From Paenibacillus urinalis (GTDB taxonomy: Bacteria > Bacillota > Bacilli > Paenibacillales > Paenibacillaceae): 64,000 nt of DNA. The notes under the pieces were generated by a model, which did not search any database, was not told the DNA's origin, and worked only from the letters and a program-made list of their open reading frames with translations. Positions 1 through 64,000 of the stretch are shown piece after piece. The first letter of the stretch is position 1; every line of letters starts with the position of its first letter. The position numbers were made by a program, and so were the translations under genes. The stretch lies in contig NZ_CP118108.1 of the NCBI RefSeq assembly GCF_028747985.1, positions 1,369,501 to 1,433,500 of the forward strand, given 5' to 3'.

Positions 1-269
1 GCTTGTTCAAGTGCCTGTTTGGTATACTCTTTCGCTTCAATGCCGAGAGGCTGAACACCAAGCTTCGGATGAGAGGTCTCCGGGGTATCCACGAGCAGCA
101 TCCGAACAGATTGACTCTTGCCTTCGTACATGACTTTGAAAGTATCTCCATCGACCGCTCGATCCAGTGTAACAGGAACCCTTGGGAATTCATGCTCATC
201 TTGCGGCGTACAGCCCATCATGATTATAAAGAGGCATAGAATGCTTAAGATTGCCCACTTCTTGGACAC
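1..269 (-). CDS. Thermonuclease-family (SNase) lipoprotein, 5' part only
   Basis: The gene runs off the left edge; only about 89 N-terminal residues are visible. Start is GTG at 269 with GGAG eight bases upstream. Residues 1-20 form a lipoprotein signal peptide ending in the lipobox MMGC, so the protein should be anchored outside the cell membrane. The following stretch reads VDGDTFKV, then VRMLLVDTPET and HPKLGVQPLGIEA, which match the start of staphylococcal nuclease-like domains, including the calcium-binding Asp and the catalytic Arg of the RxLxxDTPE motif. This family hydrolyses DNA or RNA, often for nutrient scavenging. It is transcribed away from the pilus locus. Family assignment is good; completeness cannot be judged. 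Confidence 0.85.
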   Translation of the reverse strand, partial: MSKKWAILSILCLFIIMMGCTPQDEHEFPRVPVTLDRAVDGDTFKVMYEGKSQSVRMLLVDTPETSHPKLGVQPLGIEAKEYTKQALEQ

Positions 270-388
270 ATTGATCACTCCATTCTAAGGTGTTGTTATG
301 TAGGCAGCAGGCATTTCAATAGTGTACTATATAAGATGAAAAAAGGGAACGGATGTTTGATTTGATAATAAATAATAATAAAATGTGC

Positions 389-417
389 TTGCCCGGCATG
401 GAATATTATGCTAATCT
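389..417 (+). promoter_or_regulatory. Weak candidate promoter for the Tad locus
   Basis: TTGCCC (389-394), a 17-base spacer and TAATCT (412-417) preceded by TGC, an extended -10 pattern. The -10 matches only 3 of 6 bases, so this is tentative. A start near 424 would place the whole terminator-like hairpin at 446-498 inside the leader of the pilus operon. Confidence 0.3.
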
Positions 418-445
418 AGCATTAAATTAAACAGCACGTGACGGA

Positions 446-498
446 AGCACCGTCCATTATACCGTAGGAGATACGGGAGATGGACGGTGCTTTTTTTT
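446..498 (+). terminator. Strong intrinsic terminator hairpin / possible attenuator before the Tad operon
   Basis: A 12-bp perfect stem (AGCACCGTCCAT at 446-457 with ATGGACGGTGCT at 480-491) encloses a smaller CCGTA/TACGG stem and is followed by eight T. It ends about 20 bases before the first pilus gene. The only upstream gene runs in the opposite direction, so there is no obvious message for it to terminate. Premature termination of the pilus message is therefore a reasonable inference. Confidence 0.8.
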
Positions 499-517
499 GT
501 TGTGCTGGAAGGGAGAG

Positions 518-1693
518 TTGCATCTGGTCATAAGGAAGATTGTGCTGGCAAGCAGAACGCGTGAATACGTAGATGCAGTGCTTGATTACGTGCAAGGAAG
601 TGAATATTCAAGGAAGTTTCATGTAACGGCCTTCTCGCAACCGGAAGCGATGATGAGATATATGAATGAGCAGACTCGCGCATCGATGCCGGATTTGATC
701 GTTGGTGAATTGGAATTTATAGAGCAGATACGGGATGGATTAGATCAAGAGCGTGTCCCGATTCTACTTCTGGCGGAACAGCATGCTTCTGATGGGGATC
801 TGCCCCACGTGATGAAGTATCAGCCTTTATCTGCTCTGCTTGGAGCTTTAGAAGAGGCTGTTTTAAACTCAGGCAACGTTCGTTTGGATAACAGACACTC
901 CGGAGATGCGTCTTTGGTGATTGGGGTCACGTCGGCTTCCGGGGGCTGCGGCAAAACGACGGTTGCTTTAAACCTTGCGAAGCAGCTAGGCCGTGCGGGG
1001 TATTCGGTATTTTATTTGAACCTGGAAACACTCGACAGCACCAAGCCTTTTCTTCAGACAAGCCCTCAGGTGGGAAGCGAAGAAGAGCTGGGAGAAGCCT
1101 TTTCCAGACTTATGTATCTTATCAGAGCACGGCGTTCCGGAGGAAGGGCTTCGGAACAGAGAATTGATGTCAGATCTTATGTCCTGTGGAATGAACAGAT
1201 TAAATCCCATTATTTCTACCCGGCCAGGAATCGGAATGAGCTGCGCCAGCTCACGAAGTCGGATGTGAATGCACTATTAGAAGTGCTAATTGCATCAGAG
1301 CAATATCAATATATCATTACTGATCATGACTCGGTATGGGATGAGCGAGCTGAAGCCTTGATGGATAGATCTGATCTGCTGATCTGGCTTCTGTCTGATG
1401 ATATTCATACGCTGGCTAAAGCTTCGGCTTGGATGAGATATCAAGAGCAGCTTGATCCGATAAGGACAGGTCAGATTCAGGAGAAGTCCACTTATGTCAT
1501 TAATCGGTATACGGGAACGGTTGTAAATCCGATGCCTGAGGAATATATGCATACCGGCTTGTACTTGCCATATATTCCATCGTGGAAACAGATGAGAGAG
1601 CCGGAATTGCTGCTCGGATCACCCATTTATCAAAAAGAAATGCGGAGATTATGCGAAGCTGCCGGAATGTTGCAGAAGGAATATTCATCATGA
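518..1693 (+). CDS. tadZ: TadZ/CpaE-like pilus assembly ATPase
   Basis: About 391 residues. Residues 1-110 resemble the receiver-like N-terminal domain of CpaE/TadZ. A ParA/MinD-type ATPase domain follows, with a deviant P-loop (SGGCGKTT, around residue 140) and Rossmann-like alternation to the end. Known members localise the Tad secretion machine at the membrane. The open frame extends to TTG codons at 497 and 500, but these lie inside the terminator T-run. I prefer TTG 518, five bases after GGAAGG, with CTG 524 as an alternative after GGGAGAG. Its stop overlaps the tadA start (ATGA). It is the first gene of the pilus operon. Function is inferred from family and context. Confidence 0.85.
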   Translation: MHLVIRKIVLASRTREYVDAVLDYVQGSEYSRKFHVTAFSQPEAMMRYMNEQTRASMPDLIVGELEFIEQIRDGLDQERVPILLLAEQHASDGDLPHVMKYQPLSALLGALEEAVLNSGNVRLDNRHSGDASLVIGVTSASGGCGKTTVALNLAKQLGRAGYSVFYLNLETLDSTKPFLQTSPQVGSEEELGEAFSRLMYLIRARRSGGRASEQRIDVRSYVLWNEQIKSHYFYPARNRNELRQLTKSDVNALLEVLIASEQYQYIITDHDSVWDERAEALMDRSDLLIWLLSDDIHTLAKASAWMRYQEQLDPIRTGQIQEKSTYVINRYTGTVVNPMPEEYMHTGLYLPYIPSWKQMREPELLLGSPIYQKEMRRLCEAAGMLQKEYSS

Positions 1694-2943
1694 TGGATAC
1701 TTCGTTTAGAGAACTTAGAAATTCAATTCGTGCGGCTCTTGATGTTACTTCTGCGGCGGGAGACTCAGAGCTGATGGAGCATATTGAGGCAAGGGTATTC
1801 CGGCATTCTGGGCTCATCCATCTCACCTCCGGGGAGAAGCATGCTCTAATCAGAAGACTGTATGATTCCTTTCGCGGACTCGATGTACTTCAGCCGCTGA
1901 TCGACAATCCCCATATTACAGAAATTATGATCAACGGGCATACCGAGATATTCATTGAAGAGCGGGGTGAAGTGCGCCAGGCACCTGTCACGTTTGAATC
2001 GGAAGAGCGGCTGCAGGATATCATCCAGACGATCGTTTCTGGAGTGAATAGAATCGTGAATGAATCCTCACCTATAGTGGATGCCAGGCTAAAGGACGGT
2101 TCAAGGGTCAACATCGTGCTGCCGCCTGTCGCGTTAAAAGGACCTACCATGACGATCCGCAAATTTCCGGACAAGCCAATGACGATGGAGGACCTTGTTC
2201 GGATCGGAGCCATTAGCGACGAAGCCGCGGAGCTGCTCAGCAAGCTTGTTCGAAGCAAATACAACATGTTTATCAGTGGAGGCACGGGATCAGGGAAGAC
2301 AACCTTTCTTAATGCATTGTCTCAGTTCATCCCTCCAGATGAGAGAATCATTACGATTGAAGATTCGGCAGAGCTTCAGATCGTTACTGTTCCCAATCTG
2401 GTATCACTGGAGACCCGTAATGCAAATACGGAGGGGAAAGGGGTGATTTCCATTCGGGAGTTAATCCGCTCCTCTCTGCGAATGCGTCCTAACCGAATCA
2501 TTGTCGGTGAGGTTCGGGGAAGTGAGGCGCTGGATATGCTGCAGGCCATGAACACTGGGCATGAAGGCAGTCTGTCCACGGGCCATGCAAACAGTATTCC
2601 GGATATGATCTCACGACTGGAAACGATGGTACTCAGCGGAGCTGACTTACCCGTTGGCGTTGTCAGACAGCAGATCGCCTCTGCCATTGATATTGTTATC
2701 CATCTATCACGTCTCAGGGACCGTTCCAGACGAGTGACAGAGATTAGTGAGGTTGTTGGCTTGAAGGATGGGGGAATACAGCTGAACTCTTTGTACCGTT
2801 TTCAGGAGCTGGATGAAGTGGATGGACATATTATAGGCCAGCTTGAACGTTCGTCTGGAGTGCTTGTTCATCAAGATAAGCTCAAGGCAGCAGGCATCCA
2901 GGGAACTTTTTTTGAGGAGGAGAATGAGGTGAGGAACGCTTGA
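1690..2943 (+). CDS. tadA: TadA/CpaF secretion ATPase
   Basis: 417 residues, a normal length for TadA. This is the hexameric GSPII/T4SS-type ATPase that powers pilin polymerisation at the inner face of the membrane. The N-terminal domain (MINGHTEIFIEERG, around residue 75) precedes Walker A GGTGSGKT (about 197-204), the Asp/Walker B stretch IIVGEVRGSEALDML (about 271) and the His box TGHEGSLSTGHANS (about 288-301). The start is ATG 1690, which overlaps the tadZ stop; an ATG follows immediately at 1693. The frame is open upstream to 1582, but that part lies inside tadZ. Its end overlaps the next gene by four bases, indicating translational coupling. Confidence 0.95.
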   Translation: MMDTSFRELRNSIRAALDVTSAAGDSELMEHIEARVFRHSGLIHLTSGEKHALIRRLYDSFRGLDVLQPLIDNPHITEIMINGHTEIFIEERGEVRQAPVTFESEERLQDIIQTIVSGVNRIVNESSPIVDARLKDGSRVNIVLPPVALKGPTMTIRKFPDKPMTMEDLVRIGAISDEAAELLSKLVRSKYNMFISGGTGSGKTTFLNALSQFIPPDERIITIEDSAELQIVTVPNLVSLETRNANTEGKGVISIRELIRSSLRMRPNRIIVGEVRGSEALDMLQAMNTGHEGSLSTGHANSIPDMISRLETMVLSGADLPVGVVRQQIASAIDIVIHLSRLRDRSRRVTEISEVVGLKDGGIQLNSLYRFQELDEVDGHIIGQLERSSGVLVHQDKLKAAGIQGTFFEEENEVRNA

Positions 2944-3746
2944 ATCGTCAAATGGGAGCCGCGAGGGTGACAGCACAGACGGCGAATGCTTCGACTCATC
3001 AAAAGCTTCCGCGTTATATGGAGCACACGCTGTCCTATCGACAGAGAGCTGGCTGTATCGCGGCAAGTGCAATTCTATTTTTCGGGATAGGCTATCTGTT
3101 TTACCATCACTGGGCTCTCGGTTTGCTCCTGTCAGCCGCAGCTCTTTTTACACCGAAATACTATAATGTCTATCTGCTCAACAAGAGAAGAGAGGCGCTT
3201 AGTCTTCATTTTAAACAGGCGCTGTATTCCTTATCCTCATCTCTTGCTGCAGGCAAGTCGGTTGAGAATGCCTTTCGCGAGGCGGTGCATGATCTACGAA
3301 TGCTGGACCCTCAGGCAGATCACGATCTTATCAAAGAGCTGATGATCATATGTACAAGGATGGAATACGGTGAACCTATTGAAGATGCATTGAGAGATTT
3401 CGCAGATCGGGCCCAGATGGAGGATATCACGAATTTCGCAGATGTATTTGTTACTTGCAAACGTACGGGCGGCGATTTGGTTGAAGTTGTACGCAGAACC
3501 TCATCCGTCATCGGAGAGAAGCTGGATATTAAGCAGGAGATCGCTGTAACGATATCCCAGAAGAAGTTTGAATCCAAGGCCATGTTTGCAGCACCCTTCT
3601 TGTTTTTGATTTTTTTAAGTCTGACTTCACCTGATTTCCTGACACCACTCTATACCGGTGCTGGATATATCATATCGAGTATTGCACTTCTTATTCTATT
3701 TGGCTGCTTCATCTGGGTTCAGCGAATTATGGATGTAAGAGTGTAA
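2940..3746 (+). CDS. tadB: TadB-like type II secretion F domain membrane protein
   Basis: 268 residues starting at TTG 2940, which overlaps the tadA stop, after a GAGGTGAGG ribosome site. A hydrophobic pair spans residues 39-75. A cytoplasmic T2SSF (GspF) helical domain follows, with the typical run ALYSLSSSLAAGKSVENAF, and two C-terminal membrane segments occupy about 213-262. TadB and TadC form the inner-membrane platform on which TadA assembles the pilus. The order tadZ-tadA-tadB-tadC is standard for Tad loci. Assignment as TadB rather than TadC rests on position next to tadA and on the terminal hydrophobic segments. Confidence 0.9.
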   Translation: MNRQMGAARVTAQTANASTHQKLPRYMEHTLSYRQRAGCIAASAILFFGIGYLFYHHWALGLLLSAAALFTPKYYNVYLLNKRREALSLHFKQALYSLSSSLAAGKSVENAFREAVHDLRMLDPQADHDLIKELMIICTRMEYGEPIEDALRDFADRAQMEDITNFADVFVTCKRTGGDLVEVVRRTSSVIGEKLDIKQEIAVTISQKKFESKAMFAAPFLFLIFLSLTSPDFLTPLYTGAGYIISSIALLILFGCFIWVQRIMDVRV

Positions 3747-3758
3747 GGGGATTGAACC

Positions 3759-4634
3759 ATGATGATTATATGCAGTGTTCTTACTGTCGTTGTACTCGCG
3801 CTGGGCTGGATTATCTTTAATAAACGGGCAGGCTCGAGATACCGCGTATTGGATTCTATTGACATGAAAGGTATGCGGTTTCGCAAACTTCATGCTCCCT
3901 TTCTAGATTTAATTGAGAAGCTGCAGTTAACGAGGAAGCTGCCTATGCTGGTGTACCGGATACAGCACTCGGTGCAAAGAGTCTATGGACTGAAGCATAG
4001 CAATGAGAAGACCTTACTGTTCATTGCTGAAATGCTCGTTTATAGCTGGCTGTCTCTTATCGCTGGGGCACTGCTGACTCTAGTGCTGGAGGGAGATCCT
4101 TTGGGTCTCATCGCCGGAGCATTGCTTGCAGGCGTAATTCCGTTTGCCCAAATGAAGGATCTGCATCACAAGGTAAAGCTGCGGGAGCAGGATATCTTAA
4201 TGGAGCTTCCAGAATTTTTGAACAAAATTGTCCTGCTCGTTAGCGCCGGTGAAACGGTGCAAAGAGCCATTTTACATTGCACGGAACGAAAAAAAGGATC
4301 TGCTCACCCGCTCTATATTGAGCTGGGTCAGATGGTGGGAGAGTGGAACAACGGATACTCTTTTCAACAGGCATTTGAGCAGTTCAGTAAGCGATGTGGA
4401 GTGCAGGAGGTTTCTATTTTCACCACGACGGTGCTCCTGAATTTTAGACGGGGCGGGGGAGATTTTGTCCTCTCACTCCGTGATTTATCCAGAGTGCTGT
4501 GGGACAAGCGTAAATCACTCAGCCGAACACGTGGTGAACAGGCTTCTTCCAAGCTGGTATTTCCAATGGTGGTGATCTTTTTGGTCATTGTCGTTATGGT
4601 TGGAGCTCCGTCATTTATGATGATGAATTTATAG
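3759..4634 (+). CDS. tadC: TadC-like type II secretion F domain membrane protein
   Basis: 291 residues, 12 bases after tadB. It has an N-terminal membrane segment (1-20), a central hydrophobic pair (about 88-135), a T2SSF domain (ELPEFLNKIVLLVSAGETVQRAI near 147-169, LNFRRGGGDFV near 227) and a C-terminal segment (about 268-290). It is the second platform subunit of the pilus machine and presumably forms a heteromer with the preceding TadB. The start ATG 3759 follows AAGGGGATTGAACC. Nothing in it appears degraded. Confidence 0.9.
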   Translation: MMIICSVLTVVVLALGWIIFNKRAGSRYRVLDSIDMKGMRFRKLHAPFLDLIEKLQLTRKLPMLVYRIQHSVQRVYGLKHSNEKTLLFIAEMLVYSWLSLIAGALLTLVLEGDPLGLIAGALLAGVIPFAQMKDLHHKVKLREQDILMELPEFLNKIVLLVSAGETVQRAILHCTERKKGSAHPLYIELGQMVGEWNNGYSFQQAFEQFSKRCGVQEVSIFTTTVLLNFRRGGGDFVLSLRDLSRVLWDKRKSLSRTRGEQASSKLVFPMVVIFLVIVVMVGAPSFMMMNL

Positions 4635-4646
4635 GGGGATACGATA

Positions 4647-4832
4647 ATGTTAGCATTATGCAAACGCAAATTGGCAGATTTATGGAACGAAGAGGATGGG
4701 CTAGGGACACTTGAAATGATCCTCATTATTGGTGTGATCTTAATCATAGCTCTTATATTTAAGGATCAGATTCAGGCTTTGGTTGAGAATTTGCTTGAGA
4801 GTGTTACGAGCAAAAGTAATGAATTCTTCTAA
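4647..4832 (+). CDS. Flp1-like type IVb major pilin candidate
   Basis: 61 residues. A charged N-terminus (NEEDG at 14-18) leads into GTLEMILIIG and one hydrophobic helix (about 22-43). Gly18 with Glu23 at the +5 position of the mature protein fits a class III prepilin cleavage site. Small size, position after tadC and the presence of a prepilin peptidase four genes downstream support the role of main Flp-type pilin. Only one such pilin is present in the locus. The reading frame overlaps the next gene by 14 bases. Confidence 0.85.
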   Translation: MLALCKRKLADLWNEEDGLGTLEMILIIGVILIIALIFKDQIQALVENLLESVTSKSNEFF

Positions 4833-5490
4833 AGGCAGCAGCCATTTGAAAGGAGAGGAGGGGAGCTTCACAATCGAAGCTTCTCTCGTATTTCCCGTCA
4901 TTCTGTTGTCGCTATGTGTGCTCATGTTTTTTTGTGTGCTGCTGTACCAGAAATCGGCACTTTTGCAGTATGCTTCAGCTGCGTCAGAGCGTGCCTCATA
5001 CAGCTGGGATAACAGTCATAAGGACGCTAAGACCGGATCCTACCCGGAAGGGGAGACCGATCCGCTGTATTGGCGTTTTGCAGACGATCATATGATAGGT
5101 GCGCTCTTCGGTTCAGTAAGCGGTGGTCAGATTACAACAATAGAGCTCCCAGGAGGAGCTGCAAGTGATGATCTGCCAATGAAGAAGCTGAGTCAATCGG
5201 GGGCAGGCCTGCCTGTGTTGTACAGAGGTCAGATGGAATATGCGAATCAGATGCTGGACCGCCAAGTATGGACCAAGCTGAACCAAAATATGAGGCTGCC
5301 TATGCTCGATTTCTTATTCTCAGGTGATCCACGGATACAGCATTCTGGCAAATCCACCGTTGTAGAACCCGATGAATTCATTCGAAATGTCGAGCTTATG
5401 CGGTATTACGGAGCGAGATTTTCGAGGATGGGTACACCGGGCAACCCTTCGGAGTTCGCACAGATTTTGCAAAAATTTGCTGGGATGTGA
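4819..5490 (+). CDS. TadE-like pseudopilin
   Basis: 223 residues from ATG 4819, which lies inside the end of the pilin gene. The open frame continues upstream to 4783 but has no good start there. Residues 12-43 hold the TadE hallmark GEEGSFTIEASLVFPVI followed by a single membrane helix: Gly15 with Glu20 at +5, a likely substrate of the prepilin peptidase. The rest is a soluble extracellular domain of about 175 residues with no domain I recognise. TadE-type minor pilins are thought to initiate or cap the fibre. Its stop overlaps the next start by four bases. Confidence 0.8.
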   Translation: MNSSKGSSHLKGEEGSFTIEASLVFPVILLSLCVLMFFCVLLYQKSALLQYASAASERASYSWDNSHKDAKTGSYPEGETDPLYWRFADDHMIGALFGSVSGGQITTIELPGGAASDDLPMKKLSQSGAGLPVLYRGQMEYANQMLDRQVWTKLNQNMRLPMLDFLFSGDPRIQHSGKSTVVEPDEFIRNVELMRYYGARFSRMGTPGNPSEFAQILQKFAGM

Positions 5491-7709
5491 ATGTGTTGTT
5501 TAGACGAGGTGATTCTGAGTCCGGTGCGGTGACTATATTTTTGGCAATGGTGCTTGCCGTCGTGTTCTTATTTGTCGCTGTATTTGTTGACTATGCCCGG
5601 ATTGCTGCGATGAAAGTACAGGCTGAGAGACTGGCTCATGCTGCGGCTAGGTCCGTGATGTCCTCTTATATTCCCGAGCTTCAGGAAAGATACGGGCTGT
5701 TCGCTCATGATGGGAATCAGGGAGACTATGTTCTTGCGAAAGTATTAAATGACAGTACGAAGCCTACGCCGCATGCGGAAGGTTTTCCTCTAATCGGTAT
5801 GGAGGTGGTTCAATCTGGGCTTTCACTTGAGCGGGAGCTTGGAGCATTCGAGAACTTTAATCAGCAAATTCAAGAGGAAATGAAATATAAGGCTCCGGTG
5901 GACTTTATGGTAGAGGCCGTGTCCAGATTCAAACCGTTATCAGCAGAAATGAAGCAGGCTGCGCATTCGGTGGATGTCCTGCGGAAGCTTCAGAAGCTAT
6001 ATGACAAGCGTGAACGTCTGCTTGAAGAGGCCATTAAAAAACGGCGGGAAGCGGCAAAAACGGCGGAAGCCTTGGCCAAATTGGTGATGGACCCGCCAAG
6101 TACTTACTTTAGTGACAGCCCGCTGGGAGGGACGATGAGAAGCGCAGCGGATGCCGCAGCAAAATACCGTGATTATTACTCAAAATACACGGAAGATGAG
6201 GCCAGAGAACCGCTTGACCGGATCTATATATTTGAGCTCAGCGAATATCGATCAGATGTGAATCGCATTGTGACAAGTATTAATCGTGAGAATCAGGAAG
6301 CTCTCCATATACATGAGCAGGCGTTAAGTCAAGCGAATGATCGAATTGAAGAAGCCAAGAGTATAAATGAACAGATGAAGCAGGTCATTAAGGAAGGTGA
6401 GATGAGAGCGGCAAATACTGCTTACGATAAAGTTGGCAAAGCCAAGACGCCGGGAGCAGGCGCTTTACCCTCCGATGTTGGCAGCTTCGGTGATGATCTG
6501 CGAAAGCAGACGGATCAGTTAGTCCGGAAGGACTCGGAGTTCACTGAGTTTATAAGTGGTCATGCCGAGCAGCTAGGAGATTATAAGGCGGCTCACCAAG
6601 CGATTTCTACCTCCGCCACCTCAATTAGTCAACTGAGCGATGGAGATTCTCATCGTAAAAGACAGCATGTCCTGACTGCGAACCGTCAAATCCAGCAATA
6701 TATCACCAGGTATACTGCAGCCGGCGGAGGAAATGTGATTGATCAGGCAGCGAAGCAGATCGACGATTACCATTCTGCAGACAAGGAAAGAGCGAAGGTG
6801 GACAAGCAGTCAGAACAGAAACTGAAGGAAGCGCAGAACAGAATCAAGCTTCTGGTGGCTACAGCCGGAATTGAGAAGGCGACAGAGCAATTCAAGCAGC
6901 TGGAAGGATATTATAACGAAAATATAAGCTTCAATCAGAACCAGGCTAGCGGCACAGGTCCTTCAGAGAAGCAAATTGCAACGGATCCCTATGATGCCGG
7001 AGGTGAAGCGATGGCAGATATGGATCAATTATTCGGAGGAATGTCGAATCTCCTTGATGTAATAAGTGATGAGCTCTATCAGAATGAGTACGCTATGCAT
7101 TACTTCAAATCGGTCAATTTATCGTTGATTGCTGGCAGTAATATGAATAATAGCACGATGAGTCCAGAAACGTTCTTTCTTCCGGAAAGTCAGGAGCTGG
7201 AGTACATCATCTATGGATTTCACAATCCATACGGGAATATAGTCGCTGCTTATACCGAGGTATTTACGATTCGGCTAGCGATAAGAACAATGGAGGGACT
7301 TGTAGAGAACAGCAAGCTTGGAAATCCGCTGCTCGTATTATCCAAAGCTATTTTGCATGGTCTGACGGAAGCACTCGCTGATATGCAAAAGCTGGCGGAC
7401 GATGGTCAAGTAGAGCTGTCCAAGTATGCGAAGCAGGTTTCCATTACATATAGAGATCATCTTCGATTGTTTTTATTGGCACACAGCAATAACGATAAGA
7501 AGCTGTCTCGAATAAGTGCGATTATTCGACTGAACACCAAAATCGACCTTAACAAGACCTTCACGTATGCAGCTAGCCAGGCAGAAATGAGAATGAGGCT
7601 GTGGTTTCTTCCTGGCATAATGAGCGCACTAGGGACCGTGAGTGGCAGCGCTGACCGAATAGAGGATGGACACATTTACGTTTCACTCCAGTCAGACTAT
7701 GCATATTAA
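5487..7709 (+). CDS. Large DUF5702-like, TadG-type pilus locus protein
   Basis: 740 residues. It has a prepilin-like N-terminus (SGAVTIFLAMVL followed by a membrane helix to about residue 37), then VDYARI and SSYIPELQERYGLFA, features shared by DUF5702 proteins of Firmicute Tad loci. Unlike its neighbours it has Phe, not Glu, at the position five residues after Gly13, so peptidase cleavage is uncertain. Residues 150-480 are Lys/Glu/Ala/Gln-rich and probably form long coiled coils. The C-terminal 200 residues are more globular. The start is GTG 5487, overlapping the previous stop; GTG 5493 is an alternative. A surface-exposed, cell-wall-spanning structural role is inferred. Confidence 0.75.
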   Translation: MNVLFRRGDSESGAVTIFLAMVLAVVFLFVAVFVDYARIAAMKVQAERLAHAAARSVMSSYIPELQERYGLFAHDGNQGDYVLAKVLNDSTKPTPHAEGFPLIGMEVVQSGLSLERELGAFENFNQQIQEEMKYKAPVDFMVEAVSRFKPLSAEMKQAAHSVDVLRKLQKLYDKRERLLEEAIKKRREAAKTAEALAKLVMDPPSTYFSDSPLGGTMRSAADAAAKYRDYYSKYTEDEAREPLDRIYIFELSEYRSDVNRIVTSINRENQEALHIHEQALSQANDRIEEAKSINEQMKQVIKEGEMRAANTAYDKVGKAKTPGAGALPSDVGSFGDDLRKQTDQLVRKDSEFTEFISGHAEQLGDYKAAHQAISTSATSISQLSDGDSHRKRQHVLTANRQIQQYITRYTAAGGGNVIDQAAKQIDDYHSADKERAKVDKQSEQKLKEAQNRIKLLVATAGIEKATEQFKQLEGYYNENISFNQNQASGTGPSEKQIATDPYDAGGEAMADMDQLFGGMSNLLDVISDELYQNEYAMHYFKSVNLSLIAGSNMNNSTMSPETFFLPESQELEYIIYGFHNPYGNIVAAYTEVFTIRLAIRTMEGLVENSKLGNPLLVLSKAILHGLTEALADMQKLADDGQVELSKYAKQVSITYRDHLRLFLLAHSNNDKKLSRISAIIRLNTKIDLNKTFTYAASQAEMRMRLWFLPGIMSALGTVSGSADRIEDGHIYVSLQSDYAY

Positions 7710-7755
7710 TTTAATCGCTGCCTTATTAACCACAGGAATTAGGGGTTTGACTATT

Positions 7756-8838
7756 ATGGCATATACATGGCAGAGTCGGGAATCGAAGCTGCAATTCAAG
7801 AATGATATTGTCCAACGAGTTTGTAAGGATCAAATCAGTGACGATCAATGCAGTGACGATCAATGCAGTAAGGATCAAAGCAGTAACGATCAGGATGGAA
7901 ATGATCGAGGCAGCATTGTTGTTGAAGCTTCTTTAGTTCTACCTGTTTTTATATTTTTTATTGTGTTCTTGATCTACTTCGTTCAGATGACATTATTCTC
8001 AACCGCATTGCAGACGGCAGCTTCCGAGACCGTCAAAAAAATATCATCACATATCTATCCTGTAGCTATCGCCATTGAATCTGCAGGCTCAGTAGATTCA
8101 GGTTTAGGAGAGGTTCTGCCCGGAGACTCAGCTGCTGAGGGACTCATGCCCAAGCTGTCATTGACGGATTGGGTGACTGAATATGCAGCCACTCTGCCTG
8201 ACCCGATCGGATCATGGGCTTCCATGGCGGTTTCTAACGGACAAGAGCCGCTGGATCATCTCCAGACTTCCATATCGGAGGCGGTTCTAGATCCCGTTAT
8301 TAAACCGTTAATTCAACCGGTAATTGAGGATACGATACTTGAATACGATTCTCTGCATGTGAATGGAGTAGATGTTCCTAATCTTCAGAATAGGTCCAAT
8401 CCTTATTTTGGAATAGAGCTTACTTACGAATTACCGATCAAAGTTCCCTTTCTGAATAAGAGTCTGCGGGTTCAGGCCGGTGCGACGGAAAGGGTCTGGA
8501 TTGGAGCTACAAACGAAGAGGATAAGGGAACAATTGGGGATAGCGGTACTATAGGCAGTGTAGAGATTATTGCCAAGCCGAATCCCGCATATGTAGCCGG
8601 TCAAGCGACGATACGTGCCAAAATAACACCGGGTGCCTCAGCTAACCTATCCGTCTTTTATAAGACAGGAGAAAGTACAGCACAGCATGTGGGCTGGGCA
8701 ACTGCAGACGAGAACGGATTTGTGGAATGGACATGGTTTGTAGGAACAAGAACAACCCCTGGGACATGGCCGTTTGTGATCGAAACGAGTGACGGTGCCA
8801 GAGTTGAAGTTAGGTTTGACGTTGTCAAAAGATCATGA
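7756..8838 (+). CDS. Second TadE-like pseudopilin with a repeat-bearing N-terminus
   Basis: 360 residues from ATG 7756, with AGGGG about ten bases upstream. The frame is open from 7666, but earlier starts lie inside or just after the previous gene. Residues 24-49 are a hydrophilic repeat built on DQxSD, encoded by 15-base units. GSIVVEASLVLPVFIFF follows, with Gly52 and Glu57 at +5, then a membrane helix, as in TadE proteins. The extracellular part is about 280 residues. Its last 80 residues (about 275-358, PNPAYVAGQATIRAKITPG) look like an Ig-like beta domain. Being longer than the first TadE-like protein, it may be a tip or adhesin component; that is inference. Confidence 0.75.
   Translation: MAYTWQSRESKLQFKNDIVQRVCKDQISDDQCSDDQCSKDQSSNDQDGNDRGSIVVEASLVLPVFIFFIVFLIYFVQMTLFSTALQTAASETVKKISSHIYPVAIAIESAGSVDSGLGEVLPGDSAAEGLMPKLSLTDWVTEYAATLPDPIGSWASMAVSNGQEPLDHLQTSISEAVLDPVIKPLIQPVIEDTILEYDSLHVNGVDVPNLQNRSNPYFGIELTYELPIKVPFLNKSLRVQAGATERVWIGATNEEDKGTIGDSGTIGSVEIIAKPNPAYVAGQATIRAKITPGASANLSVFYKTGESTAQHVGWATADENGFVEWTWFVGTRTTPGTWPFVIETSDGARVEVRFDVVKRS
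7828..7902 (+). repeat. Tandem 15-base repeat in the second TadE-like gene
   Basis: Four close copies of a 15-base unit (type copy GATCAATGCAGTGAC) fill 7828-7887, and a degenerate fifth copy runs to 7902. Each encodes a five-residue D-Q-x-S-D/K/N unit. The unit is a multiple of three, so copy-number changes would keep the frame. Confidence 0.9.
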
Positions 8839-8854
8839 TGAGAGAGGATAAGTA

Positions 8855-9400
8855 ATGGAGATCACTTACATCGCTTGCGGAGGTTTTGTTATTGCCGCGT
8901 TTATAACGGATATTCGGTCTATGCGAATACCTAATATATTGACGATATCTTCAATACTGAGCGGCTTGATCGTACATCTAATCATGGGTGGCCTCGCAGG
9001 CTTTAGCACAGCAGCTATTGGCTTTGGAGCGGGCTTCGGACTCATGATGATATTGTATCTTCTAGGAGCGGTAGGGGCGGGAGATGTTAAGATTTTTGGA
9101 GGTATAGGAGCCTGGACGGGGGCCTTGTTCACAATGCAAGTCATGCTGTATTCGATCCTTATATCTGGTGCTATTGGTTTTCTCATCTTGATGTGGAGAA
9201 GAGAATTTGTGTTCAGAATGAGAAGAAGCCTCGGCTTCTTCATGTTCGGGCAGAAATATAAACGGCCCGTTTATGACGGCAAGGCGGAAAACGCTGGCGT
9301 TATAAAGATCAACAGTGCGGAGGCATCGCTTCGATTTCCCTTTATGCTTGCTGTACTTCCCGGAGCGATACTTGCTTATATACAAAGTTTTTATTACTAG
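8855..9400 (+). CDS. A24-type prepilin peptidase (TadV/CpaA-like)
   Basis: 181 residues with about five or six membrane segments. The two aspartates of this aspartyl protease family are visible: Asp19 in ITDIRSMRIPN and Asp77 in GAGDVK (the GxGD motif at 74-77). There is no methyltransferase domain, as is usual for the TadV branch. It should cleave the Flp-like pilin and the two TadE-like proteins at the membrane. It follows the second TadE-like gene by 16 bases with a GAGAGGA ribosome site. The reverse strand carries overlapping open frames that I regard as shadows. Confidence 0.92.
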   Translation: MEITYIACGGFVIAAFITDIRSMRIPNILTISSILSGLIVHLIMGGLAGFSTAAIGFGAGFGLMMILYLLGAVGAGDVKIFGGIGAWTGALFTMQVMLYSILISGAIGFLILMWRREFVFRMRRSLGFFMFGQKYKRPVYDGKAENAGVIKINSAEASLRFPFMLAVLPGAILAYIQSFYY

Positions 9401-9477
9401 AATCAATTTCATCATACCTTTAGCTGCTTAGACGGTATACACATCAGTATGATCAGCACAAATGAAGGAGAGGTGCC

Positions 9478-11481
9478 ATGAAGGGGCTATCCAGAGATTT
9501 TATACATAATGACAGAGTGTTAATGATCGTAGAGAAGATGGGAGGCGTGGCAAGCAGCGACTTGAGCCAGGTTCAAGTAAACATGATCATGCATAACGAA
9601 ATTCCGGGGCACTTGAGAATGCAAATTAGAGATATCGATGGAACAATTACATTCAGCTATGACATTACGGGACGTAAAATGCTCTCTCATGTGGTTAAAA
9701 GTGAAAGGTTAACACTTTCTGCATTTTATCATTTGCTATTACAGCTCACACATACTTTGAACGACAGTCGATTGTACATGCTGGATGAACATCAATTCCT
9801 GCTGCATGAGGATTATATGTTTATGGAAGGAGAGCTGGAAGAGGGAAAGATTAAGATTTGTTATGTGCCCTTTCAAGCACATTCTGATCAGGAGAAGGTC
9901 TCCGAGCAGCTGTATCAGCTGATCGTTAGATTGATGCCTTATGTTACTGAGTTAAAGGGTAACGGGCTGCAAGGTGTGCTGCAATTATGTGCCGGTGATC
10001 ATTTTCGTCTGTCTGCGTTAAACGAGCTGCTGCTTGAATTGCTGACAGAGCATTCGTTAGGCGGCACACCGCCTCAGATGCATGACATGCGTAAGTTACA
10101 GAGCTTTCAAGCAGCTGATCATTATTCGGCACAAGCAAGCATTTCTTCAGTGCGACAAGCAAGTGGCTACCAAGGTCAGGATTCTCAAGCAAGCAGACTA
10201 GAGGCGACGCACGGCTCACATACACGGAGCGCAAAAGGGCAAGCCCTACAAGCACAGAGCCTACGAGAAATACATCCAATGTCACACACCATAGTGTCAC
10301 ATCAAGGAAATTCACAATCAGAAAATGTTAATGCTCCATTTCAACAAGCTGATAATGCATTTGCACTGCCTATACAGTCACAATATCCTCAGGACCATAC
10401 GCCTCAGCAACGGAAGAACCTGCAGCCGCATAAGTTCGCTGGTTCGAACGAGCAAGAAATGAGGCTTCCTATGGATGGTTCGATTGCTGCAGGAGGCTCT
10501 ATTTTTGCAGCATTTGATACCCCCGCCTCTGAAGAGGAGGATAACGCTCCGTTCTCAATATCAGACGAAGATGCGGTAAAGAAGCCCGTGAATCCAATGT
10601 ACTACTGGCTTGGCTGTCTGCTCGCCTCATCGGTTGTTTGGAGATTTATTTACATGGATCGGCCATCATCTGCGGGATTAATTCTATGTACGGTGATTAC
10701 CGTCGTATTCGTAACTCTTGCTTATTTATTGGCAAAAGGGATTCGTCTGCCTTTTTCAGTAAAAAACAAATCTTCGGAAATCGATACAGGGGATCCTTCA
10801 TCTACACGATCAGGAGCAAAGGACTGGTTTGCCGTTAAGAAGAAGGGGGAGCCTCGCGAGTGGTGGCGATGGAATAACGGGGGAAGTCCTGCAGCGGAAG
10901 CCGGTCACGGGCCTGTGAATGCATTAGTGAATGAGCCGGCATTATTCGAAAGTACGAATGAGGTGACTCGTAGCCGATTCCAGGTGCATCATCCTGCGGT
11001 GGATCATTCAAATGTTGCCGTAGAAGAAGGCAGTGAAGGCTCTGATGCCAGCTATTATGATTCGCTGAAGCATAACACCCAGATCCTCTCTGCTGCAAAA
11101 GTACAGGCCACGGTGCTTCTATCTGAAATGGGACAGGAGATGGCCAGCTCAAATGCGCCGAATGACAGCATCGCTTATCTGGAACGCTGCTCACCAGAAG
11201 GGAGCGTGGATACGATCCCTGTTGGCAGAGGCAGCTTCATCATCGGAAGGTCCAATGACGTCGCCAGTTATGTGGAAGCAGGAGCAGGTACTTCCCGTGC
11301 GCATGTAGAGATCAGCAGATCGGATTCGGGGTACGTCGTCAAAGATTTAAATTCAATGAACGGGACCCTGTTTCAGGATGAAGCGATGGTTCCTTACAAA
11401 GAATACCTTCTCCAAGAGGGAGACAGCTTTGTTATAGCCAAGGCAAAGTATACTTTTCATCTGAGGATGCCGCTTCATTAA
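9478..11481 (+). CDS. DUF6382-like/FHA domain protein of the pilus locus
   Basis: 667 residues. Residues 1-190 resemble the DUF6382 domain found at the N-terminus of FHA proteins in Firmicute Tad loci. A long Gln/Ser/His-rich, low-complexity linker (about 195-350) follows, then two membrane segments (about 372-425), a second polar linker, and a C-terminal FHA domain (about 580-660). The FHA core is visible as GRGSFIIGRSND, SRAHVEISR and DLNSMNGTLF, the conserved phosphothreonine-binding positions. FHA domains read Ser/Thr phosphorylation, so it may link pilus assembly to a kinase. No kinase or phosphatase gene is present in the window. It lies 77 bases after the peptidase with ribosome site AAGGAGAGG. 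Confidence 0.8.
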   Translation: MKGLSRDFIHNDRVLMIVEKMGGVASSDLSQVQVNMIMHNEIPGHLRMQIRDIDGTITFSYDITGRKMLSHVVKSERLTLSAFYHLLLQLTHTLNDSRLYMLDEHQFLLHEDYMFMEGELEEGKIKICYVPFQAHSDQEKVSEQLYQLIVRLMPYVTELKGNGLQGVLQLCAGDHFRLSALNELLLELLTEHSLGGTPPQMHDMRKLQSFQAADHYSAQASISSVRQASGYQGQDSQASRLEATHGSHTRSAKGQALQAQSLREIHPMSHTIVSHQGNSQSENVNAPFQQADNAFALPIQSQYPQDHTPQQRKNLQPHKFAGSNEQEMRLPMDGSIAAGGSIFAAFDTPASEEEDNAPFSISDEDAVKKPVNPMYYWLGCLLASSVVWRFIYMDRPSSAGLILCTVITVVFVTLAYLLAKGIRLPFSVKNKSSEIDTGDPSSTRSGAKDWFAVKKKGEPREWWRWNNGGSPAAEAGHGPVNALVNEPALFESTNEVTRSRFQVHHPAVDHSNVAVEEGSEGSDASYYDSLKHNTQILSAAKVQATVLLSEMGQEMASSNAPNDSIAYLERCSPEGSVDTIPVGRGSFIIGRSNDVASYVEAGAGTSRAHVEISRSDSGYVVKDLNSMNGTLFQDEAMVPYKEYLLQEGDSFVIAKAKYTFHLRMPLH

Positions 11482-11513
11482 TTCCGGCTTGGTTAACTGC
11501 AATTTCAGCTAAG

Positions 11514-12422
11514 TTAACTTCGTAACTCATGCTTGACCGCTCCAATTAGCTCGGGATATTTGAACGTAAACTGGTGTTTCTGTGCCTTCTCCGGCAGAAC
11601 CTGCTGTCCCTCTAGTATAAGAATGGACATCTCACCCAGGAGCGTCTTTAGTACAAAGGAGGGTACAGGGAACCAATGGGGCCGATGGAGAACTTGTCCG
11701 ATCGTTTTGCCGAACGTATCATTGTTGACCGGATGAGGAGTGGTAGCATTCAGTGGGCCGGAAACTTGCTCCTGCTGAACCGCAAAATCAATCAATCGCA
11801 CCATATCCGCAATATGAATCCAGGACATGTACTGTCTTCCACTGCCCATCGGTCCTCCTACGCCTAGCTTATATGGAAGCTGCATGAGGGGAAAGGCGCC
11901 TTTACTACCTAACACAAGACCGGTTCTTACAATAACTAGTCTGGAATAGTTCAATCTCTGTTTGGCTGCATTCTCCCATTGAACGCACACCTCAGATAAG
12001 AAATCTACAGGCTCAATTGAAGAAGCTTCCGTATATACTTCTGTATCCGAGGTTCCATATATGCCGATCGCGGAGGATTGAATAATAACCTTCGGCTTGT
12101 ATTCCAAGCGATCTAACACATCAGCCAATTGGTGAACCGAATCGAGCCGTGACTGAAGAATCCTCTGCTTCGCTGTGTCGCTCCAGCGCTGGTTCAGACT
12201 TTCTCCGGCCAGATTAACGACTCCGTCCAAGGACTCCAGCGTGCTGGGGTCCTTTTTAATCTGCTCCCAAGTGACATATGAGATTCCGCGGTTCGCAGCA
12301 TCTCTCGCCTTATCTGCATTCCGGGTAATGATCATAACCTGATGACCTTGTTCTTGCCATAAATTCGCGAGATGGCTTCCGATGAATCCTGTTCCTCCAC
12401 TGATTGCATACTTCATGGCCAT
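11514..12422 (-). CDS. TIGR01777-family NAD(P)-dependent epimerase/dehydratase-like protein
   Basis: 302 residues from ATG 12422 (AGGAGG four bases upstream); ATG 12416 two codons later is equally possible. The frame is open to 12500, but that part coincides with a hairpin and has no ribosome site. The N-terminal Rossmann motif AISGGTGFIGSHL (residues 6-18) and the C-terminal DUF1731-like segment (PSFVLKTLLGEMSILILEGQQVLPEKA) identify the family, known in Bacillus as YfhF. The substrate is unknown. It converges with the pilus locus and is transcribed alone. Confidence 0.88.
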   Translation of the reverse strand: MAMKYAISGGTGFIGSHLANLWQEQGHQVMIITRNADKARDAANRGISYVTWEQIKKDPSTLESLDGVVNLAGESLNQRWSDTAKQRILQSRLDSVHQLADVLDRLEYKPKVIIQSSAIGIYGTSDTEVYTEASSIEPVDFLSEVCVQWENAAKQRLNYSRLVIVRTGLVLGSKGAFPLMQLPYKLGVGGPMGSGRQYMSWIHIADMVRLIDFAVQQEQVSGPLNATTPHPVNNDTFGKTIGQVLHRPHWFPVPSFVLKTLLGEMSILILEGQQVLPEKAQKHQFTFKYPELIGAVKHELRS

Positions 12423-12444
12423 TATTCCTCCTGACATAGCAAAA

Positions 12445-12523
12445 GACAAGCCTCTGCTTCGTGTTCCCTTGGACTCATTTCTTAGTAAACCCAGGACCAC
12501 CTAATACAGAGGCTCATGCTTGT
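12445..12523 (-). other. Nested inverted repeat in the leader of the TIGR01777 gene
   Basis: The outer arms are GCCTCTG (12450-12456) and CAGAGGC (12507-12513), extendable toward GACAAG/CTTGT. The inner arms are CCTTGG and CCCAGG around 12468-12495. On the minus strand it ends in a short CTTTT tract, 20 bases before the AGGAGG site. It could be a leader RNA fold or weak attenuator. It does not match any riboswitch consensus I know. Confidence 0.45.
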
Positions 12524-12615
12524 TAAAGACATATTACCTTTTTCCATTAAAATGAACCAACGAGCATTTAACGAATGAAAACTTCATCGGATCTCCATAT
12601 TTAAACGGATCCCCT

Positions 12616-13086
12616 TTATTTATTCATTAAATGTTTGTATGGCTGATAATCGATCTGCTTCTTGTCGAGAAAATGAACCAGGAACTTATTATCTCTGGAA
12701 GGTGTCGCCACGATATATCCCTTGATGCAGTGATCTCGAGTAACTTCGGCAGCGCCGCTCTCCAAAGCGATCTTTCCAATCTCGGCGGCAATCGAGTGCT
12801 TGGCGATATCCCGGAAGGGGCCTGGAACCGGCTGTACCAGCTCGTCCAAGAATGCCTTGGCATCCTCTGTCCATAAGTGCCGGCTGGACTCGACCCAGTG
12901 ATTCTGCCAATCGAGCTTGGATTTGCCGTCGGCTTTTGGAAGTACCTTCAGAAATTTGCGAAACATAAAGAATCCGCCAACGACCATAGAACCTAACAGG
13001 ACAAAGGTCCAAAAAGCAATGGAGTTCATGAACCAGTTGCTGGGAGCAGACAGTGTTAACCTACTGTTTAACAAGAGAATGTCCAT
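12616..13086 (-). CDS. DUF2621 membrane-anchored protein (YneK-like)
   Basis: 156 residues from ATG 13086 with GAGGTG six bases upstream; ATG 13092 and GTG 13095 lie too close to that site. A single membrane helix spans about 18-42. The soluble part contains WTEDAKAFLDEL, then VPGPFRDIAKHSIAAEIGKI and a TRDHCIKGYIVATP tail. This is the pattern of the PCP_red-like domain in Bacillus YneK (DUF2621). The biochemical role is not known. It is separated from the next minus-strand gene by about 115 AT-rich bases with no clear terminator. Confidence 0.75.
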   Translation of the reverse strand: MDILLLNSRLTLSAPSNWFMNSIAFWTFVLLGSMVVGGFFMFRKFLKVLPKADGKSKLDWQNHWVESSRHLWTEDAKAFLDELVQPVPGPFRDIAKHSIAAEIGKIALESGAAEVTRDHCIKGYIVATPSRDNKFLVHFLDKKQIDYQPYKHLMNK

Positions 13087-13526
13087 ATGCATCACCTCAA
13101 AATTTTAATAGAATAGGAGACGGGCCGCAGAAATGATCGAACACGATATAAAAATACAGCGGGCAGGTTTAAAATGACATAAATATGTGAATCCATTTCA
13201 TAACTCATAAAAAAGGCAGATACAAATTCTACATCAGAGCAGGTAGAGTATTTTGAGATAGATTCAGGTAAATGAACTTTTCATGAGACAATTGAGAAGA
13301 TTTATTGTAAAAAATGTCCTGTTATAGAAATTATAGCGCACACAGAACTCTTTTTCGATAGCTTCTTCGAGCGCTTTCCATTCTTGATGATATTGCTTGA
13401 CCTCCTCAATCAAGTTACAATAAGCAATAAATCTTTGGATACACTACTTGTGTCATTCTATTAACTTAAATAGTGCACAATCATCCTAAATCCTAAATCC
13501 TAAATTATAGGGGGAAGTAAATTACG
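13087..13526. other. 440-base AT-rich spacer before nfo
   Basis: No gene is convincing here. A minus-strand frame without stops covers roughly 13270-13450 and has a plausible amino-acid composition, but it lacks a start and ribosome site and may be a gene remnant. The end of the spacer carries three copies of CCTAAAT (about 13486-13505) and then the nfo ribosome site GGGGGAAG. Confidence 0.4.
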
Positions 13527-14654
13527 ATGCTTAAAATAGGTTCCCACGTTTCTTTTTCAGGCAAGGGTCTGCTGACAGCTACGGAAGAAGCAGCAAGCTA
13601 CGGTTCTTCATCGTTCATGATATATACAGGAGCTCCGCAAAACACACGCCGTAAACCAATGGAGACAATGTTTATCGAAGAAGGTAAGCAAGCCATGCTT
13701 AGCGGAGGCTTCGAGGATATTGTAGTTCATGCACCATATATTATTAACTTGGGTTCATACAAGGACAATACTTATGAGCTTGCGGTCAGCTTCCTGCAGG
13801 AAGAGATTCGTCGTACCCACGCGATTGGGGTTAAGAATATTGTTCTTCATCCAGGTGCCTTTACAGACAAGGATGCAGAATATGGCATTCAGCGTATTGC
13901 CGAAGGCTTGAACGAGGTGCTGAACGGCGTGCGTGAAACGGATGTCAACATTGCCTTGGAAACGATGGCAGGCAAAGGGACAGAGATGGGACGCAGCTTC
14001 GAAGAGATTGCACAAATCATTGATAAAGTTGAGCATAATGAGCGGCTGACCATATGTATGGATACTTGCCATATTCATGATGCCGGCTATGATATCGTGA
14101 ATGATCTGGACGGTGTGCTTGAGCAGTTTGACCGCACAGTGGGATTAGACCGGATCGCTGTAGTGCACATCAACGACAGCAAGAACCCTACAGGTGCGCG
14201 GAAGGACAGACATGCTCCGATCGGCTCCGGCTGGATTGGTTATGATACCATTCATCGTATCGTGCATCATGAGCTGCTGGCTGGCCGCCCGTTCATTCTT
14301 GAAACGCCGTGGATCGGGAAAGATGCGAAGACGCAGCGTCCGATGTATGAAGCGGAAATTGCGCTGCTTCGCGGTAATGTAACAGAACGTTTTGGCGAAG
14401 CTTTTTGGGGAGATGTGGAGAAGCTGGACCATTTCTTCAGCGGACAAGACATTCATTCACGCAGCTTTATTCTAGACACATGGACTGTGCTTAAGAATGA
14501 CGCCAAAGCGAAGAAGGCTGACCCGCGTGAACCGCTGGAGCGTTTATATGATCTTGCTGCAGGCGCAGATCTGTTCCCTGAGCTGTCTGAAGAGGCACTC
14601 AATCATCGCCTGATTGCCTGGCTCGCAGGCAAGGAAGCTATGGTCAAAGCATAG
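13527..14654 (+). CDS. nfo: Endonuclease IV (AP endonuclease)
   Basis: 375 residues. It cleaves DNA 5' of abasic sites in base excision repair. It opens with the family start [11 protein letters not shown] and carries the metal-binding clusters of the TIM-barrel AP endonucleases: [62 protein letters not shown] and FILETPW, which supply the His, Glu and Asp ligands of three zincs. The usual protein ends near residue 285. Here about 90 further residues follow ([12 protein letters not shown] to the end), predicted mostly helical, with no domain I recognise. The start is ATG 13527 after GGGGGAAG. Confidence 0.92.
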
Positions 14655-14689
14655 GAGTCACTTATATCAAGGGGGAGAATTTTTCTACA

Positions 14690-15586
14690 ATGGATATTCA
14701 TACTAAAAACGTACCCGCACACCCGGCACACGAACACCCGGATCGTGCTCGAATGCTGATTTCTTGTCCGGATGCCCCGGGAATCGTGGCCGCAGTCTCC
14801 AAATTTCTATTCGAGCATGGAGCCAACATCGTTCAATCTGATCAATATTCAATGGATCCGGATGGCGGCATGTTCTTCATGCGCGTAGAATTCGATCTGC
14901 CTCAGTTGAAGGATCGCCTTCCGCAGCTGGAGGCCGACTTTGGAGCCATTGCCTCCCAGTTCAGAATGGAATGGAAAATCTCCAGCGTAAGCCGCCGGAA
15001 GAAGCTCGCGATCTTCGTGTCCAAAGAGGATCATTGTCTGGTAGAGCTTCTCTGGCAATGGCAAGCCGGTGATCTGGATGCAGACATTGCGCTGGTTGTA
15101 AGCAATCATTTAGATATGAAGGATTATGTTGAATCCTTCGGTATTCCTTACCATCATATTCCGGTCACACCAGATACCAAAAAAGAAGCAGAGCAGCGTC
15201 AGCTAGAAGTGATCGGGGCCGATATTGACGTCATTATTCTAGCCCGTTATATGCAGATCATCTCGCCGACATTCATTGAACATTACCGTAATCGCATTAT
15301 CAATATCCATCATTCCTTCCTTCCTGCATTTGTTGGCGGCAAGCCCTATGCCCAAGCTTATAAACGGGGAGTTAAGCTGATTGGAGCAACAGCGCATTAC
15401 GTAACGGAAGAGCTGGATGGAGGACCGATCATTGAGCAGGACGTTGAACGTGTAAGCCATCGGGATGATGTTCCCGAGCTGAAGCGGATCGGCCGCAATA
15501 TTGAACGTGTCGTGCTTGCGCGAGCAGTCAAATGGCATGTGGAGGATCGTATTCTCGTCCATGAGAACAAGACGGTTGTATTTTAA
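14690..15586 (+). CDS. purU: Formyltetrahydrofolate deformylase
   Basis: 298 residues. It hydrolyses 10-formyl-THF to THF and formate, balancing one-carbon units and supplying formate for purine synthesis. An N-terminal ACT domain covers about 18-95 (LISCPDAPGIVAAVSKFL), and a formyltransferase domain follows. Its active-site region IINIHHSFLPAFVGGKPYAQA supplies the catalytic Asn and His, and DGGPIIEQD holds the Asp. Length is normal. It lies 35 bases after nfo and has its own AGGGGGAG ribosome site; co-transcription with nfo is plausible. A terminator follows. Confidence 0.95.
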   Translation: MDIHTKNVPAHPAHEHPDRARMLISCPDAPGIVAAVSKFLFEHGANIVQSDQYSMDPDGGMFFMRVEFDLPQLKDRLPQLEADFGAIASQFRMEWKISSVSRRKKLAIFVSKEDHCLVELLWQWQAGDLDADIALVVSNHLDMKDYVESFGIPYHHIPVTPDTKKEAEQRQLEVIGADIDVIILARYMQIISPTFIEHYRNRIINIHHSFLPAFVGGKPYAQAYKRGVKLIGATAHYVTEELDGGPIIEQDVERVSHRDDVPELKRIGRNIERVVLARAVKWHVEDRILVHENKTVVF

Positions 15587-15604
15587 AATCAATAGAATCA
15601 GAAG

Positions 15605-15638
15605 AATCGCCCGGTTACTTGAGCCGCGGCGATTTTTT
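15605..15638 (+). terminator. Intrinsic terminator after purU
   Basis: AATCGCC (15605-15611) pairs with GGCGATT (15628-15634), and a T-run follows. Confidence 0.85.
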
Positions 15639-15943
15639 GCTATGCCCGACATTGTTTGTCTTGGGGTACCAGAACGGTTTGCGTTCCAGAGATTTTTTGT
15701 AACAGCTGCTTATGTGTTATGAAATGGATTGTTTTACGCGAAGTTTGTTTTGCTCTAATAAAAGTCGGATAATGTAGAAGTGAACTCTCTTATTAAGAGA
15801 TGATGCATAATCCTGCTCCAATAGTTTGCTATTTTTCATTGCCTATCCTTGTATTCCTTCCAATTCAGGTATGCTTTTCTTCAAAGAGGAGATACTTTTG
15901 TCGATGTGTGGATGATGAAATTTATTGGATGTGAAGAACGGTA

Positions 15944-15972
15944 TGGAAAAACAGGACGTGAAGTGATACAAT
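15944..15972 (+). promoter_or_regulatory. Candidate sigma-A promoter of tkt
   Basis: TGGAAA (15944-15949), a 17-base spacer and TACAAT (15967-15972) lie about 150 bases before tkt. The leader carries an imperfect inverted repeat (CAAACGA near 15975, TCGTTTG near 16030). The rest of the 537-base spacer after the purU terminator shows no gene. Confidence 0.5.
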
Positions 15973-16123
15973 AGCAAACGAATAAGTCAAATTGAAACAT
16001 TCAAGCGGATTAACTTGCTTTAAATCAACTCGTTTGTCATTTTAAGTTAAGTTTTAAGTCGCCTGAGCGTAAGTCCGTTTGCTTATCCTGACATCTTTTT
16101 TGAGATTATGAGGAGGACAAAAA

Positions 16124-18175
16124 ATGACTGATCAACAAACCAAAGAACAAAGCATTCACAAGGATGAAAATTCGACAATCGATAACTTGTCTATTACTAC
16201 AGTACGTACTCTAGCGATTGACGCAATTGAGAAAGCCAAATCCGGTCATCCGGGTATGCCAATGGGTTCTGCACCTATGGGTTATCAATTGTTTGCAAAA
16301 ACAATGAATCATAACCCGGAGAATCCAACTTGGATCAACCGTGACCGTTTTGTGCTGTCTGCTGGACACGGCTCCATGCTGCTGTACAGCCTGCTGCACC
16401 TGAGCGGATATGATCTTCCTATGGAAGAAATCAAGCAATTCCGTCAATGGGGAAGCTTGACTCCAGGTCACCCTGAATTCGGTCACACTGCAGGTGTTGA
16501 TGCGACGACAGGTCCGCTTGGACAAGGTATTGCAATGGCAGTAGGTATGGCAATGGCTGAAGCTCAGCTGGGTGCGACTTACAATAAAGATAAATTTGAT
16601 ATCGTAGACCACTTTACTTATGCGATCTGCGGCGACGGCGACCTCATGGAAGGTGTTTCTCATGAAGCAGCATCCCTGGCGTCTCACCTGAAGCTCGGCA
16701 AGCTCGTGGTACTGTACGATTCCAACGACATCTCCCTTGATGGTGAACTGAACCTTTCCTTCTCTGAAAGCGTACAAAAACGCTTTGAAGGATACGGCTG
16801 GCAGGTTCTACGCGTAGAAGACGGAAACGATCTGCCTGCGGTAGAAAAAGCAATCAAGGAAGCTCAAGCTGATCTCAGCCGTCCAACGCTGATTGAAGTG
16901 AAGACGGTTATCGGTTACGGCAGCCCGAACAAACAAGGTAAAGGCGGTCATGGCGGTACTCACGGTTCTCCACTTGGAGCAGAGGAAGCGAAGCTGACTA
17001 AAGATTTCTACAAATGGGTATATGAAGAAGATTTCTTCGTTCCAGACGAAGTTCGTGCTCATTTCGCACAAGTTAAAGAGCGCGGAATTGAAACGAACAA
17101 AGCATGGGATGCGAAGTTCGCAGAGTACAAGAAGGCTTACCCTGAGCTTGCAGCACAGTTCGAAACAGCAGTTGCTGGCGAGCTTCCAGAAGGATGGGAT
17201 CGTGACCTTCCTAAATATAGTGCTGAAGATAAGGCAGTATCCACTCGTGTTGCTTCCGGTAATGCGCTGAACGGACTGGCTCCAAATGTTCTTAACCTGA
17301 CAGGCGGATCTGCTGACCTTGAGAGCTCTACAATGACACACCTGAACAACATTGCACAGTTCACACCTGCAGACTACTCCGGCCGCAACATCTACTTCGG
17401 TGTACGTGAGTTCGGTATGGCAGCAGCAATGAACGGTATGGCACTGCATGGCGGTGTTAGAGTATTCGGAGGTACGTTCTTCGTATTTACAGACTACCTG
17501 CGCCCAGCTGTACGCTTGTCTGCAATTATGAATCTGCCTGTAACTTATGTTCTGACACATGACAGTATCGCTGTTGGTGAAGATGGTCCTACGCATGAGC
17601 CGATCGAGCAGCTTGCTTCCCTGCGTATTATCCCTAACCTGACTGTGATTCGTCCTGCTGACGGAAACGAAACTTCTGCAGCTTGGGCTTATGCTGTAGA
17701 GAACAAGAAGAACCCGGTAGCTCTGGTATTGACTCGTCAAAACCTGCCGATCCTTGCTGGAACAGTAGACGCTGCTCGTGAAGGAATCAAACGCGGAGCG
17801 TACGTTGTATCCGAAGCCAAAGACGGTAAAGCTGTTGCGCAAATCATTGCTACAGGTTCCGAAGTTCAGCTTGCAGTGAAAGCACAGGAAGCACTTGCTG
17901 AAGAAGGCATTTCCGTACGTGTTATCAGTATGCCTAGCTGGGATCTGTTCGAGAAACAAGACAAAGCTTACAAAGAATCCGTTATTCTTCCGGACGTTAA
18001 AGCTCGTCTTGCAATTGAAATGGCTCATCCAATGGGCTGGGAAAAATATGTTGGCGACGCTGGAGATATCCTCGGAATCTCTACATTCGGTGCATCTGCG
18101 CCTGGCGACCGCGTAATTAAAGAATATGGCTTCACTGTTGAGAATGTAGTCAGCCGCATCAAAGCATTGCTGTAA
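16124..18175 (+). CDS. tkt: Transketolase
   Basis: 683 residues. This TPP enzyme of the pentose phosphate pathway transfers two-carbon units between sugar phosphates. Visible landmarks are [15 protein letters not shown] at the N-terminus, [17 protein letters not shown], the TPP/Mg motif [23 protein letters not shown] with its NDIS partner, the pyrimidine-domain [19 protein letters not shown], and [28 protein letters not shown]. Length is standard. The strong ribosome site GAGGAGG precedes ATG 16124, and the codon bias looks like a highly expressed gene. A strong terminator follows. Long open frames on the reverse strand are a by-product of this codon bias. Confidence 0.97.
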
Positions 18176-18216
18176 TTTTGACAACAAGCTGCACACAACA
18201 AGAGCTTAAGTAAATA

Positions 18217-18252
18217 GGTAAAGCTGCCCATTCGGCAGCTTTACCCTTTTTT
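18217..18252 (+). terminator. Intrinsic terminator after tkt
   Basis: A perfect 12-bp stem (GGTAAAGCTGCC with GGCAGCTTTACC) has a five-base loop and is followed by a T-run. Confidence 0.95.
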
Positions 18253-18444
18253 AAAATAACGTGACGATTGTCATGTGAGCGTGTAGCACCATCACTTTAA
18301 TAGGCTTTCATTCTGTCAGAAGGACGGATGCCTGTTAACTTGCCAGCTTATACAATTTACAGTATTCTAAGTCATAAGTTGTTCCTTGGCTTAGATATCA
18401 TTTGTTCAGTGAGGAATCAACTTTATAGGGAGGTAATTATAATC

Positions 18445-19800
18445 ATGGCAAAAAAAGTAACGTTTGATTACAGTAAAGCACTTGAATTTGTTGGGCAGCA
18501 TGAGGTGGATTATTTCGCAGAGCCGATTCGTCTTGCACATGAGCAGCTTCATAACGGAACAGGTGCAGGGTCCGATTATCTTGGCTGGATTGATCTGCCG
18601 ACCAATTATGATAAAGAGGAATTCTCTCGTATTCAAAAAGCAGCTGCGAAGATCCAAAGCGACTCTGATGTGCTGATCGTCATCGGAATCGGCGGTTCTT
18701 ACCTGGGAGCACGCGCTGCGATTGAAATGCTGTCTCATTCCTTCTATAATGAGCTGCCAAAAGAGAAGCGCAAAACTCCTGAGATTTATTTCGCAGGTAA
18801 CAATATCAGCTCTACATATGTCAACCATCTGCTTGAGCTTATCGAAGGCAAAGACTTCTCCGTGAACGTCATTTCCAAATCCGGTACGACAACGGAACCG
18901 GCGATCGCTTTCCGTATCTTCCGTGCAGCGCTTGAGAAGAAATACGGCAAGGAAGAAGCTCGCAAACGGATCTATGCAACGACAGACCAAGCGAAGGGTG
19001 CACTCAAGAAGCTGGCGACTGAGGAAGGCTATGAGTCCTTTATCATTCCAGACGATGTAGGCGGCCGTTACTCGGTTCTTACTGCGGTAGGACTTCTTCC
19101 GATTGCTACAGCGGGTATTAATATTGAAGAAATGATGCAAGGTGCTGCTGACGCTTCGAAAGAGTACAGCAACCCGAACGTAGCCGAGAACCAAAGCTAT
19201 CAATATGCTGCTGTTCGTAATGCGCTGTATCGTAAAGGCAAAGGCACAGAGATCCTCGTAAACTACGAGCCGTCCCTGCATTTCGTATCCGAGTGGTGGA
19301 AGCAGCTGTACGGCGAGAGTGAAGGAAAGGATTTCAAAGGAATCTATCCTGCTTCTGTTGACTTCTCTACAGATCTTCACTCCATGGGTCAATTCATTCA
19401 GGAAGGAAGCCGCAACATCTTCGAAACAGTTATCCAAGTCGAAGAGGTTCCGAGCCATATTACGATTGAATCCGATCCGGACGATCTGGATGGTCTGAAC
19501 TTCCTGGAAGGCAAAACGATGGACTTCGTTAACAAAAAAGCGTTCCAAGGAACACTTCTTGCGCATACAGACGGACAAGTTCCGAATCTTATCGTAAATA
19601 TTCCAGATATGACTCCATATTCCTTCGGATATCTGGTATACTTCTTTGAAAAAGCTTGCGGCATCAGCGGTTACCTGCTTGGGGTTAATCCATTTGACCA
19701 GCCAGGGGTTGAAGCTTACAAGAAGAACATGTTTGCTCTGCTTGGCAAGCCTGGCTACGAAGAAGAAAAAGCGAAGCTTGAAGCAAGACTATCTGAATAA
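18445..19800 (+). CDS. pgi: Glucose-6-phosphate isomerase
   Basis: 451 residues from ATG 18445 ([13 protein letters not shown]), with ribosome site AGGGAGGT. The frame is open from 18328, but the extra 39 codons have no ribosome site and do not resemble the family. It interconverts glucose-6-P and fructose-6-P in glycolysis. Visible features: [18 protein letters not shown], the sugar-phosphate binding [14 protein letters not shown] (about 150-163), the [18 protein letters not shown] signature and the C-terminal [11 protein letters not shown] region. Length matches Bacillus Pgi. Its codon bias is strong, like that of tkt, which lies immediately upstream but is separated by a terminator. Confidence 0.97.
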
Positions 19801-19841
19801 TCAAGGGTATCTCAGACATATATGTAAATGACTTATTTAAC

Positions 19842-19882
19842 TAAGAAAGCAGTTCACCCGCACTTGGATGAGCTGCTTTCTT
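19842..19882. terminator. Hairpin after pgi
   Basis: TAAGAAAGCAG (19842-19852) pairs with CTGCTTTCTTA (19872-19882). There is no long T-run, so termination is likely but not certain. Confidence 0.6.
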
Positions 19883-19923
19883 AAAAATATAAATCTAGTT
19901 GTGCTAGCAGAAAGGTAGTAGAA

Positions 19924-20559
19924 ATGATGATTGAGCGTTACCGTACGGTTCGAATGTCGGGAGATAAGGAAATTGTCATCAAGAAATCGCGGTTCATTGG
20001 CCACATCAAGCCGGTAGAGACCGAGGAGGAAGCAGTTTCTTTTATCGAAGAGATCAAGAAAAAGCATTGGAATGCAACGCATAACTGTTCAGCTTATATG
20101 ATCGGTGAGCGTGATGAAATCCAGAAGCAGTCCGATGACGGCGAACCAAGCGGAACCGCAGGTAAACCTATATTGGAGGTGATCAGGAATCAGGGACTGA
20201 AGAATGTAGCCATCGTCGTGACTCGATATTTTGGCGGAATCATGCTTGGTGCAGGCGGCCTTATTCGCGCATATACAGACGGTGCGGTTGCTGCCATTGA
20301 AGCCGGTGAAGCCATTACGAAGGTGCTGCATCGTGAAGTGTTTGTAGAGATTGATTACACGTGGCTTGGCAAAGTGGAGAATGAGCTGAGGGGCAGAGAG
20401 ACTCGGATGGGTGAAACAACATTTACTGACAAAGTCAGGCTGACATGTCTTCCGGTCGATAGTGAAGCAGAGCGCTTTATAGATTTTGTGATCGATCTAA
20501 CACAAGGTCAATCTGTAATCACGGAGGGACAGCAGCTTTATTTTATTGAAGGGGAATAA
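19924..20559 (+). CDS. YigZ/IMPACT family protein (YvyE-like)
   Basis: 211 residues. It shows the UPF0029 signature: SRFIGHIKPVETEEEA, HNCSAYMIG, then DDGEPSGTAGKPILEVI and VTRYFGGIMLGAGGLIRAY. The IMPACT-type N-terminal domain (about 1-125) is joined to a ferredoxin-like C-terminal domain (DUF1949, about 138-195). The family is linked to translation regulation, but the bacterial function is not established. It lies three bases upstream of the TetR gene, so the two are probably co-transcribed. Confidence 0.88.
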   Translation: MMIERYRTVRMSGDKEIVIKKSRFIGHIKPVETEEEAVSFIEEIKKKHWNATHNCSAYMIGERDEIQKQSDDGEPSGTAGKPILEVIRNQGLKNVAIVVTRYFGGIMLGAGGLIRAYTDGAVAAIEAGEAITKVLHREVFVEIDYTWLGKVENELRGRETRMGETTFTDKVRLTCLPVDSEAERFIDFVIDLTQGQSVITEGQQLYFIEGE

Positions 20560-20562
20560 GAT

Positions 20563-21144
20563 ATGGCTAGAAGAGCAGTGGAACAGGAGTTGTCAAGGGA
20601 ACGTATATTGGAGGCGGCGAGGCATCTGTTCGTAACGAAGGGCTATCGTTCAATTTCCATGCGTAGTATAGGACAGCATCTAGGGTACAGTCATGGTTCT
20701 TTATATTATCACTTCAAGGAAAAAGCAGAACTGTTTTACGCGATTGTGATTGAGGATTTTAATCATCTGGGGCAGATGCTGCTGCAAGCGATGGCTAGGG
20801 AATCAAGTGAAGGATTGTCTAAGCCTGAGCATGTCATGATGGAATTTATCCGGTTTGGACTGGAGAATCCTTATCAGTACGAAATCATGTTTATGATTCG
20901 GGATGAAGAGCTGCTGGCCTATTGCCGTGCAGAACAGAACCGATGTTATGAGTTATTCGCAACCATTATCCGCTATCATATGAATGATCAGGAATATACG
21001 CCGGAACAAAAGCTGAAATTACCTCACAGTATGTTTTTATCTATTCACGGTTTCATTTCTTATTATATTCAAGACCGTTCTCCATTCGAGGACGTAAGAC
21101 AAGAAGCCATTTCCCACGTTAAGATTATGTGTAACAGAATTTAG
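20563..21144 (+). CDS. TetR/AcrR family transcriptional regulator
   Basis: 193 residues. The N-terminal TetR helix-turn-helix covers about 12-58 (ERILEAARHLFVTKGYRSISMRSIGQHLGYSHGSLYYHFKEKAELF). The C-terminal ligand-binding domain is helical, with WHG-domain-like character (FGLENPYQYEIMFM). Its target and ligand are unknown. It begins three bases after the YigZ gene; the ribosome site is GAAGGGG. There is no transporter or enzyme next to it on the same transcript, so the regulated genes may lie elsewhere or be the ABC ATPase downstream. Confidence 0.9.
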   Translation: MARRAVEQELSRERILEAARHLFVTKGYRSISMRSIGQHLGYSHGSLYYHFKEKAELFYAIVIEDFNHLGQMLLQAMARESSEGLSKPEHVMMEFIRFGLENPYQYEIMFMIRDEELLAYCRAEQNRCYELFATIIRYHMNDQEYTPEQKLKLPHSMFLSIHGFISYYIQDRSPFEDVRQEAISHVKIMCNRI

Positions 21145-21294
21145 TTATGTAGTTGTCATAGTCATCACCACTGTGGTCAAGGCAGCCGTTATGCAATCTA
21201 TATTATACAGCTGAACCGCATCCATCTCTGTGAAATAAGTCAATAAATGAAAGATCAGGGCCTTTTCACGCTTACATACTTCAGAGCGGTGAAA

Positions 21295-21320
21295 TGTCAT
21301 AACGTTGCATTGTCATAACG
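21295..21320 (+). repeat. Two direct copies of TGTCATAACG
   Basis: The copies lie at 21295-21304 and 21311-21320, a 16-base period, about 50 bases before the candidate promoter of the CysA-type gene. They may be an operator for the neighbouring TetR regulator or another factor. The rest of the spacer from 21145 to 21454 shows no gene. Confidence 0.4.
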
Positions 21321-21369
21321 GTAAAAGGCGAAAGTGCTTGTCTTATCCATTTCTAACAACTTTAAAAGA

Positions 21370-21399
21370 TTGACGTAATCCCCCTATTTTTGGTAAAGT
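21370..21399 (+). promoter_or_regulatory. Candidate promoter of the CysA-type ATPase gene
   Basis: TTGACG (21370-21375), an 18-base spacer and TAAAGT (21394-21399). Confidence 0.5.
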
Positions 21400-21454
21400 A
21401 TCAAATAAAGTAATTCCTAGCGCTTTTCTAGGGAATATATTGGGGGATGGGGAA

Positions 21455-22519
21455 ATGCACGTTGAAGTCCGTGGGTTGAACAAACATTTTGGGAATTTTC
21501 ATGCGGTTAAGGATGTTTCCTTTGATATTGAAAAAGGTCATCTCATCGGTTTGCTTGGACCGAGTGGTGGAGGTAAAACTTCGATCTTGCGCATATTAGC
21601 CGGTCTTGAGCATCCGGACGCAGGTGAAATCCGTTTCCATGGACAGCTCGTTAATGACCTTCCTCCACAGGAACGGGGAATCGGCTTTGTTTTTCAGAAC
21701 TATGCGCTATTTAAACATATGACCGTCTTTGAGAATATTGCGTTTGGACTTAAGGTCAAGAAGCAATCGAAGGCACAGATCCATGACCGGGTGATGGAGC
21801 TTGTAGAGCTTACAGGCCTAAGCGGCTTTGAGAAGCGTTATCCTCATCAATTATCCGGGGGACAGAGACAGCGTGTTGCATTTGCAAGAGCGCTGGCACC
21901 TGAGCCGCAGCTGCTGCTGCTTGACGAGCCATTTGCGGCGATTGATGCGAAGATTAGACAGGAGCTGCGTTCATGGCTGCGTGAATTGATTGAGCGGGTT
22001 GGAATTACATCAATCTTCGTTACCCATGACCAGGATGAGGCTATAGAAGTAGCGGATGAGATCATGATAATTAATCAAGGGGCTTTGGAGCAGAAGGGAA
22101 CGCCTTGGGACATTTACAAGCGCCCGGAAACACCGTTTGTCGCTTCGTTTATCGGAGAGTCCACTATTGTCGAGCATGCCCGTGAGCTGAAGGGGTTTGA
22201 TATCGAGGCTGTTTCCAATGATGCGAAGGCGCTCATTCGTCCTGAATATATTGAGGTAGGCAAAGAGAATGAGTTCACACTTCTGTCTGCTACGGAGAAA
22301 GGCGTTGTAAGAGCACTTCATTTCCGTGGGAGCGAGTGGCTTGTCGAAGTCACGGTAGGCAAGCATCGACTGATTACCTATCGTTCTCTTGAGAAAGAGA
22401 CGCTATCCGTTGGTCAGGAGGTTCGTGTGCTGGTTCATCGGGCATATCTGTTTAATGATCAGGACAACTGGATGGTGGAAAATAGTTTGAAGCGTGATCC
22501 AATGCCAATAACGATCTAG
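21455..22519 (+). CDS. Sulfate/molybdate-type ABC transporter ATPase (CysA-like), unlinked to permeases
   Basis: 354 residues from ATG 21455 after a GGGGATGGGG tract; the frame is open from TTG 21440. Walker A is GPSGGGKTS (35-43), the Q-loop FQNYALFKHMTV follows near 80, the signature LSGGQ is at 133-137 and Walker B LLLLDEP is at about 153-159. A C-terminal TOBE-like regulatory domain begins near residue 240. The ALFKHMTVFENIAFGL and FASFIGE-like stretches are typical of CysA. No membrane or sulfate-binding subunit lies nearby, so it must pair with permeases encoded elsewhere or serve several systems. Substrate is inferred from similarity only. Confidence 0.8.
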   Translation: MHVEVRGLNKHFGNFHAVKDVSFDIEKGHLIGLLGPSGGGKTSILRILAGLEHPDAGEIRFHGQLVNDLPPQERGIGFVFQNYALFKHMTVFENIAFGLKVKKQSKAQIHDRVMELVELTGLSGFEKRYPHQLSGGQRQRVAFARALAPEPQLLLLDEPFAAIDAKIRQELRSWLRELIERVGITSIFVTHDQDEAIEVADEIMIINQGALEQKGTPWDIYKRPETPFVASFIGESTIVEHARELKGFDIEAVSNDAKALIRPEYIEVGKENEFTLLSATEKGVVRALHFRGSEWLVEVTVGKHRLITYRSLEKETLSVGQEVRVLVHRAYLFNDQDNWMVENSLKRDPMPITI

Positions 22520-22564
22520 GTATCACTCTGCTAGGATATCAATCAGATAGCAAGCTGTCTTTTT

Positions 22565-22599
22565 ACCCTGACGTATGATGCGTACAGGGTTTTGTTTTG
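22565..22599 (+). terminator. Intrinsic terminator after the CysA-type gene
   Basis: ACCCTG (22565-22570) pairs with CAGGGT (22585-22590), followed by TTTGTTTTG. Confidence 0.75.
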
Positions 22600-22744
22600 T
22601 TCAATCGGCGATATGGATCATGGCTTTAAATCATGGCTCAAGCTTTATAAGAAGCCTTCGGTCATTTTATAATAGTATCGTAATTCAGTAATCACTAATA
22701 AATGTTCAGCATCATTTACTACATAATTCAGGGGTGTATCAACT

Positions 22745-23191
22745 ATGACAGAACAAGTTAAATTGTCTCAATATTCCGCTATTCTATTGGAGAATGCGCG
22801 TCATTACGGCGTTACGGACGAAGATGTACTCACTGCAATCCGCACCGGGGATCTGGCGGCTTTTAGCCATGCAGAACGTGAACATTATACTTACGAGGCT
22901 TTTCTCTCGTATGCGAAGGAGCATGGGGAGGAGCTTGAGCGGGCTGTTCAGGAAGGGTATCGCATCACATTCAATACCAATAATGGACTTAAAAATTGGA
23001 TTGCGATTACGTTTGATCTGAAGCCGGGAATTGATTTTAACGCAGCAGAGGGCCTTGTAGACGGTCTTATCCTTACTGGAGAGCAGGCAGAGAAGCTTAG
23101 AAAATCTCTTGCGTCCAATTGGCATATAGCAGATGAGATAGATACGGCAGACGGTCATAAAGAGCTGACATTAAGGCTCCGGGGAATGTGA
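22745..23191 (+). CDS. Unrecognised 148-residue soluble protein
   Basis: I do not recognise a family. The protein is acidic, with no signal peptide or membrane helix. The N-terminal half is predicted helical (LENARHYGVTDEDVLTAIRTGDLAAF, then YAKEHGEELERAVQEGYRI). The C-terminal half has mixed strands and helices (NWIAITFDLKPGIDFN, EQAEKLRKSLASNWHI, HKELTLRLRG). Codon use matches its neighbours and a ribosome site AGGGGTG precedes ATG 22745, so it is probably real. It lies between the CysA-type gene, which ends in a terminator, and the MBL hydrolase gene 44 bases downstream. Confidence 0.7.
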   Translation: MTEQVKLSQYSAILLENARHYGVTDEDVLTAIRTGDLAAFSHAEREHYTYEAFLSYAKEHGEELERAVQEGYRITFNTNNGLKNWIAITFDLKPGIDFNAAEGLVDGLILTGEQAEKLRKSLASNWHIADEIDTADGHKELTLRLRGM

Positions 23192-23235
23192 TGAGATACA
23201 GAGCTTATGCACCGGCAGAAAGGACATGACAGTAT

Positions 23236-24015
23236 ATGACGATAACAGATAAACTAACGTTCCTCGGCACAGGAGATGCGATGGGAGTTCCAAGGCTATA
23301 CTGTGAGTGTGAGGTATGTATGGAGGCAAGGACAACGGGTATCAACCGCAGATACCGTTCCTCAGTGCGGGTGCATGGATCAGATGGAGAGTTCATGATT
23401 GACGGAGGTCCGGATTTCGTGCATCAGATGGAACAGCTGGGCAAACGCCAGCTGCGAACGATGCTGGTTACGCATCCTCACTTTGATCATATCGGCGGAC
23501 TGCCGGAGTGGGCAGATGCCTGCAGGTGGCTCGGGGAAAAAGGGGAGCTCTACGCGCCGCAGGAGGTCATTGAAACAATACAGGTACAGTTTCCTTGGCT
23601 GTCCAGGCATATTAAAATGCAGCCCTGTGATTCAGGCGTTGAGCTCGCCGGATATCAGATCCGGACCTGGAAGGTCAACCATGGAAAGAACGGTTACTCC
23701 TACGCATACCGCCTGGAGAAGAATGGTTACCGCTGGGTTTATTGCTCGGATTCCATCAATCTGAATGAACAGGAAAGGCAGCAGCTCTATCATCTGGATC
23801 TGTTAGTGCTTGGGACAAGCTTTTATCATGAGCTGGCAGAGTTCCACACTCGCTCTGTATATGACATGCTGGAAGCACAGGAGCTGCTTCGACTGGTTAA
23901 GCCGAGGCAAACCATTTTTACTCATATGTCTCATGATGTGGATCTCCGGCAGAAGTATGATCTTATGCCGGAAATTACACTTGCCGAGACAGGAATGACA
24001 CATATTTTATCGTGA
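23236..24015 (+). CDS. MBL-fold metallohydrolase (PhnP-like)
   Basis: 259 residues. The start FLGTGDAMGVPRLYCECEVC resembles PhnP-type phosphodiesterases with a cysteine pair. The metal-binding HxHxDH motif is HPHFDH (80-85). Further ligands appear in KVNHGKNG and YCSDSI, and in FTHMSHDVD near the C-terminus. The family hydrolyses cyclic phosphodiesters or related esters. There is no phn operon here, so the substrate is open. It probably shares a transcript with the preceding unknown gene. It faces the MocR gene, which converges on it from the right with 48 bases between stops. Confidence 0.85.
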   Translation: MTITDKLTFLGTGDAMGVPRLYCECEVCMEARTTGINRRYRSSVRVHGSDGEFMIDGGPDFVHQMEQLGKRQLRTMLVTHPHFDHIGGLPEWADACRWLGEKGELYAPQEVIETIQVQFPWLSRHIKMQPCDSGVELAGYQIRTWKVNHGKNGYSYAYRLEKNGYRWVYCSDSINLNEQERQQLYHLDLLVLGTSFYHELAEFHTRSVYDMLEAQELLRLVKPRQTIFTHMSHDVDLRQKYDLMPEITLAETGMTHILS

Positions 24016-24063
24016 AGAAGCTTGATCCAGCCACCGCGCACGATTCGGTATAGAAACCTGCTG

Positions 24064-25614
24064 CTAGTGAAGATTCGCGTACGCGATCAGCAGTCGCTCC
24101 ATTCCCTCTTCAATCTGTTTCTCGCTCGTATAACAATAGCTGAGCCGGATATAAGCTTCTGAGCCTTGCGGAAGTGGATCGCAGAAGGGTCCGGGAACAA
24201 AGGCAACCGATCGTTCAAGGCTCTTCTCAAGCAGGGCGATCGCATCTACATGGGCAGGAAGCTGAACCCACAGGTCGAGCCCCCCTTCCGGGCTGACCCA
24301 CTGCCAGTCGGCCGCTGTCAGCATTTGCTCCATCTTCTCTTTTCGCAAGCTAAGTGCAATGCGCAGCTTCTCCATATGGGTCTGCATTCGGGAGGAAGTG
24401 AAGTAATGCTGGAAGATTTTTTGGCCGAGCAGCGGAGAACCGCCGTCTGTCAGTGATTTAAGAGTCAACGCTTCCTTCATAAGCCATGGCTTGCACAATA
24501 CGAAGGCAATGCGCAGACCGGGTGCTACGTACTTGCTGAAGCTGCGAATGTACATGACGACCCCTTCCGTATCATAGCTGTAGATCGGCGGGGGAGGCTC
24601 ATCTGCGAAATACATATCATACGTCGTATCATCTTCTGCAATAATGAACTGGTACTGTTCAGCAAGCTCAACCAGCAATTTACGCTTCTCCTGTGGGAGA
24701 ACATATCCCGTCGGGTTATGATAAGTCGGGTTTACATACATAAGTCGCGGGCGTGAATCCACAATGGTGTGCTCAAGCTGCTCCATATCATATCCGTCTG
24801 GCTGCATCTCTACAGTGACGATGCGTGCTCCAGCCTGCCGAAAAATATCAATGGCGGTACTGTAAGTAGGCCGTTCAACGAGCACAACATCGCTTGGCTT
24901 AATCAGCATTCGTGCTGCCAGATCGATGGCCTGCGTAGCCCCGGACGTGACAAGAATATCCTCTGGTGACAAGGACATATGGTGCCGTGCGTTAAAGTAT
25001 TCAGCCATGACCTCACGGAGCTGGAAGTCTCCTTGAACCGTGGAATAGGTGCCAAGCAGCTTGGGATACATATCGAACACCTGCTTGACGTACTCCGACA
25101 TATACGTATTGGGAAGCAAAGAGGGGTCAATCAGTGCCTTGGAGAACTGGTACTGCACGTCCTGCTGATGCAGCGCTGATAACACATGAGTCCGCCGGGT
25201 CAGCGACAGAAAAGGCAGCGAGTCCTCTTGTGTCAGCTGGCTTGCGGCTGAGTGCAGGGGCTGTGAAGTAAGTGTCTGCACTTGATTCCTCCTTTGATGT
25301 AAATGGAGTATATCTGCCGAATCTATAGCATTCGTAAACACCTTATCCGGTGGCGAGGTCAATTTCACTGCAGGGCGCGGGCACACATAATAACCTGATC
25401 GATCTTTAGCATATATAAAATGGTCCTTAACGAGCTGCTGATACGACTTAAATACGGTCAGTCGATGCACGCCAAACTGCTCTGCGAGCGAGCGCACGGA
25501 AGGAAGCCGGTCATTCGGAGCATAATCTCCCCGCTCAATTCTCAGATGAACATAGTCGTATACTTGCTGTGATAAAGGTTCCTTTGTGAGAAACTCCGAG
25601 CGTTTATTTTTCAT
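24064..25614 (-). CDS. MocR/PdxR-type regulator (GntR HTH fused to aminotransferase)
   Basis: 516 residues from ATG 25614, with AGGTGG five bases upstream; ATG 25632 in the same frame has no such site. A GntR winged helix lies near 10-80 (LSQQVYDYVHLRIERGDYAPNDRLPSVRSLAEQFGVHR has the pattern). The rest is a fold-type I aminotransferase domain with VTSGATQAIDLAARML, YVNPTYHNPTGYVL and the PLP lysine in RSFSKYVAPGLRIAF. Such regulators bind PLP or an aminated ligand and usually control a divergent gene, here the EamA exporter. Direct repeats lie in the shared intergenic region. Confidence 0.92.
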   Translation of the reverse strand: MKNKRSEFLTKEPLSQQVYDYVHLRIERGDYAPNDRLPSVRSLAEQFGVHRLTVFKSYQQLVKDHFIYAKDRSGYYVCPRPAVKLTSPPDKVFTNAIDSADILHLHQRRNQVQTLTSQPLHSAASQLTQEDSLPFLSLTRRTHVLSALHQQDVQYQFSKALIDPSLLPNTYMSEYVKQVFDMYPKLLGTYSTVQGDFQLREVMAEYFNARHHMSLSPEDILVTSGATQAIDLAARMLIKPSDVVLVERPTYSTAIDIFRQAGARIVTVEMQPDGYDMEQLEHTIVDSRPRLMYVNPTYHNPTGYVLPQEKRKLLVELAEQYQFIIAEDDTTYDMYFADEPPPPIYSYDTEGVVMYIRSFSKYVAPGLRIAFVLCKPWLMKEALTLKSLTDGGSPLLGQKIFQHYFTSSRMQTHMEKLRIALSLRKEKMEQMLTAADWQWVSPEGGLDLWVQLPAHVDAIALLEKSLERSVAFVPGPFCDPLPQGSEAYIRLSYCYTSEKQIEEGMERLLIAYANLH

Positions 25615-25671
25615 CTTATCCACCTCATCCACTCATGCCTTTCTTCCATTGTACGATATTATGACCATCAA

Positions 25672-25701
25672 CTGTTCTATTCTGTACCTTCTGTTCTATT
25701 C
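25672..25701. promoter_or_regulatory. Direct-repeat operator between MocR and exporter genes
   Basis: Two exact copies of CTGTTCTATTC lie at 25672-25682 and 25691-25701, spaced 19 bases start to start. The second ends ten bases before a TACAAT -10 box (25711-25716) of the exporter gene. That box has no good -35, as expected for an activated promoter. Paired direct repeats next to the -10 are typical of MocR regulators. Confidence 0.7.
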
Positions 25702-25745
25702 CACTTCGATTACAATGTGGCAATAGACGAGGAGGCTGGAGTAGA

Positions 25746-26687
25746 ATGCGATTATTAATTGCTTACATGAGCATGTGTTTAATTTTTGGTACGACCTTTC
25801 TGGCGATCAAAATAGGAAATGATGCAGGGGTTCCGCCGTTTTTTGCGGCAGGGGTGAGATTCTGTCTCGCAGGCGCACTCTTGTTCATATGGTGTCTATG
25901 GAGACGAAAAACAAGCATCAAGCTGCTGCTGCGTAAAGAAGTGATGATTATTGGCAGCTGTTTAACCTTTATGACCTTTGCAGGGCTATACTATGGAGAA
26001 CAATATATCAGTTCAGGCGTGGCTGCCGTATTGTCTGCTACCGGACCGATCATGATCATCGGAATTCAGACATGGGTTCTCAAGAAGAAAGCTTCAGCGC
26101 TCTCTTTGCTCGGCTGTTTAACGGCATTTGTCGGCGTTATTCTTATCCTGGTTCCCGAACTGACGATTCAGGCGGGGGGAATGTGGCTGGCAGGTGCCTG
26201 CGCAGTGCTGGTTGGCGAAGTGTTCTATGCGTCAGGCTCTGTATATTCAGGAGCCACGAGGTCCAGACTGAGCGGATATTCGTCCCTTGCAGTAAACGGC
26301 GCACAAATGCTGTATGGCGGACTCATGCTGCTGATGATCTCCTTCATCACAGAACAGCCTGATCCGGATGTGCTATTGTCTTCTGGGGCAGCGGGCTCAG
26401 TCCTCTATCTGACGATATTTGGCTCTATGATTGGACACAGTCTATTTTATTTCCTGGTCACCAAGACGGGACCGCTGTTTCCTTCGACCTGGCTCTATAT
26501 ATCTCCTATGATTGCCCTTGGTGTCGGGATGTTATTTTATGGAGAGCATGTAACCCTATTAACGGCAATCGGGTCGATCATCATCATTGGCGGCCTGATT
26601 ATGGCGAATTGGCATACACTAAGAGAGTGGATTCAGCTTAGAAGCCAGCGGAAAAGTGAAGCGGACAGAAGCGGTGTGGCAACATAA
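25746..26687 (+). CDS. EamA/DMT-superfamily exporter
   Basis: 313 residues with ten predicted membrane helices in two EamA repeats (about 5-135 and 150-292). It opens with LIAYMSMCLIFGTTFLAIKIGNDAGVPPF, the usual start of this family. Members export amino acids, metabolites or drugs; the substrate here cannot be told from sequence. It starts at ATG 25746 after GAGGAGG and is divergent from the MocR regulator, which probably activates it. The C-terminal tail is Arg/Lys/Ser-rich and cytoplasmic. Confidence 0.9.
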   Translation: MRLLIAYMSMCLIFGTTFLAIKIGNDAGVPPFFAAGVRFCLAGALLFIWCLWRRKTSIKLLLRKEVMIIGSCLTFMTFAGLYYGEQYISSGVAAVLSATGPIMIIGIQTWVLKKKASALSLLGCLTAFVGVILILVPELTIQAGGMWLAGACAVLVGEVFYASGSVYSGATRSRLSGYSSLAVNGAQMLYGGLMLLMISFITEQPDPDVLLSSGAAGSVLYLTIFGSMIGHSLFYFLVTKTGPLFPSTWLYISPMIALGVGMLFYGEHVTLLTAIGSIIIIGGLIMANWHTLREWIQLRSQRKSEADRSGVAT

Positions 26688-26721
26688 ATACGAATGACAA
26701 TTAGGGACATCTGAAAAATGT

Positions 26722-26743
26722 GCTGCGCATACACGTATGCAGC
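26722..26743 (+). terminator. Short hairpin after the exporter gene
   Basis: GCTGCGCATAC is followed by GTATGCAGC, forming a stable hairpin with one bulge. No T-run follows, so this is a weak terminator candidate. Confidence 0.4.
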
Positions 26744-26860
26744 CTAATGTACCGACCAGGCACTGATTTTTATAAATAAGTTATTTACGTATCTTTCTGG
26801 CGGTCTCAGACGTCTTCACAGTATAAGTACTTATAAGGACTAAACAAAGGGGGGCCCCGA

Positions 26861-27673
26861 ATGATGGCCTTTGTCAGATCCGAACCCTACAGGATGTATC
26901 TGAAGTGTGCAGATGGTGACGACCATACACAGACTTCGGAATTATCGAGAAGCATGATGTTATCCCTGTATAAATACTGCCTGTCTCTAACCGGATCAAA
27001 AGAGGATGCTGAGGATTTGTGCCAGGAGGTTTATGTCAAAATATTGCCGCATGCCGCGGATTTGAGTAAAAGTGTAGGTTTTTCGATGGAGGGTTATCTG
27101 ATCCGTTCAGCCCGTAATGTGTGGATTGATGGCTTGCGTAAGGAAGCAAGGCGGAGAGAGCTGCTGGGTGAGATGCAGGAGCAGGAGCAGTACGTCAGCT
27201 CTCATCATGAGCTTGGCGATGGCCTGGCTGTAGAAGAGGCTTTTCAGGTGCTCCTGACACAGCTGACGGACTGGCAGCGGACAATATACATTCTCTGTGA
27301 GCTATTCAGCTATAAGGCGAGAGAGACCGCTGATTTGCTCGATTCTACGGAAGGAGCGGTTAAGGCTGCACTTCGCCGGGCAAGAGAAGTCCTCGCAGAA
27401 GAGAGACAGCGGCAGCTAGAAGCGGATGAACCTGGCGTCTTGATGAGCCCCGTGTCGGAAGAGGATGCAGAGCGTCTAAGAGATTACCTGGGTGCTTTTC
27501 GTGCAGGTGACACTGAGCGTATTATACAGCTGGGACTTGGCGGCGCAGCAGATGTGATGATGGTGACGAGTCAAGTACTTGGCTTCAAGATGCACAGCGG
27601 CACAGCTCCTCAGCTTACAAATGCATGGTATGACAGCCTGCAGCAGATCTCAAGGATAGAGATGGTGGCATAG
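26861..27673 (+). CDS. ECF-type RNA polymerase sigma factor with C-terminal extension
   Basis: 270 residues. Region 2 is seen in MMLSLYKYCLSLTGSKEDAEDLCQEVYVKI and GYLIRSARNVWIDGLRKEARR (about 29-105). Region 4 follows at about 125-185 (LLTQLTDWQRTIYILCELFSYKARETADLL, then TEGAVKAALRRAREVL). About 80 extra residues follow (190-270), containing a DYLGAFRAGDTERIIQL segment that recalls the SnoaL-like tail of longer ECF factors, but shorter. No anti-sigma gene is adjacent; the next gene, 19 bases downstream, is clpP. Ribosome site AGGGGGG precedes ATG 26861. Confidence 0.82.
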   Translation: MMAFVRSEPYRMYLKCADGDDHTQTSELSRSMMLSLYKYCLSLTGSKEDAEDLCQEVYVKILPHAADLSKSVGFSMEGYLIRSARNVWIDGLRKEARRRELLGEMQEQEQYVSSHHELGDGLAVEEAFQVLLTQLTDWQRTIYILCELFSYKARETADLLDSTEGAVKAALRRAREVLAEERQRQLEADEPGVLMSPVSEEDAERLRDYLGAFRAGDTERIIQLGLGGAADVMMVTSQVLGFKMHSGTAPQLTNAWYDSLQQISRIEMVA

Positions 27674-27692
27674 AAAAAGGAGAGAAGCGTAA

Positions 27693-28271
27693 ATGCCAAC
27701 CATTCCTTATGTAGTGGAGCAAACGAGCCGGGGGGAGCGCAGCTACGATATTTACTCCAGGCTCCTAAAGGACCGGATTATTATGATCTCGGGTGAGATT
27801 GAAGATCAAATGGCGAATCTGATTGTCGCCCAGCTGCTATTCTTGACAGCAGAAGATCCGAAGAAGGACATACAGCTCTATATCAACAGCCCTGGTGGCT
27901 CCGTAACTGCAGGATTCTCCATCTACGACACGATGAAATTTATTGAACCTGATGTATCGACCATATGCACAGGGATGGCGGCAAGCTTTGGCGCAATGCT
28001 GCTAACCGCAGGAACCAAGGGGAAGCGCTTCGCTTTGCCGAACAGTGAGATCATGATTCACCAGCCGCATGGCGGCAGTCGAGGTCAGGCCTCTGACATT
28101 CGGATTCAAGCCGATCGAATTCTCAGGCATCGGGAGCTGCTTAACCGGATTCTAGCGGAGTCCACAGGACAGCCGATCGAGCGCATTGAGAAGGATACTG
28201 ATCGTGATCATTTTATGACAGCAGAAGAAGCTGTAGCATACGGTTTGGTGGATAAGGTAATTAATAGATAA
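27693..28271 (+). CDS. clpP: ATP-dependent Clp protease proteolytic subunit
   Basis: 192 residues, normal length. This serine peptidase forms the two-ring proteolytic chamber of Clp proteases. The catalytic triad is at canonical positions: Ser98 in GMAASFGA, His123 in MIHQPHGG and Asp172 in DRDHFM. The N-terminal [17 protein letters not shown] and handle-region helix are intact. It lies 19 bases after the sigma factor gene with its own AAAGGAGAG site, and the two probably form one unit. It may be a second ClpP paralogue rather than the main housekeeping copy; that depends on the rest of the genome. A hairpin terminator follows. Confidence 0.95.
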
Positions 28272-28307
28272 ACCAAACTATAGAGTGATGTATTGGAAAA
28301 TAAAAAT

Positions 28308-28364
28308 ACCCGGATGCCATACTGCATAGTACAGGACTATGCTTGTAAGCAGCCGGGTTATTTG
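28308..28364. terminator. Hairpin terminator between clpP and the HAD gene
   Basis: An outer ACCCGG/CCGGGT stem encloses an inner GCATAGT/ACTATGC hairpin. AT-rich flanks on both sides fit use by both convergent transcripts. Confidence 0.65.
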
Positions 28365-28378
28365 TTGTCTATATAGAT

Positions 28379-29179
28379 CTAAGCCTCTAGAATGAACTTC
28401 TCAATGACATGCTTCACGCCGTCTTCATTGTTGCTCAGCGTAACATAGCCTGCAATTTCTTTCAGTGCAGGAATGGCATTCCCCATCGCTACACCAAGAC
28501 CCGCCGCTTCAAGCATCTCATGATCGTTCCAGGAATCGCCTACCGCAATGGTATCCTTAAGATCAACGTTAAAATGATCCGCAAGGAAAGTCAGCGCATG
28601 TCCCTTGGTTCCTTCATGATGCATGATTTCAAGAAAATGTGGCTTGGACTTGGTAATATGCACTTCAGGACCGAGCAGTTCGCGCAGATCAACAGCCACC
28701 TTGTCCAAATAATCAGGATCATCAATGATCAGCAGCTTAGGGGCTGGCTGTTCAATCATTTTTACAAAATCAGCTTCAATGTAGTATGGTGTTTTGTTCA
28801 GTTTGCAGTAATCAACCAGCTTCTCGTTCTCTTCACGGGAATACAGCTTGTCGTCAATATAAGTCTGCAGGTGCAGATTGTGCTCCAGGCAGTACTCATA
28901 GAGCTTACGAGCGGCTTCCATTGGAACATAGCGCTCGTACAGTACTTTTTCGTCCATCAGATTCTTAATTAGTGCTCCCTGGTACGTAATGATCGGTACA
29001 TTAAGTCCAGTCTGACGAGCAATCGCTTGTGCAGAAGCGTAAGCGCGACCTGTCGCGAGCGTAACCACGACATCCTTGGCCACAGCAGCCTCAAGTGCTT
29101 TTTGTGTGGGATTCGTAACTTCCTTCTCGTCATTAATGAGTGTGTCATCGATATCGATGGCAATCAGCTTGTAAGTCAT
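28379..29179 (-). CDS. Cof-type HAD phosphatase
   Basis: 266 residues. Motif I is DIDDT (Asp9, Asp11), motif II is LATGR (about 41-45), and motif IV is GDSWNDHEML near residue 219. The cap domain between them is of the Cof/type IIB kind. These enzymes dephosphorylate sugar phosphates, flavin precursors or PLP; the substrate is undefined. It starts at ATG 29179 after GAGGAGAG, 44 bases downstream of the lipoate ligase gene on the same strand, so the two may be co-transcribed. Confidence 0.92.
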   Translation of the reverse strand: MTYKLIAIDIDDTLINDEKEVTNPTQKALEAAVAKDVVVTLATGRAYASAQAIARQTGLNVPIITYQGALIKNLMDEKVLYERYVPMEAARKLYEYCLEHNLHLQTYIDDKLYSREENEKLVDYCKLNKTPYYIEADFVKMIEQPAPKLLIIDDPDYLDKVAVDLRELLGPEVHITKSKPHFLEIMHHEGTKGHALTFLADHFNVDLKDTIAVGDSWNDHEMLEAAGLGVAMGNAIPALKEIAGYVTLSNNEDGVKHVIEKFILEA

Positions 29180-29223
29180 GGCTTCTCTCTCCTCAGTTCT
29201 ATCTATTATTTAGTGGGGCAGTT

Positions 29224-30225
29224 CTACTCCTCTAGAAATACCAGACCGATGAAATCATCGAATTCCAGGTTGCCGAAGTAATGCTTAATATCTGTATCCT
29301 TAAGTGCGGTACGTACTTCTTGTTCTTCATAACGCTTGCCGCGGAGAAGATTCTCGATATCAGCTACATCGCCTACCCCGAAGAAATCTCCGTAGATCTT
29401 GATGTCCTCAATACGGCCTTCCTTAATATTCATACGAAGATCGATGATGCCGACCGGGAACTTCTTGGAATGCTTCACATTGCTCTCGGGTGACAAGCCA
29501 TAGTTCCAATCCCAATTCTGGTAACGTTCCTTCGAAATTTCGTGGATCTTCTCCCAGTCCTGCTCGGTCAGCTTGTACTCTGGAACTTCATTTGCCTCCA
29601 TGCCAAAAATATGTCGAAGCAGCTCCTCGCGGAATTCCACAATCGTCATCTCTCGATCCATCAGGGAGCTGATGTTAGCTACACGGCTGCGAACAGACTT
29701 GGTGCTCTTGGATTTGAATTTCTCTGGATTGACCTTGAGGGAAGCGGCAACGTTCTCCAGGTTAAGATCAAACATCAGAGTGCCGTGGCTGAACATGCGG
29801 CCGCGTGTGGCAAATTGTGCATTGCCGGATATTTTTTGCTCGCCGACTTGAAGATCGTTACGTCCTGTCAGCTCTGCGTTCACGCCAAGGCTGTGCAGCG
29901 CCTCAACCACGGGCTGAGTGAATTTGCGGAAGTTATGGAACGAGTTGCCGTCATCCTTGGTGATGAAGCTGAAGTTCAGGTTACCGAGGTCGTGATACAC
30001 CGCTCCGCCGCCGGACAGTCTTCTGACGACCTGTACGCCATGCTCCTGCACATATTCCTGATTAATCTCTTCAATGGTGTTCTGATGCTTGCCGATGATG
30101 ATGGATGGCGCATTAATGTAGAACAGAAGATAGCTCTCATCCAGGGATAAATGCTTAAGGGCATATTCCTCGATGGCGAGATTGATGCGTGGGTCTGTAA
30201 TCCCTTGGTTGTCAATAAACAGCAT
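29224..30225 (-). CDS. lplJ: Lipoate-protein ligase
   Basis: 333 residues. It activates free lipoate with ATP and attaches it to lysines of E2 and GcvH proteins. The LplA/B catalytic domain (about 1-240) shows RRLSGGGAVYHDLGNLNFSF (around 70-89), IGKHQNT and the lysine-bearing GEQKISGNAQ. A C-terminal accessory domain follows (about 250-333, IEDIKIYGDFFGVGDVADIE), as in LplJ/LplA. It starts at ATG 30225 after TTGGAGGAA. The symbol follows the Bacillus gene; assignment as ligase rather than octanoyltransferase rests on the accessory domain. Confidence 0.92.
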   Translation of the reverse strand: MLFIDNQGITDPRINLAIEEYALKHLSLDESYLLFYINAPSIIIGKHQNTIEEINQEYVQEHGVQVVRRLSGGGAVYHDLGNLNFSFITKDDGNSFHNFRKFTQPVVEALHSLGVNAELTGRNDLQVGEQKISGNAQFATRGRMFSHGTLMFDLNLENVAASLKVNPEKFKSKSTKSVRSRVANISSLMDREMTIVEFREELLRHIFGMEANEVPEYKLTEQDWEKIHEISKERYQNWDWNYGLSPESNVKHSKKFPVGIIDLRMNIKEGRIEDIKIYGDFFGVGDVADIENLLRGKRYEEQEVRTALKDTDIKHYFGNLEFDDFIGLVFLEE

Positions 30226-30385
30226 GGTCTATTCCTCCAATGTATATAGTTCAAATATGTAGGCAAGGACAGGCCTGTAAGCCTGAAGCTTGGTGTCTTG
30301 AAACACTCCATCCCTATTGTAAACGAATTGGGTGTGCGACACAAAAGGAATTGCCGTTGACGGGTGATTTTTGTAGCTTCATAAT

Positions 30386-30574
30386 GGAAAAGATACGCGG
30401 ACATAGTCGCGGATATTTTGCATTAAATTGGAAACGTTACGCGGACAAGATTTGCGGGCATGGTCGCGGATAGTTTGCATTATATTGGATACGTTACGCG
30501 GACAAGTTCGCCGATTGTTTGCATCAAATCGGAAACGTTACGCAGATAAGAGCCGCTGAGCATTTGCATTAAAC
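30386..30574 (+). repeat. Four imperfect tandem repeats upstream of cobD
   Basis: Copies at 30386-30429, 30430-30486, 30487-30530 and 30531-30574 are 44, 57, 44 and 44 bases long. Each begins GGAAACGTTACGCGGACA or a close variant and ends TTTGCATTAAATT or similar. They contain stops in all frames. The 404-base spacer (30226-30629) otherwise holds no gene and no riboswitch motif. Confidence 0.85.
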
Positions 30575-30629
30575 GCGTACAATTCTGCGCGATTACAGAT
30601 AACGCATGAGAAGAAAGGAAGGAACACCT

Positions 30630-31718
30630 GTGATAGAGGTTTATGGACATGGCGGTGACGTAGAGACCGCTGCAGTGAAATACGGACGGTCACCAGCGGA
30701 CTTCCTCGACTACAGTGCCAATATCAATCCGCTCGGCCCGCCTCCTGCGGTCACACGAGCACTCACGGAAGGAATGCATCACATCCTTCGTTATCCCGAT
30801 CCGGGACACCGCAGTCTAAAGCACAAGCTTGCAGCCAAGCTGAAGTTGTCGGAAGACCAGCTTCTGATCGGCAACGGGGCTGCGGAGTGTATGGCGCTTA
30901 TTATTCAAGCATTTACACCTGCAGCTGTAGGCACCATTGAACCGGGATTCTCGGAGTATCGTCAGCTGGCAGCACAGTACGGAAGCCGGACAGAGTACAT
31001 ATATGGGAATAAAGAGCTTAATTATCGGGCCGAGCTGTCAGCAATCTTCGAGCTTATCGATAGGGTAGAGCTGCTATTTATCGGTCAGCCAAACAATCCG
31101 AACGGGGTACAATACGCCCGAAGCGAGCTGGAAGCGATTGCTGCTCATGCTAGAGACCGGGACGTCAAGGTTGTAATTGACGAAGCTTTTATCGATTTCA
31201 TACCCGAGCATGAGCGTGAGACACTGACGGACTCTCTGGACCCGTATCCGAATGTCATTGTCATTCGTTCCATGACGAAATTTTATGCAATCCCGGGACT
31301 TCGCCTTGGGTACGCGGTAGCCCAGCCTGATCTGATATCGGCGATGTCGAGCAAGCAGGTAACCTGGAGTGTAAACGGACTAGCTCTGCTGGCAGGTGAG
31401 GCTTGTCTTATGGAAAACAGCGCATATGAAGAGCAGACCCAGGCTTGCATTAAGGTGGAGCGAAACCGCTTGATGTCCGAATTGGCTTCCCTTGGCTTTC
31501 AGGTCTATCCGGGTGTGGCCAATTACTTGCTGCTGGAGACACCGGAAGGCTGGAACGCCGAGTCTCTGCAAGAGGCGATGGGAAAGCAGGGAATTCTTAT
31601 TCGAAATTGTGCCATGTATACAGGACTAGGCGACAAATCCGTTCGGATCGCGGTGAAGGGGCAGCAGGACAATAGCCGGTTTCTTGAAGTGCTGCGATTC
31701 ATATTGGGGGAGCAATAG
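30630..31718 (+). CDS. cobD: L-threonine-O-3-phosphate decarboxylase
   Basis: 362 residues from GTG 30630, preceded by AAGGAAGG; ATG 30606 in frame lacks a ribosome site. It is a PLP enzyme of the HisC-like fold that makes (R)-1-amino-2-propanol phosphate, the linker of cobalamin. The N-terminus IEVYGHGGD, then DFLDYSANINPLGPP, is the CobD hallmark. LLIGNGAAE, GQPNNPNGV and the PLP-lysine segment RSMTKFYAIPGLRLGY follow. It begins an operon with cbiZ (three bases apart), cbiB and a phosphatase. The name follows Salmonella usage, where CobD is the decarboxylase. Confidence 0.93.
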   Translation: MIEVYGHGGDVETAAVKYGRSPADFLDYSANINPLGPPPAVTRALTEGMHHILRYPDPGHRSLKHKLAAKLKLSEDQLLIGNGAAECMALIIQAFTPAAVGTIEPGFSEYRQLAAQYGSRTEYIYGNKELNYRAELSAIFELIDRVELLFIGQPNNPNGVQYARSELEAIAAHARDRDVKVVIDEAFIDFIPEHERETLTDSLDPYPNVIVIRSMTKFYAIPGLRLGYAVAQPDLISAMSSKQVTWSVNGLALLAGEACLMENSAYEEQTQACIKVERNRLMSELASLGFQVYPGVANYLLLETPEGWNAESLQEAMGKQGILIRNCAMYTGLGDKSVRIAVKGQQDNSRFLEVLRFILGEQ

Positions 31719-31721
31719 ATA

Positions 31722-32480
31722 ATGACAACACCTTTTTTGCACAAGTTCGCTTCTAACCAGGCTATTCCAGATATTTATTCCTCTACTCTCTGGCCTGGCC
31801 TCAAGCTAACGAAGTACGACAATGCGTATTTGCTTGTGGAATCACCTCAGACGGTTCAATCGCTGTCGAGTAGTGTTTACGGGGGAGGCATGAGCCGGAT
31901 TGATCGTGCAGTCAATATATATGTAGATAAGCATTTTACGTCTGATCATCCTGCAGCCGAGATCGAAGCACGTTTGATAAAGTGGAGGCTTCCTGCAGCT
32001 GGCACCGCCGGTCTGCTGACAGCAGTGAAGCTAGCACATGTTTCTGTTATAGAGGAAAGTACCGACCATGCCATCGTCTTCTGCTGCACGACAGCGGGAG
32101 CCGGCAATGCAGCCAGAGCGTCGTCTCCAAGGACTGTTTTTCCCGCAGCCTATTCTCCGGGCACGATCAATACGATGCTGTTTATTGCCGGTGAGCTGAC
32201 TTCCTATGCCATGGTCAATGCGCTGCAAACCGCAGTCGAAGCAAAGGCTTGCGCCCTGCAGGATCTCGGAGTGAGGGATGCCGAGAACGGAATGATCGCG
32301 ACGGGGACAACAACAGATGCCGTTGTTCTTGGTGTCAGCGGATTTAAACCGGATGGAAGCACGCCGGACAAAATTCATGCTTATGCAGGCACAGCTACAG
32401 AGCTTGGCTCCTGCATCGGACGACTCGTATATGCGACGGTTACCGAGAGTCTGCTGGCTGGAGAGGAGGCGGCAGGATGA
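31722..32480 (+). CDS. cbiZ: Adenosylcobinamide amidohydrolase
   Basis: 252 residues. CbiZ removes the aminopropanol tail from adenosylcobinamide to give adenosylcobyric acid, allowing salvage of imported cobinamides. Family features are SSSVYGGGMSRIDRAVNIYVD, the Gly/Ala-rich TAGLLTAVKLAHV, CTTAGAGNAARA, GTINTMLFIAG, TAVEAKACALQDLG and ATGTTTDAVVLGVSG. It has no membrane segment. Its position between cobD and cbiB (overlapping the latter by four bases) is consistent with remodelling, because CbiB then re-adds the linker. Confidence 0.9.
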   Translation: MTTPFLHKFASNQAIPDIYSSTLWPGLKLTKYDNAYLLVESPQTVQSLSSSVYGGGMSRIDRAVNIYVDKHFTSDHPAAEIEARLIKWRLPAAGTAGLLTAVKLAHVSVIEESTDHAIVFCCTTAGAGNAARASSPRTVFPAAYSPGTINTMLFIAGELTSYAMVNALQTAVEAKACALQDLGVRDAENGMIATGTTTDAVVLGVSGFKPDGSTPDKIHAYAGTATELGSCIGRLVYATVTESLLAGEEAAG

Positions 32481-33460
32481 CCCTGGCTCTCATTCTTCTC
32501 TGCGCTTATATTCTTGACCGGATCATCGGTGATCCGAGATGGATTCCCCATCCGGTGATTGGCATGGGCAAAGGGATATCACTACTTGAGAAATCGATCC
32601 GCTCCAAAGTGACTTCAAATAAGGGGTTACTGTTTGCAGGCTTTCTGTTTCCGATTGTCATCGTTGGCGGTTCTTTTCTCATCACCTGGGCGGTGCTCAA
32701 GCTGCTTGCGATCGTTCATCCTTATCTTGCCGTTGCCGCCGAGATCGTTCTGATTGCAACCACGATTGCAGCCAAAGGTCTGAAGGAGGCGGGAATGGAG
32801 GTATATAAGCATTTAAGAAACCGACAGCTCCCGGAAGCCAGGAGGTCACTTGGCATGATTGTAGGCCGGGACACGGACCATCTGGATGAACCGGAAATTG
32901 TTCGCGGAACGGTAGAGACGATTGCAGAGAATATTGTGGATGCCATTATATCTCCTCTATTCTATGCTCTGATCGGCGGTGCTCCTCTAGCGATGGCGTA
33001 TCGTGCAGTCAATACACTGGATTCGATGGTAGGGTACAAGAACGAGAAATATTTCTACCTTGGCAAAGCCTCCGCCCGGCTTGATGATGCAGCTAACTAT
33101 TTGCCTGCTCGTATTTCCGCACTGCTGCTGTTTGCTTCGGCTCGCATACTAGGGCTGCATGTCGAGAATAGCATTCGTACAGTGAAGGAGGATGCAAGCA
33201 AGCACCCTAGTCCAAACGGCGGATACCCTGAATCAGCAGTCGCAGGTGCTATCGGAATTCGGCTCGGGGGGTATAACATATATCACGGTGTGGAATCGTT
33301 TCGAGCTTATATGGGCAAGCCTTATCATACGCTTGAGGCTGCACATATCAAGACAAGCATTACAATGATGTTTGTGTCATCCAGTTTGTTTATCTTGATC
33401 CTCTGTGCTCTTCTATCTGTTCTCTCGATCTTCGGTATGGAATGGATGTGGTGGACATGA
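32477..33460 (+). CDS. cbiB: Adenosylcobinamide-phosphate synthase
   Basis: 327 residues with several membrane helices. It condenses cobyric acid with aminopropanol phosphate at the membrane. Conserved stretches are DRIIGDPRWIPHPVIGMGK, GRDTDHLDEPEIVRGTVETIAENIVDAIISPLFYAL, ALRAVNTLD-type AYRAVNTLDSMVGYKNEKY, and HPSPNGGYPESAVAGAIGIRLGG. The start ATG 32477 overlaps the cbiZ stop. The product of CobD feeds this step directly. Confidence 0.95.
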   Translation: MTLALILLCAYILDRIIGDPRWIPHPVIGMGKGISLLEKSIRSKVTSNKGLLFAGFLFPIVIVGGSFLITWAVLKLLAIVHPYLAVAAEIVLIATTIAAKGLKEAGMEVYKHLRNRQLPEARRSLGMIVGRDTDHLDEPEIVRGTVETIAENIVDAIISPLFYALIGGAPLAMAYRAVNTLDSMVGYKNEKYFYLGKASARLDDAANYLPARISALLLFASARILGLHVENSIRTVKEDASKHPSPNGGYPESAVAGAIGIRLGGYNIYHGVESFRAYMGKPYHTLEAAHIKTSITMMFVSSSLFILILCALLSVLSIFGMEWMWWT

Positions 33461-34107
33461 ACACAGGGCTCGATCTGTATCTCGTCAGACACGGAAGAAC
33501 GTTATGGAATATAGAGAAAAGATATTTGGGGCACACCGATGTGCCGCTCCTAAACAGTACCGTATCTGAGTTAAAGCCGCTTAAGCTCCAGATGGAGCAT
33601 GAGGGGCTTGTATTTCAGTATGTGTTCATCAGTGATCTGACGCGTACGATGCAGACTCTTCAGATCATTGCGCCACATCTTGTCGGTACGGCGGTGATGG
33701 ATCACCGGATCCGCGAGTATCACTTTGGTGATTGGGAAGGCTCTACCTATGACATGCTCAAGGACAACCCCGCATATCGCAGCTGGATCGATCATCCGGA
33801 GCGGATTACACCGCCGGGTGCAGAGCATTTTACTGTCTTCGAACAGCGGATTTCTCAATTTGTAGAGAGCAGACTGCTGCCAATTCTGGTGAAAAAGGAT
33901 GGGATGGAGCCTTCAACCGGTCATACCCAGCTAGATATGGCTTATCCGAAGGTGCTGATCGTTACGCATGGCGGCGTCATTAGACAGCTGGTGTCAGCTT
34001 ATGTACAGGATAGAGATTTCAACTCCGTAATGCCTGGTCCTGGAGAAATGCAGGTACTGCGGCTCCGACTTCAAGTAGATCAGCTGAGTGGAGAAATTGT
34101 AAATTAA
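33457..34107 (+). CDS. Histidine phosphatase, probable alpha-ribazole phosphatase
   Basis: 216 residues from ATG 33457, which overlaps the cbiB stop; ATG 33442 is in frame but lies deeper inside cbiB. The RHG motif LVRHGRTLWN (about 9-18, catalytic His12), REYHFGDWEG and the second histidine in VTHGGVIRQLV mark the phosphoglycerate mutase-like superfamily. In a cobalamin operon such proteins are usually CobC, which removes the 5'-phosphate of alpha-ribazole phosphate or of the cobamide. Function is therefore inferred from context and could be another phosphomonoesterase. Confidence 0.82.
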   Translation: MNTGLDLYLVRHGRTLWNIEKRYLGHTDVPLLNSTVSELKPLKLQMEHEGLVFQYVFISDLTRTMQTLQIIAPHLVGTAVMDHRIREYHFGDWEGSTYDMLKDNPAYRSWIDHPERITPPGAEHFTVFEQRISQFVESRLLPILVKKDGMEPSTGHTQLDMAYPKVLIVTHGGVIRQLVSAYVQDRDFNSVMPGPGEMQVLRLRLQVDQLSGEIVN

Positions 34108-34152
34108 GTGATTCAGCGGGTGCTGACCCCTATGTTCAAGGGAAAAGTTAGG

Positions 34153-34181
34153 TTGTAGAAATAAGACCTTTCCCCTATAAT
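34153..34181 (+). promoter_or_regulatory. Candidate promoter of the riboswitch-btuFCD transcript
   Basis: TTGTAG (34153-34158), a 17-base spacer and a perfect TATAAT (34176-34181), about 110 bases before the riboswitch. Confidence 0.65.
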
Positions 34182-34289
34182 CAACAACAGAAGTTAAGGC
34201 CACCATGCACTTGAACAAGTATGCATCATTCATGAATCGACGAGGATGTATACACCAACAAACGAATAATAGCCGACAAGGTCCTGGCA

Positions 34290-34478
34290 GTATATGACGT
34301 TATTACAGCTGCTTAGGTTAAAAGGGAAGCCGGTGCAAATCCGGCACGGTCCCGCCACTGTATACCAGGGGCAGACAGCGTTATATCCACTGTTTCTTAT
34401 GCGAGAAATGGGAAGGGCAGCTGTCCAGCCATACCAAACCTGGATAGTCAGGAGACCTGCCTTGCCGGAAGGAAGCGT
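34290..34478 (+). promoter_or_regulatory. Cobalamin (AdoCbl-type) riboswitch
   Basis: The conserved core is clear: GGTTAAAAGGGAAGCCGGTG near 34316, CGGCACGGTCCCGCCACTGT near 34342-34361, and the B12-box variant AGTCAGGAGACCTGCC near 34446-34461. It should sense adenosylcobalamin and terminate transcription of the importer genes when the ligand is plentiful. The outer limits are approximate. Confidence 0.95.
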
Positions 34479-34548
34479 GCGATCCTTCGAGGAAAGGATA
34501 TGTTTTGCGATGTTCTATGCCCATTTTTAAGGGGCGGTTGCGAGACGT

Positions 34549-34587
34549 AAACCTTGATCCTAGCTTAAGGAGCAAGGTTTTTTTGCT
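34549..34587 (+). terminator. Riboswitch expression-platform terminator
   Basis: AACCTTG pairs with CAAGGTT across AT-rich sequence and runs into seven or more T, downstream of the B12 aptamer and about 90 bases before btuF. Confidence 0.85.
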
Positions 34588-34673
34588 ATGGATTGGAAGT
34601 CAGGTGGATAGGTTATGGGCTAAGCTTTGAAACAATCTATTACGAGTGAACCAGATCTGAAAGGGAGAGAGTC

Positions 34674-35696
34674 ATGAACAAAATGAACAAAAGCGTATTA
34701 TCCTTACTGCTTACATTAATGATGGCATTCATGCTTGCTGCATGCGGCACCGAAACGGAAACGTCTGAAGGGACGGGACAAGCTACGCAGCAGGAAGCAG
34801 GACAAGCAGCCGATCAAGGATCAGAGACGAATAATGACAGCGAGGAAGCTTCGAGTAAGACCGAATATCCGCTGACCTTAACGGATGCGACTGGAGAATC
34901 CTTTACTTTTGAACAAGCGCCGGCCAAAATCGTGTCCGTATCACCGGCAGAAACAGAGTCCCTCTTCGCCATTGGACTCGAGGAGCAAATTGTAGGCGTA
35001 TCTGATTTTGACGATTATCCCGAAGCTGCAGCCTCCAAGCCCAAAATGGGAAGCTTGTATGAACCCAATGCTGAAGCGATTATCGCGGCTGAGCCGGATA
35101 TCGTGTTTACAGGAATCTCCATGGATGAAGCAGCAGTGCAAAAATTACGCGATCTTGGCATCGTCATCTTCAAAACAGATCCTAAAACAATCGATGATGT
35201 TATGAAGAATATCGAAGTCTACGGTCAGATTACAGATCGCCAAGCCGAAGCTGCAGAAGTGGTAGATCAAATGAAAGCTGATATTCAGGAAGTGTCGGAT
35301 AAAGTAGCTGCACTGTCAGATGAAGAGAAGAAACAAGTGTACGTTGAATTCTCTCCAGGCTGGACAGTCGGCAAAGGCGAATTTATGGATGAAGTGATTA
35401 CTCTTGCTGGTGGAGTCAATGTAGCAGGAGATACAGAGGGCTGGAATGAAATCAGTGAAGAGAAGATCATTCAAGCCAATCCTGACGTGATTCTGTACGC
35501 AAGCGATGTTATCGATGATAACAATCAAACACTGGATCAAATCATCACAGCTCGTGATGGCTGGAACGAAATTACGGCTATTAAAGAAGATGCCGTTATC
35601 TCCATTGACGCCAATCTGCTCAGCCGTCCAGGTCCGCGTGTAACCGAAGGTCTGAAAGTGGTAGCGGAAGCGATCTATCCGGACCTCTTTCAATGA
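34674..35696 (+). CDS. btuF: Cobalamin ABC transporter substrate-binding lipoprotein (BtuF-like)
   Basis: 340 residues. The signal peptide ends in lipobox LAAC (Cys24) and is followed by a Gln/Glu/Ser/Thr-rich linker (25-62). The periplasmic-binding fold of the BtuF/FecB type shows AKIVSVSPAETESLFAIGLEEQIVGVSDFDDYPEAA and the mid helix PKTIDDVMKNIEVYGQITDR. Control by the B12 riboswitch just upstream assigns the substrate as a corrinoid rather than a siderophore. The start is ATG 34674 after AGGGAGAG. It overlaps btuC by four bases. Confidence 0.92.
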   Translation: MNKMNKSVLSLLLTLMMAFMLAACGTETETSEGTGQATQQEAGQAADQGSETNNDSEEASSKTEYPLTLTDATGESFTFEQAPAKIVSVSPAETESLFAIGLEEQIVGVSDFDDYPEAAASKPKMGSLYEPNAEAIIAAEPDIVFTGISMDEAAVQKLRDLGIVIFKTDPKTIDDVMKNIEVYGQITDRQAEAAEVVDQMKADIQEVSDKVAALSDEEKKQVYVEFSPGWTVGKGEFMDEVITLAGGVNVAGDTEGWNEISEEKIIQANPDVILYASDVIDDNNQTLDQIITARDGWNEITAIKEDAVISIDANLLSRPGPRVTEGLKVVAEAIYPDLFQ

Positions 35697-36739
35697 AAAC
35701 AAAACTAGCAGGATACGGAATTGCCGGCGGTCTCCTGCTTGTGCTGACTCTGCTCCTGTGTCTGGCGATCGGGGCAGTGGATCTGCCTGTTCGCCATATT
35801 GTGGGCATCCTGGTCAATCATTTGCCTTGGGTTTCGGAACCGATTGAGCCGATCTGGAACCCTTCCTCGGAGCAAATTATTATGAAGGTTCGGCTCCCCC
35901 GGGTACTGCTCGGTATGCTGGTGGGGGCTGCACTGGCCACGGCAGGAGCTGCTTTTCAGGGCGTGCTCCGCAATCCGCTGGCAGATCCGTATACACTCGG
36001 TGTATCCTCCGGTGCATCGGTTGGAGCAGCAGTCATGATCTATTTTGGATTGCAATATGCAGTTCTTGGAGAATGGATGCTGCCGCTGGTTGCCTTTGTC
36101 ACAGGGATCATCACGCTGTGGGCGGTGCTCGCGCTTGCAAGTGAAGGCGGCAGGATTCCGACGCACAGCCTGATTTTGTCCGGTGTAATCATGCAGTCCT
36201 TCCTCGGAGCGTTTGTGTCCTTCTTAACAGCCATGTCCAAGGATACAGTGAATCAGATACTATTCTGGACCATGGGAAGCCTCAGTTTACGTGGGTGGTC
36301 TTATACGGCCATCCTTTTTCCTTACTTGATCATTGGGATTGTGTTTCTGTGGAGCCGGGGTAGGGCGCTTAATCTGCTTGCGCTGGGTGAGCGGCAGGCT
36401 GCACATTTGGGAGTCAAGGTAGAGTGGCTTAAGCTCTCTGTTCTAATCGTGGCTACGCTGTTGACCGCTGCTGCTGTATCGGTGGCCGGAGTCATTGGAT
36501 TTGTCGGGCTTGTAATTCCGCATATGCTCCGTTTATTGGTTGGGCCGGACTATCGTCTCCTCATTCCGTTATCCGCGATCATGGGAGGCATCTTCCTGGC
36601 ATGGGCCGATATGGGGGCGAGAACGATTCTTGCACCGGTGGAGATCCCGCTCGGGGTCGTCACTGCATTTGTAGGCGCACCGTTCTTCGCTTACCTGCTG
36701 CACCGAAGCAAGAAACTGCGAAGGGGAGGAATGAGATGA
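35693..36739 (+). CDS. btuC: Cobalamin ABC transporter permease (BtuC-like, FecCD family)
   Basis: 348 residues with about ten membrane helices. FecCD-family motifs are VRLPRVLLGMLVGAALATAGAAFQGVLRNPLADPYTLGVSSGASVGA-like positions 64-108, LGVKVEWLKL, and GVIGFVGLVIPHMLRLLVGPDYRLLIP near 265. It pairs with BtuF and BtuD to bring corrinoids across the membrane. It overlaps its neighbours at both ends by four bases, so the three genes are translationally coupled. Confidence 0.94.
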   Translation: MKTKLAGYGIAGGLLLVLTLLLCLAIGAVDLPVRHIVGILVNHLPWVSEPIEPIWNPSSEQIIMKVRLPRVLLGMLVGAALATAGAAFQGVLRNPLADPYTLGVSSGASVGAAVMIYFGLQYAVLGEWMLPLVAFVTGIITLWAVLALASEGGRIPTHSLILSGVIMQSFLGAFVSFLTAMSKDTVNQILFWTMGSLSLRGWSYTAILFPYLIIGIVFLWSRGRALNLLALGERQAAHLGVKVEWLKLSVLIVATLLTAAAVSVAGVIGFVGLVIPHMLRLLVGPDYRLLIPLSAIMGGIFLAWADMGARTILAPVEIPLGVVTAFVGAPFFAYLLHRSKKLRRGGMR

Positions 36740-37593
36740 ACTCACGGATTCAGGCAGAGCAGCCGAACTATAATCATTCACAGGACTTGACCACGTCAGC
36801 TCGTACCTCCGTTCCGGTGCTGGAAGTGAAGTCTGCGGCCAAAGCCTATGGAGACCATATGGCAATTCGTAATATCGATTTTACGGTTCATTCAGGAGAA
36901 TGGTGGGGCATCGTAGGGCCCAATGGCAGCGGCAAATCCACACTGCTTCACTTGCTGTCCGGTGTGCTAGCTCCGAGCTCCGGCTCTATTCTAATCAAAG
37001 GCAAGCCGGTTAGAGAGTACAGCAGGCGTGCGTTATCCCGGCTTATTGCTGTATTGCAGCAGGACGGGCTGCCCGAGATGGATTACTCCGTACGAGATGT
37101 CGTAGCCATGGGCAGATATCCTTATCAGGACTGGCTGGGACGGGATCAATCCGATGGAGAAGAAGTGGTGGATCGCGTGCTTGAGCAGCTTGAGCTGTCT
37201 TCATTTGCCGATCGTCTGCTTACGGAATTAAGCGGAGGTCAGAGACAGAGGGTTGCGCTCGCCAAGGTGATGGCCCAGGAGCCGGAGATTTTGCTGCTAG
37301 ATGAGCCGACAACCTATCTCGATATCCATTATCAGCTTCAGTTCATGGAGCTGCTCGCAGATTGGCGTAGAAGTACCGGTATTGCCATTGTCGCTGTATT
37401 GCATGACCTCAATCTGGCTTCACTTTTTTGTGACAGTATTTATGGACTTCGGGCAGGGGAGAGCTTCATGCAAGGGAGCCCGGATGAATGCGTCACAGAA
37501 GAGCATTTAAGAAGTCTGTTTCAGGTCGATCCCGTTATGATTCGTCATCCACACCATGAGCTTCCTCAATTTTTGCTTAAGAAAAAAGACTAG
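36736..37593 (+). CDS. btuD: Cobalamin ABC transporter ATPase (BtuD-like)
   Basis: 285 residues from ATG 36736 (ATGA overlap with btuC); the frame is open from 36601 inside btuC. The first 28 residues are an unusual polar extension. Walker A is GPNGSGKST (61-69), the signature LSGGQ is at 166-170 and Walker B ILLLDEP is at about 186-192, with the H-loop in VLHDLNLAS. The FepC-like YSVRDVVAMGRYPY segment is typical of siderophore/B12 importers. A terminator follows. Confidence 0.94.
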   Translation: MNSRIQAEQPNYNHSQDLTTSARTSVPVLEVKSAAKAYGDHMAIRNIDFTVHSGEWWGIVGPNGSGKSTLLHLLSGVLAPSSGSILIKGKPVREYSRRALSRLIAVLQQDGLPEMDYSVRDVVAMGRYPYQDWLGRDQSDGEEVVDRVLEQLELSSFADRLLTELSGGQRQRVALAKVMAQEPEILLLDEPTTYLDIHYQLQFMELLADWRRSTGIAIVAVLHDLNLASLFCDSIYGLRAGESFMQGSPDECVTEEHLRSLFQVDPVMIRHPHHELPQFLLKKKD

Positions 37594-37619
37594 GCTCTAT
37601 ATAAGAGCGGCATCGCTAC

Positions 37620-37683
37620 AAGGGCAGCATTTCAAGTATGAAGGGTTTCTAGGTAAATCCTTTTGAAGTGGATGCCCTTTTTT
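37620..37683 (+). terminator. Intrinsic terminator after btuD
   Basis: AAGGGCA and CATTTCAA (37620-37635) pair with TTGAAGTG and TGCCCTT (37663-37679), enclosing an inner AAGGGTTT/AAATCCTT hairpin, followed by a T-run. Confidence 0.9.
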
Positions 37684-37692
37684 CGTTATAAT
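37663..37692 (+). promoter_or_regulatory. Candidate promoter of the cobT operon inside the btuD terminator
   Basis: TTGAAG (37663-37668) lies in the right arm of the terminator stem. After an 18-base spacer that includes the T-run comes TATAAT (37687-37692). ATG of cobT is about 40 bases further on. Confidence 0.6.
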
Positions 37693-37733
37693 CTATTAAA
37701 AAAGAGGATTCAGCATAAAGGAAGTGCGTGGAG

Positions 37734-38825
37734 ATGGAGAGAGAACAAATACTGTTGGATTGGATACATCAAATTGGGCCGCTTGACTCATCAGCTGGGC
37801 AGGCCGCAGCTGCGCATTTGGATCAGCTGACCAAGCCGCCGGGAAGTCTGGGTAAAATAGAAGAGCTGGTTGTTCGACTGGCGGGAATTACGGGAGAGAC
37901 CCATGCCTCCTATGATCGTAAAGCGGTCATTGTCATGGCAGCAGATCATGGTGTAGTGGAAGAAGGGGTCAGCGCATTTCCAGCCGTTGTAACTCAGCAG
38001 ATGGTACATAATTTTCTTGCCGGCGGAGCCGCGGTGAATGTTCTTGCCCGTCAGGCCGCTGCAGAGGTTATATGCGTAGACATCGGGATCGATGGAGACA
38101 TTGAGCATCCTGAGCTGGTTCAGCGATCTGTTCGTAAAGGAACAGCAAATATGGCGCATGGTCCTGCTATGAGCAGAGAGGAAGCGGTGACAGCTATTCT
38201 TGCGGGAATTGAGGTCGTAAAGGATGCGTATGACAGAGGCATTCGACTCTTTGTCACAGGTGAAATGGGGATTGGAAACACGACGCCGAGCGCCGCAGTA
38301 ACCAGCGTACTGACCGGAATTCAAGTGGAAGCTGCTACAGGCCGGGGAACAGGAATTGACGATACGCGTCTGAAGCACAAAGAGGAAGTAATAAAGAAGG
38401 CGATTGAACTGAATCGTCCCGATTCAAACGATCCGCTGGGTGTGCTCGCGAAGGTGGGTGGTCTTGATATTGCTGGGCTGACCGGTGTTATCCTTGCTGC
38501 CAGTGCGTTAAAATGTCCTGTCGTTATTGACGGATACATTTCTACGACCGCTGCGCTGATAGCTGCAAGACTCGCTCCTCTGTCCATTCATTATATGATT
38601 GCCTCACACAAGTCGGAGGAGCGGGGACACGCAGGTCTACTGGGGGAATTGAACCTAGAGCCTATGATTCATCTGGACATGCGTCTTGGCGAAGGCACAG
38701 GCGGTGTACTCTGTCTGCATATTATTGAAGCTGCATCCCGAATCATGAAGGAGATGGCGACATTCACAAGTGCAGGCATTTCCGGTAGTCATGCGGATCT
38801 GGATTCCGAGGAGAGCAAGCCATGA
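37734..38825 (+). CDS. cobT: Nicotinate-nucleotide--dimethylbenzimidazole phosphoribosyltransferase
   Basis: 363 residues from ATG 37734 (AAAGGAAG nine bases upstream); GTG 37728 in frame is too close to that site. It makes alpha-ribazole phosphate for the lower ligand of cobalamin. Conserved segments are LDQLTKPPGSLGKIEELVVRLAGI, VMAADHGVVEEGVSAFP, FVTGEMGIGNTTPSAAV and the catalytic-glutamate motif MRLGEGTGGVL near residue 316. It begins the cobT-cobU-cobS-cobQ operon and overlaps cobU by four bases. Confidence 0.95.
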   Translation: MEREQILLDWIHQIGPLDSSAGQAAAAHLDQLTKPPGSLGKIEELVVRLAGITGETHASYDRKAVIVMAADHGVVEEGVSAFPAVVTQQMVHNFLAGGAAVNVLARQAAAEVICVDIGIDGDIEHPELVQRSVRKGTANMAHGPAMSREEAVTAILAGIEVVKDAYDRGIRLFVTGEMGIGNTTPSAAVTSVLTGIQVEAATGRGTGIDDTRLKHKEEVIKKAIELNRPDSNDPLGVLAKVGGLDIAGLTGVILAASALKCPVVIDGYISTTAALIAARLAPLSIHYMIASHKSEERGHAGLLGELNLEPMIHLDMRLGEGTGGVLCLHIIEAASRIMKEMATFTSAGISGSHADLDSEESKP

Positions 38826-39376
38826 TCATACTTGTAACTGGCGGTGCACGCAGCGGGAAGAGCACGTTTGCAGAGAGACTCTGTATGAGCCGTTCATCGG
38901 AAGCGATCTATCTGGCAACGGCACAGGCCTTTGATGAAGAGATGGAGCAGCGCATTGCAGCACACCGTCTCCAGCGCTCTGACGAAGCCTATTTGTGGCA
39001 TACCATTGAAGAGCCGATCGAAGTTGCGGATACACTTGAGAGCATTGGACAAGCGACTTATCCGGCACCAACGATATTACTGGACTGTCTGACCTTGTGG
39101 CTGTCTAACATATTATTGTCGAAGGAAGCAGAGGGCAAGGATGCCATATTGCAGGAAATGGACAGGCTGGTAAGCAGTGTTCGAACATATCCAGGTCTTA
39201 TTATCCTTGTTACGAATGAAGTAGGAGACGGCATTGTGCCGGAATACCCGCTGGGACGGTTGTACCGGGATATGGCCGGAATATTGAATCAGCGAATGGC
39301 GGCAGTGAGTGAAGAGGTGTTTCTGGTCACCGCTGGCATTGCCATCGAACTGAAGAGCAAGGAGTACAAAGTATGA
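38822..39376 (+). CDS. cobU: Adenosylcobinamide kinase / guanylyltransferase
   Basis: 184 residues. It phosphorylates adenosylcobinamide and then transfers GMP to give AdoCbi-GDP. The P-loop is GGARSGKST (7-15). The family segment IYLATAQAFDEEMEQRIAAHRLQRS (about 30-54) contains the nucleotide-accepting histidine, and LLDCLTLWLSN and VTNEVGDGIVPEYPLGRLYRD follow. The start ATG overlaps the cobT stop and the end overlaps cobS by four bases. Full length. Confidence 0.95.
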   Translation: MIILVTGGARSGKSTFAERLCMSRSSEAIYLATAQAFDEEMEQRIAAHRLQRSDEAYLWHTIEEPIEVADTLESIGQATYPAPTILLDCLTLWLSNILLSKEAEGKDAILQEMDRLVSSVRTYPGLIILVTNEVGDGIVPEYPLGRLYRDMAGILNQRMAAVSEEVFLVTAGIAIELKSKEYKV

Positions 39377-40194
39377 AGGATGAAGTAAAGGCGGCGGCAG
39401 CCGCTTTTCAATTTTTATCCCGTATTCCGGTGAGGATGAATCTTGATTTTACACCTGAACTGATGCAAAAAAGCACGGTTTATTATCCATTCGTTGGCGT
39501 TTGTATCGGGCTTATCCTGTGGGTGGCAGCTGTTGTGTCAGGGTTCTTGCTGCCGGCCCTGCCAGCTTCCATTGTGACGCTGGTCGTCTGGGTATGGCTT
39601 ACCGGTGGGCTGCATTTGGACGGATGGATGGATTCAGCAGATGCGCTTCTCAGCTACCGTTCAAGAGAGCGCATGCTGGAGATTATGAAGGACAGCCGGG
39701 TTGGAGCGATGGGCGTCATCGCCTGCGTACTGCTGCTGATGCTCAAAGCCTCCTTGCTTGTCAGCTTGATTCATCAGCCCGTCATGATGGGGCTCGCCAT
39801 CATGCCCCTCATATGGAGCAGATTCTTCATGGTGTATGCCATATCGAGATATCCCTCTGCCCGGGCCGGAGAAGGACTTGCAGCGATGTTTGGCACCACC
39901 CCTGCCCGCTATTATAAGCAATCTCTGGGATGTGCAATCGCGATATCTATTGTTTTATTGGGGATTCTTAGCTTAATTGTTTATTCGTCGAATGTGGTAT
40001 ACGTTACACAGGCTCCAGTGCTAATTGCCTTCATCGCCGTTCCGATTGTCATGTGGGTGATCGGAAGGCTTGCCGCTGATCGGATGAGCGCACGTCTTGA
40101 GGGGTTAACCGGGGATACATACGGAGCACTGAATGAAGGGCTGGAGACAGCCGGTCTGCTAATGCTGACCATCGTTCTGCATATCGCAGGTTAG
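39373..40194 (+). CDS. cobS: Adenosylcobinamide-GDP ribazoletransferase
   Basis: 273 residues with about six or seven membrane helices. It joins AdoCbi-GDP to alpha-ribazole (phosphate), the last step of cobalamin assembly, at the membrane. Typical are AFQFLSRIPVR, the TGGLHLDGWMDSADAL motif with metal-binding aspartates (near 76-91) and SRERMLEIMKDSRVGAMGV. It overlaps cobU and precedes cobQ by 16 bases. Confidence 0.95.
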   Translation: MKDEVKAAAAAFQFLSRIPVRMNLDFTPELMQKSTVYYPFVGVCIGLILWVAAVVSGFLLPALPASIVTLVVWVWLTGGLHLDGWMDSADALLSYRSRERMLEIMKDSRVGAMGVIACVLLLMLKASLLVSLIHQPVMMGLAIMPLIWSRFFMVYAISRYPSARAGEGLAAMFGTTPARYYKQSLGCAIAISIVLLGILSLIVYSSNVVYVTQAPVLIAFIAVPIVMWVIGRLAADRMSARLEGLTGDTYGALNEGLETAGLLMLTIVLHIAG

Positions 40195-40210
40195 GGGGAG
40201 ACATATCGTT

Positions 40211-41863
40211 ATGACAGACATGAACACGGACACAGAACAAAGTAATGATGAGCATAAGCCGAAAAATGGAGCTGTTCTCATGCTGCAGGGCACAGCTTCG
40301 GACGTTGGAAAAAGCATTGTAACAACAGCGCTATGCCGTATATTTCTGCAGGATGGATATCAGCCTGCTCCGTACAAATCACAAAATATGGCGCTTAATT
40401 CCTATGTAACGCTGGACGGTAAGGAGATCGGAAGAGCGCAGGGAGTACAGGCAGAGGCATGTGAGATTCCGGCGACAACAGACATGAACCCGATCCTTAT
40501 AAAGCCAGTTAAGGATATGCATTCTCAGATCGTCGTCCACGGTGTGCCCGCGATGCAGATGAGTGCGATGGATTACCGGATGAAGTTCCTTCCCACAGCG
40601 AAAAGAATCGTGCTGGAGGCACTGGATCGATTACGCGCAGAGTATGACATCGTCCTGATGGAAGGGGCGGGAAGTCCGGCAGAGATCAATTTGAAGGATC
40701 GTGACATCGTCAATATGAATCTTGCGGGCTGGGCAGATGCACCGGTGATTCTCATTTCCGATATTGATCGGGGAGGGGTATTCGCGTCCATCGTAGGTAC
40801 ACTTGAGCTGCTTGAACCCCATGAGGTCCAGCGGGTCAAAGGCTTTATCATTAACAAATTCCGCGGAGACCTTGCTCTCCTGAAGCCAGGGCTGGACTGG
40901 CTCGAGGCTCGTACAGGTATTCCGGTACTGGGCGTGCTACCTTATATTCAGGATCTGCGGATCGAAGCTGAGGATTCGGTTGTGCTCGACGAGCTGCAAT
41001 ATAAGAAGCAGCAGGAGAAGGAAGTGGATATCGTCGTCATTCGTTATCCGCGCATCTCAAACTTTACAGATTTTGATCCGCTGCGCTGGGAGCCGGATAT
41101 TACCCTTCGTTATGTGAATTCTGCAGAAGAGCTGGGCACACCGGATATCGTCATTCTGCCGGGCACGAAGGATACAATCAGTGATCTTCAGTTCCTGAAG
41201 CAGAGAGGACTGGATCAGGCCTTATTCAGGCTATCCGATGAGCATCATACCCAGATCGTCGGGATTTGCGGCGGGTATCAAATGCTCGGGTACTCGCTCT
41301 CCGATCCTTATGCGGTGGAGAGTGGTATACAGGAAGAGGCAGGACTTGGACTGCTGCCTATTAGGACTTCATTCTTGAAGGAAAAGCGAACGATAAGAGT
41401 GACGGGAATGCTGACGGATGAACAGAAACTGCCACTGGCAAGTACGGACCTAAGCAGCAATGAAGCTCCGATTGAGGCTTATGAAATTCATATGGGAGCT
41501 TCTGAGCGAGTGGATCAGTCTCCAGTTGATTATGACTATGACGCCTTGTTCAGGCTCACCGAAACGGACACTGCTGCAAGTGATTTGCAGGCTTCCTTCG
41601 AATCGGGTACATATGCTTCATCTCATTCAGAAGGTCTGGTCAGATCGGATGGTATGGTGTGGGGAACCTATTTACATGGATTATTCGAGAACGATGCTCT
41701 GCGCAGGTCCTGGCTGGATCAGGTTCGCATCCGGAAGGGACTCTCTCCTGTTATTTCGACCTTCTCGGCGAAGGAGCGAAAAGTTGAAGAATTTGATCGG
41801 GTTGCGGATGTAGTAAGAACGCATCTGGATATGGAGAGAATTTATCAGATATTGAACTCTTAA
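40211..41863 (+). CDS. cobQ: Cobyric acid synthase
   Basis: 550 residues, slightly long because of a polar N-terminal stretch of about 20. It amidates adenosylcobyrinic a,c-diamide four times, using glutamine and ATP, to give cobyric acid. The N-terminal ATPase domain has LQGTASDVGKSIVTTALCR (about 25-43) and the following CobQ-typical PYKSQNMALNSYVT. The C-terminal type 1 glutaminase domain carries the nucleophile in VGICGGYQMLG and the catalytic His in WGTYLHGLFEND. None of the earlier corrin-ring enzymes is encoded in the window. Also called CbiP. Ends the operon, followed by a terminator. Confidence 0.95.
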   Translation: MTDMNTDTEQSNDEHKPKNGAVLMLQGTASDVGKSIVTTALCRIFLQDGYQPAPYKSQNMALNSYVTLDGKEIGRAQGVQAEACEIPATTDMNPILIKPVKDMHSQIVVHGVPAMQMSAMDYRMKFLPTAKRIVLEALDRLRAEYDIVLMEGAGSPAEINLKDRDIVNMNLAGWADAPVILISDIDRGGVFASIVGTLELLEPHEVQRVKGFIINKFRGDLALLKPGLDWLEARTGIPVLGVLPYIQDLRIEAEDSVVLDELQYKKQQEKEVDIVVIRYPRISNFTDFDPLRWEPDITLRYVNSAEELGTPDIVILPGTKDTISDLQFLKQRGLDQALFRLSDEHHTQIVGICGGYQMLGYSLSDPYAVESGIQEEAGLGLLPIRTSFLKEKRTIRVTGMLTDEQKLPLASTDLSSNEAPIEAYEIHMGASERVDQSPVDYDYDALFRLTETDTAASDLQASFESGTYASSHSEGLVRSDGMVWGTYLHGLFENDALRRSWLDQVRIRKGLSPVISTFSAKERKVEEFDRVADVVRTHLDMERIYQILNS

Positions 41864-41890
41864 ATGAATACCTAGACAACGGAGAAGAAT

Positions 41891-41927
41891 CCGGAGCTGT
41901 CATTTATGAGCAGCTTCGGCTTTTTTT
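41891..41927 (+). terminator. Intrinsic terminator after cobQ
   Basis: CCGGAGCTG (41891-41899) pairs with CAGCTTCGG (41911-41919), followed by seven T. Confidence 0.88.
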
Positions 41928-42117
41928 GTTGTGGACATAATTATAAAAAAGTTATGATTACAGCCTTTGCTGGTTATAGATAATTATGCGATTTTCGAAG
42001 AAAAAGGTATAACCCAAATCTGTATAATCCATCCTAAGCATAGCTGCCAGCAGACACTGATATAGGATGGGGTATGAGAATAAGTAAGTGACTTTAAAAT
42101 TTATTTAAAAAAAGTCT

Positions 42118-42145
42118 ACCCGAATAGTCGGGTTTATGCTATAGT
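42118..42145 (+). promoter_or_regulatory. Inverted repeat and promoter of the cystine importer gene
   Basis: The perfect repeat ACCCGA-ATAG-TCGGGT (42118-42133) overlaps the -35 position of an extended -10 promoter (TGC then TATAGT at 42140-42145). This placement suits a repressor. The half-site resembles operators of Rrf2-type cysteine regulators such as CymR, but that link is inference. The remainder of the 384-base spacer shows no gene; a second repeat CCCTTA/TAAGGG lies near 42174-42211. Confidence 0.55.
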
Positions 42146-42247
42146 AACATATGCTGTAAGATAGTTACCAACCCTTAAGAATATTTATATATAAATCGTT
42201 ACATAAGGGGACAGCATATTTTAGCTATTTGGAAGGGAGCAATTCGA

Positions 42248-43645
42248 ATGGAAACATTGCAGGTAATCATTAACGTAGCAGTGATGCTAGTGTTAATTGG
42301 CCTTCTGTATTGGATGCAGAAGAAGCATATATCTTTTACGAAGCGTGTATTTACGGGTTTGGGCTTGGGGCTTGTATTCGGAATACTGCTTCAGCTGATC
42401 TACGGGGCAGGCTCGGGAACCATAGAGAAGAGTGTCGACTGGTTCAGTATCGTCGGTTCCGGCTATGTAAGCCTCTTGCAGATGATCGTCATTCCACTGA
42501 TTGTGGTATCCATCATCTCTGCCATTATGAATTTGAAGGGTAATCAGAATATCGGGAAGATGAGCTTCTCGATTATTGGTACACTACTGATCACCACAGC
42601 CATTGCGGCAAGCATCGGTATTGGGGTTACACTTGCCTTCGACCTGGAAGGCATTAATGTGGAGAGCGGTGAAGCAGAAACAGCGAGAACTCAAAGGCTC
42701 GAAGAGCAGCTCGTTGATGTAGAGGATATGACCATTCCACAGCAAGTGCTTGAATTTATTCCTAGCAATCCGTTCGAGGATATGACCGGTGCACGCAGCA
42801 CCTCGACCATTGCGGTCGTTATCTTCTCTGCATTTGTCGGTATTGCCGTTCTTGGACTGGATCGCAAGAAGCCTGAGCAGGCGGATACTTTCCGTAAAAT
42901 CATTAACGCCCTTTATGCTGTCGTCATGCGTATTGTAACTCTAGTGCTGCGTTTGACACCTTACGGTATCCTGGCGCTGATTACGAAGGTTACCGCAACG
43001 ACAAATGCGCAGGAAATATTGAAGCTCGGCGAGTTTGTTATCGCTTCTTATGTTGCCTTGCTGCTGATGTTTGTAGTTCATCTGATTCTCGTTACCGTAT
43101 TTGGTTTCAACCCGGTAGCGTACCTCAGAAAAGTAATGACCACGCTGGTCTTCGCGTTTACATCTCGTTCGAGTGCGGCAACCATTCCATTAAACGTGGA
43201 GACGCAAACGAAGAAGCTGGGTGTATCCGCAGGTATTGCGAATCTGTCTGCTTCCTTTGGCGCAACGATCGGCCAGAACGGCTGTGCAGGGATCTATCCC
43301 GCGATGGTTGCGGTGATGATTGCTCCAACAGTAGGCATTGATCCGCTCAGCTGGGATTTCATCATAACACTCATCCTGGTTGTTATGATCAGCTCCTTCG
43401 GTGTAGCTGGTGTGGGTGGCGGAGCGACGTTTGCTTCACTGATCGTACTCTCCACCATGAACCTGCCTGTTGCACTGGTCGGACTTCTGATCTCTGTGGA
43501 GCCGCTGATTGATATGGGACGTACAGCGCTGAACGTTAATGGTTCAATGACCTCCGGTCTCATTACGAGCAAGCTCCTGAATGAGAATGATCGGGATACC
43601 TTCAATCGTCCGAACACGGAATTAGATGCACCAACAGAAGCATAA
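42248..43645 (+). CDS. tcyP: L-cystine importer (TcyP-like, DAACS family)
   Basis: 465 residues, the length of Bacillus TcyP. It is a sodium or proton symporter of the dicarboxylate/amino acid:cation family with about eight helices and re-entrant loops. Landmarks are GSGYVSLLQMIVIPLIVVSIISAI (near 75-98), the serine-rich TSRSSAATIPLNVETQ loop (near 308), and SASFGATIGQNGCAGIYPAMVAVMIAP. TcyP differs from glutamate and C4-dicarboxylate relatives in these regions, so cystine is the best substrate guess. It is monocistronic with a terminator behind it. Confidence 0.88.
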   Translation: METLQVIINVAVMLVLIGLLYWMQKKHISFTKRVFTGLGLGLVFGILLQLIYGAGSGTIEKSVDWFSIVGSGYVSLLQMIVIPLIVVSIISAIMNLKGNQNIGKMSFSIIGTLLITTAIAASIGIGVTLAFDLEGINVESGEAETARTQRLEEQLVDVEDMTIPQQVLEFIPSNPFEDMTGARSTSTIAVVIFSAFVGIAVLGLDRKKPEQADTFRKIINALYAVVMRIVTLVLRLTPYGILALITKVTATTNAQEILKLGEFVIASYVALLLMFVVHLILVTVFGFNPVAYLRKVMTTLVFAFTSRSSAATIPLNVETQTKKLGVSAGIANLSASFGATIGQNGCAGIYPAMVAVMIAPTVGIDPLSWDFIITLILVVMISSFGVAGVGGGATFASLIVLSTMNLPVALVGLLISVEPLIDMGRTALNVNGSMTSGLITSKLLNENDRDTFNRPNTELDAPTEA

Positions 43646-43652
43646 AATAAAT

Positions 43653-43701
43653 AAAGAGTGCGGGCCCTTGGCTAAAACCGAGGGACTCGCACTCTTTTTT
43701 T
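43653..43701 (+). terminator. Intrinsic terminator after tcyP
   Basis: AAAGAGTGCG pairs with CGCACTCTTT around a GGCCCTTGG...CCGAGGG inner part, followed by T. Confidence 0.9.
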
Positions 43702-43782
43702 GATTACATTATAGACTCAACCTGCACAAATGGTACGAAGAGATCTAGGGCAGTTCGACTTCTATATAACGAAGCACGAAGC

Positions 43783-44874
43783 TTAACCCAATATTTGAAG
43801 CTCTTTCGGGTAGCTGGTTAGAAGTTTCACCCCATCTGCTGTCACGAGGACTTCATCCTCAATTCGTACTCCCCCGAGATTTGGTACATAGATGCCGGGT
43901 TCAATGGTGAAGGTCAGCCCTTCGGTCAAGAGCTCCTGATTCGCTCCATGCACGGATGGATATTCATGCACATCGATACCCAGTCCGTGACCGAGGCGAT
44001 GGAGGAAGCGTTCGCCGTATCCTGCATCAATGGTCACTTGTCTTGCTGCCAGGTCTACAGAAGCGAGGGTTGCGCCTGGCTTAACGGCTTCAATCCCCTT
44101 CAGATTGGCTGCAAGAACCGTATTATATATGTTCGTCAGCTCAGGTGACAGCTCGCCAAAAGCGAACGTACGGGTAATATCAGAAGCATATCCATTCGCA
44201 TATACCCCCATATCAAACATGAGCAGATCGCCGTATTGCAGCTTGCGAGTGCCTGGAACGCCATGTGGAAGAGCCGTATTAGGTCCCGACAGCACCATGG
44301 TGTCAAAAGAAGGACCCGAAGCACCGAGTTTCTTCATTTGATATTCCATTTCTGCTACGAGCTCGATTTCCGTTACGCCTTCCTTCACATGGGAAAGACC
44401 TCTTTTCAGCACTTCCTCAATCATTTGGGCAGCAAACTTCATCCGGTCCACTTCATGCGGCGCCTTGCGAACACGCAGCTTGCGCAGCAACGGACCTGCA
44501 TCGGCATAGCTCTTGGCATTGGCATATTGAACGAGCTCCTCGTAACGAGCGATCGACAGGTTTTCTTTTTCAACGCCCATCGTTTCAATATGCTGAGGAA
44601 GATACTTCTGCAGGATGAGATACGGGTTGTCCGTGTCTTGATGGGTCGCAATCTTCTTCACAGAGGAAGCTGCAGCCGCCGCGTCTTCATCGAGGCTTGG
44701 TACGATCAGAGTTGGTTCTTCTCCTCTTACCAGCAGCAGACCGAGAAAGCGTTCATGTGGATTGCTTGCAAATCCAGTCAAATAATAGACATGCTTAGGA
44801 TCTGTAATCAGCGCACAGTCGTATCCTTGCTCCGATATGGCCTGCTCTAGTAAAGTAATGGGTTGATTTGTCAT
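43783..44874 (-). CDS. Xaa-Pro peptidase (M24 family)
   Basis: 363 residues. An N-terminal creatinase-like domain (about 1-130, LITDPKHVYYLTGFASNPHERF) is followed by a pita-bread metallopeptidase domain. Its five metal ligands are visible in LMFDMGVYANGYASDITRTF (two Asp), LGHGLGIDVHEYP (His), FTIEPGIYVP (Glu) and VRIEDEVLVT (Glu). It cleaves dipeptides or N-terminal residues before proline. ATG 44874 follows GGGGGAAC. Transcribed alone, convergent with tcyP. Confidence 0.94.
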   Translation of the reverse strand: MTNQPITLLEQAISEQGYDCALITDPKHVYYLTGFASNPHERFLGLLLVRGEEPTLIVPSLDEDAAAAASSVKKIATHQDTDNPYLILQKYLPQHIETMGVEKENLSIARYEELVQYANAKSYADAGPLLRKLRVRKAPHEVDRMKFAAQMIEEVLKRGLSHVKEGVTEIELVAEMEYQMKKLGASGPSFDTMVLSGPNTALPHGVPGTRKLQYGDLLMFDMGVYANGYASDITRTFAFGELSPELTNIYNTVLAANLKGIEAVKPGATLASVDLAARQVTIDAGYGERFLHRLGHGLGIDVHEYPSVHGANQELLTEGLTFTIEPGIYVPNLGGVRIEDEVLVTADGVKLLTSYPKELQILG

Positions 44875-45080
44875 GAGAGTTCCCCCGCCTTTATATTAGG
44901 ATTATAAAATATCCTTAAGTTTCTTTATCGCTATATATTATAAAGCTTATGAAGCAAAAACCCAAAAAACAAACAGGGACACCAATAATACCGGAGAAAG
45001 GTCTATCTTCTGCGCTGCGGATTGGTGAAGTATCCAAGAGGGTAATATTTGAAAATATTGGAGATTAGGGAGAGTGAAGT

Positions 45081-46265
45081 ATGAACAAGAAGTACTTGAT
45101 GATGACAGGAATCAGTCTCTTGACGCTGGCACTCGCTGCGTGTTCCAATCCGACCGCTCAAGAGCCTGGACCAGACACTCCTGTACCGGGAACTTCGGAT
45201 AATCAGACGGAACAGTCTGCTTCAGAAGAGCAAAAGGAAGAAGGGAATACACTTCCTTATGAAATCACGACCTTGGCTGCCGGACTTAATGTACCGTGGG
45301 AGCTTGATTTTTTACCGGATGGCCGAATGCTGTTTACGGAAAGACCCGGCACGCTGCGTATGATAGAGAATGGACAGGTGGTGGAGGAGCCGGTGCTGGC
45401 CTTTGAGGCTCCTTTTGCAGATGAAGGTGAAGGCGGCCTGTTAGGGCTTGCGGTGGACCCTGAATTTGAGTCGAATCAATATGTATACGTATATCACTCT
45501 TACCGTGAGGGACAAGACATTCTAAACCGGGTGCTTAGACTTAAGCTGACGGGTCAAGAGGCCACGATTGACAAGGTGCTGCTCGCTGACATACCGGGCG
45601 GCGTGAATCATAACGGGGGACGTCTAAAGATAGGACCCGACGGGATGCTATATATTACGACCGGGGAACGATATGAGCCTGCAATGGCTCAGGATGAAAC
45701 AATCCTTGGGGGCAAAATCCTCCGTATCCACCGCGATGGTTCAATACCTGATGATAATCCTATAAACGATTCCGCCGTATATAGTCTTGGACATCGGAAT
45801 GCGCAGGGTCTTGCCTGGCATCCAGATACAGGGCAGCTGTACAGCTCAGAGCACGGACAATCGAACTATGATGAGCTGAATGTCATAGAGAAGGGCTCGA
45901 ATTATGGATGGCCGCTGATTGAGGGTGATGAAGAGGAGGAGGGAATGACTTCGCCGCTCATTCACAGTGGAACCGATACGTGGGCCCCATCGGGAATGAC
46001 GTTCATAACGCAAGGTCCTTGGCAGAACTCGCTCATTGCAGGGGGACTTCGGGGAGAGGCGCTGCTTAAATTTGAGCTGGATGAAGATGGAGGGGCAAGT
46101 GAGGAGCCTTCGCTAGAAGTGCTGTTCCAGAGCGAATGGGGCCGGATTCGGAGTGTGAGTGAGGGTCCAGATAGAACGCTCTACCTGCTGACGAGCAACA
46201 GGGATGGCAGAGGAGATCCAGCCGAAGAGGATGATCGAATCATTGCATTGAAGCCTGCCGAGTGA
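45081..46265 (+). CDS. PQQ-type sugar dehydrogenase (GSDH-like) lipoprotein
   Basis: 394 residues. The signal peptide has lipobox ALAAC (Cys21), followed by a Pro/Glu/Ser linker to about 55. The rest is a six-bladed GSDH-type propeller: GLNVPWELDFLPDGRMLFTERPGTLR, GEGGLLGLAVDPEF, GGVNHNGGRLKIGPDGMLYITTGE, HRNAQGLAWHPDTGQLYSSEHGQSNYDELN. The family oxidises aldoses or sorbosone with PQQ outside the cell; many Gram-positive members have no proven activity. No pqq synthesis genes are seen here. ATG 45081 follows AGGGAGAG. Confidence 0.85.
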   Translation: MNKKYLMMTGISLLTLALAACSNPTAQEPGPDTPVPGTSDNQTEQSASEEQKEEGNTLPYEITTLAAGLNVPWELDFLPDGRMLFTERPGTLRMIENGQVVEEPVLAFEAPFADEGEGGLLGLAVDPEFESNQYVYVYHSYREGQDILNRVLRLKLTGQEATIDKVLLADIPGGVNHNGGRLKIGPDGMLYITTGERYEPAMAQDETILGGKILRIHRDGSIPDDNPINDSAVYSLGHRNAQGLAWHPDTGQLYSSEHGQSNYDELNVIEKGSNYGWPLIEGDEEEEGMTSPLIHSGTDTWAPSGMTFITQGPWQNSLIAGGLRGEALLKFELDEDGGASEEPSLEVLFQSEWGRIRSVSEGPDRTLYLLTSNRDGRGDPAEEDDRIIALKPAE

Positions 46266-46420
46266 TGGCTTATCCCTCTATTTTATTTTGAAATATTTAT
46301 AAGGTATGATATAGGAAGTATGAATCAATTGAATTGTTATCCATCGATCATCGACCTTATTATATAAGCCTGTAACTAGAACAACAGCTGCATGTTTCCT
46401 GCTGAAAGGGTGATTAGCCA

Positions 46421-47296
46421 ATGAAATCAAAAACAGCTATCGTAACTGGCGCCAATTCCGGCATGGGCCTTGCGACAACCATTGAATTAGCACTGCAAGG
46501 GTATCATGTTATCATGGCATGCCGAAGCGAAGAGCGAGGACGTAAAGCGCTGAATGAAGCTATAGCCGCAACAGGCTCAAAGCAGATTGAGCTGATGTTA
46601 CTTGATCTGGGCTCTTTGAGCAGCATCCGCCGCTTTGCTGAACAATTCCAATCAGTCCATGAGAAGCTGGATGTGCTTATTAATAATGCAGGTGTGGTTT
46701 CTCTGAAGAGAGAGGAAACATCGGACGGGTTTGAAATGGGGATTGGCGTGAATCATCTAGGCCATTATTTACTGACAAGACTGCTGCTTCCGAGTCTATT
46801 ACATGCACCTGAAGGAAGAGTCGTTAATGTGGCATCAGGTGCCTATAAATTTGGCAAAATCCATCAGGAAGATCCGCATCTGACAAAGGGATTTAACGTG
46901 GTGAAGAGTTACGGCCAGTCCAAGCTGGCAAATGTGCTGTTTACTAGAGAACTGGCCTATCGACTGGAAGGAACAAGCGTTACAGTCAATGCACTTCATC
47001 CAGGGGCAGTAGGCACCAGCATTGGGGTTAATCGCAATACGGGCTTCGGTACGAAGATCATGGCCTTTTTGGCGAAAACCCCCTTTTTCCTCTCGCCGGA
47101 GGAAGGGGCAAGGACTGCAATCTATCTAGCGATTCGACCCGAAGTGAAAGGGGTTACAGGCGAGTATTTTTATGAGGAGAAGGTTCAGGAGCTGAAGCCT
47201 CATGCAATGGATGAGGCGACATCCCAGTTCCTGTGGAACTGGAGTGCAGAGCAGACCGGGCTGCCTTACGATCTGGAGCTGACCCGTATGGCCTGA
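46421..47296 (+). CDS. Short-chain dehydrogenase (retinol dehydrogenase-like)
   Basis: 291 residues. The NAD(P)-binding motif TGANSGMGLATTIE (about 9-22), the NNAG motif at about 88-91 and the catalytic YGQSK (Tyr and Lys, near 165-169) are all present. The extended C-terminus after PGAV and the overall pattern resemble the RDH/WWOX-like branch of SDRs. The substrate cannot be inferred. It stands alone, 155 bases after the sugar dehydrogenase gene, with GAAAGGGTG as ribosome site and a terminator behind. Confidence 0.9.
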   Translation: MKSKTAIVTGANSGMGLATTIELALQGYHVIMACRSEERGRKALNEAIAATGSKQIELMLLDLGSLSSIRRFAEQFQSVHEKLDVLINNAGVVSLKREETSDGFEMGIGVNHLGHYLLTRLLLPSLLHAPEGRVVNVASGAYKFGKIHQEDPHLTKGFNVVKSYGQSKLANVLFTRELAYRLEGTSVTVNALHPGAVGTSIGVNRNTGFGTKIMAFLAKTPFFLSPEEGARTAIYLAIRPEVKGVTGEYFYEEKVQELKPHAMDEATSQFLWNWSAEQTGLPYDLELTRMA

Positions 47297-47364
47297 TGGT
47301 ATCTAGCTGAATATTTGCGATTTATTCTTCATTAATCATGAATGAATAAAAACTAACTTGAGAC

Positions 47365-47397
47365 AAAAAAACAAGCTTTTTAAAGGCTTGTTTTTTT
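47365..47397. terminator. Bidirectional terminator after the SDR gene
   Basis: AAAACAAGC pairs with GCTTGTTTT, with A and T tracts on either side, between convergent genes. Confidence 0.8.
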
Positions 47398-47404
47398 ATT
47401 GATC

Positions 47405-47785
47405 TTATTTCGCTGTTATTTCAAATGCTTCAAACATATGATTATTGACTTGTCTACTCCATGCCTCGACTTCAACACCTTCTTGTATGACACCTAAATC
47501 GGATTCTGTTCGTTTGACATCACTTGTTTGATCAAAGAACATCGTATTTTTGGTTACTGTCAACACATCTCCAGTGTCAAGTTTTATAGAATGAAGTACC
47601 TTATCTCCATCAATTGTGGAATTTTCCTCAACTATTTCAATAACGGTACCTGTGTAATATTCTTGTTGCTTAGATGGCGATGACCATCCTAGTAAAATAT
47701 CAGAACTTTGAACGTACCAAATACCAAGCGCCAGTACCAAAACAAGACTACCCGACAGTACAAGCCACTTCTTTTTTGTCTTCAA
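47405..47785 (-). CDS. Unrecognised small membrane-anchored or secreted protein
   Basis: 126 residues. A positively charged start MKTKKKW and a hydrophobic stretch (about 8-26, LVLSGSLVLVLALGIWYV) form a signal anchor or uncleaved signal peptide without a lipobox cysteine. The outer part (40-126) is beta-rich and Thr/Val/Glu-rich: TGTVIEIVEE, HSIKLDTGDVLTVTKNT, VIQEGVEVEAWSRQVNNHMFEAFEI. It could be a small OB-fold-like domain, resembling secreted DUF3221-type proteins in layout only. No operon partner. Confidence 0.65.
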   Translation of the reverse strand: MKTKKKWLVLSGSLVLVLALGIWYVQSSDILLGWSSPSKQQEYYTGTVIEIVEENSTIDGDKVLHSIKLDTGDVLTVTKNTMFFDQTSDVKRTESDLGVIQEGVEVEAWSRQVNNHMFEAFEITAK

Positions 47786-48032
47786 CTTCTTTCATCCTTC
47801 CTAAGTGTACTTACCAATATAGACGCATGACTTCGAAAAAAGTTTATAGTTCTTGATAAATTCGATAAGCTCAAGTCATAAGCTCTGCATTAAATCTTCT
47901 TACACATTCTAATGAGTCAAGTTAAGCCGCTGAACACTGCTGGAGACTCTTCTGGAATTTTTCTATTGATCATTCTGGGTCTTCTCTGTTAATCTAGTCA
48001 TTAAAAAATGATATTAGTGGGGGATAACAGCT

Positions 48033-48539
48033 GTGAAGGAACCGAACATTACATTCAGCTATGCACAACTAGAGGACTTGCCCGCTATTGTTGCGATCTA
48101 CAATTCAACCGTTGCAGGGAGAATGGTCACAGCTGATCTTGAACCGGTCACGGTTGAGAGCCGTATACCTTGGTTTGAGGAGCATTCACCGGACAAGCGT
48201 CCATTATGGGTGATGAAGTATGATGAACAGATCGCAGGCTGGGTCAGCTTAAGCTCCTTCTACGGAAGACCTGCTTACGACGGTACGGCTGAGGTGAGCG
48301 TCTATGTTGACGAAGCCTTCAGAGGGACAGGAGCAGGGAGCCGGCTCATCGAGAAGGTCATTGAGGATAGTCCGCGGCTGGGTGTTACAACCTTGCTGGG
48401 CTTTGTATTTGGTCACAATGAACCAAGTCTTCGATTATTGAAGAAATACGGCTTTGAACAGTGGGGCTACTATCCCGAGATCGCTGTTCTGGACGGTGTA
48501 AGGCGTGATCTAGCCATTCTCGGCAAAAAATTGGACTAA
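48033..48539 (+). CDS. GNAT acetyltransferase, phosphinothricin acetyltransferase-like
   Basis: 168 residues from GTG 48033 after GTGGGGG. The order of segments follows the Pat/MnaT branch: ITFSYAQLEDLPAIVAIYNSTVAGRMVTAD, ESRIPWFEEHSPDKRPLWV, AGWVSLSSFYGRPAYDGTAEVSVYVDEAFRGTGAGSRLIEK and LLGFVFGHNEPSLRLLKKYGFEQWG. The acetyl-CoA loop is RGTGAG. Natural substrates of such enzymes are often methionine derivatives or amino acids; resistance to phosphinothricin need not apply. Transcribed alone. Confidence 0.9.
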   Translation: MKEPNITFSYAQLEDLPAIVAIYNSTVAGRMVTADLEPVTVESRIPWFEEHSPDKRPLWVMKYDEQIAGWVSLSSFYGRPAYDGTAEVSVYVDEAFRGTGAGSRLIEKVIEDSPRLGVTTLLGFVFGHNEPSLRLLKKYGFEQWGYYPEIAVLDGVRRDLAILGKKLD

Positions 48540-48615
48540 TCCAATTCACTTTTTTCTTATATTCGTTTACGTCTAATATACATTTAATTGGCTGCACACT
48601 GTAGCTGCAAAATAT

Positions 48616-48682
48616 AAAAGAACTCGGGTCCAGCGGTATACGGATGTATACTCCTTAGAAGGACAAACGAGTTCTTTTTTTA
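48616..48682. terminator. Bidirectional terminator, acetyltransferase / exporter genes
   Basis: AAAAGAACTCG pairs with CGAGTTCTTTT; an inner GTATAC/GTATAC hairpin lies between. A and T tracts flank both sides. Confidence 0.85.
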
Positions 48683-48693
48683 ATATCGCTGTA

Positions 48694-49128
48694 TTAGGCT
48701 TGTTTCCTACGGAAGGCCTGATTAAGCACCTCGGATAAGATCAGTCCGACCGCGATGCTCCCTGCAATCATGAGCGCTTTGGCAGCAAGCTCCACGGCAG
48801 TCGTATAATCGTTCTGTACAAAATATCGCATGGCATTATAAGCCATCCCTCCTGGAACGAGCGGAATAATGCCGGCTACGCTGAAGATAATGACCGGATG
48901 CTTGTAGAGCCTTGCAAAGACCTGGCTTAATACACCAATGACCAGGGTTGCCATCAGGGTAGCGGAGACCGCCTCATATCCAGGTTCCATAATATCGTAT
49001 ATGATCCAGCCGAGCATACCGACAATTCCGCAGGGGAAGAGCATTTTGCGAGGCGCGTTAAAAATAATGCCAAAGGCAAGGGAAGCGATGAAGCTGGTTA
49101 CAGCTTGTTCCACGATATGAATAAACAT
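48694..49128 (-). CDS. Threonine/serine exporter, small subunit (YjjB/DUF3815-like)
   Basis: 144 residues with four to five membrane helices. The family pattern AFGIIFNAPRKMLFPCGIVGMLGWIIYD, then PVIIFSVAGIIPLVPGGMAYNAMRYFV, matches the ThrE_2 half. It lies 23 bases after the partner gene, so the two should form one two-component exporter like E. coli YjjP-YjjB, which exports succinate or small carboxylates or amino acids. The substrate is not evident. Confidence 0.88.
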   Translation of the reverse strand: MFIHIVEQAVTSFIASLAFGIIFNAPRKMLFPCGIVGMLGWIIYDIMEPGYEAVSATLMATLVIGVLSQVFARLYKHPVIIFSVAGIIPLVPGGMAYNAMRYFVQNDYTTAVELAAKALMIAGSIAVGLILSEVLNQAFRRKQA

Positions 49129-49151
49129 GATGTTCGTACCTCAGCTTTCAT

Positions 49152-49922
49152 TTACATAATAGTGAAGACGACGGCAATTCCAGCACCGATCGCGAACGCC
49201 GTCAGAAAAGCATCGGCCCCCTTGGAAAGCCCGGACACGAGATGCCCTGCCATCAGATCCCTCACAGCATTCGTAATAGCCAGCCCAGGTACGAGCGGCA
49301 TGACAGAGCCGATAATAATCTTGTCCAGCTCGCTGCCGACCTCTATGAGGACCATGACGAGAGCCAGAAGACCAATAATAAATGAAGCGGTGAATTCCGC
49401 GAAAAAGCGAACCTGTGACAGCCTTTGAAAAAGGCTCACTGCGGCGTACCCGACACCACCGCATAATACGGCGGGCAGAAAATCTGTCCATCCGCCTTGA
49501 AACATGATGGTGAAGCAGCCACTAGCCAGGGCAGCGGCGCAGGTCCGTGCGATAACTCGGTACAGAACCGACTCCTTCTCAATATCCTTCAGCTGATGAT
49601 AAGCTTCGCTAGGATTGAGCTCGTCTCTTCCAATTGCACGAGAAACATTGTTGACGGCAGCTACCTTATGCAGGTCGGTCGTCCGCTCCGAGATCCGGAT
49701 CAGCTTGGCTGGCTGTAAACCGTCTGTGGAGAAGATAATACCAGTTGGTGTAACGTAGCTGTGGGAATTAGGCATTCCATAGGCAGAAGCGATCCGCATC
49801 ATCGTATCTTCGACACGATAGGTTTCGGCTCCGCTCTGGAGCATGATTTTTCCGGCAAGCAGACATACCTCGATAATCTCCATCGTTATGCTGTTCTTAT
49901 CTGTTGTTATCGATGGTTCCAT
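49152..49922 (-). CDS. Threonine/serine exporter, large subunit (YjjP/DUF1212-like)
   Basis: 256 residues. A cytoplasmic N-terminal domain (about 1-115) has the ThrE hallmark LLAGKIMLQSGAETYRVEDTMMRIASAYG and is followed by five helices with VMPLVPGLAITNAVRDLMAGHLVSGLSKGADAFLTAFAIGAGIA near the end. It is the first gene of the exporter pair; ATG 49922 follows AAAGGATG. No regulator is next to it. Confidence 0.9.
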   Translation of the reverse strand: MEPSITTDKNSITMEIIEVCLLAGKIMLQSGAETYRVEDTMMRIASAYGMPNSHSYVTPTGIIFSTDGLQPAKLIRISERTTDLHKVAAVNNVSRAIGRDELNPSEAYHQLKDIEKESVLYRVIARTCAAALASGCFTIMFQGGWTDFLPAVLCGGVGYAAVSLFQRLSQVRFFAEFTASFIIGLLALVMVLIEVGSELDKIIIGSVMPLVPGLAITNAVRDLMAGHLVSGLSKGADAFLTAFAIGAGIAVVFTIM

Positions 49923-50139
49923 CTATTTACGCATCCTTTATCATTCATTTTCCTGACAAATCAGAACTTCCATTCTATCATATCTTCCATTATTTCCACA
50001 TGCATTATAATGCAGACTAAGGGTACCTCTTCTTATACAAGTAATAAAAGCCTGCCAGCATCGCGACTTGGATATGATGAGCATCGCGAATGCTGCAGAC
50101 CTCTATGACGTTATGAAGCTAAATGCGATTATAAAATGA

Positions 50140-51057
50140 TTATTCGCCTTCGACATGATACAATACCCGTGCCAGAATGTCCTGGCTGTAATTGCCGAAA
50201 TGCTTGCCGTATACAGTAAGACCGCCTTTGTTGACAGGATGATCGGTTACCGCGATACGGAATCGAATATCACTCTTATAGTCAAGCGCAATATCCTTCA
50301 GGGTAACATCTGAAATTCGGCATCCGTCAACATAGCTGCCTTCCTCGTTGATTCGAATCAGCTTCAGCATGCCATACTGGTTCAGATGCGGCGGCCACCA
50401 TTCCGGGTTAAATGCCCCTCGCTTATCTCCGAAATCCCCCGGACTTGTCCAGCAGCCCAGCTCAATTCCATTCAAATAGAAATAGATATCGGAAGGGTAG
50501 TTGTTATTAAATCCGGGTGCTTCTGAACCCAGCTCCATCGAGAATTGAATCTCCTTGAACGACTCATTTGATTTGAGGTAATTAGGAATTCGGTATTCAA
50601 GGAAGCCTTCTGACAGCCAGATCAGCTCAGCGTCAATCCGCATGGGATCAGCAAAATACCTCGGTTCATCAAAATCGCCAACGATGCTGTCCTTCGTAGC
50701 AAGGCCGCAGGTAGGTAGAGCCTTATAATTACTGTAGTGTCCGACTTTGATTTCGGCTTCATATCGGTTATGTATATCCTGACTTCGTATATCGACCATC
50801 AGCTTATCATCATTCAGATAACAGATTTTCTGGATCCCATGCTTACCGACAGCAGTGTTGATGTTGATCAGGCCGCTCTCCTCAAGCTTCTTGATGTGCA
50901 TCGTAATGGCACCGTTTGTCAGGTTTAGCCTAGTAGCAATGTCATTCAGGTTCAGACTTTGATGCTTGGACAGCATATCTATAATCTGTATTCTGACATC
51001 CGAGCTGAGTGCCTTGAATATATGAATGCCGGACATTAAATCTTTTATGTAGATCAT
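50140..51057 (-). CDS. ArsR-type HTH regulator with a large C-terminal domain
   Basis: 305 residues. The winged helix (about 8-90, KALSSDVRIQIIDMLSKHQSLNLNDIATRLNLTNGAITMHIKKLEESGLI) is of the ArsR kind but lacks metal-binding cysteines in the recognition helix. Residues 100-305 form a separate beta-rich domain (LIWLSEGFLEYRIPNYLK, DIYFYLNGIELGCWTSPGDFGDKRG, RFRIAVTD) that looks like a carbohydrate-binding or jelly-roll fold. It is divergent from the GH43 arabinanase gene, so sensing of an oligosaccharide is a reasonable guess. ATG 51057 follows AAAGGAATTC. Confidence 0.8.
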   Translation of the reverse strand: MIYIKDLMSGIHIFKALSSDVRIQIIDMLSKHQSLNLNDIATRLNLTNGAITMHIKKLEESGLININTAVGKHGIQKICYLNDDKLMVDIRSQDIHNRYEAEIKVGHYSNYKALPTCGLATKDSIVGDFDEPRYFADPMRIDAELIWLSEGFLEYRIPNYLKSNESFKEIQFSMELGSEAPGFNNNYPSDIYFYLNGIELGCWTSPGDFGDKRGAFNPEWWPPHLNQYGMLKLIRINEEGSYVDGCRISDVTLKDIALDYKSDIRFRIAVTDHPVNKGGLTVYGKHFGNYSQDILARVLYHVEGE

Positions 51058-51276
51058 ATGTAGAATTCCTTTCCACGAAAAAATGAGAGTTTTGTAGATT
51101 ATGTAGTGAGGCAGCGTTAGATGACCCGCTAAAATAGCAGACCATGGTAATAATGTAATATAGATGATAATTGCATTCTAAGCTATTTTTGCCATGCGAA
51201 CAACATGAAAGAATAACAAAAGAGGAGAACAGGATGCGGCACGACTAAAAAATATGAACAAAATGTAAAATTTTAG

Positions 51277-51305
51277 TTGCGGAAAAATGTAAACGCTTTT
51301 ATAAT
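51277..51305 (+). promoter_or_regulatory. Promoter of the arabinanase gene
   Basis: TTGCGG (51277-51282), a 17-base spacer and a perfect TATAAT (51300-51305), 72 bases before the start codon. The 320-base spacer from 51058 holds no gene. Confidence 0.7.
51288..51301 (+). promoter_or_regulatory. cre site (CcpA operator)
   Basis: TGTAAACGCTTTTA matches the cre consensus TGWAANCGNTNWCA at all but the penultimate base. It fills the spacer and touches the -10 box of the arabinanase promoter, which suits carbon catabolite repression. Confidence 0.75.
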
Positions 51306-51377
51306 CTTGACGAGTCTAAAATAGTTTAAGTTTATTTAAATTAAATGACTCTAATCCATTCATGGCGGTGATATTCA

Positions 51378-52331
51378 GTGAAAAAGCTAAAGAAGTGGCT
51401 GCTTACGGCAGCGCTCGCTACATCGGTGTCCGTGTTCGGACTCAGTTCACCTGGTTTTGCAGCTTTTTGGAATTTGACAGGAGATATTGGGGTGCATGAT
51501 CCAAGCATCATCAAGGAAGGGAACAGCTGGTATACGTTCTCCACAGGGCAGGGCATTCAGGTGCTGAAATCGGACAATGGCACCAACTGGTACCGGGTCC
51601 CACAGATCTTTCTGAGTCCTCCTTCCTGGTGGAGCACTTATGTACCGAATCAAACTCATAACGACGTATGGGCTCCGGATATTCAAGAATACAACGGCAG
51701 AGTATGGCTGTACTACTCCATCTCGACATTCGGCTCCAACCAGTCTGCGATCGGTCTTGCATCCGCTTCCAGTGTAGGTGCAGGGCAGTGGAGAGATGAT
51801 GGCTTAGTGCTCCGGACCACGACGTCTAACAATTATAATGCCATTGATCCGAATCTCGTCATTGATGCGAACGGCGAACCGTGGCTTGCCTTCGGCTCTT
51901 ATTGGAGCGGTATCAAGCTCACGAAGCTGGATAAAAATACGATGAAGCCGACAGGCAGCATCTATTCCATCGCTGCGAGACCATCGAACAACGGAGCTAT
52001 TGAAGGACCAAGCATTGTTTACCGTAATGGCTATTACTACTTATTCGCTTCAATCGATTCCTGCTGTCAGGGCGTCAACAGTACTTACAAAATCGTCTAT
52101 GGCCGCTCAACCAGCATTACTGGACCGTATGTGGACAAGAATGGTGTTAATATGCTGAATGGCGGGGGTACCGTGCTTGATTCAGGTAATGTCAAGTGGA
52201 AGGGACCCGGCGGACAGGATATCTACAGTACGAATGTTATTGTGAGACATGCCTATGATGCAGATGACAACGGGGCTCCTAAGCTGCTAATCAATGACCT
52301 GAATTGGCCGAATGGTTGGCCGAGCTACTAA
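51378..52331 (+). CDS. GH43 endo-arabinanase, secreted
   Basis: 317 residues from GTG 51378. The signal peptide (1-28, KKLKKWLLTAALATSVSVF, cleaved after SPGFA) is followed directly by a five-bladed GH43 propeller. The catalytic base lies in DIGVHDPSIIKEGN, the pKa modulator in NAIDPNLVIDANGEPWLAFGSYW and the acid in GAIEGPSIVYRNGYYYLF. The SIDSCCQGVNSTYKIVYGRS stretch is typical of arabinan endo-1,5-alpha-L-arabinosidases. It degrades arabinan outside the cell. No arabinose uptake genes are adjacent. Confidence 0.92.
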   Translation: MKKLKKWLLTAALATSVSVFGLSSPGFAAFWNLTGDIGVHDPSIIKEGNSWYTFSTGQGIQVLKSDNGTNWYRVPQIFLSPPSWWSTYVPNQTHNDVWAPDIQEYNGRVWLYYSISTFGSNQSAIGLASASSVGAGQWRDDGLVLRTTTSNNYNAIDPNLVIDANGEPWLAFGSYWSGIKLTKLDKNTMKPTGSIYSIAARPSNNGAIEGPSIVYRNGYYYLFASIDSCCQGVNSTYKIVYGRSTSITGPYVDKNGVNMLNGGGTVLDSGNVKWKGPGGQDIYSTNVIVRHAYDADDNGAPKLLINDLNWPNGWPSY

Positions 52332-52431
52332 TTGTGATTCGAGCGAATAATGACTTTATAATAAAGACGATTCAAGCTTTAGATTTAACATTCACTAAAA
52401 TAAAGTGACAACTAAGAATATTCAACAGCAG

Positions 52432-52538
52432 AACAGCTAACCACGCTTCTGATATGCTCCCATCATAGTAGACAGTTGATTTAACAAACTCTACTTCTAC
52501 CATGATGGAGGATTTCATTCTAATGGTTAGCTGTTTTT
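52432..52538. repeat. Long imperfect inverted repeat after the arabinanase gene
   Basis: The outer arms AACAGCTAACCA (52432-52443) and TGGTTAGCTGTT are perfect. Inner arms CTCCCATCATAGTAGA and TCTACCATGATGGAG pair with mismatches. The outer right arm runs into TTTTT. It may be a bidirectional terminator or a small palindromic element; there are no terminal target duplications that I can see. Confidence 0.65.
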
Positions 52539-52561
52539 GCTTTTTCCATGAATAAGACAGT

Positions 52562-53449
52562 TTAACGGTCTTGGTTTACATCCGCTCCATAGATGGCAAC
52601 CCACTGATTCATCAGGGTCCAGCGGCCATTCTGGTACTTCAGCGCGTTCTGCACATAGCCGAATCGATCTGCATTATACTGCCCCATAATCCCCTGAAAA
52701 GTGAGAAGCTCATATATGCCGTCCTGATCGAAATCTACCGGGTATACGCCACTTACAGGCAGCACATCGCCTTGGAGCGGCTGCTTCAGTGTTCCATTCT
52801 CGTTATAAATCGCAGATAAATACTCAGCTCCGCGATCTGATATATCGATCAGATATCTTTTCCCGTTATTCTCACTTATCACCTGAAGCCTGTAGTTATC
52901 TAAATAATCTACGCGATAGTTATATTCACTGTTATATCGATCTGAGTTGAACAGCTCTTTTAGCACACCGCCGTGATAGGAATATAAATAGTTATAAGTC
53001 AGAGCACCGGAGCCGCCGGATTGAATGGCAATGAACAGATCCGAAACACCGTCTCCATCAAAATCACCGGCAAATAGGGTCGGACTATAACCCGAGCTCT
53101 CGGGAAGCTGATACTGGAAGGCAGGACCACCGGCACCATTTTGGATAATAAGTGTAATATCTGTCGCAAATGGACTGTCCTCAGCATTGTAGTTCCAGGC
53201 GAGCATGGCCGTATCCTGAATACCGTCTCCCGTAAAATCAGCTGTAATCGGAGAAGAATGCTGCTGGAATGGGGCTCGATGCCCGTAGTATGAGTGCATA
53301 GAGTAAGAAGTCACTTGATTTCTAACATACGGGAATGGTCCAGGCATCATATAAGGTACAGGGCCGCAAGGAGTAGGATAGGGATAATATGGATCTGGAC
53401 ATAGCCGCTGCGGGCGGTAGAGTGAAGCTGAATGTTCGTTGAAACGCAT
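52562..53449 (-). CDS. FG-GAP/VCBS-like protein with calcium-type motifs
   Basis: 295 residues. Residues 1-65 are rich in Pro, Tyr, Cys and His (PDPYYPYPTPCGPVPYMMPGPF) with no clear signal peptide. The rest has repeated DxxGDG or DxDxDG motifs: DFTGDGIQD (near 73), DFDGDGVSD (near 128), DFDQDGIYE (near 243) and a truncated DVNQDR at the end, each preceded by hydrophobic strands. This is the pattern of FG-GAP beta-propeller repeats binding calcium. The Tyr/Pro-rich head recalls spore-coat-type proteins. Function unknown. Confidence 0.7.
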   Translation of the reverse strand: MRFNEHSASLYRPQRLCPDPYYPYPTPCGPVPYMMPGPFPYVRNQVTSYSMHSYYGHRAPFQQHSSPITADFTGDGIQDTAMLAWNYNAEDSPFATDITLIIQNGAGGPAFQYQLPESSGYSPTLFAGDFDGDGVSDLFIAIQSGGSGALTYNYLYSYHGGVLKELFNSDRYNSEYNYRVDYLDNYRLQVISENNGKRYLIDISDRGAEYLSAIYNENGTLKQPLQGDVLPVSGVYPVDFDQDGIYELLTFQGIMGQYNADRFGYVQNALKYQNGRWTLMNQWVAIYGADVNQDR

Positions 53450-53621
53450 ATTTGATATTCCTCCATTTTTCTTCTAGCCTATGTGACATCACCGAAATAG
53501 GTGAATACCTATACACGCATGAGATGCAGAGAATGAATGGCCTGCGGCTTGATAGCTTGGACTGATTCGTCTGGGAGAGAGAGATTTCAAACTATAGATG
53601 ACGAACTGTATGCATGGAATG

Positions 53622-53653
53622 AGAAGAAAGGCCTGCGTACATGACGCAGACCT
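53622..53653 (-). terminator. Terminator of the mannonate operon
   Basis: On the minus strand, AGGTCTGCGT pairs with ACGCAGGCCT and is followed by TTTCTTC. It lies 34 bases beyond the stop of the last gene. Confidence 0.8.
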
Positions 53654-53686
53654 GAGGCAGTAAATTAATAAGTTCTGATGGGTGAA

Positions 53687-54550
53687 CTAAACACCCGAGT
53701 AGGCGTTAAAGCCTCCATCGACCGGGATGACCGTACCTGTAACAAAGCCGGAAGCATTCTCATCAGCCAGCCACAGCAATGTCCCAAGCAGATCCTCTGG
53801 TTTGCCGAACCTGCGCATCGGTGTATGAGAAATAATCTTATTCGAGCGCTCAGTCAAGCTTCCATCTTCATTTAGCAGCAGCTTCTCATTCTGTTCCGTG
53901 AGATAGAAGCCCGGAGCAATCGCATTGACACGGATGCCTGCCTCAGCGAGGTGAACGGCCAGCCACTCCGTGAAATTGCTGATCGCCGCTTTTGCGGCAC
54001 TGTAGGCAGGAACCTTCGTCATTGGGGAGTAAGCACTCATAGATGAGATATTGATAATGGTCGTGCTTTCTCTGCCGAGCATTTGTTTGGAGAATACTTG
54101 TGTCGGAATCAGCGTGCCTACGATATTCAGATCAAAGACGCCACGAAATCCCTCGACTTTCAGATCATAGAAGGAGACGGTATCCTCTCTGGTCAGATCC
54201 TCCGTCTGAAAAATCTCATTCGTCGTTATTGCCGTAGGGCGATTCCCTCCAGCGCCATTGATCAGAATGTCACAGAGGCCAAGCTCTTGTGCGACGGTGT
54301 CTGCAGCTGTAATCACGCTCTGTTCGTCCGTTACATCGCAGGCTACCGCAATGGAGGTGCCGCCATTCTGATTAATCGTATCCGCGACTGCGGCTCCCTT
54401 CTCCACCGTTCGGTTCAAGATGGCGACTTTGGCTCCTTGTCTTGCCAGCTCTTCCGCCATCACTCGGCAGAGCACACCGGAGCCTCCCGTTATAACAGCT
54501 ACTTTTCCGGCAAGACTTGCGTGGTGTGGCTGTGATTTTAGGCTGCTCAT
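53687..54550 (-). CDS. SDR-type D-mannonate oxidoreductase (UxuB/YjmF-like)
   Basis: 287 residues. It has [27 protein letters not shown] (about 20-46), NGAGGNRP and the catalytic [16 protein letters not shown]. The insertion around [25 protein letters not shown] is typical of the SDR family next to uxuA in Bacillus, which replaces the longer MDR-type UxuB of E. coli. It interconverts D-fructuronate and D-mannonate. The start overlaps the uxuA stop (ATGA). Confidence 0.87.
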
Positions 54551-55656
54551 ATGCTCTTCACCTGCTCTTCCAGCTTATTTCCTTCTTTTATTCTTGCGTA
54601 GGCGTCCCATAGTCCCCATAAATACATGATTCCGAGTGCACGATCATACAGTCCGTAGCCAGGTCTGCATTTCTCATCCCATATGTGCCGACCATGATCT
54701 GGACGGGCATATCCGGTAAATCCGGTGTCGTGGTATGCCTGAACGATTCCCGTAATGTCAACCGTTCCATCTTGAGTACGGTGGGAGGTCTCCATAAAGT
54801 CACCGTTATCAAATACTTTGACGTTGCGGATATGGGCAAATGGAATTCGGTCCTTGAATTCGTGAATCATGGAGACGATATCATTCCCTGGATTTGCGCC
54901 GAGTGAGCCGCTGCAGAGAGTAATGCTGTTGTTCGGACTGTTATATATAGAGAGGAAACGACGGACATTGTCCTGACTTGTAATAATCCGCGGCAGACCG
55001 AAGATGGACCATGGCGGATCGTCCGGGTGAATGGCCATTCTTATGTCATGGGCCTCTGCAACGGGAATGATCTCATTAAGGAAATATTCCAGATTAGCCC
55101 ATAGGTCTTCCTCTGTAACATTCTTGTAGGCCTCAAATAACGCGGTCAAATGCTTCAGCCGCTCAGGCTCCCATCCGGGCATTGTGAGCTGTGAATCCTG
55201 ATTGATCTGATGAACCAGATCAAAGGGATCCATGTTATGAATTCGGGCTTTCTCATAGAAGAGAGCAGTGGACCCGTCAGGTCCTTCCTTGTATAAGTCT
55301 GTCCGCAGCCAGTCGAAGATGGGCATGAAATTGTAGCAAATGACTTTGACGCCAACCTGTGCAAGCTTCTCAATCGTTCTTTTATAATTCGCAATGTACA
55401 GATCTCTGGAGGGAAGACCAAGCTTGATATCTTCATGAATGTTCACGCTTTCAACAACATCGAGATGAAGCCCGGCCTGTTCAGCCTGAGACTTGATCTC
55501 GAGAATTTTGTCCATCGGCCATTCTTCACCCGCAGGAACATCATGCAGCGCCCATACGATGCCTTCGACACCTGGGATTTGCCTGATTTGATTCAGAGTG
55601 ACCGTATCGTTGCCTTCGCCAAACCAGCGGAATACCATTTTCATGTTAGCAGCCAC
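54547..55656 (-). CDS. uxuA: Mannonate dehydratase
   Basis: 369 residues, normal length. It dehydrates D-mannonate to 2-keto-3-deoxygluconate in glucuronate breakdown. Landmarks are [41 protein letters not shown], the metal-binding [10 protein letters not shown] and [10 protein letters not shown], and [35 protein letters not shown] 55656 follows AAAGGTGG, ten bases after the GntR gene stop. Middle gene of a regulator-dehydratase-oxidoreductase operon. Confidence 0.95.
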
Positions 55657-55666
55657 CTTTCATTGG

Positions 55667-56347
55667 TCAAGGTTTAAAATAAGTTGGAAATTTCTCTCTT
55701 AAGAAACGTTCATCATGAATCGCCAGGTTCATATGGTCCTTCATGAGATTTACCGCACGCTCCTCATCCTGTCTGGAAATGGAATCGACCATCTGCTGAT
55801 GCTGATCATAAATATGCTGCCAGTCATGATCTGCTGCAAGACGCAGCTTGCGGATACGATTCATATGGACGTTCATTTGCTGCATTGCTGCCCAAGTATT
55901 ACTCTTGCTGCATCTTGTAAATAAGGTGCGATGAAAGGCTTCATCAAGCTCAAACATGGATTTGTTATCCTGTGCTTCCATGGAAGCACGCTGTCTAACA
56001 AGCAGCAGCTCAAGCTCAGCAATGTCCACTTTCGAGAATTGATGACACGCAAGGCTTATGACAGCGCATTCCAGCTGCTCTCTCATGAAGCGGGCCTCCT
56101 CAACGAGAGATAGGTCGATAAGAGATACCATCGTACCGCGCTGGGGATACACATCAAGCAGTCCTTCTCCAGCCAGTCTGAGAAAGCTCTCTCGTACAGG
56201 TGTACGACTGACATTAAAAGCTAATGCAATTTCTTTCTCGGATATGCTTGTTCCCGGAATGAGGTCAAAATTCAAGATTTGGTCCTTCAAAGCGTCGTAT
56301 ACGGCTTCTCTTGTCGAAGTCGGTTGAGGACGAATATGTAAATCCAT
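55667..56347 (-). CDS. GntR/FCD-family regulator of the mannonate operon
   Basis: 226 residues. N-terminal winged helix (about 12-75, EAVYDALKDQILNFDLIPGTSISEKEIALAFNVSRTPVRESFLRLAGEGLL) and a C-terminal all-helical FCD domain (about 85-215), whose metal/ligand histidines and aspartate are suggested by DEAFHRTLF and DQHQQMVDSI. Such UxuR/ExuR-like proteins usually repress hexuronate genes and respond to the pathway intermediate. It is the promoter-proximal gene, with a 28-bp palindrome just upstream. Confidence 0.9.
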   Translation of the reverse strand: MDLHIRPQPTSTREAVYDALKDQILNFDLIPGTSISEKEIALAFNVSRTPVRESFLRLAGEGLLDVYPQRGTMVSLIDLSLVEEARFMREQLECAVISLACHQFSKVDIAELELLLVRQRASMEAQDNKSMFELDEAFHRTLFTRCSKSNTWAAMQQMNVHMNRIRKLRLAADHDWQHIYDQHQQMVDSISRQDEERAVNLMKDHMNLAIHDERFLREKFPTYFKP

Positions 56348-56372
56348 TTAAAATTTCACCTCATTTCTTCAC

Positions 56373-56400
56373 CATACTACCATACAAGTATGGTAGTATG
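56373..56400. promoter_or_regulatory. 28-bp palindromic operator between GntR and dehydrogenase genes
   Basis: CATACTACCATAC and its exact complement GTATGGTAGTATG flank a two-base centre (AA). It lies 25 bases before the GntR start and about 175 bases before the divergent dehydrogenase. It contains the GGTnnnACC-like spacing common to FCD regulators. It is followed by a small AAAGAG/CTCTTT hairpin. Confidence 0.8.
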
Positions 56401-56575
56401 AAAGAGGAAGATCTCTTTTTTGCCACTGAAAATTTGGAAATAAGTAGTGGGTCAGGTTAGATGAGCTGTGATATTTAGCTGTACTACCTGATTATTGGGA
56501 GTAACGAGCCGTAATTTATGTAACCGCGTTCATTTTATTTCCTTTCAATTCAAATGACCAAGGAGAGTGCCTAAT

Positions 56576-57640
56576 ATGGAGAACGTAAAGTTAATGAAAG
56601 CAGCAATTATGGAGAAGCCAGGTCACATTGAGCTCAAGGAGCTGCCTATACCAGAGGTGAAGCCCAACGAGGTGCTTGTCAAGATTATGGCGGTTGGGGT
56701 GTGCGGTTCAGATGTGCATTATTATGAGCATGGCAGAATTGGGCGATTCGTTGTAGAGAAGCCGATTATACTGGGACACGAATGTGCAGGAATTATTGTA
56801 GAGACCGGGGATCTTGTGAAGCGTGTGAAGACAGGAGACCGCGTAGCTATTGAGCCTGGAGTAACCTGCGGCAGATGCCGTTATTGTAAAGAGGGCAGAT
56901 ATAATCTCTGTCCTGATGTTGAATTTCTAGCGACTCCTCCTATAGACGGTGCGTTCGTTCAGTACTTAGCGATTCGGGAGGATTTCGTATTTCCCATTCC
57001 GGATAAGCTATCTTATGAAGCAGCGGCACTTGTGGAGCCGTTCTCAGTAGGAATTCATGCTGCGAATCGCTGTCAGCTTAAGCCTGGCGGGACGGTTGCC
57101 ATTATGGGGATGGGGCCCGTCGGCCTGATGGCGGTAGCTGCAGCCAAATCCTTCGGTGCGAGCCAGATTATCGTTACCGATCTAGAGGATATTCGGCTTC
57201 AGGCAGCGCTTGAGCTGGGAGCTACACATGCCATTAACGTAACGCAAGTGGATGCCAATGCCAAGATCAAAGAGCTTACCGGTGGAATCGGTGTAGATAC
57301 AGCTTGGGAGACCGCAGGGAGTCCAAGGGCACTGAGTTCAGCGCTGTCTTCACTGCGCCGCGGGGGCAGGCTCGTCATTGTCGGCCTTCCAGCTCAGGAT
57401 GAAATTCCGCTGAACGTTCCATTCATCGCAGATAATGAGATCGACATCTACGGTGTATTCCGTTATGCGAACACTTATCCGGATGGGATCAAGTTCCTTG
57501 CTTCAGGTGATATTCCAGTAGACACACTCATTACCGACCGCTATGCCTTGGAAGAGACTCAGGAGGCAATGGAGCGGGCTATTCATAATAAGAGTGGGAG
57601 TCTTAAGATCATGGTTTACCCGAATGGGATGGACAATTAA
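56576..57640 (+). CDS. Zinc-dependent MDR alcohol dehydrogenase (sorbitol/xylitol dehydrogenase-like)
   Basis: 354 residues from ATG 56576, nine bases after AAGGAGA; GTG 56567 is in frame but too close. Catalytic zinc ligands are in VGVCGSDVHYYEHG and GHECAG. The structural zinc cluster is CGRCRYCKEGRYNLC (about 98-112), and the Rossmann motif GMGPVGLMAVAAAKSFGA follows near 178. The pattern is that of polyol dehydrogenases (GutB-like), which oxidise sorbitol, xylitol or related sugar acids. Its position facing the mannonate operon across the GntR palindrome suggests a role in the same sugar-acid metabolism. Confidence 0.9.
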   Translation: MENVKLMKAAIMEKPGHIELKELPIPEVKPNEVLVKIMAVGVCGSDVHYYEHGRIGRFVVEKPIILGHECAGIIVETGDLVKRVKTGDRVAIEPGVTCGRCRYCKEGRYNLCPDVEFLATPPIDGAFVQYLAIREDFVFPIPDKLSYEAAALVEPFSVGIHAANRCQLKPGGTVAIMGMGPVGLMAVAAAKSFGASQIIVTDLEDIRLQAALELGATHAINVTQVDANAKIKELTGGIGVDTAWETAGSPRALSSALSSLRRGGRLVIVGLPAQDEIPLNVPFIADNEIDIYGVFRYANTYPDGIKFLASGDIPVDTLITDRYALEETQEAMERAIHNKSGSLKIMVYPNGMDN

Positions 57641-57837
57641 CCGGCTATATCGCAGAAAAATGGCGGATAGGCGGATTTTGAATCAAAACAATTTCATTAT
57701 AAATTTCATAGAATCTTGGCAAGCTATGTAAATCATTAGATCGTGCGTCATTTTTAGATGAAGCAGTGTAAGAAGTATGTAGGAATGTTTAAATGCACGA
57801 TCGTCTGAGAGACGCACATAGAGAGGAGATGCATATC

Positions 57838-58125
57838 ATGAGCGAAATATTGCAGGGAGCCAATGAATTCTACGTAGAGCAGAATGGCGAGAAGGCGGCG
57901 ACGATCGGATTTGAGCCAGGAAGTGAAGGCGGGGAGGGACCGGGCGTCATCATGATTACCCATACCTTCGTGTCAGAAGAGCTTCGGGGTGAAGGCGTGG
58001 GAGTTGACCTGGTGAAGCAAGTCGTCCAATATGCACGAGACAATGAGTTAAAGGTTGTCCCGATGTGTTCTTTTGCCAGCAGTGTGATGGATAAGCATAC
58101 AGAGTTGCAGGATGTGCTGGTTTAA
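57838..58125 (+). CDS. Small GNAT-like (YjdJ-type) N-acetyltransferase
   Basis: 95 residues from ATG 57838, with AGAGGAG upstream; the frame is open from 57793 through an inverted repeat. It matches the minimal GNAT_2/YjdJ type: NEFYVEQNGEKAATIGF, then VIMITHTFVSEELRGEGVGVDLVKQVVQYARDNELKVVPMCSFASSVM. The acetyl-CoA loop RGEGVG is intact. Function of this family is largely unknown. Monocistronic, with a terminator behind. Confidence 0.85.
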   Translation: MSEILQGANEFYVEQNGEKAATIGFEPGSEGGEGPGVIMITHTFVSEELRGEGVGVDLVKQVVQYARDNELKVVPMCSFASSVMDKHTELQDVLV

Positions 58126-58148
58126 TTAACGGGTAGAAGCAAACCAAA

Positions 58149-58196
58149 AAAAAGATAGATATGGCATATAACCGAATATGCTGTATCTATCTTTTT
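58149..58196. terminator. Bidirectional terminator between acetyltransferase genes
   Basis: AAAAAGATAGATA pairs with TATCTATCTTTTT, with an inner GCATAT/ATATGC part. Confidence 0.88.
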
Positions 58197-58231
58197 CTAA
58201 TATCGCATAATGGCTGGAGTCTCATGGGGGA

Positions 58232-58792
58232 TCAGGATGGCTGGCGAGCTACCCATTCTTCTCTCAGCAGGCCCATCATGATTCGATCGTACTTCTGACC
58301 TCCGCGCAGAACGGCTTGGCGCATGCGCCCCTCTTCCACGAAACCGGCCTTCTTATAGGCATGATAGGCAATCTCGTTATACGAAATGACATCCAGACTG
58401 ACCCGGCTCAGATTCAGTTCGTAAAAAGCATAGCGCAATATGAGCTGAAGTGCATCGCTGCCGTATCCTTTGTTGCGGTCCTTTGCCTTGCCAATACCGA
58501 TGGCAAGTCTCGCCGACTGATTGTTCCACTCGATGCTGTGCAGGGCGACAAAGCCGATAAGGCGGTCTTCATCAATCGTACGCAGCATAAATTCAACACC
58601 GTGATCCATCCGTGCACTCTTAGGTTCATTCTCCTGAACCGTTTGTGGAACCGCATAATCCGTGTCCAAATTCCTCAAATATTCATAGTCTTCTGTATAA
58701 CCTGCAAGTGTTTGCGCATCCTGCTGAATCGCTGCGGCAAGCCGAACCTTATTTCCATGGAACCAGTTGTTCGGGTTCGAAGTATAATCCAT
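58232..58792 (-). CDS. GNAT acetyltransferase, RimJ/RimL-like
   Basis: 186 residues. Segments follow GNAT_3: LIGFVALHSIEWNNQSARLAIGIGKAKDRNKGYGSDALQLILRYAF and SYNEIAYHAYKKAGFVEEGRMRQAVLRGGQKYDRIMMGLL. The acetyl-CoA loop is NKGYGS. Targets could be ribosomal proteins, polyamines or small molecules. ATG 58792 follows GAGAGGAG. Stands alone, 140 bases from the SDR gene end on the same strand. Confidence 0.9.
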   Translation of the reverse strand: MDYTSNPNNWFHGNKVRLAAAIQQDAQTLAGYTEDYEYLRNLDTDYAVPQTVQENEPKSARMDHGVEFMLRTIDEDRLIGFVALHSIEWNNQSARLAIGIGKAKDRNKGYGSDALQLILRYAFYELNLSRVSLDVISYNEIAYHAYKKAGFVEEGRMRQAVLRGGQKYDRIMMGLLREEWVARQPS

Positions 58793-58931
58793 GTCTACTC
58801 AGCACTCCTCTCGTAATAACAACACACATTCTATTATAGTCTATTTTAGCTGCAGAATCTCTTAGCATACACGAAGAAAGGCTGCACCTGCTTAATGCAG
58901 ATACAGCCATCTATACGAAGTATGCACAAAA

Positions 58932-59690
58932 TTAAAGAGTGAGGCCGCCATCCACCGTTACAATTGAGCCTGTCATATAACTGGAGGCAGGTGATGCCAT
59001 GAACGAGACGACACCGGAGATTTCGTTCGACTCCGCAGGGCGTCCCATTCTCATATTGGACAGCTCTTCAGGAACATACCCGCCTTGCTGGAATGATGCA
59101 GCAACACTTTGCGTCAAGGCAGTGTTTACTCCGCCTGGGCAAATAGCATTCACGCGGATTCCTTTTTTGACATATTCCATAGCGGCGGATTTGGTAAGTC
59201 CCACAACCGCGTGCTTGCTTGCAGAATAGGCAGCCGCACTATGCTCGCTGCGAATTCCAGCTGTAGAAGCGGTATTGAGAATATGTCCGCTTCCCTGATC
59301 CTTCATTACCTTCAGAACATATTTCATCCCAAGGAAGCAGCCCTTCACGTTAACCGACATGATGCGGTCGAATTCAGCTTCCTCGATATCATCAAACATG
59401 GAGAATTTCTGTACAATTCCGGCGTTATTGAAGAAGAAGTCAATTCGTCCAAAGGCTTGAACAGCTTCATTCACATAGTTCTGTACATCCTCACTCTTGG
59501 AAACATCGGCCTGAACGAAGATACCTTCGCCGCCTTGTTCCTTGATCAGACGAAGCGTCTCTTCTCCGGATTCCGTATTATAATCGACGAGTACAACGGT
59601 ATAACCGTCCTTCGCAAGCTGGACACTGCTCGCTCTGCCGATTCCGCTTCCAGCGCCTGTGATGACTGCGATTTGTTTATCATTAGACAT
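58932..59690 (-). CDS. Short-chain dehydrogenase, second gene of the MarR operon
   Basis: 252 residues. Classical SDR: TGAGSGIGRASSVQLAKDGYTVVLVDYN (about 11-38, an Asp suggests NAD preference), NNAG, catalytic Ser in LNTASTAGIR and YSASKHAVVGLTKSAAMEY, and the C-terminal SYMTGSIVTVDGGLTL. The substrate is not known. It lies 25 bases after the other SDR gene and probably derives from an ancient duplication, although the two differ clearly in sequence. Start ATG 59690 after AAAGGGAG. Confidence 0.9.
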   Translation of the reverse strand: MSNDKQIAVITGAGSGIGRASSVQLAKDGYTVVLVDYNTESGEETLRLIKEQGGEGIFVQADVSKSEDVQNYVNEAVQAFGRIDFFFNNAGIVQKFSMFDDIEEAEFDRIMSVNVKGCFLGMKYVLKVMKDQGSGHILNTASTAGIRSEHSAAAYSASKHAVVGLTKSAAMEYVKKGIRVNAICPGGVNTALTQSVAASFQQGGYVPEELSNMRMGRPAESNEISGVVSFMASPASSYMTGSIVTVDGGLTL

Positions 59691-59715
59691 TATTGAACAC
59701 TCCCTTTACGTAGAA

Positions 59716-60468
59716 TTATTTTGCGAAATAGCCTCCGTCGATGGGCAGCTCCACTCCAGTAATATAGGAGGATTCATCCGATGCCAGGAACAATACGCCG
59801 TTAGCGATATCCTCTGCTTTACCAAGACGAGGGAGCGGAGTTTGAGACTGGAACCATTGTGTCATGCGCTCGTCCTTGAACATATCGACAGTCATCGGTG
59901 TTTCGATATAACCCGGGTGAACGGAGTTGGCACGGATATTGTGCTTCGCATAATCCACTGCCGTCGCCTTGGTCAGCATCCGCACAGCGCCTTTACTTGC
60001 AGTATATGGACCTGCGCCGCTGCCGCCTGTCAGACCAGCGATCGAAGAGATGTTCACGATGGAGCCGCCCCCAGCTTCGATCATATGTGGAATGACATAC
60101 TTCTGACCTAGGAAAATGCTGGTCACATTGATGGACATGGTTTTTTCGAATCCTTCAACCGTAAGATCCAAAAAAGGAGTCGCGTTGGACACACCAGCGT
60201 TATTGACAAGAATATCGATCTTCCCAAACTTGGTAACGGTTTCATTCACAATGTTGATCCAGCCTTCTTCGGACGTAACATCATGCTTGAATCCAATCGC
60301 TTCTCCGCCAGCTGCTGTAATTTCGGCTACAACTTCCTGGATTTTGTCTTCCTGAAGGTCTGTAATGGCTACTTTAGCCCCTTCCTTAGCAAAAAGAAGC
60401 GCGTCTGCCTTACCCATACCGCCGGCTGCACCTGTAATAATGGCTACTTTATTATCTAATCTTCCCAT
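59716..60468 (-). CDS. Short-chain dehydrogenase, first gene of the MarR operon
   Basis: 250 residues. Classical SDR: TGAAGGMGKADALLFAKEGAKVAITDLQ (about 12-39, again an Asp at the end of the second strand), NNAGVSN, the serine in NISSIAGLTG and YTASKGAVRMLTKATAVDYA, and SSYITGVELPIDGGYFAK at the end. It resembles hydroxysteroid or cyclopentanol dehydrogenase-like proteins by pattern only. ATG 60468 follows AGGAGG. 22 bases downstream of the MarR gene. Confidence 0.9.
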   Translation of the reverse strand: MGRLDNKVAIITGAAGGMGKADALLFAKEGAKVAITDLQEDKIQEVVAEITAAGGEAIGFKHDVTSEEGWINIVNETVTKFGKIDILVNNAGVSNATPFLDLTVEGFEKTMSINVTSIFLGQKYVIPHMIEAGGGSIVNISSIAGLTGGSGAGPYTASKGAVRMLTKATAVDYAKHNIRANSVHPGYIETPMTVDMFKDERMTQWFQSQTPLPRLGKAEDIANGVLFLASDESSYITGVELPIDGGYFAK

Positions 60469-60490
60469 GATATGTTCCTCCTAAATTAAT

Positions 60491-60934
60491 TTAATTGTCA
60501 GACTGAGATGGGTCCTTTGGTTGATTCAAATGCTTAAGCATCTTCTGATACGAAGCGATAAGCAGATCCATCTCTTCTTCTGAGAACTCGGACCATAATC
60601 CATCCGTAAGCTCCTTGTACTTATCCAGCATTTTCTGTTCGAAGGCCATCCCTTGATCCGTAATATGCAGTATAACCTTACGTCTGTCGGATTCAGCACT
60701 CCGCCGCTCAATATACCCTTTATTGACGAGTTTATTGGTCAGATTCGTAATTGCCGGCATGGTTACATCCAGCTGTCCTGCGAAATAGGTTGAAGTCTGA
60801 GGACCTTCCCAAGCCAAAGTTTGGAGGATGAAGTATTGCGAGGAGGTGAGATCGTTGTCCAAAATCTTGGCATATTTCACCACAAAGTTCGTCATGTAGC
60901 CGCTCATTAGTTTAGACAGTAATTCGTGTTTCAC
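60491..60934 (-). CDS. MarR-family regulator
   Basis: 147 residues from GTG 60934 after GAGGTG. The winged helix (about 30-100) is SSQYFILQTLAWEGPQTSTYFAGQLDVTMPAITNLTNKLVNKGYIERRSAESDRRKVILHITDQG, the standard MarR DNA-binding block with the DRR wing. It probably represses its own operon with the two SDR genes in response to a small molecule such as a phenolic or quinone. An inverted repeat lies about 50 bases upstream. Confidence 0.92.
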   Translation of the reverse strand: MKHELLSKLMSGYMTNFVVKYAKILDNDLTSSQYFILQTLAWEGPQTSTYFAGQLDVTMPAITNLTNKLVNKGYIERRSAESDRRKVILHITDQGMAFEQKMLDKYKELTDGLWSEFSEEEMDLLIASYQKMLKHLNQPKDPSQSDN

Positions 60935-60983
60935 GAATCAATCACCTCAAGTCCTGTTGCAAATTTGTTTAAATATATTAAAT

Positions 60984-60999
60984 GTTAATACCTCTTAAC
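60984..60999 (-). promoter_or_regulatory. Candidate MarR operator
   Basis: GTTAA-TACCTC-TTAAC is an inverted repeat in an AT-rich promoter region 50 bases before the MarR start. It is short, so chance is possible. Confidence 0.4.
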
Positions 61000-61147
61000 A
61001 ACTTTATTTTAAATAAAAAGGAGTCCTACGTCAACTTGGTTTATACTTCCACTCGGTGCGCGGATATATGCAAGAGCTGTCAAACGGAACTTGCTACTTT
61101 CATAATCAACGGTTATCGTTAGGACAAGGAAACTTTGAAGGAGAGAA

Positions 61148-61483
61148 ATGAAGAATATTATGGTACAAATGACATCTAAAAAAGCAGCCGACTTACTTGA
61201 TCAATGGATTGTATTTCTGGATATGGACAACCCGAAGGCTTGGGATCATGACGAATATCCCTACATTAAAGAGAGTCTTGGCGTCGTTCGCTCTGTAGTC
61301 AAGCTGCTTAGAGGTAAAGGCGCTGGCAAAGCCCCTGGCAAAAAAGAGCTGGCTGAGCTGTTAAACGAATTCATAGAGGAAATTGCCTTGGACGATGAGC
61401 AGGAGTGGGAGAAGGAAAACAGAGCTTTTGTGCAAGAGGTGCATGAAGCCGCCAAGTTTGCTGTGAGGTTCTTGCGTGGTTAA
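61148..61483 (+). CDS. Unrecognised small acidic protein
   Basis: 111 residues, strongly acidic and helical: KKAADLLDQWIVFLDMD, KESLGVVRSVVKLLRGKG, GKKELAELLNEFIEEIALDDEQEWEKENRAFVQEVHEAAKFAVRFLRG. It has no signal peptide or cysteine. A Gly/Ala/Lys hinge (about 55-66) separates two helical hairpins. I do not recognise the family. ATG 61148 follows AAGGAGAG, and a strong terminator follows the gene, so it is expressed as a single gene. Confidence 0.75.
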   Translation: MKNIMVQMTSKKAADLLDQWIVFLDMDNPKAWDHDEYPYIKESLGVVRSVVKLLRGKGAGKAPGKKELAELLNEFIEEIALDDEQEWEKENRAFVQEVHEAAKFAVRFLRG

Positions 61484-61488
61484 AATAT

Positions 61489-61544
61489 AAAAAGGACAGC
61501 AGGCACCGAAATTCCTAGACTTTCGGCGATGCTGTCCTTTTTTT
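61489..61544. terminator. Bidirectional terminator between the small acidic protein gene and speD
   Basis: AAAAGGACAGC and CACCGAAA pair with TTTCGGCG and GCTGTCCTTTT, flanked by A and T runs on the two sides. Confidence 0.92.
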
Positions 61545-61552
61545 GCTCAATG

Positions 61553-62425
61553 TCATGTATCCATATCGACTGCCCGTTGGTATATAAAATCCTCTTCTGC
61601 ATTCTCGTCTATGACACCGGCATCCATATTGATGCCATAATAAATTTCGTCCATCTCTGTTTTGAGCTGTTCCGTAATTTCCTGTTGTTCCTCTGCACTC
61701 AGCTTGTCCTTCGTATAACCGAACAAATAGTTGTTGAGATCAAATTCTTTCAGTTTGCATTTGGTGTGAAAAATATGGTGCTGATACACGTTGATGTCAA
61801 TCATATCAAATTGCTGCTGAATACTGGATGGAATGTAGTTCTGAATGGAGCTGATGTCATGATCAATAAACAGCTTGTTCCCATCAATATCACGGGTAAA
61901 TCCGCGTACACGGTAATCGATCGTCATGATATCCGTATCAAACGAATGAATGAGATAATTCAGCGCCTTCAGCGGTGAAATCTCTCCACAAGTGGATACG
62001 TCAATATCAGCTCGGAAGGTACTGATTCCTTCATAGGGATGGAACTCCGGGTAGGTGTGAACCGTAATATGACTCTTGTCCAAATGCATCACCACATGAT
62101 CCGGAAGCGGACCAGGTGACTCTTCGAACGATTCTTCTTCAGCATCGCCTACTGGACCTTCCGAGACGAGTAGTGTTACGCTTGCCCCTTGAGGGATGTA
62201 GTCCTGCTTCGCCACATTAAGCACGTGCGCTCCAATAATATGGGATACATTCGTCAGTATCTGTGTCAAGCGGTCTGCATTATATTGTTCATCAATATAT
62301 TCGATGTAAGCTTCGCGTTCTTCCTTGGTCTTGGTTTAGCACACATCATACATATTGAAGCTGAGGGATTTGGTCAGATTGTTGAACCCGTGCAGCTCAA
62401 TGCGCTGTTCTGGTGTAAGTGCCAT
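61553..62425 (-). pseudogene. speD: S-adenosylmethionine decarboxylase (E. coli type), with in-frame stop codon
   Basis: The full-length gene would encode 290 residues from ATG 62425, nine bases after a good AGGAGG. Codon 30 (62338-62336) is TAA, just where E. coli SpeD has tyrosine (YDICYAKTAEERD; here [17 protein letters not shown]). Both sides of the stop align with SpeD in the same frame: [14 protein letters not shown] before it, [20 protein letters not shown] after it. The autocleavage site [13 protein letters not shown] and the later core ([23 protein letters not shown]) are intact. SpeD makes decarboxylated SAM for spermidine synthesis. A single base change or sequencing error would explain it; restart at an internal TTG (62269) would lose about 52 residues. 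No speE follows. Confidence 0.88.
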
Positions 62426-62461
62426 GAATGCTTGCCTCCTGTCCCGAGTATCGCTAGTAAC

Positions 62462-62479
62462 ATGTACAGTCCTGTACAT
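62462..62479. promoter_or_regulatory. 18-bp palindrome upstream of speD
   Basis: ATGTACAG-TC-CTGTACAT, perfect eight-base arms, 37 bases before the speD start. Position suits an operator. No regulator is linked nearby. A short CCCAG/CTGGG hairpin lies beside it (about 62486-62500). Confidence 0.5.
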
Positions 62480-62598
62480 ACTTTACCCAGAATAGCTGGG
62501 AATTAAAGAGGAAGCATAAGTAAATATGGTGTTGGAAGGAATCCATTTCACTAATCGCATAAGGTGGATGCGAAACGGTATAATGCTACCAGCTGAGA

Positions 62599-63633
62599 TC
62601 ACTTTGGTGGAAAAGGTCTGAGAAAAGCTTTGGGAATCGGTGTTTCGAACCGCATTTGCTTCCCTGTCCCCGGATGAGTAAAGGCAAGCACTCTGGCGTG
62701 CAGCGCAAGTCGGCCGATGCCTCGTCCCTTAGCGCCATATTTCTTGTCACCGACAACCGGATGTCCCAGTTCCTCCATATGAACCCGGATCTGATTCTTG
62801 CGCCCGGTCTCGAGCTGAATATCAAGCAATGAATAGTCGTTGCTGGTTTGCAGTGTTTTGAAATGAGTAACGGCCTTCTGCCCATCATTTGCATAGGGAG
62901 TGGAATACATCTTGAGTGTCTTGCTTTCTTTTAGATAGGAGGTAATCGTGCCCTGCTCCTGCTTGACCTTACCTTCCACAAGCGCAACATAGGTTCGTTC
63001 TTCGACCGCATCACGCCAAGCATTTTGGAGAGACTGCTGAATGGCTTCGCTCTTGGCGAACATCATCACTCCTGAGGTATCCCGATCAAGGCGATGAACG
63101 ATAAAGATTCGGTTAGCCGGATGCGATACACGTACATGGGCCGTCAGCTGACGATAGGCTGTAAGCTCTTGTTCTTTGTCGGAAGCTACAGACAGCAAGC
63201 CAGAATCCTTATTTACGATGATAATGTCCTCATCCTCATGCAGAATCGTCAGGCCGATGAGGGGAGGTGCTTCTTCTTTTTTCTCCTGATCTACTGCTAC
63301 GGTCATCCCTTTGGTTAATGGATGATTAAAGGCCGTTATCGTCTTTCCATCAACGGAAATCTGACCGCGGGACAATAGTGCCTTGATTGAATTACGGCTT
63401 TTATTGGATAAGTTCGCCAGCAGGTAGGGGAGCAGCTCAGCGTCTTCTTGGACGATGTAGCTCTTGACAGGCACCGATGGAATCGAAGCAGGCTTTTTCG
63501 AAGTGGATTTGGCTGATCCTTTGAAGCTTGAAGCCTGTCCTTTGCTGCCTTTATGTGATCTGGTGTTCGAGGCTGACGGTGGACGGTTGCTGTAGTCATC
63601 CTCTGTACCTTGATAATTCGTTTTTTTTCGCAT
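62599..63633 (-). CDS. RluA-family pseudouridine synthase
   Basis: 344 residues. A basic, Ser/Lys-rich extension (about 1-52) precedes an S4 RNA-binding domain (about 55-115, YLLANLSNKSRNSIKALLSRGQISVDGKTI), then the catalytic domain with the motif HRLDRDTSGVMMFAKS (Asp is catalytic) near 180. NQIRVHMEELGHPVVGDKKYG and LALHARVLAFTHP complete the family pattern. It modifies uridines in rRNA or tRNA; the site is unknown. ATG 63633 follows AGGAGG. Upstream of speD on the same strand, separated by 173 bases. Confidence 0.93.
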   Translation of the reverse strand: MRKKTNYQGTEDDYSNRPPSASNTRSHKGSKGQASSFKGSAKSTSKKPASIPSVPVKSYIVQEDAELLPYLLANLSNKSRNSIKALLSRGQISVDGKTITAFNHPLTKGMTVAVDQEKKEEAPPLIGLTILHEDEDIIIVNKDSGLLSVASDKEQELTAYRQLTAHVRVSHPANRIFIVHRLDRDTSGVMMFAKSEAIQQSLQNAWRDAVEERTYVALVEGKVKQEQGTITSYLKESKTLKMYSTPYANDGQKAVTHFKTLQTSNDYSLLDIQLETGRKNQIRVHMEELGHPVVGDKKYGAKGRGIGRLALHARVLAFTHPGTGKQMRFETPIPKAFLRPFPPK

Positions 63634-63840
63634 GCCTTAAGGCCTCCTGGTTCGGTTAAAAATACGGCAAATCCATCAAGCGTTTAGTTCTTGATATCCT
63701 GGTTAATATACCACACAAGAGGTAAAGTTTGCACGGAATCGCCTGGGTTGTGGAGGTTGTTCGTGGTAAAATGATGATGCATAGAATGAGCTCAAGTATG
63801 AAATCTTATAAGAGTATGAAGAAAAGGGAGAATAGACATC

Positions 63841-64000
63841 ATGAACATGAAGAAAAAGAAGTTTCATCTACTAGCACTTCTCGCTGTACTTAGCTTGCTG
63901 CTCGCCGCTTGTGGTGATCATTTGGTAGAGGAGAACAGCAACGACATAAGCAAGGAAAATATCGATGAGGATCAGCAAATTGTGATTGCCGGGACTGAAG
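63841..64000 (+). CDS. Lipoprotein of unknown function, 5' part only
   Basis: Only 53 residues are visible before the window ends. ATG 63841 follows AAAAGGGAG. The N-terminus MNMKKKKFHLLALLAVLSL leads to the lipobox LLAAC (Cys24), so the protein is membrane-anchored on the outside. The next part is acidic and Asn/Asp/Glu-rich (VEENSNDISKENIDEDQQ), followed by IVIAGTE, possibly the first strand of a domain. No family can be named. Confidence 0.8.
   Translation, partial: MNMKKKKFHLLALLAVLSLLLAACGDHLVEENSNDISKENIDEDQQIVIAGTE

Follow-up and report, generated by a model that had tools for sequence, protein, structure and literature searches.

Does the nonsense codon within a speD gene of this Paenibacillus sequence record a genuine loss of S-adenosylmethionine decarboxylase, a wrong base, or a stop that the cell passes over? 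The stretch of DNA analysed, hereafter the window, is 64,000 nucleotides long, and the features under discussion are listed in Table 1. On the minus strand, an AGGAGG ribosome site precedes an ATG at 62425, 29 SpeD codons are read before the TAA, and 260 SpeD codons follow in the same frame to the end at 61553, as the first-pass annotation had described. We take the SpeD of E. coli to be class 1a and that of B. subtilis to be class 1b. In profile searches, the part of the gene beyond the stop scored 406.2 bits against TIGR03331 (cut-off 255.8; profile positions 24-259 of 259) and 50.8 bits against Pfam AdoMet_dc, and because of these matches the gene is called an E. coli-type speD that has been interrupted once. 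The translated remainder contains LDKSHITVH, around the Lys-Ser self-cleavage site of SpeD. The uninterrupted frame of class 1a SpeD was not found, codon 30 being TAA. Comparison with the product of the intact gene in the nearest genome examined, G001, gave 99.7% identity once this position was masked, and a chance open frame is therefore ruled out. A search for a solved structure of a relative on which to place the lost segment gave no match at E 0.001. The naming of class 1a and class 1b SpeD follows the available excerpts of PMC10407285.

Table 1. Positions in the window of the interrupted speD gene, its parts and its upstream elements
Feature	Position	Strand	Basis or remark
speD, class 1a (E. 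coli-type) S-adenosylmethionine decarboxylase proenzyme gene, interrupted	61553..62425	-	frame reading, profile matches
In-frame TAA, codon 30; sole codon differing from G001 speD	62336..62338	-	
SpeD-like remainder, intact, 3' of the TAA; 260 codons and a terminal stop; TIGR03331 score 406 bits	61553..62335	-	
Longest open reading frame left; TTG at codon 53, 238 aa, lacking the first 52 residues	61553..62269	-	
Sigma-B-like promoter shape, CTTTAA-N14-GGGTAA	62483..62508	-	pattern match
Perfect inverted repeat, ATGTACAG-GA-CTGTACAT; 8-base arms, 2-base spacer	62462..62479	-	between promoter shape and start

Two sets of relatives indicate what codon 30 ordinarily encodes. The first, a speD alignment of 70 of the 71 speD-bearing genomes of the genus (G011 left out; 71 rows, with G001 present twice), has tyrosine at this position in 70/70 genomes. 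The second comprises the best 80 of at least 583 confirmed speD loci from a wider search, with tyrosine in 74 and phenylalanine in six. The tyrosine expected by the first-pass annotation is thus what most orthologues carry, the position is aromatic in all relatives examined, and a stop occurs there in none of the 70 genus genomes and none of the best 80 of at least 583 wider loci. The TAA is a true and private feature of the window sequence, from which its reality in the cell does not follow. Conserved recoding or readthrough is rejected, as the stop is missing from codon 30 in every relative examined. A start conserved downstream of the stop, named beforehand as a case that would undo the claim, is absent: all 71 alignment rows run from residue 1, and the relatives align from the same ATG. 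One wider locus, L079, whose record bears the title Neobacillus mesonae strain MER 107, encodes a SpeD 97% identical to the window Paenibacillus SpeD; that species label may be wrong.

Of the 31-letter words sampled, 94% are common to G001 and the window. The G001 speD locus, in which codon 30 is open, matches that of the window over 893 bases (100% DNA identity after rounding). Alignment of the window with the matching 64 kb of G001 gave 212 substitutions, 205 of which fall in a 14.5 kb patch (18771-33278) that looks like a recombined segment. Ten open reading frames scanned in the patch encode PGI, UPF0029, TetR, ABC, GntR-aminotransferase, sigma factor, ClpP, LplA, aminotransferase and CobD products; the 270-aa sigma-factor frame at 26861-27673 (Sigma70 regions 2 and 4) is open in the window and occurs as two frames in G001. 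The remaining ~49.5 kb is near-clonal, with seven substitutions. Four of these stand side by side, along with two small indels, at the A and T runs of a hairpin resembling a terminator (47370-47391), which may reflect local sequence trouble in either genome. The isolated changes are a silent one at 46960, a missense at 58085 and the one at 62336 that makes the stop. Nonsense changes account for ~3.9% of possible single changes (6780/174897, in frames of 180 aa or more), and ~0.12 would therefore be expected among three substitutions; one in three is mildly unusual and not remarkable, the case having been picked for being a stop. Outside codon 30, speD is identical to the G001 gene. No decay has therefore set in yet, and decay of the remainder, tried as a clock, is uninformative.

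These observations make it probable that the class 1a speD has been disabled by a nonsense substitution, very recent and private to this strain, the loss being tolerable through other spermidine routes of the lineage. Translation would end at the TAA and yield a 29-residue peptide. Self-cleavage of the SpeD proenzyme at Lys-Ser forms its pyruvoyl cofactor; with no proenzyme made, there would be neither the cut nor the cofactor. Class 1b SpeD with SpeE, and a carboxyspermidine-type dehydrogenase/decarboxylase pair, would make the loss bearable. Both the absence of SpeD product and the presence of these backups in the window's own strain are what we infer.

A distinct possibility, though short of likely, is that the TAA arose as an error of base calling or assembly and that the strain's speD is intact. 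One wrong base per window is plausible, and the stop is the single speD difference from G001, one of just three isolated substitutions in ~49.5 kb, at a codon open in all relatives examined; the indels and adjacent substitutions at the A/T runs of 47370-47391 may also signal local sequence trouble, in either genome. However, real near-clonal divergence likewise gives few substitutions, of which some would be nonsense at the ~3.9% rate, and speD alone among frames of at least 100 aa outside the divergent patch differs in length from its G001 copy. From the sequence alone, a mutation of very recent date and a single wrong base look the same. The first-pass annotation had offered recent loss, error or bypass; the first two are strengthened by a stop that is private and a remainder that is undecayed, and bypass is weakened because no relative has the stop.

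A bypass through readthrough, a suppressor tRNA or a downstream restart, giving a working enzyme, is very unlikely. Such an event could draw on the intact frame 3' of the TAA and on in-frame starts at TTG 62269 and GTG 62224, the latter preceded by GGAG, but youth alone accounts for an intact remainder, and a stop found in no relative examined argues against conserved recoding. An enzyme restarted at the TTG or the GTG would lack 52 or 67 N-terminal residues, respectively, of which the first 40 are strongly alike among the aligned relatives, and inspection by eye revealed no ribosome site before the TTG; we infer that an enzyme begun at either start is unlikely to work. It is hardly credible that the truncated gene is kept for a new purpose, for example its 29-residue peptide or some new activity of a shortened enzyme, for although SpeD homologues with changed activity have been published, those in the available excerpts of PMC10407285 are mostly termed class 1b, and this speD carries one private substitution and is otherwise as in G001.

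The tolerance assumed in the preferred reading of a recent, real loss has its model in G001. This genome encodes a class 1b SpeD of 132 aa (137.1 bits to TIGR03330, cut-off 75.65), on a contig other than that of speD, and a SpeE, the spermidine synthase (381 bits in a profile search), whose gene is followed by a 289-aa frame that appears by eye to be an agmatinase. In addition, an NspC scores 491.6 bits, over its cut-off, in a profile search, and directly 5' of nspC lies a gene for a 418-aa dehydrogenase with carboxynorspermidine synthase as its best match; the product of this dehydrogenase is uncertain because 416.2 bits falls below the cut-off of 800. A spermidine importer is at most a borderline candidate in G001: of 145 matches to TIGR01187 (potA), one exceeds the cut-off, and barely so (356.7 against 355.6). 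Dependence on imported spermidine, suggested at first, is not needed, because G001 has the class 1b SpeD, SpeE and the carboxyspermidine-type pair; the alternatives to it, a second decarboxylase or carboxyspermidine genes, are both present in this sister genome.

Across 75 genomes of the genus, class 1a speD was detected by DNA in 71 and was absent from four, class 1b speD exceeded the TIGR03330 cut-off in 37, and NspC exceeded its cut-off in 72. None of the 75 is without an apparently open copy of one or another of these three genes, the partner genes of which were examined in G001 only. NspC is the only one of the three in G015, G064 and G065, class 1b in G075 and class 1a in G044. In G006, class 1a is open, class 1b contains stops and nspC is split into two frames, and this genome may have lost two routes or be poorly assembled. 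In the family, 107 of 167 sampled genomes have class 1a SpeD over the TIGR03331 cut-off and 60 are without it, so that loss, or original absence, of class 1a speD is common there. Broken copies are rare (G165 only, one of the 107), which was counted against real loss in the window.

The upstream region bears on what the gene may be for. The CTTTAA-N14-GGGTAA element resembles a sigma-B promoter in shape. The consensus for sigma-B promoters is GTTTAA, 12-15 bases and GGGWAW, from which the element departs by one mismatch in the first hexamer; the window lacks the GTTT form and carries the CTTTAA form. The pattern [GC]TTTAA-N12-15-GGGTA[AT] has a single match across the two strands of the 64-kb window, at 62508-62483. 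An upstream set of 93 distinct 150-base regions was drawn from the window, L002-L032 and L077-L156, with 40 short loci (L033-L072) omitted for too short a flank. GGGTA is present in 82/93 of these regions, against a mean of 14.8 in mononucleotide shuffles, and GTTT-N13-17-GGGTA in 50/93, against 0.5. The latter pattern precedes speD at 38 of 80 loci (L077-L156, the best 80 of at least 583) versus ~0.2 expected from the DNA surrounding them (18 matches in 1,055,524 strand-bases), where the patterns were picked after inspection of the data, the loci are mutually related and 42 of these best 80 of at least 583 are unmatched. The inverted repeat at 62462-62479 recurs as a pattern in 2/93 upstream regions, that of G001 (common to the window) and that of G033, and is ruled out as a general operator.

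G001 also has an RsbV-like/RsbW/sigma operon that holds a third sigma factor of the SigF/SigG group. Its RsbW scores 164.7 bits against NF003144 (cut-off 145) and 140.3 against TIGR01924 (cut-off 155.05), and for the third sigma factor the best specific match, Sigma_B, reaches 204.2 bits where the cut-off is 315; SigF (369.3 bits, cut-off 321.45) and SigG (498 bits, cut-off 457) are both recognized. A reasonable reading of these sequence patterns is that class 1a speD in Bacilli may be under stress control, and the promoter shape suggests spermidine supply under stress as the role of class 1a SpeD.

A broader proposal, which we offer tentatively, is that class 1a speD in Bacilli would be stress-controlled from a sigma-B-type promoter and operate in parallel with two other routes, class 1b SpeD and one of carboxyspermidine type, that members of the genus would retain one or more of these three, though any one can go, and that the window may show such a loss at its beginning. 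The available excerpts of the literature on speD with sigma B, and of that on Paenibacillus spermidine with speD, held nothing apparently to the point, and no literature joining a speD-type decarboxylase, Paenibacillus and carboxyspermidine was found; absence from print is not proven thereby for sigma B or for this last combination. Whether error or private nonsense allele, the stop by itself is of little weight, and the backup routes of the closest relative render loss of speD unremarkable. If the stop is real, the window strain and G001 would form a natural near-clonal pair that a single polyamine gene sets apart, and the contribution of class 1a SpeD amid other spermidine routes could be tested with it.

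In comparison with known systems, the window case resembles ordinary strain-level nonsense pseudogenes in its private single substitution, undecayed remainder and redundancy in the nearest genome, and differs from them in being known from an assembled sequence alone. Class 1b SpeD of the B. subtilis type (TIGR03330) is expected to catalyse the same reaction as the window's class 1a SpeD, but in G001 it is a small separate gene on another contig and not the gene seen in the window. Compared with class 1a SpeD as described by TIGR03331, the window gene is unlike in its frame, broken at codon 30, and alike in its profile score, its cleavage-site motif and its orthologues, found by DNA in 71/75 genus genomes.
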